Below, piece after piece: positions 1 to 64,000 of a DNA stretch of 64,000 nt. Source of the stretch: Crambe crambe. Lineage: Eukaryota > Porifera > Demospongiae > Poecilosclerida > Crambeidae. The position numbers and the translations under genes were made by a program. The DNA lies in NCBI GenBank assembly GCA_963924555.1, contig OZ004593.1, positions 6,630,480 to 6,694,479 on the forward strand, given 5' to 3'. Position 1 is the stretch's first letter; each line of letters starts with the position of its first letter. Below the pieces are notes generated by a model, which saw only the letters and a list, made by a program, of their open reading frames with translations, was not told where the DNA came from and made no database searches.

Positions 1-175
1 GAGGATTGGAACTAGAGGGTTGAGGGGAGGGGCAGGGAGGATCAAAACAAGAGGGTTGAGGGGAGGGACAGGGAGGATTGGAACTAGAGGGTTGAGGGGA
101 GGGGCAGGGAGGATTGGGTTGAGGGGAGGGGGCAGGGAGGATTGGGTTGAGGGGAGGGGGCAGGGAGGATTTGTA
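1..175. repeat. G-rich minisatellite in a kinesin intron
   Basis: Imperfect tandem copies of a roughly 35-41 bp G/A-rich unit beginning GAGGATTGGAACTAGAGGG and containing GGGGAGGGGCAGGG. It lies in the intron after the exon ending at 181. The repeated G-runs could form G-quadruplexes on the plus strand. No coding content is visible. Confidence 0.85.
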
Positions 176-180
176 CTAAC

Positions 181-11611
<11,431 letters not shown>

Positions 11612-11699
11612 TGTACCTTTCACTACTGTATTTACGCTTCTTCCATACACAACTGGACCGATTATTCACTGTTCTCTAAGGTTTGAGCTGCAGCTTCAC

Positions 11700-11790
11700 A
11701 GTAGTCGTTAATCGCTTCCGGAGACACGCCCCTTCACTTCCGGTTCGTGCGCAATTAATTCGCAATGACATGCGCGCGCATGCTCAATTA
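11700..11790 (-). promoter_or_regulatory. Probable kinesin promoter with ETS-like and GCGCATGC motifs
   Basis: Upstream of the kinesin ATG (11611) are ACTTCCGG at about 11737 and a related CTTCCGG nearby (ETS-type cores), then TGCGCGCGCATGC at about 11770, a variant of the palindrome found before other genes here. The function is inferred from position and motif only. Confidence 0.45.
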
Positions 11791-12089
11791 AGAATTAAGT
11801 GTGTCCACTGAGCTGACGATCTTTTTCTGTAGTACCTCCACGATCACTCTCAGATTATTGATATCGTGTCCATCTGTGACTAACAAAATCGGCATGCAGC
11901 TTAGCTAGCAAACTAAAGTCTTTAGTATTCATTTTGGTCCTCCATCCAAAAGTTGGTTCATGATCTGGATATAGCAAGAACTGTCTTCATCTCTTCCTCT
12001 TGGCTGCCAGTTGGTCTGTTAATCACTCCAAGTGAGGACTCCTACATGGAACATATTTGGATTAGCTACATTTTGTGTTGCAGTCACTT

Positions 12090-12694
12090 TTACTTACTAC
12101 CCTCTTTCTTTCTCCTCAGCACTTTGCAAATGGCTTCAGCAGTGTGTGTGTCCCCTCCCTCACAGCACACTTTCAGCAGGTTCCCATACGTGCAGTGGAG
12201 GCCCTTCTTCTCTTTCCACTTCCTTAAAACCTCTCTCCTGCAAATAATAAATGAACAAACAAATGGATGATCCCCCCTCAATAGTGAGCAGTTACTAACC
12301 TTAGGAGAACAGGCTGGTTGCTGTATAAGAACTTGATGTCGTATATTTCAGTGCGAGTGAGTTCCAAAGGAGTTGAGAGCTTCTCTTCCCAGTCCAAGAT
12401 GTGCTCAGCTATGGTGTTCAGGTCCCTGTCCACTCCCCCATGGTCCCAGTCCAATTGCTGCTCCAGGAATGGGCGAACACAGGCAGGCAAGGATGACACG
12501 TGGACGTCAGCAGCTAAAAAAATTAGTTTGCTCCAGGCTACATCTGAAGTGTCATGACTTACATTTAGGGATATTATCCTTTTTTGATTTGAGTTGATCC
12601 TGTTCTGCAACTTTGAGCATCTCTTCAATACAGCTCATGAGTTCAGCAGCATTGTTCACAAGCATGTCCACAGCCATCAGCCAATCTCTCTCAT
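12090..12694 (-). other. Death domain exons
   Basis: Exons 12694-12563 (helical linker), 12513-12300 and 12237-12090. The last two encode a six-helix death-fold pattern: [16 protein letters not shown], then a phase-2 intron, then [19 protein letters not shown] and [11 protein letters not shown]. The W-K...TY.NLL..A..I..VL signature is typical of UNC5, ankyrin and NF-kB death domains. An intron inside the death domain at the same phase is present in the duplicate copy. Confidence 0.87.
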
Positions 12695-15600
12695 CTACAT
12701 GATTATGATCATGCTAGATAGTTACATATATGCTGGCTTCTTGTACCTTCACAGTGCTTCAGTTTGACCATGGCCCCTATTTTCAGCTGCTGAGAAGTAG
12801 TGATAACTTTGGAAATCTCCATTTCTATGTTCTTCACAGAACATTGATTAGTGGAATAGTGGACTAGACTATATACTGTATCCATACCTTTGTACTTTCA
12901 GTGGATTTGACTATTGTGTCTGTTTGACTCTGTATCTGTTCCACTGTCTCCACAAGTAATTTCATAGAACTTGGGTCACTGAAATAATCAGATATTATGT
13001 CTGACTCTATAGCTAGCTAGGTACAATGTAGCCTCGTTCCCAGGCTCTCAGTGAAGCGGGAAATGTGGGGGCCTGGGAACAAGGCTAGGTACAATGTGAC
13101 TAGCATACAATGGAACCTTCAATAATAGACACTTTTTTGCCACAGTTTATCCTTTTTTGGAGTGTCCTTTACTGATAGGGACCTCCCCATGCATAGTAGT
13201 TATACAATCATGATTTTGGGCTTCTAACTCTCTATGTTGCATGCACAACTATAATACATACTGAACAAGCCTGTCCACCTCCTTCATGAGACTGATCATC
13301 ATTTTTATACTGATCAACAGATCACTATTCCTCAAGCTTCTTGTGTTCAATATTTTCCTCTCCAATGAAGCCTTGGCTTTCTGTAATATCATCAAGAGAT
13401 AGCAATCATATCAATGATTGAAGTGGGCACATCTTATTCCTATCACCTGAAGAAGCTGAGTATTAACTTCCAGGTGAGTCACAGTTGGGGGTGGTGAAGC
13501 TATATACATGCAAAATGCAGAATATTAAATTTTAGCCAAGTCAGTTTTAGCAGTAGCCAATTAGGTATACTTGGAATAGTTGGAATGGGTATCTCAAAGT
13601 TGCACTCCTCGTCCAGCCCAGTGACACTCAGTGTCATCAACTCTGCCTCCTCAGCTCCACCCCCTGTGCAGGTGATGAAGATCCTGGGAGGGTAGTCTGG
13701 TATCTTATCAGCTTTCTTGGACATTATCTCTGGACGGTCGATTTCTGCCTTTGAAATCTAACAGTATAGATGCTATTAAATTATCAATAATAGTCAAAGT
13801 TGCAAGGGAGGGAACTTTTGTGGGAACAGTGGAGCCTCCATGAGCCAATAAAGGACACTTTGAAAGAGGACAAACCTTTTAACAATCTAAAAGTACCCTT
13901 TGTATAATAACAGGAAACCGAGGACAAAAGGTTGTCAGAGGTACTGTTGTTCACACTTTCCTTCCCCATGTAAGGCATGCACTCACCTTTGGTTTATCCA
14001 TTATGCACTTGGCTTTGTTCCCTTTGACAAGAGTGACTTTATCGGAAGTGATTTTCAATGCATTGTAAGTGGAGCAGTTCTCAGCCTTACATGTCATTCC
14101 AGTGTAATGACTTGCAATGTAGTCATCACAATACTGTAAAAAATGAGGCAAAACCAAGGTTCATAAAATAATGACATACCTAGCTAACCTTACCTGGGTG
14201 TAGTACATTTGGTAAGGGCACATGCAGAACACAGCAGTGACCTTAGTAGCTTCCAATGACTTATAAAGTCGTGCTGAATACAATTTTTTAATTTCTTTTG
14301 CTACAAGAAGAAAAGTTGTCAGTATTACTAATTATAACTAACATGAAGATGTCAATACCTTCTGTCTTTTTCTTTCCAATTCTCCACCAACTGAACTGTT
14401 TAAGCGCTATCTCCCCCACTTGATATCCAGCATCATCAATGCTATATTTCACCTCGATTCCTTCAACCTCCTTGAAGACATAGACAGGATTGGATCCCCG
14501 GTATTCAGGATCTGAGCTAGCCCTCAAGAACACCATGTCTTTGCTATCATTATCACTCTCCAGATTGGCGTAGTGTTGCATCCTCACTATGATAGCTTTC
14601 CTCAGTTCAGTTTCCTTGCTAATTTCAATGAGATAAGCTGGACTAGCTGGTTCTGTATCTTCAGGCATCTCAAAGGATCCAGAGAAACTGGGCTGAATCA
14701 TCATGTCCAGCGATTCATCTGGTAAAACAGAATCTTCAGGAATGAGTACAGATATTCCCATATCCTCTCTGTAGTCAAGTTCCTGTCTTTCACACGAGAT
14801 TTTTTCAGAAAAGATTTGATTTTTGACCACCATAATTCCAGGATATTTCTCATCTTCACAGAGAACTACTATATAATGGAATCGCTGAAACATTCTCTTG
14901 ATCCCTTGAATATCTTCTCTATAATAACTTTCACATTAATTTATAACACTAGACCACCCATTGGGCTTTGAAATTAGGAATTTAGGCATCAAGTGAACAC
15001 ACGGATAGCTACAATTGGCTTATTATACCTTTGCCCTCTTCCGTAAGTGCAGAGTCTACACCATCTAGCTCCTGCCTCTGCAGGTCCTTTTGATGACCTT
15101 CACATGAATAAAAGAATTTAGCTAAACATGTTATCTGCAGGAGAATTATGTCAAATGTTGCTCTCACTCTCTTTCCATTCTGCCAGTCGTGATTCTTCCT
15201 CCCTGATCTGCAAGTTTTGAATTTGTAACAGAACTTTAAAAAAATTTTTTTAACTAACTTGATTGTCTAGTTCCTTTTTGCCAAGCTCAATTTTTTGATC
15301 AAGAGTTGCCCTTTCATTTATAATTAGCATTTTTAGCTTGTTTTCCTGACTCTCCTGGTAGCTCTGAAGCAATTCCTGTTCTTGATACAGCTGCTTTCGA
15401 AGAGCTTCCTGTTCTGCTAGTTGCGCCTCATCCAGTCGGACCTGCAAGTTTTAGGCATAATCTGCTGCTTGCAAGCCACATGGTAATATTTAGGTGAATC
15501 ATCTTACAGTTTGTTGCTGTGCCATGTCAGCAATTGTCCTTTCATACTGCATGGCTAGCATGGCAAGCTTCCTCTGTTGCTCCTCCTTCAATTGTAGGAA

Positions 15601-18600
15601 GACCCCTTTCTTCTTGTCTTCAGGCAAAGTAGCTGCCATCTGCTTCACAATGGCATCGTATTGCCTACGTTGGATCTTTATCGTATCATTGTATTGTTTC
15701 TTGATCTGTAGCTCCTTCTCCTAAGAATTATATAGAAGAATTTATTACCTAGCTCGTACATATATACAGAGACTCAAAGAAGTATGTAGGGATGATGTCA
15801 CCTGCTCCATATGAAGCTGACATTTCACCTAGATCCACTAGAGGCAGGAGATAAATTTTCTATTAGTGCAGATGATTACCCGCAGAGACTTGGAATGTTC
15901 TTTAAGTTCCCGGACGTGTTTCTTACGTAGTTCCTTCTCTGCCCTCTTTTTAAAGTCAAGTTGGTTATCCCATTCACTGGCATGCTGTCGGCTCAAATGG
16001 TCTTCCCTCATTTCATGAAGGGAATTTAGTTGGCGACAGTGGAGCTCTTGGGTGCTGGCGAGCTGGCGCTCTCTCATTTCCTGTTTAGAGTCCTTAAGGG
16101 TCTGTGCTAAGTCCAACTCCTGAAGGGAGGAAGAAGCTAGAAATGATACTTATAGGGAGAGTCAAGTTAGCCTAGCTTACCTTTTGCAGCAGTTCACTTT
16201 CAAAACTCTGTCTCTCTTGCATGATCTTTTGTTTGAACACCAACAAAGCTTTGTCAGCTACTTCTTTGAGTTTCTGAAGGTGCTCCTCTTCATTGACTTT
16301 CTGTTGCTGCACCAGTTCCTTCTTCTTATCATCTGAGAACTGCTTTCTTTGTGCATTTGATAGACCAACATCCTTTTTGAGCTTCTCCTTGAATGCATTC
16401 ATGGCTGATACATAATCTCTCTTTTGTCTTGCCAAGAATGACTTCATATCAGACTTCAGTTGATCCTTTTGCTTTTGGGATAACTTGCGTTCTTCGTCCA
16501 TTTCTTTTTTGCTCTGTATGAAAAGGTGATAACTATCATTTAAGGCATAAACCAATGGACCCCATAACCATTATAGTCAGTGAATCAATGGCTGCATTAG
16601 AAAACTACCTGCTTTTTCAATTTGGTCCTATTCTTTGAGCGAAGCCTCTCTAGATTCTTTTCATAAGTGATTTTGAGTAGTTCCAATTCCTCTTCCTGTG
16701 TTCTAAAGTGGTTGGCCATTGTTTTCTTGTGCTGGATCTCCAGTTTCTGCATCTAAAGTGGAAAGTAGCTACTCAATACTGTCATGGAAAGATAGCTAGA
16801 TGGCCATACAATTGTACCTCACGTTTATGTTTGGTCCTTAACCTTTTGTATCCTTGCATTTGCTCCCTCAGCTCAGACTGCAGTCCATCTTCTGCTTGTT
16901 TTGATACCACATGGTGTGATTGCAAGGTAGAGAAACCATCGGGATTGCCAGTCTGAAAGAAAAAGAAGATAAAAGGAGTGGGAGGAAGTGGGAGGAAGAG
17001 AGAGGAAGAGAGCGGAAGGAGAGGGAGAGAGAGAGAGAGAGAACTCAATTTAGAGACCTAAGGAATTAATACACGTACTGGTTTCCCAGCCTCAGACTCA
17101 TGTGAAGGAGAAATGCTTTGAATGGAAGCTGTGCCAAGACTAGCACCTTCTCTATCCTTGCTTGCAGTGTTGCAACTGGCCTGTGTATCTCTTCCCTCAC
17201 CTTCCACCATGGAGGATGGCCTACTGACATAATATACATCATAGAGATTATAGAACTGGGTGTAGAGCATCACCCTAGTGTTAATAATTTCTTAATTGAT
17301 TCATCGTATACAGTACTTCGTCACCACACCTTTGGGATTCAACTTCTGCCTTGTCTTCTTTGACATTGGTAATGGCTCCATATAAAAATATCTTCTGCAG
17401 TCTCTTGTGGCTGCGGTTGTTGTCATCCATTAATCTGACTGCTTCTTGTGTTCGGAGTACTAGATGGTGTAGGATGTCTGTGTTCTCTGAGCTCCGTGAC
17501 AGAAACTCATGCTAAAGACAATTAGATATAATAAAAAAATTATGGCCTCACTGCTTGCCAGGTAGAGAGGGAAGGAAGGAATTAGTTCCCCAAATTGTAA
17601 TTTTCTCTATAGCCTTTCCAACATGCAGAGATAGGGTACATTTCACTCAAATTACATTTAGCTAATACTTCAGTACCAAAATATCACAATTTGAAACATA
17701 ATATACAAGTTCACTCTAGCTTTACATTGAGCAGGACTTCTGACGATGGTCTATCTCCTGCTTCCCTCGTCAGGCAGGCAGAAATGAAGCTGATGAATCT
17801 GTCAGACCAGTTTTCTGGGTGTTGTAACTTTGGGGGGTCATTTGAAGTTATGTAGTACAGTACACTCATAGGACTCATGTGAGAAAGAGGAGGTTTCCCT
17901 TCAGCTGAGATGCCATGGTGGAAGACGAGAATTTTAGCTAATGGTCGAAATGACTGCAGCTAAAACTTACCCAGTTCTATGCATGTAATTCCCATGGACC
18001 AAATATCAACCTATATATAGAGCATATATAGATGGGGATATGAGTAAGGGTTCTCTCCTAACACACCTTTGCGTCATAAGTGCCTTCATCCATGGCCAAA
18101 ATGACTTCAGGTGCCATCCTGAAAAATGAACTTTCACTGAGCATGTTCAGTTCAATTAACACATGCAGCCTACCAAAGTGGTGTTCCAGCAAAGGAATTA
18201 TAAGGGGAAGAGCTGGCTGATGCTGATTCAAACCCAGCTAGTTTCACCACACCTTTATCTGTGAGCAAGATGTTGCCTGCCTTGACGTCACGATGGATCC
18301 AATTGTTGGAATGGATGTATGCTAGACCCTATACAACAAACAACAGAGTATTAACTCATGAAAAATCTTATCACTTCTTGCACATGCACACACTGTCAAG
18401 TGACAACCATAAACTACGCATGCATAGAATCAGATTTTGGCCCATTGGACATGCACAATGACGTTTATTACGCATGCCTAGTACATGGTTGTCGCTTGAT
18501 GGTTGACGACCAGAGTTTCAAGATTTTCTAAAACCGCAGTATTAGCTATACTTACTGATATCGTTCCACTAATAATAGCACTGATCTCCAATTCTTTCAA

Positions 18601-19852
18601 AGGATGTTCATGTACTGCAAACATTAATAAGGTCAGATTGTTGACAATATCCAGCTTGATATGAAGTGATAATTATTAATGAGGCTAATAGGATTCCTTT
18701 GGTGTGTGGGGTGGTCTTGTGAACCAGACCCTATGCACGAAAAAGCGGAAGGGTCTGATGAGTGTGCTATACCAGTTTTGTTGCAGAGGAATTTGATTAC
18801 ACGCCCGAATATCATTAGTAGTAACGTGCGCTCTCTTGTTGCTTTCTCTTAGGCGGTATGTTATGTTGATTGAAGCTGCTACCTTTGCTATCTCTTACTA
18901 GTGTGTGGCATACCTTCTACAAAGTCAGCTACAGAGCCTGCATAGTGTTCCATCACAAGCTAAAAGAGGGAGAAATAATTATAACAAGCATCCACAAGTA
19001 CTGTAAGGAAGAATACTAGATGTACCCAACAGTTCTGATCCTTGAGGTACCCTCCCTTGTACTGGATACAGTTGTCATGTCTAAGGTTCTTCAGAAACTC
19101 CACTTCCTTGACGATATCTTCATATTTCTGGGTTAATAAATCAATGCGTAGCTATAGATGAACATACTTAAGGCCACTATTAATAGAATGATTGTTTCCT
19201 GTCCACCGCCCGCGTATTGAAAATATCACCGCATCAAAAAATATTATTACTGCCTAGCACCTGCCATTGCTCATGCGCGCAGTAGAGCGCGCACATTACA
19301 TGCAACTCTTTTTGAGAAAGCCCGTAGACTAGTGAATGATGAACCCTTGAGACAAACAACGAAGCAGTAATAGAATAATTATAATAACCGCCCGCCCGCA
19401 GCAATTGTGGATGTCTTCTTCGACAGGAAACTATGATTCTATAAATAGTGGCCTAATAGGGCTATAAATTAATACAGGAATGTAATTCCATCCACACTAG
19501 GGAGGATTCCACCAACCACAATGAAGGAAATGGATGTAGCTAGCACTCAGGGCATACTTTGGCATACCCACCTCCTCCGACTGGCTTCCAGTAAAGTTTA
19601 TCTTTTTGATGGCCACCATTTCATTGTTGTTGTAAGAATTTCTTACCTGTAAAAGGAATGCCATAGCTAGCTTGAAACTTTAGAGTCCTAGATAGCTACC
19701 TACCTACCTAACTAGCTAGATAAGATCTTGGTGTTTTAATGTCCTATACTCCTTACAAAGTAGTACACTGTTCCGGGACCATCACGGCCTATCTCCTTCA
19801 GATCTATGAAAATGCTTTCAGGATCTTCCGATCTTAAAAGTTCTTCCATCAT
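12090..19852 (-). CDS. TAO-kinase-like pseudokinase fused to ZU5 and death domains
   Basis: A single 31-exon model, 4374 nt (1457 codons plus stop), phase-consistent throughout. Residues 15-280 match the TAO (MAP3K) kinase domain. Residues about 384-821 match the TAO C-terminal coiled coil ([48 protein letters not shown]). Residues 845-1030 form a ZU5 domain, followed by a region that may be a UPA domain, helical linkers, and a death domain (about 1355-1450). TAO kinases normally end after the coiled coil at about 1000 residues. The glycine loop and DFG are altered (see kinase entry), suggesting impaired catalysis. Start: two adjacent ATGs at 19852 and 19849 in the family's usual place. Stop: TAA at 12090-12092; a block at about 11895-11945 conserved in the sister copy may be an alternative last exon. 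It shares a promoter region with a decayed SDR copy. Likely a cytosolic scaffold in stress or death signalling; that role is inferred. Confidence 0.85.
13024..13092. repeat. Short foldback element TAGCCTCGTTCCCAGGC
   Basis: Inverted repeat with arms AGCCTCGTTCCCAGGC and GCCTGGGAACAAGGCT flanking about 30 bp. It lies in an intron of the TAO-ZU5-death gene. Related sequences sit in introns at 29402-29459 and 31886-31950. Probably a MITE-like unit. Confidence 0.65.
14194..15097 (-). other. ZU5 domain exons
   Basis: Exons 15097-15029, 14916-14359 and 14300-14194. ZU5 hallmarks: [19 protein letters not shown] (strand and turn), [20 protein letters not shown], then VRMQHYANL, matching the usual L.KPV.V..QH pattern, and [16 protein letters not shown]5 with UPA and death domains occurs in UNC5, PIDD and ankyrins. 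The 14194-14300 exon and those at 13987-14133 and 13571-13757 (ending FEIPIPTIP) could be a diverged UPA domain; this part is uncertain. Confidence 0.8.
15168..17511 (-). other. TAO-type linker and C-terminal coiled coil
   Basis: Exons 17511-17312 (end of kinase fold and linker), 17223-17079, 16952-16818, 16752-16609, 16513-16181, 16119-15880, 15828-15802, 15720-15508, 15441-15259 and 15207-15168. The encoded segment is Glu/Lys/Gln-rich and aligns by eye with the whole TAO kinase tail in order. It is therefore a complete TAO protein body rather than a kinase domain alone. The 17312 donor was chosen over a donor five bases earlier because only it keeps the next exon ([12 protein letters not shown]) in frame. 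Confidence 0.82.
17726..19852 (-). other. TAO-like kinase domain with GFE in place of DFG
   Basis: Exons 19852-19757, 19646-19572, 19127-19026, 18959-18914, 18614-18556, 18328-18174, 18118-18067, 18010-17971, 17904-17726. The VAIKK lysine (K46), the helix-C glutamate (KEVEFL, E65), HRDVKAGN (138-145) and [20 protein letters not shown] are kept. DFG is replaced by GFE (158-160; context [13 protein letters not shown] versus the family LADFGSAS), removing the metal-binding aspartate. The glycine loop reads GRDGPGTV (22-29), with Asp in place of the second Gly. By family knowledge this predicts a pseudokinase or a very weak kinase that may still bind nucleotide. Confidence 0.88.
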
Positions 19853-20167
19853 CAGTGGTGGACACTAAACATAATTAATGGTACGGGCTAACCAATGCGC
19901 ATGCGTGGCCTAGCCTCGTATTTTCACGCGCGAAAAGGGGGAAGCTCATATGCAGTGTGTAGTGAAGAGAGGTTTTCATTATTCACACACCTGGCACGCA
20001 CAGCTAGACTAGCAGGGAGGGACGACAGAGGATACTAGTAAGACTTCAACTCTTTCTGGCTGGCAAGGTCCCACAATTTGCACCATATCTTTTCCTCAAT
20101 TTCAACTTACTATTCTGGCCGCATCTTTCCTGGTTACTCCGGGTCAAGGCCAAAGGTTCATTCAATA
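19853..20167. other. Intergenic region upstream of the TAO-ZU5-death gene
   Basis: No coding exon seen. It holds the GCGCATGCG palindrome at about 19896-19905 and GC-rich TTTTCACGCGCGAAAA near 19921. The right part leads to a second degenerate promoter-like segment (ATGTGCATGTGCAGCCTAGCTAG at about 20175) that matches the one upstream of the intact SDR at 25261. Confidence 0.6.
19896..19905. promoter_or_regulatory. NRF1-like palindrome TGCGCATGCG
   Basis: Lies 44 bp upstream of the ATG of the TAO-ZU5-death gene. The consensus YGCGCATGCGCR is bound by NRF1 in animals. The same core recurs upstream of the SDR genes. Binding is inferred. Confidence 0.55.
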
Positions 20168-20760
20168 CCGGGTGACTAATGTGCATGTGCAGCCTAGCTA
20201 GAGTGATCATCAGACCTGTATTGTCTTATACCTATGCTTGAGCAATTGATCTATTAATAGGCCATTGAGTGAAAGAACTGGAATCCACAGCTGAGGCAAC
20301 TGGCAAAACTTCAGCAGAGAAGGAGATGAAATTGGGGTATCTTCTTCTGGACCTCTCCTCCTTCCAATCCACCATAGACTTTGTGCATGCTTTCAAAGAA
20401 AAGAATCTCCCTCTCCACATCTTCATCAATAGTGCTGCAGTGTATTCAGTACCTTATAATGCATGTATGGTCACTGACTTGAATTAGCTATCAAAGCATT
20501 GACTATGGTTAGATGGATAGACAGTAGAGTACAAATGTTTTTCATCTCAGTCCCATGTTGCTGACCCTTGAACTCCTCCCAGTCCTCTTGGATACAGCTG
20601 TCTCATCAGGTGATGGATGCATACCGTTATCTTCTGTGGGACACTACGAGGCTCTGTCCTTCAACCTTGCCAAATTCAACCCTTCAGAGGTTGGATACTT
20701 ACCACAACTCCAAGCTCTACAATGTAGCTAAGTGCCAGCACAGCTATTGAGTAGCCAGTA
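20168..20760 (+). pseudogene. Decayed short-chain dehydrogenase copy
   Basis: Matches exons 2 and 4 of the intact SDR genes at 25261 onward. The promoter-like segment (20168-20215) and the end of intron 1 (GATCTATTAATAG at 20248) are recognisable, but exon 1 with the nucleotide-binding motif is absent. Exon 2 (20262-20457) has lost bases, so the [10 protein letters not shown] frame runs into TGA. The donor after CCTTATA is mutated (ATGCATG instead of GTGCGTG). Exon 4 (about 20551-20732) has lost bases within the GRIILVSS strand. It is head to head with the TAO-ZU5-death gene, like the pair at 25145/25261, so it is best read as a relic of an ancestral SDR partner. Confidence 0.8.
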
Positions 20761-21159
20761 CTATAGAATGTAGTCTTTCATTTGGTTACAGATATGGAGA
20801 ACCTGTTTTGTGAACTGCATGACTTGTATTTCTTTCTGTAGGTTATTGTAGTAACTAACTACACAGTTTTACCAAGCTAAAACTTCAGTACTCAAATAGT
20901 TATTAATGGTAACTGATCTCTATAAAACATTAAAGTCATGACATGATATACTCTAAATGGCGCAAGGCCCCAAAGACAACAATAAGCTGGCCAGTAGTCA
21001 TGGTAACACAAAAATGACGTAAATGGAACAAAACCGCAATAACAATGTCATACACTACAGTTATGAAAGGTAACAAAACTGCCTTGTTATTTGAGTCCTT
21101 ATAGCTAGCAAATTAAAGTCTTCAGTGTTCATTTTGGTTCTCCTATACATGAAACAAAA
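20761..21159. other. Intergenic, no gene seen
   Basis: A-rich sequence between the SDR relic and the 3' end of the duplicated ZU5-death gene. Near 21108-21150 is the block conserved with 11895-11945 (AAAGTCTTCAGTGTTCATTTTGG), which may be a terminal exon or 3' UTR of both copies. Confidence 0.5.
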
Positions 21160-24100
21160 TTAAATTTTGGATAAATACATTGCGGTGTTGCTGTAACTTT
21201 TACTAACCATCCTTTGCTTCAGCACTTTGCAAATGGCTTCAGCAGTGTGAGTGTCCCCTCCCTCACAGCACGCTTTCAGCAAGTTCCCATATGTGCAATG
21301 GAGGCCCTTCTTCTCTTTCCACTTCCTCAAGACCGCTCTCCTGTAAAAAAACTAACATGCTAACAAACTGAGCATTGGAGATTGCTAGTTCAAGTGGGAC
21401 AAGGTTGTTCCTTCATGCAATTTTAGGGTTATTATTATCATGATAATCCCTCCTCCCCTCCCTCCCCCTCCCCCCTCCCCCGTGCCCTGTGTATTGTATT
21501 GTAATTGTAGTGAAATCTTCGAACAAGGGGACTCCGAAAAGCAGCCAAACTCTCTACAACAGTTAAACTGGATGGAACAAAATGACATTTCCTATAATAT
21601 TATATAACCTCCGAGAAGGTCAAAAACCCTGTCCCAAATGTTGGCTGCTGTTCGGTGGTTTCACTGCACAGTGAGCATGGCTACTGACTGTAGGAGAACA
21701 GGGTTTTCGAGTTTGAACTGCCTCTTGAGGGTCGATGTTTCGTAGTATTTCAGTTCCAACTGAGTCGAGAGCTTCACTTCCCAGTCCAGCATGTGATCTG
21801 CTATGGTATTCAGGTCCTTGTCCACTCCCTCATTATCCCAGTCCAATTGCTTCTCCAGGAATGGGCGGACAGAGTCAGGCAAGGTTGATATGTAGTCATC
21901 AGCAGCTGGAAAAAATTAACTATTAGATTAGTTTGCCCCAGGCTACGTATGACTTACATATAGGGGTATCGATATCATCCTTACATACAAAGAATTGTTC
22001 ATCCCGTTCAGCGACTTCAAGCATCTCTTCAATACAGCTCATGAGTTCAGCAACATTACTCACAAGCATGTCCACAGCCACCAGCCAATCTCCCTCATCT
22101 ACATATGATCACATAGATGAAACTAGCTAGTTAGCTACACATGCTGGCTTCCTGTACCTTCACAGTGTTTCAGTTTGGCCATGGTCCCTATTTTCAGCTG
22201 CTGAGAAGTAGTGATAACTTTGAAAATCTCCCTTTCTATGCTCTTCACACAACATTGCGGTTAATGAGTAATAGAATAATGGACTACAGTGAAACATCCG
22301 AACATGAGGACTCCAAAAAGCAGCCAAACTCTCTAGAACAACAGTTTAACTGAATGGAACAAAATGACCTAAATTATTATAACCTCCAAGAAGGGTACAA
22401 AGGTCAAAAAACCTGTCCTGAACTTGGCTGTTGTTTGGAGGCTTCACTGTATTTAATTATGCATACCTTTGTATTTTCAGTGGATCTGACTATTATGTCA
22501 ATTTGAATCTGTATCTGTTCCACTGTCTCCACGAGTGATTCCATAGAACTTGGGTCACTGAAAATGTAATACATTATTATGCCAACTAAATTAGGTATAG
22601 CTAATGTGACTATATGCAGTGAATAATGGACACACTTGGGGCCCAGCTTTTTGTCCTATGTAGAAAGGTTATCCTATTTTAGAGGTTTTTTTTTTTGTTT
22701 TTTTTGTTTTTTTTTGTTTTTTTTGTTGTTTTTTTAGTGTAAGAGGTTTTTTCTCTTTCAGAGTATCCTTTTCCTTTATCACTCAGAGATTCCAGTAGCT
22801 ATAGGTTTCATATGTGTCCATGTAGATAGCTAATCATGATAGGGACCTCCCCATGCATGATAACTATTAGAGACCATGATTATGAGCTTCTAACTATTAC
22901 GTACTGAACAAGCACCTCCACCTTCTTCATGCGATCGATTATCATTCTTATACAGATCAATAGATCACTACTCTCTGTCAAGGTTCTTGTAGTATCCGAT
23001 ACCTTCCTCTCCAATGAAGCCTTGGCTTTCTGTAATATCATCAAGAGATAGCAATAAAGTGGGTTAATCTTATTTCTATCACCTGAAGAAGCTCAGTATT
23101 AACTTTTAGGCGAGGGATTGGTGATAATGGTGAAGCTATAGCAAAATTATTATTATTATAGACCAAGTCAGTTTGAGCAATAGCTAGCAGTGTTCTAGCC
23201 AGGATGAATGCAAAGAGCGGGAGGCAATAAGAAGGTTTAATTAGTATAATGATTCTAATTCAAGGTTGGGGATGGGGAGCACCACTCTTTGGCTAGAACA
23301 CTGCGAGTGGCCAATTATACTTGGAGTGGTTATTGGAATTGGTATCTCAAACTTGCACTCTTCGTCCAGCCCCTTGATTCTCAGTGTCATAAACTCTGCC
23401 TCCTCAGCTCCACTCCCTGTGCAGGTGATGAAGATCCTGGGAGGGTAGTCTGGTATCTCATCAGCTTTCATGGACATTTCCTCTGGTAAGTCAATCTCTG
23501 CCTTTGAAATCTAGCTAGAATCATTCAGTACAGATGCTAATGCTGTAATTCATGTACTAAAGATATAATTCAGGTGGTTTGTAAGTTGTAAATAATTTTC
23601 ACACAGGAACAGTGTACGAAAATATTAAAAGCAAATTAAGTAGCTAAATCCAATATCATGCGGAGGTTGCACTATATTGTTGTTCACATTAATTTTATCC
23701 CCACAAAAATATTCTTCTATGTCAGTTGCTCACTTTTGATTTATCCATTATGCACTTGACTCTCTCCTCTTTGACAAGAGTGACGATATCAGAAGTGATT
23801 TTCAATGCACTGTAAGTGGAGAAGCTGTCAGCCTTACACGTCATTCCAGTGTAATGACTTGTAATGTATTCATCACAAAACTAGAACAATTAAATAAATA
23901 AATCAAGAAAGAGATAAATTCCATGAAGTAAAGCAAGCTACATTGCATAGGTACCTGAGTATAGCACGTTTGAAAAGGGCACATGCAGAACACAGCAGTG
24001 ACCTTAGTAGTTTCTAATGACTTATAAAGTCGTGCTGAGTACAATTTTTTAATTTCGTTTGCTATAAATATGCAAGAAAAAAGTCATCAGTATTATGTAT

Positions 24101-25145
24101 TATTCAGTATGGCTAACACGACGAAATTGATACCTTTCTTTCCAATTCTCAACCAACAGAACTGTTTAAGCGCTATCTCCCCCACTTGATATCCAGCATC
24201 ATCAACTCTATATTTCACCTCGATTCCTTCAACCTCCTTGAAGACATAGACTGGATTGGACCCCCTGTATTCAGGATCTGAGTTAGCCCTCAAGAACACC
24301 ATGTCTTTGCAATCATTGTCACTCTCCAGACTGGCATAGTGTTGCATCCTCACTATGATAGCTTTCCTCAGTTCAGTTTCCTTGCTAATTTCAATGAGAT
24401 AAGCTGGACTAGCTGGTTCTGTATCTTCAGGCATCTCAAAGGATCCAGAGAAACTGGGCTGAATCACCATGTCCAGCGATTCATCTGGTGAAACAGAATC
24501 TTCGGGAATGAGTACAGATATTCCCATATCCTCTCTGTAGTCAAGTTCCTGTCTCTCACACGAGATCTTTTTAGAAATGATTTTTTGATTTTTGACCACC
24601 ACAACACCAGGATACTTCTCATCTTCACAGAGAACTACAGTACTATATAAAAATGTGGTTAATCTAATGTTATTTGCATTCACTGATCCCTTGAACATTA
24701 TCTTACTCTTTTTTCAGTTGTGTTTCTTCCTTTCTGATCTGCAGTTGTAGAGGTTTAAACTGCTTCTTCTTCAACCAACTTGATTGACTTGATTCTTTTT
24801 GCTCAATTTTTTTGATCAAGATTAATTTTGCCTTTTGTTTTATATGCTGCATCCTTAGCTTCTCATCCTGATCCTCCTGGAACCTCATCTGCAATTCCTG
24901 TTCTTGATACTGCTGCATTTCATCCATTTTGATCTGCATGGTTTAGAGTTACAGTGGAACCTCCTATAAAGGACCCTCCCAATTCTTATAAAAAGAAAGA
25001 AGTGGGTCTGGCTGCGCAAGACTACTAGAGGCATACAGGAGATAAATTTCTGTTTATTAAATAGTGCAAATTAAATGATTACCTGCAGAGACTTAAAATG
25101 TTCTTTAAGTTCCAGGAGGTGTTTCTCGCGTAGTTCCTCCGGACT
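21160..25145 (-). CDS. ZU5-death protein, kinase-less partial duplicate of the TAO fusion gene
   Basis: Exons match those of 12090-19852 from the late coiled coil onward: 25145-25083 (partial, LREKHLLELKEHFKSLQ), 24933-24707, 24642-24134 (ZU5), 24061-23955, 23880-23734, about 23512-23327, about 23137-23084, 23029-22905, 22557-22467, 22242-22158, 22098-21958, 21905-21689 and 21340-21160 (death domain). All phases are kept and no internal stop was found. Two exons of the parent are gone: the one matching 15029-15097 is missing, with the frame restored by a new phase-2 junction (KKD-TVVLCEDE), and two coiled-coil exons are merged. Homology stops at 25145, just 115 bp from the SDR ATG at 25261. 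No in-frame ATG exists in the 25083-25145 exon, so translation may begin at the internal ATG near 24927 (MDEMQQYQEQ). Either a functional short death adaptor or a young 5'-truncated copy. Confidence 0.72.
21500..21672. mobile_element. MITE-like element with TAGTGAAA..TTTCACT ends
   Basis: Starts TAGTGAAATCTTCGAACAAG and ends GGTGGTTTCACTG, giving imperfect terminal inverted repeats. About 170 bp, in an intron of the duplicated death-domain gene. The interior (GGACTCC, AAAAGCAGCCAAACTCTCTA) matches the element at 22281-22453. No protein is encoded. Confidence 0.65.
22281..22453. mobile_element. MITE-like element with TACAGTGAAAC..CTTCACTGTA ends
   Basis: Terminal inverted repeats TACAGTGAAACATCC and GGAGGCTTCACTGTA, about 173 bp, internally similar to 21500-21672. 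Solo ends of the same type (ACAGTGGAACCTCC) occur at 24951 and near 4725 and 13835, pointing to a dispersed non-autonomous family. Confidence 0.7.
22688..22738. repeat. Poly-T with scattered G
   Basis: About 50 bp of T runs interrupted by single G in an intron of the duplicated ZU5-death gene; on the sense strand it is poly-A. No function is visible. Confidence 0.8.
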
Positions 25146-25219
25146 TAAAAGAGCATGGAATTGTTATGTACGTGCAAACGAGGCACGCCCCCAAGAATCT
25201 ACTCCCACGGGCTGGCTAA

Positions 25220-25230
25220 TGCGCATGCGC
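25220..25230. promoter_or_regulatory. NRF1-like palindrome TGCGCATGCGC
   Basis: About 31 bp upstream of the first intact SDR ATG and 75 bp from the truncated end of the ZU5-death copy. The flanks (GGCTAATGCGCATGCGCGGCC) match those at 19890-19910, which shows the promoter was duplicated with the genes. Confidence 0.55.
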
Positions 25231-25260
25231 GGCCTAGCTAGCTAGTGCAAACCGATCATC

Positions 25261-26935
25261 ATGGGGAATAAACTGTCCTACCCTGATGCAGATCTCTCTG
25301 GGAAGGTGGTAGTGGTGACTGGAGGGAACACTGGCATTGGGTACGAGACAGCCAAAGGTCTGGTCAAGTTGGGAGCTCACACCATCATAGCCTGCAGGTC
25401 CAAGGAAAGAGCTGAAGCAGTAAGACAATTAAATCTACACTGTAGGTACCATCAGCTGATCTATTAATAGGCTATTGAGCGTATCAAGAAAGAACTGGAA
25501 TCCATAACTGAAGCAACTGATGGAGCTTCAGTGGCAGGGAAGGAGATAAAGTTGGAGTATCTACCTCTGGATCTCTCCTCCTTCCAATCCACCAAGGATT
25601 TCGTGCGTGCCTTCAAGGAGAAGAATCTCCCTCTCCACGTCCTCATCAATAATGCTGCAGTGTATTCAGTACCTTATAGTGCGTGTATATTGAATAGTTA
25701 GTCACTGACTTGCATTAGCTAAGCATTGATTGTGGTTATAGGAAAAACAATAGATGGATATGAATCTCAGTTTCAGGTAAGTTCATTGTATAGCAGAGTA
25801 CCTTATTGCTACAAAAATTTCCCTTTTAGATCAACCACCTTGGTCCCATGTTGCTGACCCTTGAACTCCTCCCAATGGTCTTGGAAACAGCTGCCTCATC
25901 AGGTGATGGACGCATCATATTAGTCTCTTCTGTGGGACACTACGAGGCCCCGTCCTTTGACCTTGCTAGGCTCAACCCTTCAGAGAACGAGTACTCAAGG
26001 TTGGATGCTTACCACAACTCCAAGCTCTATAATGTAAGTATTAGCAATCTGTTTATCATCGAGTAGCAAATACTAAAAGTCTATTTGCATTCACCTTGCC
26101 CACTATAATTGCTATAACATTCTCGATTCTTAACCAAATTTCAAATTTCAAGCACCAGCAGAGAGAGTGGATAATCAGCTCTCTGTTGATGCATTAAACT
26201 AAAAATTTGGTTACGAATTGAGAAAGTTATAGCAGTTATAGTGAATGATCAAGGGACAAGGTGAATGCAAAATGATTTATGTTCTATTGTGGCTGGAGAA
26301 TCTATTTTATGAACTGCACAACTTGTGCTTATAGGTTATGACAAGTTTTGCCTTGCAGCGAAGACTGCAAGAGAAGAACATTACGGTTTCTTCCCTCCAT
26401 CCTGGGATGGTGAGGAAGACAAGTTAAAGTTTGTTCCTGCACTTAAACCTGTAAAACTGTCACACTTTACAGGTAGACACTGAGATCTCTCGTGGAGTGC
26501 AAGATGTAAAAGTGGCATCGTTTTTATTAAAGGCCTATTTGAAAGGTAACCTTGGTCAGCAAATTTAATTCTGTTTTGCTTTCGATGTTATATTCTATTT
26601 TTTGGAAATTCTAATCATTGCAGTTGTTGGTCGTAAACCTCTTGAAGGAGCAGCCACCACTCTCAACTGTGCTGTGAACCCTGACCTCAACTCCCAACAG
26701 CATTTTTACTACGACAGCTGTCAACCTAAGGAACCAAGTGCTGATTCAAGGTGAGAGTTGTGGGGGATTAACAGTATCCATGCTAACCACTCAACGTTGT
26801 AGGAATGAAACATTTCAAGAGCAGCTGTGGACAAAGAGTTTTGAATTTCTGAACGACCACCTCTCAACAAAGATAGTGGGAAAATATGGGCCAAACAAAA
26901 AGCTTGAAGAACAGCTCTCCAATACGAAGCTCTAG
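25261..26935 (+). CDS. Short-chain dehydrogenase/reductase 1 (RDH/WWOX-like)
   Basis: NAD(P)(H)-dependent oxidoreductase of the SDR superfamily, nearest by eye to retinol dehydrogenase and WWOX-type SDRs; the substrate is unknown. Exons 25261-25419, 25471-25678, 25742-25776, 25830-26033, 26335-26409, 26473-26545, 26624-26750, 26803-26935; 337 residues. Cofactor motif [23 protein letters not shown], catalytic YHNSK, and SSLHPGMV after the active site are present. The start MGNKLSYP fits the N-myristoylation consensus MGxxxS, so the enzyme may be membrane-anchored. It ends soon after the conserved [12 protein letters not shown] block, without the long acidic tail of its neighbours, so it probably reflects the ancestral length. 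First intact member of a five-gene tandem array, head to head with the ZU5-death copy. Confidence 0.9.
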
Positions 26936-27098
26936 AAGCCAGGCAATACATAAAGCAAGATTGAATTTTTTTCTTTATAATTTGACAACTCGTGATATAA
27001 AGGTGATGATGAAACAAAAACAAAAATAAACCAAACAAAACTACAGCAGCAATAAACCAAAACAAAACAGTACAAGAGAAGATTGAATAATTTCATCT

Positions 27099-27107
27099 GC
27101 GCATGCG
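27099..27107. promoter_or_regulatory. NRF1-like palindrome GCGCATGCG
   Basis: About 49 bp upstream of the SDR 2 ATG, in the 220-bp gap between SDR 1 and SDR 2. That gap also holds AATAAA at about 27024, a possible poly(A) signal of SDR 1. Confidence 0.5.
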
Positions 27108-27155
27108 TAAACGAGCAATGGCCCCACCCATATTAAACCGTAGCTAAACACTAAA

Positions 27156-28071
27156 ATGGGGAATAAGCTGTCCTACCCTGGCGATGTGAGGCTTTCTGGA
27201 AAGGTGGTAGTGGTGACTGGAGGGAACACTGGCATTGGATACGAGACAGCCAAAGGTCTGGTCCAGTTGGGAGCCCACACCTTCATAGCCTGCAGGTCCA
27301 AGGAAAGAGCTGAAGCAGTGAGTTATTTACATGGTTTATGATCCATGGTTAGTATGGGTAGTACCACGGTATAAGGGAGGGGTAACATGCTTATTTATCA
27401 AGAGATATTTAATCAAGAGGTTAGGTCACTATCCTGTAATACAAGGACATTATTTTTTGTTAAAGTTCCATATATCCATGGCAACCACTACTCCAGGCTA
27501 TTGAGCGTATGAAGAATGAACTGGGACCTAAGACTGAAACAGCTGGTGAAGTTTCAGCAGAGAAGGAGATAAAGTTGGAATATCTTCCTCTGGATCTCTC
27601 CTCTTTCCAATCCACCAAAGACTTTGTGCGTGCCTTCAAGGAAAAGAATCTTCCTCTCCACATCCTCATCAATAACGCAGCTCTGGGTGCTTCTCCTTAC
27701 AGTAAGTGACTTCAGTGTTCATCTAAACAGCACACTGACACTTCATATTCATCATAGGCAAGACTTCAGATGGTTTTGAGTCCCTGTTCCAGGTATGGTC
27801 ATGTGGTCAAAATATATAGTAGACATTAGCACGTATACAGGTCAACCACCTCAGTCACATGTTGCTGACCCTTGAACTCCTCCCAATCATCTTGGAGACA
27901 GCTGCCTCATCAGGCGATGGACGTATCATATTCGTCTCCTCCTCAGTGCACACTATAGCCCAGCCATTTGACCCTAACAAGTTGAACCCCTCTGAAGAAG
28001 AATACAGGAGAATGTACGCCTATTGCAATACAAAACTTCACAATGTAAGCAGCTATTTCATTTATTTATTT

Positions 28072-28123
<52 letters not shown>

Positions 28124-29084
28124 TTTTATTTATCTCACAGGTAATGACAGGTTTTGCCTTGCAAAGGAGACTACAAGAGAAGTATATCACAGTTTCTTCT
28201 CTTCATCCTGGCTATGTAAGGAGGTTTAATAGCTAATTAAGCCTTACAGTTTTGCCTGTCACATATGTACAGGTTGAAACTGAGCTCAAACGTTCAGTTC
28301 AAGACTTGAAAGTATTTTATTTTCTGCAAAGCTTTACATCAAAAGGTAATACCAGGTACTTTATGAATGTCTACATAATTATTAATATAATTATTATCTT
28401 TTTCAGTTTTTGGGCGAACACCAGTTGAAGGAGCAGCCACCACTCTCAACTGTGCTGTGAACCCTGAACTCAACTCCCAGCACCATTTCTACTATGACAG
28501 CTGTCGACCTAAGGAACCAAGTATTGCATCCAGGTGAAATATAATGGGAATCTAATTTGGTATCTTTTAAAGGACTGAATGTAATTTATAGGAATGAAGG
28601 ATTTCAGGAGCAGCTGTGGGCAAAAAGTTTTGAATTTCTGAAGGATCATCTCTCACCAGAGACTGTGGAGAAGTATGGCCCTAGCAAACAAGAGGAACCT
28701 CCTCCCAGTACTGACCAAGTGGAAAGCCAACCAGAAGACCAGCCCCCACTTCTCAATACGGAAAGCAAACCAGAGGACCAGCGCTCACCTCCCAGTACTG
28801 AGCAGCAAGCAGAGGACAAGCCAGAGGACCAGCTTCCTGCAGAGAGCCAACTAGAGGACCATACTACTGACCAGCACCAACCAGAGGACCATACTACTGA
28901 CCAGCAAGAAGACAGCAAACCAGAGGACCAGCCCCCTACTGCCGACCAGCAACCATCTCCCGATCCCAGAACTGAGAAGCAAGCAGAGGGCAAGCCAGAG
29001 AACCAGCCCCTAAATGAATCTAGATCTGCTAGCCAGCAAGAAGACAGTAAGCCAGAGGAATTACCCTCTAGTACAGACCAATAA
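27156..29084 (+). CDS. Short-chain dehydrogenase/reductase 2 with acidic repeat tail
   Basis: Same eight-exon structure as SDR 1: 27156-27317, 27497-27701, 27758-27792, 27841-28044, 28141-28215, 28273-28345, 28407-28533, 28592-29084; 457 residues. [13 protein letters not shown], catalytic Y-C-N-T-K and SSLHPGY are kept. N-terminus MGNKLSYP fits the myristoylation consensus. The last exon extends about 140 residues past the catalytic fold as a P/E/D/Q/S-rich low-complexity tail with QPEDQP and [10 protein letters not shown] units. This is probably disordered and highly acidic. The acceptor of exon 5 follows a (TTTA)n tract. The stop codon TAA (29082-29084) lies inside an AATAAA hexamer, so the 3' UTR may be minimal. 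Confidence 0.9.
28053..28135. repeat. (TTTA)n microsatellite
   Basis: About twenty TTTA tetranucleotides in intron 4 of SDR 2, ending just upstream of the TCTCACAG acceptor. Confidence 0.9.
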
Positions 29085-29085
29085 A
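29080..29085 (+). terminator. Poly(A) signal AATAAA overlapping the SDR 2 stop codon
   Basis: The TAA stop is contained in AATAAA. Only 152 bp separate this stop from the next ATG, consistent with very short 3' UTRs. Its use is inferred. Confidence 0.45.
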
Positions 29086-29134
29086 AATCAGGGGGATAGC
29101 CCCTCTATTTTATTTATTTATTTTTTAATATAAG

Positions 29135-29144
29135 TGCGCATGCG
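29135..29144. promoter_or_regulatory. NRF1-like palindrome TGCGCATGCG
   Basis: Lies between SDR 2 and SDR 3, about 93 bp upstream of the SDR 3 ATG. Confidence 0.5.
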
Positions 29145-29236
29145 TAAAATGTCTGTCCCGCCCCCTTAGCTAGCTAGAGACCTAGACTAGACCTAGACGT
29201 ACTGGATGTTAATAGTCTCGAAACTAGCTTGATATC

Positions 29237-31579
29237 ATGGGGAATAAACTGTCCTACCCTGATGAGGATCTCTCTGGGAAGGTGGTAGTGGTGACTGGAG
29301 GAAACACTGGCATTGGGTACGAGACAGCCAAAGGTCTGGTCAAGTTGGGAGCTCACACCTTCATAGCCTGCAGGTCGAAGGAAAGAGCTGAAGCAGTGAG
29401 TGGTCTAGCCTCGAACCCAAGCTCTAAATTTGCGGGCCTGGGTTCATGGTCTTGTACCTTAGTCTAGTTATGCTTTGTGTGCTTGGAGCTGGCTGTGCCA
29501 GACTAGCTAGCTGATTGTGGGGCCAGTGGTCCAAGACAAAAATTAATGACTTACTATAAATCAATTGTAAGATGATGAAATTGACTGTACCTATTGCATC
29601 AGAGGTTTTAGAATGTTATGACTAACAGTCTGAGGATCAATTAAAGTGAAGCAAGGAACATTGGAGCCTGCTCAAGTACAGAAGAGTATATCCACTACTT
29701 TTTCATTTGCAGGCTATTGAGTGTATAAAGAGTGAACTGGATGCCCAGAGCAAAGCTGATGAAGCCAAGGCTAAGAATAAGAAATCTGAAGCAGTCGAAG
29801 CTGGAGCTGAAACTGGGACAACTGATGCAGCTTCAGCAGAGAAGGAGATAAAGTTGGAGTACCTACCTCTGGATCTCTCCTCCTTCCAATCCACCAAGGA
29901 TTTCGTGCATGCCTTCAAGGAGAAGAATCTCCCTCTCCATATCCTCATCAATAACGCAGCATTGTGTGCTGTACCCTATCGTGAGTCCTGGAAGTGTTTA
30001 CACCACTTGAGGTCAATTCTGTTTGTATAGGGAAGACTGATGATGGTTACGAGTCCCAGTTCCAGGTATGGTCATGTGGTATAGCTCATGGTCAAGTTAG
30101 CCAGACTGTATCTAATAAATTGATTGCATTAGGTCAACCACCTCAGTCACATGTTGCTGACCCTTGAACTCCTCCCGATCGTCTTGGAGACAGCTGCCTC
30201 ATCAGGTGATGGGCGCATCATATTTGTCTCCTCCTACGGACACTACCTAGCCCCGTCCTTTAATCCTGAGAAGTTGAGTGCCTCTGAAGAGGAATACAAA
30301 AGACTTGCCGCTTATAACAGTACCAAGCTCTACAATGTATGTTATCATTATTATTGGCTGTAGTGTTGAAGCAGCAATATCCTCACTCACTCTCTAGGTC
30401 ATGACAAGCTTTGAGTTGCAGCGAAGACTGCAGAAGAAGAACATCACAGTGTCTTCCCTCCATCCTGGTTATGTAAGTGTTGATTATGTAGAACCTTGAT
30501 ACTACAATGAAAGTTGTTGTGACTACATCTGACCATACACACCACTTCCTTGTATCAAATTTTATTACTGTGTAGCATTATTGTAAATCTCACACATGGC
30601 AGGTTCAAACTGAGCTAAGTCGTGGAATTCAAGACATGAAAGTACTAGCTTTCATTCAAAATGTCTCATCAAAAGGTACAGCATACCAATAGAAGTGTTA
30701 GTCCTCCTTCCATTTCACATTCCAGCCATTGAGTAATAGTTACATTGCAACAACACACAGTAAGTGATTGTTGATGAATTTTAAAATGCAGTTGTTGGTC
30801 GTAAACCTCTTGAAGGAGCAGCCACCACTCTCAACTGTGCTGTGAACCCTGACCTCAATTCCCAACAGCATTTCTACTACGACAGCTGTCGACCTAAGGA
30901 ACCAAGTGCTGATTCAAGGTAAGAGGAGATGATGGGAATCTAATATGGCATCTTCTAAAGGACTGAATTAATTTATAGGAATAAAGCATTTCAGGAGCAG
31001 CTGTGGGCAAAAAGTTTTGAATTTCTGAAGGATCATCTCTCACCAGAGACTGTGGAGAAGTATGGCCCTAGAAAACGAGAGGACCAAGTGGAAAGCCAAC
31101 CAGAGGACCAGCCCCCACCTCCCAGTACAGAAAGCAAACCAGAGGACCAGCCCCCACTTTCCAGTACAGAAAGCAAACTAGAGGACCAGCCCCCACCTCC
31201 CAGTACTGAGGAGCAAGCAGAGGACAAGCCAGAGGACCAGCCCCTACCTCCCAGTACGGAAAGCAAACCAGAGGACCAGCCCCCACCTCCCAGTACAGAA
31301 AGCAAAGCAGAGGACCAGCCCCCACCTTCCAGTACAGAAAGCAAACCAGAGGACCAGCCCCCACCTCCCAGTAGTGAAGAGCAAGCAGAGGACAAGCCAG
31401 AAGACCAGCCCCCACCTCCCAGTACTGAGGAGCAAGCAGAGGACAAGCCAGAGGGCCAGCCCCCACCTCCCAGTACTGAGCAGCAAGCAGAGGGCAAGCC
31501 AGAGAACCAGCCCCTGGATGAATCTAGATCTTCTGACCAGCAAGAAGACAGTAAACCAGAAGCTAATACAGACCAGTAA
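29237..31579 (+). CDS. Short-chain dehydrogenase/reductase 3 with [11 protein letters not shown] repeat tail
   Basis: Exons 29237-29395, 29713-29980, 30031-30065, 30133-30336, 30398-30472, 30603-30675, 30792-30918, 30979-31579; 513 residues. [18 protein letters not shown] and HPGY are conserved; MGNKLSYP start. Exon 2 is longer than in SDR 1 and 2 and encodes an Ala/Lys/Glu-rich insertion ([17 protein letters not shown]) before the [13 protein letters not shown] strand; SDR 4 shares this insertion. The last exon carries a clear tandem repeat of a 13-17 residue unit ([13 protein letters not shown] with EQAEDK variants), about 160 residues long. The nucleotide repeat unit is about 39 bp, so the tail length is expected to vary between alleles. 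Stop TAA at 31577-31579 overlaps AGTAAA. Confidence 0.9.
29402..29459. repeat. Foldback element copy in SDR 3 intron 1
   Basis: TAGCCTCGAACCCAAGC followed by GCCTGGGTTCATGG, an imperfect inverted repeat related to 13024-13092 and 31886-31950. Confidence 0.5.
31082..31500 (+). repeat. Coding minisatellite in the SDR 3 tail
   Basis: Tandem units containing GAGGACCAGCCCCCACCTCC and CAGTACAGAAAGC, period about 39 bp with longer variants. It encodes the [11 protein letters not shown] repeats. Similar but shorter or diverged units occur in the last exons of SDR 2, 4 and 5. Confidence 0.85.
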
Positions 31580-31622
31580 AATTTTTAATAGCTATTAATT
31601 TTTTATTGATAGAGTCTTAAAA

Positions 31623-31632
31623 AGCGCATGCG
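31623..31632. promoter_or_regulatory. NRF1-like palindrome GCGCATGCGT
   Basis: About 85 bp upstream of the SDR 4 ATG in a 137-bp intergenic gap. Confidence 0.5.
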
Positions 31633-31716
31633 TAGCAAAATGCCTTTGCTAACGTGTATACAGTCGGCATAATCAAACCAGCCTATTAACCTGGCGAGAC
31701 AGACTACCTTGATATC

Positions 31717-34156
31717 ATGGGGAATAAACTGTCCTATCCTGATGCGGATCTCTCTGGGAAGGTGGCAGTGGTGACTGGAGGGAACACTGGCATTGGATAC
31801 GAGACAACCAAAGGTCTGGTCAAGTTGGGAGCCCACACCTTCATAGCCTGCAGATCCAAGGAAAGAGCTGAAGCAGTAAGTGGTCTAGCCTCGAACCCAT
31901 GCAGGCTCTAAAATTTCGGGCCTGGATTCGAGGCCATGGTGGTCTTGTACTTTATGCTTTGTGGTTTGAGCTGGCTGCAGCAGCAGGTGTTGGTTTTATC
32001 TGAACATCAGAGGAAGTTTTAGAATGTTAGCTATGACTAATCAATTGAAGAAGGAACATTAAAGCCTGATCAAGTACAGAGGAGTACCACGTACCACTAT
32101 TATTAAAGAGTCACATGAATTTATTCATTCTAAAAATAGCGCTAAATCATTAATTTTTCCAAGTGAAGAAATACACGTCTCAAACTTCCAGCTGCTGAGA
32201 CATGGCTACCGGTAGCAACAAGAAGCTTCCTACAGGTCAGAACACCTTCAAAGAATTATTTCAACCCCTGACCTGGAAAGGCTGAATCCACTCAGCCATG
32301 TCACATTGCCACCAGCCAACCTTCAGACCCTAGACAAGTAGGATGAGCAAGACACTCATTCGAATTCCTAAGCGCTGCTCCAACTAGAGCACCAGCCATA
32401 TATATTTTAAAATTGGTGCCACGCTCAGCTGTTTTGTGGCATGGTAATTGCAGTGGCATGTAATTACATCCACTACTTTTTCATTTGCAGGCTATTGAGC
32501 GTATAAAGAGTGAACTGGATGCCCAGAGCAAAGCTGGTGAAGCCAATGCTAAGAAATCTGAAGCAGACGAAGCTGGAGCTGAAACTGGGGCAACTGATGG
32601 AGCTACAGCAGAGAAGGAGATAAAATTGGAGTACCTACCTCTGGATCTCTCTTCTTTCCAATCCACCAAGGATTTCGTGCATGCCTTCAAGGAGAAGAAT
32701 CTCCCTCTCCACATCCTCATCAATAATGCAGGATTATTTGCTGTACCCTATCGTGAGTCCTGGAACACATAGCAATTGTTTATACCATTTGAGGTCAATT
32801 CTGTTTCTATAGGGAAGACTGACGATGGTTACGAGTCGCAGTTCCAGGTATAATTCCCACAATATTGACTATAGCTATTAAAAAACTCCATTAGGTCAAC
32901 CACCTCAGTCACATGTTGCTGACCCTTGAGCTCCTCCCGATCGTCTTGGAGACAGCTGCCTCGTCAGGTGATGGGCGCATCATATTAGTCTCCTCCTACG
33001 GACACTACCTAGCCCCGTCCTTTAATCCTGAGAAGTTGAATGCCTCTGAAGAGGAATACAAAAGACTTGCCGCTTATAACAGTACCAAGCTCTACAATGT
33101 ATGTTATCATTATTATTGGTTGAAGCAGCAATATCTTTTATTCTTCTCACTCTCTAGGTCATGACAAGCTTTGCGCTGCAGCGAAGGCTGCAGAAGAAGA
33201 ACATCACAGTGTCTTCCCTCCATCCTGGTTATGTAAGTGTTGATTATGTAGAGCCTTGATACTATAATGAAAGTTGTTGTGACCACTACACAACACCTCT
33301 GTAGAGTCCCTGTAAACAGGTCAGATTTTATTCTTAAATTTTGTGTGTACAATAATGGGAGGTAATTCCAAACAGTGGGGTTCAAATATTTCAAAACTCC
33401 CCCGAGCTTATATACATGTATGAGCTCTTTTCCTCAGTAGTTCCACAAGCATTTGAACTGTTACCTCATCATTCACTTTACTCTATACCAATTCCAATAT
33501 CATCATAGTATTATTGTAAATCTCACACATGGCAGGTTCAAAGTGAGGCAGGTCGTGGAATCCAAGACATGAAAGTTGTAGCTTTCTTTCGGAATGTCTC
33601 AGCAAAAGGTACAGCATACCAATAGAAGTTAGTCTTCCTTACATTCCAGTCATTGATTAATAGTTACATTATAACAACGCACATTGTTAAAATGCAGTTG
33701 TCGGTCGTAAACCTCTTGAAGGAGCAGCCACCACTCTCAACTGTGCTGTGAACCCTGAGCTCAACTCCCAACAGCATTTCTACTACGACAGCTGTCAACC
33801 TAAGGAACCAAGTGCTGATTCAAGGTGAGAGTTGTGGGAATCTAATTTGGCATGGACTAAATGTAATTTATAGGAATGAAGCATTTCAAGAGCAGCTGTG
33901 GGCTAAAAGTTTTGAATTTCTGAAGGACCATCTCTCACCAGAGACTGTGGAGAAGTATGGCCCTAGCGAACCTCCTCCCAGTACTGACCAAGTGGAAAGC
34001 CAACCAGAGGACCAGCCCCAGCAAGAGAATAAATCAGAGCCTACTACAGACCAGCAAGAAAGCAGCAAACCAGATGACCAGCAGGAGAGCCAATCAGAGG
34101 AATCACCCCAGCAGCAAGAAGAGAGCAAGCCAGAGGACAAGCCTGCTGCTGACTAG
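31717..34156 (+). CDS. Short-chain dehydrogenase/reductase 4
   Basis: Exons 31717-31875, 32491-32752, 32813-32847, 32895-33098, 33158-33232, 33536-33608, 33698-33824, 33874-34156; 405 residues. TGGNTGIG, a canonical NNAG (NNAGLFAVPY, the only copy with Gly here), Y-N-S-T-K and HPGY are present; start MGNKLSYP. Closest to SDR 3 across exons and introns (same Ala/Lys/Glu insertion in exon 2), so this pair is the most recent duplication in the array. The tail is shorter (about 85 residues) and Q/E/S-rich rather than PPPP-rich. Stop TAG at 34154-34156. Confidence 0.9.
31876..32490. other. Intron 1 of SDR 4 with foldback and inserted sequence
   Basis: The left end holds the foldback-type sequence (31886-31950). 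About 32100-32430 is a segment absent from the matching SDR 3 intron. It contains a 26-codon open frame from an ATG at about 32202, with no recognisable similarity. It is probably an insertion; no gene is claimed. Confidence 0.5.
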
Positions 34157-34240
34157 CAAGAGAGTATCCAGAAGAATAATTTTAACACCCCCAGAAAACA
34201 TAATGCAATTCAAACCCTTATAGCTTAGAAGTAAATAGTC

Positions 34241-34251
34241 TACGCATGCGC
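34241..34251. promoter_or_regulatory. NRF1-like palindrome TACGCATGCGC
   Basis: About 61 bp upstream of the SDR 5 ATG. AATAAA at about 34259 lies between this site and that ATG. Confidence 0.5.
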
Positions 34252-34311
34252 AAACTTCAATAAAGCGTTACTGTACTAGGACGCAAAATAGCTAGCTGCA
34301 ACCTGAAGATC

Positions 34312-36797
34312 ATGGGGAATAAGCAGCTGCCCTACTCCAGTGAAGAGCTCTCTGGGAAGGTGGTAATAGTGACTGGAGGGACCGCTGGCATTGGGTACGA
34401 GACAGTCAAAAGTCTGGTCAAGAGGGGAGCCCGCACCTTCATAGCCTGCAGCTCAAGGAAAAGAGCAGAAGCAGTAAGTGCTGGCAATATATTTGTTTAT
34501 AGATACTGCATGGTAATAAATGTAAGTTAGTAGGCTGCTGTTTCAAGATAATATATACTTTCTAGACTATCAATCAAATACAGAGTGAACTAGCTACTAG
34601 CACCAAAGGAAATGCCAATGCGAGAAGGAAGTTTGCTAATGAACTAGTAGATGATAAGATACAGTTGGAATTTCTTCAACTGAACCTCCTCTCCTTCCAA
34701 TCCACTAAAAAATGTGTGCAACGCTTCAAGGAGAAGGACCTCCCTCTCCACATCCTCATCAATAGTGCTACTCTTGGTGGAGTAAAGTACAGTCAGTTAT
34801 TATATAATGTAGCAATGAGAGGTCATGCACTCTGCCACTTTTGTATGTTATAGAATTGACAGCAGACGGTTATGAGTCCCATTTTCAGGTATATATGCAC
34901 TCAGGGTCCTATCTATTATCATAGTTCAATGTGAATTAACATTCATAAACACAGGTCAACCACCTTAGTCACCTGTTGCTGACCCTTGATCTCCTCCCAA
35001 TCCTCTTGAAAACAGCTGCCACATCAGGCGATGGACGTATCATCTTTGTCTCCTCTTCAACACACGCTATGGCCCAGCCATTTGATATCAACAGATTGAA
35101 CCCTTCGCAAGAGGAGTACGATAGATTTACTGCTTATTATGACACAAAACTCTACAACGTATGTAGAGTAGTTATTAGTTACAATGGAGACTCTAAATGT
35201 AGACACTATTGGGACCAGTAATAAGTGTCCTGATTAAGGAAGTGTCCTGATTAAGGAGTGTCCTGATTAAGTAGGTGTCCTGATTAAGTAGGTGTCCTGA
35301 TTAAGGAAGTGTCCTGATTAAGGAGTGTCCAGTGTCCTGATTAAGGAAGTGTCCTGATTAAGGAAGTAACATTAGTGAATCGATTATTGCAGAGGATCCC
35401 AAAATGTGTCCTGAATGCATTATAGAGTCCACATTTCCACTCTATTCACATTCATTTTTTTATACCATTTGGCTAACAACCAACCACCTAGCTAGCATGA
35501 CAACCACCTAGCTACCATGACAACCATCTAGCTAGCATAACAACCACCTAGCTACTATCTAGCTGCTATAGCTGTGCAGTTGTGTTTTCCCAAGCAAAGC
35601 TAAAAAGTATTGCTGAAATCTCTCTCCTAGATAATGACAGGTTTTGCCTTGCAGAGGAGACTACAAGGGACGCATATCACAGTTTCTTCTCTTCATCCTG
35701 GCACTGTAAGAATGATAATGTGGCATTTCATGTTTGTCTATATACCAGTATTCAACCATACAGGTTGAAGACCTTAATCGTAGATTACTGTCAGCAAAAG
35801 GTATAGTTATTTGTTTTTTGTTTGGTTTTTTGTTTTTAGTTCTTTGGCTATTAAGATAAGATAGAGTAGCTATTTGAATAAGGAAAGGTAGTTACGTAAT
35901 CAATGATAACAGAATAATTATCATTATTATATAAACCTCTTGATGGAGCAGTCGACGGCACTCTCAACTGTGCTGTGAACCCTAACCTCAACTCCCAGCA
36001 GCATATCTACTATGACCGCGTTAAACCTAAGCAACCTAGTGCTGATTCAATGTGAGAATCCGATTATTAACAATATTGCTGTTATCTGTCCTCTGTATAG
36101 TAATGAGGTGTTTCAGGAACAGCTGTGGGCAAAAAGTTTTGAAATGCTGAAGGGATACCTCTCGCTAGAGACTGAGGAGCAGTTTGGTCCAAGCAAACCT
36201 TGCATGCAACCAAAAGAGAGCAAACCAGAAGACAGCAAACCAGAGGACCAGTCCACTAGTGCTGACCAGCAAGAGAGTGAAACGGAGGACCAGCCTCCTG
36301 CTGCAGACAAGCAAGAATTAGATGGTCAGCTCCCTACTCCTGCTGCAGACAAGCAAGAACCAGACAGTGAATCAGAAACAGAGGACCAGCCTCCTGCGCA
36401 AGAACCAGACAGTCAGCTCCCTACTGCTGACCAACAACAAAGAGAATCAGAGCCTACTAATGAGTTGCAAGGAGACAGCAAACCAGAGGACCAGCCCTCT
36501 ATTGCTGAAAACCAAGCCAGTCCATCAGATGAATCACCACTCCAGCAAGAGCTTATTGCTGAAAAGGAAGAGAATCTATCAGATAAATCACCACTCCGGC
36601 AAGAACCAGAGGACCAGCCACTTACTGCCAACCAGCAAGAGAAGTTACCACCCAGTGCTGACCAACAAGAACTACAAGACCAAGTTCCTTCTGCCGACCA
36701 GCAAGAGAGTCAATCACTTCCCAGTGGAGACCAGCAAGAGGCACAGGACCAACTCCCTGCTGCTAACTGCCTCCAGTACCAACAAGAAGTGAAGTGA
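34312..36797 (+). CDS. Short-chain dehydrogenase/reductase 5, divergent, long tail
   Basis: Exons 34312-34473, 34566-34791, 34854-34888, 34955-35158, 35631-35705, 35764-35800, 35952-36051, 36101-36797; 511 residues. TGGTAGIG and Y-Y-D-T-K are kept, but NNAG is NSAT and the N-terminus is MGNKQLPYSS, a poorer myristoylation match. Exon 6 is 36 nt shorter than in the other copies (in frame). The usual exon 7 acceptor before the GRKPLEGA codons is gone; an internal GAGCAG serves as a plausible replacement that keeps phase. The tail (about 210 residues) is rich in Q, E, S, P and D, with ADQQE units. The most diverged copy; it may have changed or reduced activity. It converges on CDC7, with 115 bp between stop codons. 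Confidence 0.78.
35219..35372 (+). repeat. 19-bp tandem repeat GTGTCCTGATTAAGGAA
   Basis: About eight copies of a 17-20 bp unit in intron 4 of SDR 5. A second short repeat (CAACCACCTAGCTAGCATGA) follows at 35478-35560. Confidence 0.85.
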
Positions 36798-36837
36798 CTT
36801 CATTTCTTCCCCTTGAATCTTTTGCCAACAATAATAA

Positions 36838-36849
36838 TGCGCATGCGCA
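36838..36849. promoter_or_regulatory. NRF1-like palindrome TGCGCATGCGCA, no downstream gene
   Basis: A perfect 12-bp palindrome between the convergent stops of SDR 5 and CDC7. Every earlier SDR gap in the array carries this motif ahead of an SDR start, so this may be a relic promoter of a lost sixth copy. Confidence 0.45.
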
Positions 36850-36912
36850 TGAGATTAGTTGCATTGCATTTGGATTGCTATTGATTTGTATAAATAAGCA
36901 AAATATGGCAAG

Positions 36913-39818
<2,906 letters not shown>

Positions 39819-40059
39819 TCTTTTGAAGTAGTGTTTTTAAAATTTGAATCCCGTGCCAAAGATCAGAGTTCAAAAGTTCAAAAAAAAATTAGTCACATGC
39901 GATCACGTGACTCGCGCATATCCGCGATCCGATCATCATTAGGCTTGACCCACAATATTTGCAGCAGCAGCAGCGAAGGAGCAGTCTACTAAATTTGATT
40001 CATAGTTTCTGAGGCAGAAATTGTATTGAAGGAAGAGGTGGCAGGAGTAGGACGGAAAC
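39819..40059. promoter_or_regulatory. Shared 241-bp CDC7 / F-BAR intergenic promoter
   Basis: The two start codons diverge with only 241 bp between them, which suggests a bidirectional promoter. It contains ATCACGTGAC at about 39902 (an E-box of the USF/MITF type) and CG-rich GACTCGCGCATATCCGCG just after it, a broken variant of the palindrome seen elsewhere. No TATA box is evident. Confidence 0.55.
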
Positions 40060-43000
40060 ATGAGCTGGGGCACAGAAATATGGGTAAGGCGGTAGCTAGC
40101 TAGCTAGCTAAAAAAAAAAAGAGAGACTGTTTGGATAGGCTGTTTTGGTACACATACTTGTTGCAGTGCAAAGGCTAGTGGACTTTGCAGGGGCCCCACG
40201 CTGTGATATACTCGCGTAGGACAGGAGAGTAGTGCTTGAGGCAAGATGAGTATTGCGTGTTTAATTAGTACGTGTTTAGGGCTGAGGTTTTGCACACAAA
40301 GGGTTTAGGAAGGAACTGGCCAGTTAGCTCATTATGCTTGTGGGAGCAATGAATATCTAAAGATCAATATAGAATATAGCTAGTGTGCACTGATGTGTTT
40401 GCAACTAATGGGCCATTGTTGAAAGAGGACAACTGTATCAGGTGTAGCTCTGATGGAAAGCTGATGTATCCATATCTGTATTCTCACTAAGTTGGGAAGT
40501 AGGTGAAATGCACATTATAATTGCTATTGCTGGCATATAACCTCATTCTAGGTGAGCTTAATGTTGCCAAACCAGAGAAGCTTAAATAGATATAATGATA
40601 TCAAGCAGTCTCGTTGTTGTCAAGGGATACGTATGCATGTATATATATTGGATATGATTAGGTTCTATTCTGTAGCCAAAAAGTGTGAATATCATTTTAT
40701 TTTGTTGAAGGGATAACAAGCAACCCCACATCATCAAAAACGGGAGTGGTTGGCCTTTAGCCTTCTTTAAAATGGTCTGTATTTCATCCCATCTGAATAA
40801 CATCCTCTTTTCCCTGGGAGGATGTTTTTTGTGCAATCTTTTTGGGAGTACTGAGTTATACATCAATTTCTATTTAATAGTAAATCATAATGATTGCATG
40901 CTACACATGTACGTATATTAAAGTATGATCTGAAACTATGGCAACCTGATAAGAGATAATATGCACTTTCAACATCATTCGTGTTATGACACTCCATATA
41001 GGTTGAGACATAATTCTTTTGATTGAAAGGGTAGCCTCCAGAGTGTATTGTGGGATTACAGGGTCATTTTTGTTAAAGCTCGCCTGAGAAACATCAAGAT
41101 TACTCCTGATATTTGATTGAAGGGGTAGCCTAACCTTTCTAGAACACACTGTGGGATTACAAGCTCACCTTGAGAAGTAGTAAATTGAATTGCAATTAAT
41201 TGTTTATATTCACCTGTCAAGTTTGCTGGTTGACCAATACTGCCTTAATGGTATCCCATCACACGTAGATGATGACAACGAGGTCCGCTCTCTTATAAGG
41301 TGGCAGAATGTAGTTGATAACTTGAATTAAGAGATCATTTTGGATCATACAAAGAGCTTGTAAACCATGTACATTAAAGGGAAAATGGGGGTGTGAAGAG
41401 GCATGAATAATATAAGTGCATTTCCCTCTTCACAACCCCTTGAGCTTTGGTTTGTACACCTGTGCTAATCAGCCTAATGTGTGTCTGTGTGTTTTCTTTC
41501 ATTCTTTGATGAAATAGCAAACCTCTTTCAACAGAGTTTGGGTAAGTTTGGGTAACTCGGTGGCTCGTGCTAGGAAGTTCTTTCTTTTGTGTTTCCCATG
41601 TACATATTTCGTGTGGTATTGTAAATGACAAAACCCCAAACTTCTTTTCGTTTTGGAGAGTCTGTTAAGAAGTACCAAAACTTTTTGTGATAGCTTCCTA
41701 ATGCAGTTTGTAGGGCATGATGTATGCTTGCAGGAAGTGATGGAGGGAGGGATGGTTTGAAGGAGAGAACCACTCTCTGAGGGCCTCTTTTGTTGTGTGA
41801 CGAAGAAACTTCCCTGCTTCAAACAAAGCAAGTGTGTTAGAAATAGTAAAAAGTGTGTGCAACTATAAGTGTGTCAGTTGAGGTTAGTGTTAACTGACTT
41901 AGTACCATCACTGTTAGTGTTTCCTGGAGGTGTTAGGAGTCTGTGAGCACTGGGAGTGTGTTTTTTTTGTTTTTTTTTGGAAGTTATTCTCAAGGGAGGA
42001 GAGGGAGGAGGGAGTATGTCCTACCCAAGGAAAGGAAAAGTGGGATGTGTTATTTCAGCCTAATATTGATGTTTAGTGCAAATACAAGACAGTTATTGGG
42101 AGTAAAGGAAATGGTATTCTTACAGAACCTTAGTGTGTCATGGCTTGTGGAGAATATTTTGGGAGTGAGTGTGACTGTTTTTTGTTCCTGTTATTCGACT
42201 TGAAAGAGAGTAGATTTTGCTAAAATACTGACTGTGAGTAAAAACTTCTTCTGTTTAGTGTGAGAAAACCTTTGGGAATAAGACTTTAGGGTATTATGTT
42301 CAGTGTTTTGCCATTATGTTGCTGGTTGATGACGTAGTGACTGCCTTGCCAAGGCCACTGCTTTGACTTATCCAAGGAAATTTAACTTTTGGTCATAGTT
42401 GGTCCGATGTTTGGCTGGTCTCAGCTTCTGAGGATTTAAGGTTGAGATGAGTTGTCAGACATCTGTATTCAATAGGCTATCATCACCTCGCTATCAGCCC
42501 TACCTTTTGACTCTGCCATAACCTTTTCATCCCAATACCCTAGCACCAACTGTCGTATCAGCGTAGCCTTAACCCCAACACAGTGTAACCTCAACCCTAG
42601 CCTTTACCTAAGCTTGACCTTATTCTTGACTCCAGTATTTATCCCAGCTTTACCTTCCCAGAGAAGCCCTAGGATGTGTTCAGGAATGATTGGCACTTAT
42701 TTACTGCGATGAAATTAATTCCTATTTGGAACCCCCTCCCCTTTATCTTCTTCGGTCTTGTACTTGCCAGTGTTAGCACTCCATTAGTCCACCCAGTATA
42801 TAAGGACTGTCATACTGACACATACATCCATACAGTCCATAATACATGAGCTTAAAGAGTTATTCAGAAGATCAGATTCCAGGGAAAGTGATCGGGATAC
42901 TTGCTCACTCAAACAAGAAACAATACCACCAGCCAGAGGATCTGGCTAAAGTTTTTTAATGGTATCCATGTGACAGTGAGATTGTTCGTGCTCTCAAAGC

Positions 43001-46000
43001 TTGTCTTTACTGAATTGCTTGCAAGGTATAGATATCCATGCCCATCCATTTTGTAGACTCATTACAGTTTCGTAGTAAAGAAGATTATTATGTACTACCG
43101 TGTATTGTGAAAGTACATCGTGTTATTTTAGGATGTTTGCTTTTGATTTTATGTAACCCTATCAAGGACACCTGATGAGATGGCTTCATTCAAACCTCAT
43201 CTTTTAAACATCTAGGGAGGGAAAGGAGCCCATGGTGTGTGTGTGTGAGTGAAAGAGAAAGATGTGTGTGACTCTAATCTTGGTATCACTTACATATAAA
43301 GCTTGGTATTTGGAATCTCCTAGCAGGGCATGAGGTCATTTTATCAGATCAGTCATTAAAAAGTCATCAAACGGCCATTATTATTCAACCCTCTCATCTG
43401 ACATTTGGTCTTGACAGGTCGGACATTTAGCAGTTTGATCGGAAAATGTCAGATGACAGGGAGCCCTGTCATAGTGAACCCTTCAATGCGAACTGTTGAA
43501 AAGAACTCCATATGAAAAATAGATCATTTGTTAAGGTCCTTTCCTGGTTCCTGTAGTGTCTTCATTGAGAGGAAGACCTGGTTCCTGTGTGTACATCATT
43601 GCAGCTTGTACCTTAACACTGTGCAAACTAGACAACGACATCTCCCTTCTCTCAAATCATTTGATAATAATTGGTTTTACAGTGAGAAGAAGCCATTAAA
43701 GGATATTCAACTGAAGCAGATTTCGATTGCATACTGTGGATTGCAGGTTGCTTGACACTAGTACTTTAGCAAGCAAGGTCACATGGACCAATCAGATTCA
43801 TGCTGACATCATTGCCTGCAAATCTGATTGGTCCATGTGACCTCGATGGCCACTGAAGTACTAGTGTCAAGCAACCTGGAATCTACTGTATCCACCTTGA
43901 AATGGTTTGGGAGATGGCCTAGTGGTTGGGAATAGCCTTATGATTGGGACCCAAGTGGCCTGGTAGTGTTTGGTAAATGGTCTGGTAATAAGAGATTTGT
44001 ATATAAAATATATAATAGTGGTTGGGAGATGGCCTAATGGCCATGGTGACTAGTGGTACTGGAGGTGTCAGAATGTGTTGTTTGGTTTTTGAAAGTGAGG
44101 TGTCTGCACATGTGTGTTTGGTTTGAAGGTGAAGTGAGAGCCTTTCAGTTATTTTCAATGAGTATTATTCAAAGTGTCGTAATGAAGACAAACGTTGGTC
44201 ATGCACATCCCTCATCCTCTGTGCATTCTGACTTAGTCACTTGTATACTCTCAGTACACTCTTGCACACTCGTGGATACTCTTCAGTACACTCTTGCACA
44301 CTCGTGGATATTCTTCAATACACTCTTGCACACTCGTGGATACTTTCAGTGCACTCTTTTTGGATACTCTTCCATACCCCCTCTTGTACATTCTTTTGAG
44401 TACTCTTTCGAAACACTCTTTGCCTCACTGAGTCACTCTTGTATACTCTTCAGATTCTGGACATGCACTCACTCTCCATGCACTCTAATACTCACTAATC
44501 CATAAATGACATCCTTCTTTGCATTGTGATATGCCTCTAAGATCCAAGACTCTTTAATGATTAGAGTTGTAGCCAAAGCAGGTGTGTGTATAAGGTAAGT
44601 TCAGTGTATGACATCTCGTTACATTCCATGCCATGGCTAGTTCACAACCCCTTGTTTGGGCATAATCTGTGCAGTCAGTTGTGTCTGTCTGAGCAGTTTT
44701 TGATCTCAGTGATTAGTGGAAAGGTTCAAGTAACCACTCAGACTTTCCAGAGACGAAGGTGGTCCAGTTTGCTTGCACGAAGCTTGTTTTAGTAATGAGG
44801 GTAGTTGGCAGCATGCAGCAAATATAAGAGTTGTGATAGCATCAACTTGGGAATTTGCTTACAGAGCAGAGCTGGTTGTTATGAATGGATGATTATGAGT
44901 TTACTGTTAATATAGGCTGTGTTAGTTTAGAAAACTCGTTGGCCCTATAACTGACTGCTTTTTCCCCCTGGATTTCTAATTGAGATGCACACCAATTCTA
45001 ATTGATGCACACCCAATCGATATGCATCTTTCCTCTCCCAGGATCAATACGAAAAGGTCTGTACACATACTGAACAGGGCATTGAGTTCTTCAAGAGAGT
45101 CCAAAGTTTCATGGAGAAACGCATCAGCGTGGAACAGAGCTATGCCAAAGAGCTCAGGTCAGCCAGCAGTCATACCCTTTCAGAGGGTGTGCAATGTAGC
45201 GAAGGAATAGACATCAAAGGGTATTAATTTTGTGGTTGAACAGCATTCTATTGACCACATCAAAGGGAAAATGTACTTGAAGGCATAGTGGGCCCCTATA
45301 TTTAGGTATGCTGGGGAGAACACTGACCGTGGTCAATTTTTGACATATCTGACATAACACACTTTAATTTATTTATTTTTAGAAAATTAGTGAAGGGTTT
45401 TCGGAGAAAAGATGAAGAGGAATCTCCGTAAGGACTGGAATCTTAATTAGCCATTTCCTTTTGTTCATCTTTCTCCCTCTCCTCCCCTCCCCTTTCTCTA
45501 ATCAGGTATACAGCAGTAAGAGGATTTGCCAAGGCTGTTATGGAAACAAATGATTTAGCGGGCCAAAGAGAACTGGTAGCTGAGTACATGGAAGCAGAGG
45601 TATGTATAAATCATCACATCTTTATTCTTGATAATGCCCACCATTGGTGCAGGTGTTGAACGAGTTGAAATCTGTGATAAAAGATATTTCATCTGAGAGG
45701 AAAAAACACTTGGCGCAAGGGGCAGAGTGCATCCGACAGCTGAAAGTAACCATGGAAGCTATGGAAAGGGTGAGTTTGAGTATATCTGTGGCTTGAAAGA
45801 GGCTTTATTTAGAATTTGTTTGGTAAAGGGTTGATATGATAACATGTTCATTTGCACAGACAAAGAAGGCATACGAGAAGGCAAGCGAAGAGGGAGAGGC
45901 TGCCATGCACACACTAGAGAAGGCAGACAATGACCCAAACTCCACCAAAGCTAAGATAGACAAGGTGGGCAAAGAGCACTAATGGTTGTTCTGGATCTGA

Positions 46001-46635
46001 GTGAGTACATCTCTCTCTCTCTCTCTCCCTCCCTCCACACACAGCTGACCACCATTCTGCGGCAGAAGGAACAAACAGCAGAAGACTGTCGCAACACATA
46101 CATCCTCCAACTAGAGAAGACAAATGCAGATAGACACCAACACTTCAATACCTCAATGCCAGCAGCCTTTAAGGTCAGTCTTAGGTAAAGGGTAGTATTA
46201 ATAAAAACACATTTAATTGATCATTGTAGGTAAAGGGTAGTCCTTAATAAAAGTATGAATTTTGTCTCTCTTTTTTCTTTTTTTTTTTTTGTAGGATTTG
46301 CAAGATATGAATGCTAAACGTATAAACAAGTATAAAATGATATTGGGTACCTTTTCAGAGTGTCAACGCAAGGTCCTGCCCATTATCAACACATGTCTGG
46401 ACAACATCACATCAGCCGCGGACGCAGTCGACTCTGTCAAGGTTAGAGTATAGAGTCCTGTCTTTCCTAGCTGTACTTTCAGAATGGGCCACTTAGTAGA
46501 TTCATGAGGCCATGGACCCAGCCCACTTCCTTTGAATAAGGCAATCAGTGCTAAAAAATTTTCATGCATTACATGAAATTTTAAAAATTTTACTCCTGCA
46601 AATTTTCTCCTGAATAGTTTGAATGGAGCTTCTTT

Positions 46636-46666
<31 letters not shown>

Positions 46667-49600
46667 GGGGGAGGAGGGGGGGACCATATTTAAAGGCTAT
46701 GTATGTACTAGTGATTTATGAACCCTTGGGCATTGATTGTTTCCAGGACAATCAGCAGCTGGTACTAGAGTCAAAGACGGGATTCCCCATCCCAGGAGAT
46801 GTCGAGTTTGTGGAGTACATGGGCAAGCAGGCCAAGAAGTCGGGCCATCACAAGAAGGGCAAGGTAAACATCTAAAACTCCAATCAGTCCTATGGCAACC
46901 ATTTTAACCTTTTAACCTCTGCAGGTTTCATTTTATTTTGTATTGTGTGTGTAGGTGGAGCCTCGTGAGGATTATGGGCACCTCCCCCCTGAGCAGCAGC
47001 GAAGGAAACTGCAGCACAAGGTGGACCAGTTAGATGCACTCATTAACAAGACTCTATCTGACAAGTAGGTCATGTGATCATGTGGTGGGCATGGAAACCA
47101 AGAGCTGTAATCTCCTCTTGCCCCTCCCCTTTCTCCTGCCCCACCCCTTTCCCCTCAGAGCTGCTATGGAGAAGATGCAGACGATATACACAGACAACCC
47201 GAAGCTTGGTGACCCTAACACAGTGGCCCAGAGTCTGGACATCTGTCAGAGGAGGATAGAGGAATTAGGTGCCGAACTAGAAAAATTCAAAGTGAGTTCC
47301 TTGGACGATAACTTCCCCTGTCCCCTATACAGCCTGATATGATGTTGCTAATAGTATGACCTAATAGTCTCTGTCCTGTTATCTCTGTCCTGATAGTACT
47401 TTGTGAAATTGATTTTTGCTACTTCTATTATTGTTCTATGATTTACGTATTGTTTGTACCTCCTTCTGACATCATACGTGTACCTTTTGTCCTGTTGTTG
47501 TTGTTGTTATTAGTGTTGTTACCATTATCTGTGCAGGACTTCCTGACTTCAGCAATTCAGAGAATCAACGAGAGGCCAGAGAAAAGGGGTGCTGGTTTAC
47601 CCGTCACTTCTAAACGTAAGCTCTAATTAGAGGGGCTGTACTTCTGAGCACTAATTAGAGGGGCTGTACTTCCAGGAGCACTAATTAGAAGGACTGTACT
47701 TTCAGGAACACTAATTAGAGGGGCTGTACTTCCAGGAGCACTAAGGCTGTACTCTCAGTCGCCTCTATTTCTAATTAGAGAAAAGTCATAGCAGTAATTC
47801 CATATTAGGAAAGCAAGGTGTTTTTCACCTCCAAGACATGCATGTCTACAGAAGCCTTGCTGAGTTGGCAACTGCCATTTCATTAGGTCTGCATTTAGTC
47901 TACAAGACGTGGCTGTACACATTCTATTAGCAGTGAAAGTCCCGGGGAAATAAGGGCCTATTCAAGCAACAAGAAAGAATTGGTTTAGTCTGTGGGTTGA
48001 TTGGAAAGTGGTTGAGGCTGCCGTGCACTTAGTTTAATGCTAATTTTTTTTCCTTCTTTTTACTACCCACAGCAGCTAAATATTCTCCTCGTGCGGTCAA
48101 GAAGGAGATAGCACCCACCAAACCTGTCTCCAACTCTGATCACATTAATGTAAGTCAGTAGTACATTGTGACTAATAGAATCATCTCCCTTTCACACAGA
48201 GCAAGAATTTACCCAACCCACAAATTTTCTCTCTCTTTTTTGCGGCAGAATTCTCCCAGGGATGACGAGTTTGATGATGAAGATGACGATGATGAAGATG
48301 AGGAGGAAATGCCCACCACTGGGACCCTCGAGACTCCTCATCCCAATGACGAGTGGGACGACATTGAAATGCCCAGTGATGTTAAGAAAGGTGTCCTCTT
48401 GTACAACTTCAGTGGTGAGTCCACTAGGGGGCCGGGGGGAGGGGGGGACCTGTGGTACAGAGAAGGGTGTGGTAATGAATAGATTTCAGATCTGCTTGCG
48501 AATGAACAAGATTGGATAAGATTAAGGTCAAAGTTTAGTCATATTCAAGCACTGGAGATCTCCCAACTCTACCTGGATAGTCGTTTCTAGAGATTTTGTG
48601 AAAGTTTAGTCATATTCAAGCACTGGAGATCTCCCAACTCTACCTGGATAGTCGTTTCCAGAGATTTTGTGAAAGTTTAGTCATACTCAAGCACTGGAGA
48701 TCTCCCAACTCTATCTGGACAGTCTCCAGAGACAGTATGAAACCATAAAGGTCTTTTCCCCAGAGCTAACACTGATAACGATATTCACGGGCTGTTTATT
48801 TAGACACACCCCCTTCTCTCTAAATAGGTTGTTGTTTGTGGTTGAAGGGTACACATGTAAAAGGTGCTGATAAGAGGATGGAGGTATGAATACCTCTTCT
48901 TAAACCTCGAGGAGTCAACAAGGGTCCTAAGCAACCACAGGAATTAGTATTTATTTATTGTATCAGCATTTCTTCTATTCAGCGAAGTACCTCCCTAGCT
49001 AATAGCATGCCTTTGTGACTCTAATGTTTGTGCTGATGTCACTGGCTAATGTGATCATTTGAGCTGGTCCATAGTAACCGACGGTCTGTTTTAAGGTGGT
49101 TAGACTCACTTCATGAATGTCGTGGCAATAGTGACCTCCTCATCACATCACATATATAAGCCCCTTCGATTTTGCCAGGACTCGAGCACACTCATAGCAC
49201 ATCGGTTTTGTTATATTGAACAATATGTGTGTTTTGTAGATAGAGAGGACCTTGGTTGTGGCAGACACAAACAGTAGCATGCTTTGATATATAGAGAGGA
49301 CCTTGGTTCAAACAGTAGCCCTGATTGCAATTGTCACAACCCTGTCTTGTATTGGGCATTGAATGGTGTTTTCTTCCTGCTCAATTTGTCTCACTTTGTT
49401 TCTAATGAACTGCAACAAGTCACCAGTGAGGGAGGGAGGGAGGTTTCAACAGAGTCAGTGAGCGGGTGTGATGTGTTTAGATTATGTTACACTTTCTTCC
49501 TCCACCTGGAAGTTGTTACTTTTGAATGTCCTTTTTTTTCTTTTCCTGCTTCCATCTTTCACCTTTTCCTCAGAAATTTAGAAACTATTTGCAAACAAGA

Positions 49601-52600
49601 AAGAAGGAATTCCTTTGTGACGGTCGAGTAACGATGACATGGGAGGGACATGGGTCTTTCTTTGTTTAGTCTTGATGCCTACTGTCCCATTCTCCAGTGT
49701 CAACCATGTCATATTCCAGTGTCAACCATGTCATATTCCAGTGTCAACCATGTCATATTCCAGCGTCGACCATGTCATATTCCAGTGTTGATCATGTCAT
49801 ATTCCAGTGTTGATCATGTCATATTCCAGTGTTGACCATGTCATATTCCAGTGTCAACTGTTGGGCTAACTGATACACACACTTGCCCCTATCTGGTTTC
49901 AGGGTATGTCTCTTGGTTTCAGGGTGCTGGTATCTTGCCCCCTGACTCAACACACTTCCCCCTGACTGGTTTCAGGGTGTGCTAATGTCTGCTCGATACA
50001 CTAGGTGCTGGTATCTGCTCACAGTTTCAGGCACTTACCCCCCACTGATTTCAGTGTGCTGGTATCTGCTCAATACACTTACCCCCTGACTGCTTCCAGG
50101 GTGCTGAATGTCCGCTCAACTGTGAGAGTTGTAAGGCTGGTCTAGCAGTCTCCAGCCATGACCCGTTGGTTGCAGGATGTTTATGTACCAACACATACAA
50201 GACTTGCCCTCTTACCACCACCACCAGTCAGGGCAATCGTGTGTCAACAATACATGACAACTCTCCGCAGCATTGCGACGTCTCAGAATCCTACAGCAAC
50301 ACCTCCTTGCTCTGTGATATCTTTTTGGTGTTGCTCCATAGATCAGGAAAGTGGGCATCACACCACCCACCACTTGTGTGTAGTTGGATGTGTCATGCAT
50401 GACGTGAATATGATGAAACAGACTATGAACTTCCACAATATATAGTCAATGTGAGGCACCACTCGTCCACCAATCAGGAAGCAGACATCACATGACCTGT
50501 GAGAGGTGAAGCAGAATGTGAACCTGATGTCTGTGAGTGGTGGGTGCCTCATAACTGACATTGGAGACTATTATGGACAGGACCTGCTCACAGATACATA
50601 CGGTAGTTAGTAGTGCCAGTCTTTGTGTCAAGTGTCTGCTGTAACCCAATACCTCTGCTGAGAGGAAACTGTGACGCGGGTCAACTCTCCGTCTGTTTTC
50701 GGCACTACCTGGTGCCAACAGACCGTGTCGGGTCCATATGAGGCTGTAACTTAAGAACACTGAGCAGTTAATTCATCATATGCCAGCAGTTGATGCTGAT
50801 GATATTCACGGCAAGAGAGAGATAATTAGATTATAGTATTCCCATGCTGGAGAACCGAACTAGAAGCATCTTTCTTTCTTTTTTTAAGTCCTAATATGAG
50901 AATTTTAGTTTTCAGGGTGCATAGTTGTAATACAATACTAGTAATCCCTGGATGCATAACTGCTAGTAATCTATAATTACAAGGTTAGTATACTATCTGT
51001 AATCCCTAGTGGTAAGGCTCAAGTCCTGTATGATTTACTTAGTATTATTAACGTGGTCCATAGTATTTGCTAGCCAGCCAGCCAGCAATGTACAAAAAAA
51101 CAAAACAAAAACAACAACAACATGGCCATCTTGAGGCTCCCCTTGAATTAAGTGCTTACATCAGATTTAGTGATCCTTGGATAAGCCATCATGGGGCTGT
51201 CCTGGAGTTCCCCTAAGAGGTTGTGTATGCAAGTGTGTGGAGAGGCAGTACAGGAAGCAGTTCAGATGTAATCCTTTTCCACTTCCTGTTGATCAGTAGT
51301 TTGAGTGTGGGTTGTTCTGTGTTCGAGTACAGCATTTGGGGGTGAGGATGACTTTGTCTATCTGTTTGGGGGGGGGGGGGGGGGGGGATGTATGATTTCA
51401 TCATTCCACCACCCAATACAATATGGGTGTTTGATCAAGCTATGATAATTGCATCATTATTGAAAGGTACATTATTGAAAGGTACATGACCCTGAAAGAC
51501 CCTGATTAAATGACCTGTAATGAAGTGGACCAAGGACATGGTGAGGGTGTGTGTGGTATTCATGGGAGGACGGGATGCAGCTGTGTTCTGTGTGGCTCAT
51601 GAACCAGAGCTAGTGGAGTAGAACTGATCTTGCTTGTGACAGATTGATCTCCATTAAAGACCTGATTAAGTCACATGGACCAGACCATATAGCTATAGTA
51701 ACAACACTAATCATGTTACAGATGTATATAGATTGACACCTACTGTTGTCTGCTGGATTCTTGTTATGCATCAAAGGCAACAGTGTCTTCAGGACAAAAG
51801 GCCGATTCTGCTATATTCCTGTCATCACATCCAGGGAGATAACAGAAGGACATAAGTAATGGTGTCAGATTAGTCAAAGATTATTCTGTCACCACATCAA
51901 GGAGAATAATGCTTTAGTGTCGTCAGATTGGTTGAAAGGTCAAACAGCCACAATGGATTCTAGTTTTTGGTACACTTTGAAAAGTCATAAGTTGACAAGT
52001 TAATCATTTGATTGCTAGAGCTGTCAAATTAGTGAAATGCCAGATCACAAAGAAGTCTCCAAATATCCCTCTAAAATTCGATTAATTTTTTTTAAATCAG
52101 CACTGCATCTACATCACTACCTGCATGTATTTCCATGGCAACCTTTTATGTTTTCAAAGATAGTGTATAATAAAGCAAGTTCTTTTATGATCACCACCTG
52201 TATATGTAACCATGGCAACATGTAATATTCAAGTCTTATGAGATGGCTTTATTCCTTTCTGGATAGTGATGGACTATCTGTGCTCTCGTAGGAAGTGAAT
52301 CTTTTATCCATTAATGTCCAGTATTTTGGTAATGGTTGGGTGTAACATACAAAGACCTTGTCAAGCTAGTGGCATGCGTTGTTCATTCACTTGGTACTCG
52401 ACGGCTTCAGAGGATAAGAAAAACAGAGATCGGTAGTGACGTGGCATTGAACAGAGATGGACAGTGACGTGGCATTGAACCAGATGGTTGATATGGATGG
52501 ACGCCTGGTATGGAATTAGACTGTGTGGTGGGCTTAATTGACTTGCTGGTGTGGTATTTTATTGATCTATGAATATTTTATCTCGTAATTATTCACATTT

Positions 52601-54209
52601 ATCCCTTGACCTCTGCCCCTACTATTATTATTGTGCTATGGATGTATTACGACACGAGAGTGGGTTCATTCATACACATGAGTGGGTTTGAGGCAGATGT
52701 TTGGTTCCTTAAGGAACTCGTCTGGAGGATACACAGCCCATGTGTTACAACACAGAGAGAGAGAGATAGAGAGAGTTCAACTTACGTCAGCACTGAGGGA
52801 TGGCCCTTCAAAACCACTTGCATGGCATGCAGTATGGATGCCCAATATCAGCACATATTGAAAGCTTGTTCTTAGTGAGGTTTCTAGCAATATTCCCCCA
52901 ACCCATACCTTTGGAATCATTTATGAAGATCTTTTTAAGTATGAACTCTCTTTGGGTGACCTAGAATAACACAGGACTTAGTGGGAATGATACAGACAGC
53001 ATGGAGCCAGCAGCATGTGTGGTGGTTGAACACACCCCCTCATATAGCTGGAGCCCCCAGTTCTAAAGTTCAGAGTCCTCAGACACAAGTGGTAAGAGTC
53101 CAGCACACGATTTGGAAACCAATGTGTGTTGTTGTTTTTTGTGTTTTTTTTCCCCAAGAAGCTGAGCAGCACCAGTGAGCATGCCCACATGGAATTTCTA
53201 TGTACTCTGTATCTATAACCTAGGCACCTGTACATGTGTGTGGTATGACATCACATTCAAACGGGTGGGCTGATTGTGTGAATTGTGTTACTTAAGATAT
53301 GACCGCTAATTGTCTTCCTGTGTCACTGAGAATCACTGGACGCTTATTCGAGTTTCAGCACCTATCATAATTATGATGGAGTAATTGAGTGAAATTTAAG
53401 CTCTCATTTGAAAACTTTGAGGCAGTGAGAGTAATGAACCTTCACCGTGACCTTGAACATGATCTAATTTTAGTGCTCCAGAACTGATAACTGCCTTCAC
53501 CACTTAAACATGATCTAATTTTAGTTGTCGGATGACTCCTCACATATAGCACCAGACCTTAATCAGAAGAACAGGGATATCTAATTTCCTGGCTCTTAAT
53601 TGGAAACTTGATTTCAGGGCTACAGTCTAACTTGGCCTGTCCACATTGTGCAGTACCATCTGCACTAATCTTTCGTAATCCACTAATTTGGCAGCCAGTA
53701 TTCTGTCTCTTGCCAACCAGATTCTGACGATTTGTGCAGTAAACTTTTAACTCTCCTATTATTATTTAGTATGTGATAATTGTTATTTCTCTCCCATGAA
53801 CATCAGCCAATTCTTCATTACGAGTCCTCTTTACTATATAAGCTGTTGTGATCTTTTGTTTACAGAAGGTTCTGAACTTGTGATGTGTTATAAACCCAAA
53901 CCTCCAGTAATGCGCACACTTGGAAGTTGGAACCCAGCGTTTTGTTTTTTGTAAAGAGGTTGTTATTAACTATAGCAGAGATATTTTTAGATTATCCGAG
54001 GTTTAAGGGTTGGGGTGTTCTTTATTGCTCTATGAAGCTACTGTGCATCCATAATTATTCTCTTCTCCTCAGGTCAAAATGACGAGGAGCTGAGTTGTAA
54101 CCAGAACGATGAAGTTGCCATCATTGAGGATCTGGGGGATGGTTGGTTGAGGGTTCGCAGAGGTCAAGAAGAGGGGTTTGTCCCTGAGTCGTATGTCCAG
54201 ATAAAGTAG
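40060..54209 (+). CDS. FNBP1L: CIP4/TOCA-family F-BAR, HR1 and SH3 protein
   Basis: Membrane-bending adaptor that in animals couples Cdc42 to N-WASP/Arp2/3 actin assembly at endocytic sites. Fifteen exons: 40060-40083, 45042-45157, 45383-45427, 45506-45599, 45653-45769, 45860-45964, 46045-46173, 46295-46441, 46747-46863, 46955-47064, 47159-47291, 47537-47615, 48073-48149, 48249-48414, 54073-54209; 531 residues. The start MSWGTEIWDQYEKV is the family's conserved N-terminus. F-BAR about 1-265, HR1 about 299-379 (LPPEQQRRKLQHKVDQLD, the family LPPEQRRKKLQ motif), an acidic segment (DDEFDDEDDDDEDEEE), and SH3 about 476-531 (LLYNFSGQNDEEL, GDGWLRVRRGQEEGFVPESY). Which of the three vertebrate paralogues (FNBP1, FNBP1L, TRIP10) is nearest cannot be told; it is probably the single pre-duplication gene. 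The first and last introns are about 5 kb, unlike the compact neighbours. Confidence 0.94.
43727..43893. mobile_element. Palindromic foldback (MITE-like) element
   Basis: Arms of about 70 bp: the left arm contains CAGGTTGCTTGACACTAGTA and GGTCACATGGACCAATCAGA; the right arm contains the reverse complements (TCTGATTGGTCCATGTGACC, TACTAGTGTCAAGCAACCTG). The central spacer is about 20 bp. No coding capacity, so non-autonomous if mobile. Confidence 0.75.
44240..44480 (+). repeat. Tandem repeat CACTCTTGCACACTCGTGGA
   Basis: About seven degenerate copies with a 31-38 bp period in intron 1 of the F-BAR gene. Confidence 0.8.
46642..46684. repeat. Poly-T/poly-G run
   Basis: T11 followed by about 30 G with one A, in an F-BAR gene intron. 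Confidence 0.8.
47616..47752 (+). repeat. 31-bp tandem repeat CTAATTAGAGGGGCTGTACT
   Basis: Four to five copies immediately downstream of the donor of the F-BAR exon ending at 47615; the unit continues TCCAGGAGCA. The rest of this intron (to 48072) shows nothing else. Confidence 0.85.
48528..48740 (+). repeat. 70-bp triplicated repeat
   Basis: Three near-identical copies of a unit starting AAAGTTTAGTCATATTCAAG and including CTGGAGATCTCCCAACTCTA, spaced about 70 bp. The third copy is shorter and more diverged. Confidence 0.85.
49695..49858 (+). repeat. 20-bp minisatellite GTCAACCATGTCATATTCCA
   Basis: Eight head-to-tail copies with single-base variants (GTTGATCATG, GTCGACCATG). There are no spacers, so this is not a CRISPR-like array. 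Confidence 0.9.
49898..50110 (+). repeat. Degenerate repeat TGGTTTCAGGGTGCTGGTAT
   Basis: Around five imperfect copies of a 40-50 bp unit that continues CTGCTCAATACACTTACCCC. Confidence 0.65.
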
Positions 54210-54484
54210 TGAATGAAAGAGCCCCTCCTTATTAGTGCACATGACGAATATCATAAGAACAATTGAAAGTTGGAAACGGAGATTTTTTTTTTATTAATTT
54301 TTTTTTCTGCTTGTGATCACACAATATTATTAATTTTTTTACATTACTTGCCTGTATATAGTTCCCATGCTGCTATTTGTGTAAAGTGACACGTATAGAT
54401 ATTTAATTCACTACAATTATACTTAGAAATTTTTTGTGTACGTTATTGAAATCATTTTTTTCTCACACTTATTTAAGTCTAATC

Positions 54485-54500
54485 TACGCATGCGCGGAAG
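54485..54500. promoter_or_regulatory. NRF1-like palindrome with ETS-like core
   Basis: ACGCATGCGCGGAAGG lies about 235 bp upstream of the SAM-SH2 gene start and combines the recurrent palindrome with CGGAAG. An AATAAA at 54657-54662 nearby could end the F-BAR transcript. Confidence 0.45.
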
Positions 54501-54724
54501 GCAATTTGCAATTGATAAAATTGGCCAGTGTTGCATTTTGTTTAAGTGTGAGAGGTTTTTTTTCGTAGATAGAATGTGAATGCGAAGTTTCTATACACTT
54601 TGAAGGTGAGATACAGAAAGCTAAGACTGTTGCTATAGCTGTCTTGCAATAGAAATAATAAATATTTATCCCACAACTTCCTTAGTTTGCCAATATCCTG
54701 ACGTTGTTGACTCCAAGTTGTGTC

Positions 54725-57700
54725 ATGTCTACTACAAAAGCTTCGGAAACGCTGGCAGATCAGACTGTCAGCAATTGGCTCAAGGACTTGCGTATGGAAT
54801 GCTACAAGAAGAATTTAGAAGACTACGATACGATAAAGGTATGGTCGAAACATATAAAGCTAGCTAGCTAAGATAATGCATGCTATTGTCTTGCGAAAAT
54901 TGTTAAACTCGCTATTATAGCTAGAGGTATCCCTTCTTGACTATGGCTAATATTAAAGTACCAGTCTGAGCCGAAAAGTCTCGCTCGCTAGCTAGCTAGC
55001 TAGCTGCATTGTTACTATGGACAACGTGACTTTTATTTTGTCCTTGGCCTGAGAGCCTTGTCCACATGTGTGCGTGTTCATACCTGCTGCATGCTTTCTC
55101 ATTGTTGAGGGCTGTTTTGATGTGACTGATTATAAATTGGAGGCATGTGGTTTGTACAGTGCACTAGTCTCAACTATACCTTGTATACCTTGCTCCTATA
55201 CTAACTCCACACTTGACAGGCTGCAAACTTTGTGTCAGTTGGCTATTCACTACTATGGAATCTAGTCTTTGATACTCTTAGCCTCAAGGTGGTTTAGTTC
55301 CAAAATAGCTGTCAGGCACTCTTTGCCAGCAGTTTTAGCCTGGAGCTGGCTATAAAATGGAGAAAGAAACTGTTTCGGGTGCCCTCTCCTATCCCTCCTT
55401 CTTCTGAACCTGTCAATCCCTGGCACTGGTATTTCCATCTTCGGTCTGGTGTTTCACTGCTTCTGCATAAATTTGACATCCCAGTTCAATGTGAAGTTCA
55501 GTGTTTATGATGAAAGGAAACTTGTAAAAAGTGGTAGGAATTGAGCAAACTAACTTGTGGTATTTTGAGCTGTTATTTAGGTCACTAGGTCAACAACAGC
55601 TGTGTGGTTTCTTGGGAAATAATACACAAGAAAAAATTGCTAAAAAGTTATAGTCTTTCGCCAGATTAAGTGGTCATTGATTGACAGTGGCAAAGTTGCT
55701 CGCATTCTTCCAGACAGAACATCTTAATTGTGCCAAATCATCAATAATGAATGGCACAATCTTTCCATTAGCAAATTAACTTCCATCAATTAACCTCTAA
55801 GGATATTCACAGAAGACGATTAATGCCACAAAAAAGGAGAGAGTGCTATAGAATTCGTGAACCCTTTGTCCTTGCTTATGCTAGCAAAAACTAGTAACCC
55901 TGAGCAACTCTTTGCCCTAATCATCTGATGTGAGTATGGAACCTTTAATGTGGTTAGCCTCAAGATCTACCATAGTGTAACATCAGCATAGCCTGCAGCT
56001 AGCTAATCACTTAATAGGCTTTATTCCTGTTATGCAAAACAGACAGAGCATCTCTAATGTCTGCTATTGTGACATCAATTCCTCTTTTTTGGTTGAACGG
56101 ATTTGACCTGTGATACAGTTTCCTCTTAAAAATAGAACTTGCAGTAATATTTCTGCAAGATTGGATCAGGATATACCCTTGTCTTCCTTGCATGTGACTT
56201 CCAATCAGGATAGGGACTTTCCTTCAACTCTCCCTAACACTTCCTTTACAGCCACTTCTTGTTCATGTCTTTTATATCTCTTTGCTTGTGCCTTTGACTT
56301 CAAATAATTAATGAATAAGCACTTAAAATTGATGTTAGTTGGAAAGCTATACAGCTATTTTCACACAGTGCTTAGTAGTCCTTTTAAGCAGAGCTAGTTT
56401 CCTAGTTCTAGTTTTCCAACCCACTCAAATCCTAACACTGAAAAGAATGGATTATTCACATACACTTTATGAGAATAAGTTTTTAAAAACATTCTTGGAT
56501 GAAGAAGTTGAAATGCTCTGTTGACACATTCTTGAGGTGTTTGCCTCCCCTGGGAGAGCTAAGTGCACCCCTAACCACAAACCAGATTGAACCCGACTCA
56601 GAGAAACACAGATTTCAAGCTAGCTATGTGGGTAATGCTGCTAGGAACACTCGATCTCTTATCAACCTTCACCGATGTATATATTATAGAGGTCTCTTGG
56701 CAATATTACACAGATGGTAGGAGACTCTATGACTATTACGTGCATTCTTAATGTAGTGTAAGGTTGTAAGAGGTGGGTTGGCTGACCCAGAATGGTATGA
56801 CTGAGTCAACTAAACCGTCCTCTCGATTGTTTAGGCCGGAAACCTGATAAGGACGAATCTACTCCACTTGTTACCATATCAACAAAGTTCTCCTTTTAAT
56901 ATCTTTATTTTTTCTTAAATATTATAATTACTATTTTCCACATTTTACCTCTAAAATCTAATGACATCAGACACCAGGCTTCACTTCACACTGAGTATAT
57001 GTGTGGGTTTCATGCAAAATTTGCTTCAAAGTCATCTGCTTAACTGCCCTTAGTTAGCACTCGGAACTACTTGACTGACCAACTGACCAAGAATTTTAAT
57101 ATCAAACTTCAAACAATACGAAGTCCTGTGAACTAATTAAACTTTGAAAATGCAAGTTTCCCGGGTACTTTTTAGCTCATTAGGGATGGGAAATTCATGC
57201 CACACACATCGAAGCAAAAACTCGGACACATACTCTGCTAGTGTGGTCAATGTACCCATGGAAGCGTCAGCTGGCAGCAAACTGAAGGAATTTATTTGGT
57301 CTTCTGCTGATGGGAGTGCCATTACATTTAAGATAAACAATTATCAAAGGAGGATACATTTCCAAAGAGTGTGTGTCAATTAATGAGTGGTGCAGAATCT
57401 TGGGATGCAATGGTTTCTTGCCTTGTGCAGTTGGAGAAACTGAGCTGGGGCTTGATAACGACTTTTATGGATTTGTTTGGAGTGTGGAAGGCTTTCCACG
57501 TCGCCTAGGAAAGGAAAGAGAGCTTGCTATTGACTTCTAGGGATAACAGGTTACAAGAAGTTGTACAGAACATAGCTCTTGCTATTCCAGAAATGGAGGA
57601 AAGATGTGTGAAAAAATCAGCAAATTCTGTTCGTTTGTTGTCTGTTTACACAGCTCCAATCATTCAATTATTAAGGCTTTCCTCGTATGTGTAGAATGTT

Positions 57701-59989
57701 AATGAGGGTACATTCGATATTCTATGCACAGCGGTTCTTTGTCACAAAAAGATAGCCAAGTGAATGCCACCATGTAAGGAAGACTGCTGATTGGAAGTTG
57801 GTTGTTCCAATACAGTCTCTGTGTCCTGTTAGTATTGAAAGTCAGTCAGCATCTAGGAATTTACCTGAGAACAGATGTACTTCATACTGCTTGACCTATG
57901 AACAGTACAGGATGCTGGCATTATGAAGAATGCCCATATATAAGCAAAGTGAGGTGGTTATGGTTGGATGATAGATGCAAGGTTTCTGTATTTGGATCAA
58001 CAAATTCCTGTTGAAGAGAAACATGATGCTGTCTAATTAGCACCACTTTTTCTTAGCACTTCTCATCTCTGCCCTGCCCCCTGTGAGAGAGCAACTCCTT
58101 TTTCCAATTAGAGCATGTTGTCATAGCAATAACATCACGCTAAACACTTCAGGGGAAAGTGATTATGGTTCTATCTAGCACCTTTTGTTTCTACTGCCTA
58201 CACAAAGATGCTGTTGTCAAAGCAATAAGTGGAAAATGATGGATCAATTTTATTACACTTTCAAACTGCCCACCTCCTCCCTAATATTGAAAGAAGCTTG
58301 AGATCTTCACAACTAAAATATGCAGAGACTTAAGTCTTCGTTACTAAATATGTGTCTAGTCTGACTTCTGCATGGCTGAAGCTTCAAAAGATTGTCCAGC
58401 CACTCTGGGCCACTATATGCCCATATTCATCTCTAATCATCTGAATCGTGAATCTGATTAACTGTATCTCCCACTTAATGAAAGCCACTACAAACACTCC
58501 AATGACTCTCATTATCCAGCCCTTAGTGGGTGTGGTTAGAGTCGGAATGTCTAAATATGTGCAGATGGTTGAGCAACGAATACAAAATTCCTTAGATGTT
58601 TTGCATTTTTGTGCCAAATCTAATGACAAACGGGTTAGCACTTGTTTGGATCGAGGCTTTGGCCATCCTATAATTATAAACAAACAAGTCGGTATGTAAA
58701 CAATAAACAAGTCAGTATTTAAACATCAACAACTGACCATATGGATCATTAGCACCATCTGCTAAAGGAAATGGCACTTTTTTTAACTTAACTTTTTTCT
58801 TCCTTATTTGGTTTCTGCTGCAGGCATTGTTGGAACTAAGAGAAGCGGACATTAAGAAACTGGGTGTGGTCAATTCTAAGGACCGCACTACGATGATGAA
58901 CAGCTTGGCCAGTTTCAGACCAGCTCATCAGGAAACTCTCACTCGTGAGTAAAGTCATGTTACATGTGAAATGTGAAACCAGGATTATGTCAAAATAAGT
59001 AGGTCCCTCCATTTTAATGTTGTCTCTTTTTAAATATGAATGATAAAAGTACAAGAAGTAGTGATGACGGTTTATCATAAATTCACAGCTATTTTTAGCA
59101 GGTTTTTTTTATGTGTGTGGCAGTTGCCTGGATGACTTGCATGCGTGGTACATGGTTTGTGTGATAGGGTCTTCGAGACTGCTGAAGTGCTCTTTAAAAA
59201 TTGGGTCTCAAATTCCCCTGTGAGGAGAAATTATGTGTGAGGTATTCCATTTGGAGCTGTCTGGGACTAAATGTGTGTGGTATTGATTGCATTATCCATA
59301 TATGGTATGATGTACATGTCCAGCTAGCCATAGGCCATGGATGTGGTGTGTGGCATGTACATGCATATGGTGTGTGTAGTAGGTGCATGTGACATAATAT
59401 GTACCTGGACATGGGTGTGTACATGTACTGTAATGGGCATGTGCATGTAATTGCTGACCAGTGTGGATGATGGTATGACATGTGTACATGCATGTACATG
59501 TACTGTGAAGTTGATGTCTGTTCATTCATGCATAAGACTATTTCCAGTGGAGTGATTATTTCAGTGGCGTGATTAGCCTGCTGACCTTTGCACTGGCAGT
59601 CTGTTTGAGCACCTGTGCTGCAATGTGTGGTACAGATACCAGGAAATACCTAATTCAAAGGTTCAGATAACAAGCCCATTCCTTCAGATGTACCTAGGGT
59701 AAGGGCTAAGGGTCTTGTGACGTGTAATTTGTATTTCTTCTCTAGCCATGATTGGTTCCATGGCAACCTTTTTTTTTTAGTGTTTTTAGAGCTGTCTTCT
59801 CCACTTGATTTCCATAGCAACTGGTAATATGGCACCTTTTGTAGTGATTCCTGTAAATGGGCGTAAACTAGTGCTAGTTCAAAGATTGATTTTGGTTTCC
59901 AAGGCAACTGTGAGGTCTTGGCATAATGTTCTGGAAGGTTCCACTTGATTGAGTGAATCCCTGTAACCTCTCTCCTAAATTAAATTATT

Positions 59990-60037
<48 letters not shown>

Positions 60038-63000
60038 AGTCTCCAGGTGGCTCTGTGGCTCAGTTACAACAAGAATCAAAATCTCTCTTGCGAAAAGGAT
60101 CCTTGAGAAAGTGAGTACAAATAGTGCTATCAGTAACTAGACAGCAGTGATACTTTCCAGCCAGCCATCACAAAGAAAGTCCATTGAATCATCTCCACTT
60201 GCACTAATGCATGCAGCTGCAGTGTTCAGGACAATGAGTATATATTTCAGTCTAATGGTCAATAGTGATTCTAAATCAAGTCAAAGACACTTGATTCTCT
60301 CACCAATTAGAATACAATGCTTTATTTTGGCTGGAGTGGAGCTATTGTGTTGGCACTGCAGTGTCTGTTGTTAGTGGCAATGCTAGTAGAAATGCTGTGG
60401 GCCGGTGACAACATTTCCTTGTGGAAGGAGATGTATAGCTATTTCGTCTTTATGAAGAGGCATTCATATATGGAGTTAATCTGCTGGCATGAATTAATAG
60501 GTATTTCCGTATAAGCTTGCATAGCTGCCAACCATCCAAGACTTCCCTGGATTTGGCCATATTATGTCCAGGGGTCCAGGAATTTAGTCCATTTATCCAA
60601 GGATTTTGCTCATTTCAGAGCCAGAGCCAGCTCAAGGCAATGCCATCACATTGTGCTAACTCAATATCATAAAAAAATTTTTAAAAACAACTTGAGAGTG
60701 CATGGCTGTACCATCCATAGCAGTGCCTCCAACCATAGTTAAAGGTATTGGTTATACAGCTGGTTAATAATACTTGATCGAGTCTAACAATTATTTTGAT
60801 AACTTATACATCAGATTTATAGGTAAAATCCATCCAGAATTTTTACTTCCAGGGGTTGGCAGATATGGCTTTGGCCGTTTATAGTAGTGTGGAGAAATAT
60901 TTCCTCTTAAATTGAGTTGAGTTTGGCTGTGTCATATATGCACATATGCTGGAGAATGTTAATTTCTTCTATTTTTGCCGAGTAAACACTTGACTTTGAC
61001 AAGTGTCTTTGTTGGAGATTGAACAGGTGCCAGTGACATTCCAATATACTTTCAGTTTGAAAGTGCCAATAGTTTCTTGTACAGTAAACAGTATTGACAT
61101 GCAAAGACAACCTTCTGAAATGTAATCAGTTTGCCCTTTCTGGATATCGAGACATGTAGGAGGACTTGGGAGCAGCAACTTGATTCATGCCTGTATGCTG
61201 TGGCCCCAGAGGTATTGTGGTCACAGAGAGTGTGCTTGAGATCACCGGTCCTTCCCTCCCTCCCTCTATACACGCATACAATTTACATACCAACTTCAAA
61301 CATTACCAGTAACATATCTTCTCTTCCTTTGCAGGCTTAACATTAAGAGTTTGCTTGGCAGTGGAAGCTCTAAAAAGGTTTGTGACTCACACACTCACAC
61401 GCTCATTCTGCATGTCATTAACACGTGTCCCAATTATTGGATATGTGCCGTTTGCACACTCTCACTATATGTTAAAGTACATGTAACATGCATGGGGAGA
61501 GTATTGTTTCCATGGGGACTTAATTTGCACATTGATTCGGTTAGTAGTGGCACATTAGCTTACCTAAACAATGGCGTGTAAAATCATAACTGACATTCCT
61601 ATCCAATTTGATTGAGCCAATGGGAAGCCAGCAGCTAGTTCATTAGATTACCAGCAAGGGAGCAGGTGTGCGGGGGAGAGAAGTCCGTCTTAAATATCAG
61701 TTATTTTATCCAATAAGATCAAAAAATTTGAAATAACTGCAAGATCAATCGGGGGAATTGTTCATATGAGAGAGCTTTTTCTCTGTGAAGAGATTAAAGC
61801 ATTGATACCCATTCAGATCAAAACTACTTCCTTGAACGGGTTAAATGGGCTGAAATGATATTAAGCGGGAGAGGGAGGGTGATAATATTATAATTGTGTC
61901 TGGGATTTAGTCCATAACATTTGTTGAAGTCCTATGATGAGGTGTAGGAGTGGAGGGTCATGTTACTCTAAAGCCTCTTACGTTCTTGCTTATATGCCAT
62001 GCTTTCAATAAACACCACATTTAATCTATTTCGTTCCGTTGCAGAATAAGAACTCAAAGAAAGTGACTGAATCTGTTCGAGTTACTGAAATCCCTAGCAC
62101 TGAACCTTCGGAGGAGAACGTGACCCCCACCCCACACACGACCCTCCCTCCTCCCCCTCCTTCCTCGACACCACATCAAGTGGTAGTCAAAAAGACAGTC
62201 TCGTCAGTTCTGGCCGACTACGAAGAACTTCCTGACGCTGTCTCCCCGCTCTTCCGCTCCATGACGATGGAGAGCAAGTCATTTCAGGTCCCCCGGCACC
62301 CAGCAGTGGAAAACGAGTACGTCCCCTCACCCGAAAACAGCCCCCAATTCGGTACCAACCAAAGACTTCGTGCAAACACCGTAGCCACCTCGTATAATCC
62401 AGAATACCCACAACGAGGGAGTGTGGTCCCTCATCTTACCGGCAGTTCTGTGAACAGCAACACACAGGAATCATCACAACTACGACAGCAACTAATGGAT
62501 CACTTGAATTCCACAGATGAAGACTCACCCAACCAGCTCAGGCACAAGCACTTGAGTGTAATCTCAATGGAGTCGGGACTCAGTTTCGGATATGATGTAG
62601 AAAAGGATTTTAACCCTTCTCACCCTTTGGACAACCAGCCGTGGTTCCACGGAAAGATTCCCCGCGCAGACGCTGAAGCATTGCTCCACGAAGATGGAGA
62701 TTTCATTGTCAGGGAAAACACAACCATGTCCAACACTTACACTCTAACGCTACGCTGGAGGGGTGTGGCTGACCACACCCTCATCGGCACAACAGAGGTC
62801 ATCAGTACGACATCTCTTTTGAGGGGATCGACTGTCAAGTATCAATTTGATAGTGGAGCGTTCGATAGCATCCCAGAACTCATTTACAATCACTTGAAGT
62901 ACCAGATCCCAATAGATATCAACCAGCATACCCTCATCATTACTCCAATATGTCGACCAAATACAGGCAAGGGAGGCATTTATACCAATATGGGTACGTA

Positions 63001-64000
63001 TGCCCCTATCCAACGAAGCAATTTCTCGCCCGAATCATCCCCTACCACTGGTGGTAACGTCAAGAGGAGATCTGGTTCTCCCAACGAAGCAGCTCGGAAT
63101 CATTATCATCACATGCTGCGGCTGGGAAAACCCATTTCTTTGGAGTCTCACAGCAGGACTGCACCGAGGGATCGTCTCTCCAAGCATCTCAGCTCATCCA
63201 GTGGGGATTTATTGGAGGCCAGTAAGGAAGAAGTGGAAGTAACCCTTCGTAATGTGATTAGTCCTCCACCAGATACTCGTGGACGATCAATGACTATGTC
63301 CCATCCTGCAGCTCTCAGATACTCCAGCTCCAGCACTGGCTCCCAGTCACATGACAACTCTGTGACTCCACAACCGGGTGCAAGCTCTGGTCACGAGCGA
63401 ATGGATAGTTTCGGTGACTATGAAGTAATGGAAAGTGTCTCCATCTTGAGTAATACTTCTTCTCCTCTGGCAGCTCGGAAAATGATGCATCAGAGTTCCT
63501 CACATCAGGCTTCCTCGCAACAGCTGCATAACCAGGGACCGTCGCCTGATTACTATCGACGACCACAGTCTATGTCTGCCGGGAATACGCTTGACAGGCC
63601 CCCTCGGGAGAAGGTCAAGTACGCAGAGATTCGCTACCCAAGGAACGCCAACGGTGCCCCCAATGGCAGGGGAGTGATCGTATCATCTGGTTCCAACACC
63701 ATCAACTATGCCGAAGTACGATTTCCCCGCTCGAAATCCACAAGTAACCAGCCACACCCTTTTTCCACATACGATACTGTCCCGTCAGGTCGGCGTGAAG
63801 CCACACCCCCTTCTGGTCATGATAAAGGTTCATCATACCAGTCACGAGCAGAAATCCTAGCTCAGCGATTACAAATAGACCCTGCCTACTCAGTACCCAA
63901 CCCATCAGCATCCAAACACAAGTCCAACTACGTCACCATCCAGTTCCCCCAGCAAAACCCCACCCCTTCTACTCATGGTCACACCTCTTCCGCTGCTACA
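54725..64000 (+). CDS. BCAR3/NSP-like SAM-SH2 adaptor, C-terminus outside window
   Basis: Adaptor of the BCAR3/SH2D3 (NSP) type, whose vertebrate members link receptor signalling to p130Cas and Rap/Ras through a C-terminal CDC25-like domain, which would lie to the right. Exons 54725-54838, 58824-58944, 60038-60110, 61335-61377, 62045-64000 and on; 769 codons seen. Residues 12-75 (TVSNWLKDLRMECYKKNLED, then LREADIKKLGVV) form a SAM-like domain split by a 4-kb intron. The SH2 domain spans about 315-421 (QPWFHGKIPRADAEALL, GDFIVRENTT with the phosphotyrosine-binding Arg, YQFDSGAFDSIPEL). The YQF..FDSIP.L block and the motif order favour BCAR3/NSP. The long last exon is Ser/Pro-rich with YTNM, YEVM and three ITIM-like motifs. 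The start codon sits 235 bp after the palindrome-bearing promoter. Confidence 0.83.
54839..58823 (+). other. 4-kb intron in the SAM domain
   Basis: No supported gene. A TAGC repeat lies at 54984-55004. Open frames of 60-80 codons around 56110-57380 show no recognisable domain and several lie in shifting frames, so they may be relics of a transposon or chance. Confidence 0.6.
58945..60037 (+). other. Intron with TG/CA-rich and (CT)n sequence
   Basis: ATGTGTGTGG/CATGTACATG-rich stretch at about 59220-59520, then a (CT)18 microsatellite (60000-60035) that forms the polypyrimidine tract of the next acceptor. No gene seen. Confidence 0.65.
60111..61334 (+). other. Intron, no gene seen
   Basis: 1.2 kb of AT-rich sequence between the third and fourth coding exons of the SAM-SH2 gene. 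No repeat or coding signal stands out. Confidence 0.6.
61378..62044 (+). other. Intron, no gene seen
   Basis: 667 bp between the fourth and fifth coding exons of the SAM-SH2 gene; nothing recognisable. Confidence 0.6.

Follow-up and report, generated by a model that had tools for sequence, protein, structure and literature searches.

TAO kinases (TAOK1/2/3 and Tao) combine a kinase domain with a full coiled coil. In PIDD1 and CARD8/NLRP1, as presented in PMC3210808, a self-cleaving ZU5-UPA module (FIIND), whose ZU5 domain ends in F/S, is followed by a Death domain or a CARD. The fronts of these proteins are LRR or NLR regions, and the cleavage motif reads HFS or SFS. A kinase toward the N terminus and a C-terminal Death domain occur together in RIPK1 and DAPK1, which are active kinases from families other than TAO and, to our knowledge, are without ZU5. 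STRAD, a STE20-family pseudokinase that acts by binding, has neither a coiled coil nor a death-fold tail. The kinase-plus-Death layout of RIPK1 is described in PMC9573974, whose table also lists as a RIP kinase an amphioxus protein (XP_035662392.1) with repeats, a ZU5 domain (residues 448 to 546), and a kinase domain (956 to 1222), in a row that gives no Death domain.

In a window of 64,000 nucleotides (the whole stretch of DNA analyzed) from the sponge Crambe crambe, we describe a gene, here called gene A, that encodes in order a TAO kinase domain, the TAO coiled coil, a ZU5-type domain, and a C-terminal Death domain. Unlike TAO kinases, it has an altered DFG motif and P-loop and continues into the ZU5 and Death regions. 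With PIDD1 it shares a ZU5-type domain ending in F/S and followed by a Death domain, but its front is a predicted pseudokinase with a coiled coil, its motif is QFS, and its UPA domain is only a candidate. PIDD orthologues are recognized by an LRR front and two ZU5 domains; in gene A, a single ZU5-type stretch was found, and a Pfam search with the full-length protein (E ≤ 0.1) gave kinase models only, with no LRR. Like STRAD, gene A encodes a STE20-related kinase without, as predicted, ordinary catalysis, and like the amphioxus protein it carries a kinase and a ZU5 domain in one polypeptide, although there the kinase follows the ZU5 domain. No TAO-ZU5 or TAO-Death protein was found in the literature searched, which held few subscription papers and no bioRxiv preprints; the one paper naming both a TAO kinase and ZU5 (PMC9623368) does so in passages where a TAOK2 knockout is a control and a ZU5 paper is cited. 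The original prediction that such a kinase is absent from known ZU5-Death proteins stands for TAO as far as searched, but a protein with ZU5 and a kinase of another kind is already published (PMC9573974).

Gene A lies on the minus strand. Its 30 exons, spliced from the ATG at 19852 to the TAA at 12090, form an open frame, and all introns (29/29) are of the GT-AG type. The length depends on the exon 20 acceptor: that at 14916 gives 1459 aa, and the phase-1 acceptor shared with the tail family (14865), which we prefer, gives 1442 aa, with the frame kept by each. An exon 20 start at 14918 breaks the frame, which 14916 restores. The phase-continuous gene of 1457 codons initially proposed was therefore correct in coordinates, strand, and frame, whereas its codon count hangs on this acceptor. 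We infer that gene A is one gene with a single transcript.

Table 1. Features of gene A and its surroundings (positions in the window)
Feature	Position	Strand	Evidence
Exons 1-10: kinase domain of TAO type (aa ~17-272), then first part of linker	17330..19852	-	Splice model, PF00069, PDB TAO2/TAO3
GFE (aa 158-160) replacing catalytic DFG	18227..18235	-	Alignment to TAO2 and six TAOs
Exons 11-19: linker, then TAO coiled-coil tail in full (aa ~416 to ~846)	15029..17274	-	Alignment to C19 TAO
Intron 19: junction between coiled coil and ZU5; donor (exon 19) and acceptor both phase 1	14866..15028	-	
Exon 20: ZU5-type domain	14359..14865	-	Family alignments, PF00791
QFS (aa 1003-1005), end of ZU5 domain: candidate F/S self-cleavage site, PIDD/NLRP1 type	14390..14398	-	
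Exons 21-23: conserved region where a UPA domain would sit (candidate)	13571..14300	-	Alignment, 7 rows
Exons 24-28: linker, with counterparts in copy B and C18	12563..13499	-	
Exons 29-30: Death domain (aa ~1353-1430) and stop codon (12090)	12090..12513	-	PF00531
SDR-like gene fragment (SDR label by eye), just upstream of gene A ATG, within duplicated block	20272..20698	+	
Copy B: remnants of TAO coiled-coil exons 15, 17, and 18, then ZU5...Death	21197..25138	-	

The kinase domain was recovered with PF00069 (E = 4.2e-53) in the Pfam scan, and its best PDB matches were TAO2 and TAO3 (E, 3e-105 to 5.4e-102). The genome also has a DFG-intact TAO gene (contig C19) whose protein stops after the coiled coil, and the coiled coil of gene A aligns with it at full length (62.5% aa identity over 451 aligned codons), in agreement with the whole TAO coiled-coil tail originally predicted. 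In a phylogenetic tree, gene A is the sister of the C19 TAO (support 100/100), which bears out the TAO assignment, and it groups with the TAOs P0001 to P0005 (support 100/100); P0005, an Amphimedon TAO3-like protein, is clearly distinct from the C19 TAO. The branch of gene A measures 0.75 versus 0.11 for the C19 TAO. Gene A is a fast-evolving duplicate of a TAO gene, from a duplication that we place in this sponge lineage. That known TAO kinases end after the coiled coil was likewise borne out by the C19 TAO and by the best 120 of 3,271 TAO homologues, from which ZU5 and Death Pfam domains are absent.

In an alignment with six TAOs, gene A carries D158G and G160E at otherwise invariant columns, has a P-loop reading GRDGPG versus GHGSFG, and departs at 33 of the 155 columns invariant in the six; the VAIK lysine, the HRD aspartate, and the MAPE stretch are kept. 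The domain is predicted to be a catalytically impaired pseudokinase, and for this reason direct JNK/p38 activation by the gene A protein is unlikely, whereas a role as a scaffold or decoy would still be possible. Of the JNK/p38 stress-kinase scaffold joined to death-fold assembly that was first envisaged, the fusion architecture is supported, and an active kinase is unlikely. A single gene whose kinase retains activity through an unconventional mechanism, phosphorylating partners drawn in via the Death domain, would accord with the retained residues and with constraint on the kinase region, and CASK, whose motif reads GFG, is a kinase that does not need magnesium; however, with both the Asp and the Gly of DFG lost, the P-loop altered, and so many TAO-invariant columns changed, we hold this to be improbable.

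When the C terminus was scanned alone, the Death domain scored 27.1 bits against PF00531 (E = 4.6e-6; cutoff, 22.6), and the ZU5 region alone scored 14.3 bits against PF00791, under the cutoff of 21. Both domains went unreported when the full-length protein was scanned at E ≤ 0.1, and the window is not among the 64 PF00791 matches in the genome. Four relatives with 44 to 47% identity (L005 to L008) exceed the PF00791 cutoff. The predicted ZU5 and C-terminal death domains are hence upheld unequally: the Death assignment clears its cutoff on the isolated C terminus, whereas the ZU5 assignment is a weak one, reached only via relatives while gene A's own score falls short. A Death profile gave weak matches to the Death domains of ankyrin-2, CRADD, and FADD (E, 0.007 to 0.07), with THO complex subunit 1 as the best match (E = 0.0009). 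The conserved exons 21 to 23 gave no Pfam match to UPA, the four PDB matches of a ZU5-UPA profile (E, 0.04 to 1.7) included no ZU5/UPA protein, and an AlphaFold2 prediction of exon 20 from two sequences had a mean pLDDT of 30.5. In the candidate cleavage site, F and S match the PIDD-type HF/S or SF/S, and the first residue differs; F-S is kept at 19 of 22 tail-family loci and HFS at 8 of the 22. According to mutants reported in PMC3210808, Q is tolerated at the first position in Nup98 (H862Q) and CARD8 (S295Q).

The ZU5-Death tail is one member of a family that numbers at least 68 loci in this genome. Other loci of the family have other fronts; among 14 examined, ankyrin repeats lie upstream of the tail in 7, and the gene A kinase had no match. 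The ankyrin-type loci, which unlike gene A have ankyrin repeats in front, belong to this same family, with ZU5 domains 44 to 61% identical in L044, L045, and L048 and, in L048, a Death domain with 54 to 63% identity. A genome scan for kinases near ZU5, in which 125 of 1,704 candidates were scored and genes were taken exon by exon, supports no count. A search of 5,599 candidates of comparable length recovered no tail homologue at E ≤ 1e-3, so the fusion is unconfirmed in a second species; an ankyrin-ZU5-Death relative used as the query in a protein search gave nothing at E ≤ 1e-3 among 7,955 candidates.

The ZU5 exon of the family opens at a phase-1 acceptor, reading AG followed by TTCT, TCCT, or similar in 18 of 21 rows, and exon 19 of gene A ends in the matching phase, an agreement that chance alone would give in about one case in three. 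Copy B and contig C18 both repeat the adjacency of TAO tail and ZU5. On C18, part of TAO exon 17, exons 18 and 19, and the ZU5-Death block form one continuous 4,037-column alignment with gene A; exons 18 to 30 are open there, with splice signals kept, and exon 19 differs in length by 9 bp, in frame. Copy B looks degenerate: its exon 17-18 join is out of frame, which gives no support to a second working fusion, QFC replaces QFS, and its dN/dS versus gene A is 0.63. Since the adjacency recurs and the window contains no N, an assembly artefact is judged unlikely, including a break within 14900-15300, which the original prediction had named as what would overturn it. The first reading of the sequence had overlooked both copies, the intact C19 TAO, and the DFG and P-loop losses.

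Two adjacent genes could also account for the locus: one derived from TAO, with its end at 15151 or ~15009, and a ZU5-Death gene whose start would be an ATG (14893) within modeled intron 19. That ATG is in frame with ZU5, retention of intron 18 or 19 brings in-frame stops (after ESNI and GIISQL), and the tail family has other fronts elsewhere. However, the ZU5 exon begins at the family acceptor, which requires a phase-1 exon upstream; C18 has no in-frame ATG from the ZU5 exon back to the first upstream in-frame stop; and its retained-intron stops sit at different places. No AATAAA or ATTAAA occurs from 15258 to 14866, a weak point, as none occurs from 12089 to 11600 past the gene A stop either. 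We regard two genes as unlikely and retain the single fused gene.

Between gene A and the C19 TAO, the kinase region gave a dN/dS of ~0.17 (dN, 0.164; dS, 0.94; 300 codons), and the coiled coil gave 0.13 (dN, 0.27; dS, 2.11, near saturation; 451 codons). As most change falls on its branch, gene A itself has probably been under constraint. Compared with C18, the tail has a dN/dS of 0.30 (632 codons), and the exons hold 2 indels in 1956 columns versus 30 in 1084 intron columns. The Death exons (dN/dS, 0.43) are under moderate constraint, and in exons 18 and 19, with six nonsynonymous changes and one synonymous change, constraint is not evident. The fast branch and the degenerate look of copy B might suggest that the entire locus is decaying as a pseudogene; against this, the 30 exons are free of stops and frameshifts and the three dN/dS values are low, and we consider decay highly improbable.

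The anatomy, duplicate origin, constraint, tail family, and junction recurrence are established at the level of sequence. The gene A protein is best read as a ZU5-Death adaptor whose front appears to have been exchanged for a TAO pseudokinase. The history that we favor, and hold to be reasonably probable, is that an animal TAO kinase gene was duplicated in this sponge lineage and that the single gene descended from one copy lost its catalytic Asp and acquired the ZU5-(UPA)-Death tail of the large adaptor family, presumably by intron-phase-matched exon shuffling, becoming a regulated death-domain adaptor. In this protein, the coiled coil together with the pseudokinase would form a partner-binding, probably dimerizing front, which could in principle pair with the C19 TAO via the common coiled coil. 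The ZU5-UPA part, which may cut itself at QF/S, would keep the Death domain closed until an event at the TAO-like front released it to assemble, and perhaps signal, with other Death-domain proteins. A more specific version, which we think rather unlikely, is an integrated decoy analogous to those of plant NLRs, in which integrated kinase decoys occur: a pathogen factor attacking TAO-like kinases would act on the dead, fast-evolving TAO copy and trip the Death domain, either through conformational release or, as happens in NLRP1/CARD8, because the self-cleaved front is destroyed.

On our reading, a module derived from a kinase has, in a sponge, taken the place of the front in an expanded ZU5-Death family. 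Because a single genome shows the sister TAO gene, the family of the tail, and the intron phase that matches, the origin of a death-domain protein can be traced exon by exon. Provided that the protein is made and behaves as proposed, the TAO branch of signaling would be tied to the assembly of death-fold complexes with no catalysis involved, and the idea that animal innate immunity uses kinase decoys would become directly testable.

The minus-strand gene with which we are concerned (gene A) is a real, unusual fusion locus, namely, a variant of a ZU5-Death adaptor fronted by a predicted pseudokinase, without a stress kinase. Joining exons by GT-AG rules gave a model of 30 exons in a single open frame from ATG to TAA. 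Its length is 1442 codons if exon 20 opens at the preferred acceptor (14865) and 1459 codons if the alternative at 14916 is used. The domain order of the original prediction (TAO kinase, TAO coiled coil, ZU5, and Death) is borne out by this model. When the entire protein was scanned against Pfam (E ≤ 0.1), only kinase models were recovered; the C terminus scanned alone scored 27.1 bits for Death, above the cut-off of 22.6. The ZU5 part alone reached 14.3 bits versus a cut-off of 21; hence, its assignment depends on relatives at four other loci (L005 to L008), which pass the PF00791 cut-off and align with gene A at 44 to 47% identity.

Features in the window and related stretches on other contigs (C3 and C18)
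Feature	Position	Strand	Remarks
Gene A	19852-12090	-	ATG to TAA
Copy B, apparently degenerate duplicate	25138-21197	-	Remnants of exons 15, 17, and 18 of the coiled coil, then ZU5-Death
SDR-like tandem array (by eye)	25261-35158	+	Five genes; nearest one included in the duplicated block of copy B
Partial sixth SDR-like piece	20272-20698		Adjoins start of gene A
CDC7-like kinase exons (by eye)	~37000-38600	-	An 11-residue string kept
Kinesin-like gene (by eye, with a 14-residue string)	About 11611 and below	-	~0.5 kb downstream of gene A; first exon co-duplicated in C18 copy
Long CT/GA simple repeat	~10850-11060		Likewise at end of C18 copy
L050/L043	C18:775001-795000		Coiled-coil/ROC-type gene with partial tandem copy
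G000, ZU5-rich stretch	C3:7485116-7825440	+	24 of the 64 PF00791 matches, one strand, 340 kb

The solved structures nearest to the kinase domain are TAO2 and TAO3. We compared it by column with six TAOs, comprising the DFG-intact gene on contig C19 of the same genome and five homologous proteins (P0001 to P0005). While 122 of the 155 columns invariant in these are conserved in gene A, 33 are lost. The losses include the Asp and Gly of DFG, which reads GFE in gene A, and residues of the P-loop, where GHGSFG has become GRDGPG; VAIK retains its Lys and HRD its Asp. Given this pattern, the domain is predicted to be a pseudokinase in which ordinary catalysis is unlikely, and the protein should adopt a TAO-like fold and may bind partners. 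The stress kinase originally placed at the front of the protein thus gives way to a predicted pseudokinase, the substitutions having been overlooked.

When the coiled coil was used as a query against the genome (143 Mb, 119 contigs), 12 matches were recovered in two places, 7 in gene A and 5 in the C19 TAO gene; the TAO remnants of two duplicates (copy B and a copy on contig C18) fall below the threshold of this search. The C19 gene carries DFG and GHGSFG and stops shortly past the coiled coil; an AATAAA lies downstream of its end. A 15-row tree places gene A as its sister (support, 100/100; branch lengths of 0.75 for gene A and 0.11 for C19), and the pair groups with P0001 to P0005, of which P0005 is named as from Amphimedon and P0004 bears a gene name that we take to be Ephydatia-style; this grouping is the basis for calling gene A a sponge gene. 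Pairwise, the two genes differ by a dS of 0.94 and dN of 0.164 in the kinase (300 codons) and a dS of 2.11 and dN of 0.27 in the coiled coil (451 codons). As most of the change lies on the gene A branch, the low dN/dS ratio speaks for constraint on gene A itself too.

The end of TAO exon 19 (phase 1) and the ZU5 acceptor agree in phase, and the frame is open across all 30 exons, which argues against there being two genes, whereby the TAO part could end in a retained intron and a separate ZU5 gene could begin at the ATG at 14893. That ATG is available, retained introns would terminate the TAO part, and a phase match is expected by chance in one of three cases. The junction is, however, also present in both duplicates. 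Copy B, whose 5' end is probably broken, differs from gene A by a dS of 0.184 and dN of 0.115 (590 codons). The C18 copy (dS, 0.096; dN, 0.029; 632 codons) aligns without a break to positions 15315 to 11414 (4,037 columns, 85.9%) and includes TAO exons 17 (part), 18, and 19, everything from ZU5 through Death, and the beginning of the neighboring kinesin-like gene. For exons 18 and 19, no constraint is seen when gene A is compared with this copy (6 nonsynonymous versus 1 synonymous change), a point against a single gene. In favor of one, the C18 copy lacks an in-frame ATG in the stretch that runs from the nearest upstream in-frame stop to the ZU5 exon. Since junction pieces occur in both copies, the TAO-tail/ZU5 adjacency appears to predate a dS of 0.18, with the gene A frame still open, and the junction seems older than the two later duplications. 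The C18 copy is preceded by coiled-coil exons resembling a partial copy of the adjacent ROC-type gene; these exons apparently share a reading frame with the TAO-tail/ZU5/Death block that follows them, which makes this a possible second chimera.

The 613-aa tail of gene A has 88 matches in its own genome, in at least 68 distinct loci (same-strand matches ≤4 kb apart merged), a lower bound because 72 of 669 candidates were scored; PF00791 has 64 matches. The family ZU5 exon has a phase 1 acceptor resembling AG followed by TTCT or TCCT in 18 of 21 rows, including gene A and copy B; in L038 it lies one codon earlier, and L031 and L048 differ. A survey of the putative fronts ahead of the tail in 14 loci recovered ankyrin in 7 and a ROC-like GTPase in 2, including L050, upstream of the C18 copy; the gene A kinase matched none of the 14, and L046, L051, L052, and L056 matched no query.

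Neither ZU5 nor Death Pfam domains were found among the 120 listed of 3,271 TAO-part homologs, and the tail had no homolog at E ≤ 1e-3 among proteins of similar length (5,599 candidates). The portions of the literature searched yielded no TAO-ZU5 or TAO-Death protein; they describe kinase and Death domains together in RIPK1 and ZU5 with a kinase in amphioxus XP_035662392.1 (PMC9573974), NACHT-ZU5 combinations in early-diverging animals (PMC12909245), and UPA-ZU5 fused to TRADD-N, along with large TRADD-N expansions in Amphimedon (PMC8195603).

According to one study, the ZU5-UPA modules of PIDD, CARD8, and NLRP1 self-cleave at HF/S or SF/S directly after ZU5, and Q is tolerated at the first position in the Nup98 and CARD8 sites (PMC3210808). 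The F-S pair is retained in 19 of 22 family loci (HFS in 8), with QFSWW in gene A and the C18 copy and QFCWL in copy B. L005 to L008, the four loci read in the C3 stretch, have KSLQLL or KSLRLL without the F/S motif. From the self-cleaving precedents and the retained F-S pair, we propose that ZU5-UPA-Death of gene A, with UPA being putative, forms a closed switch that may cleave itself. The pseudokinase and coiled coil would act as the front of this switch, sensing and binding partners; given what is known of TAO biology, the coiled coil may pair with normal TAO. The boldest reading takes gene A for an animal example of an integrated decoy kinase, with pathogen targeting being hypothetical; it is consistent with the predicted loss of catalysis, the fast change, and the immune-like tail family.
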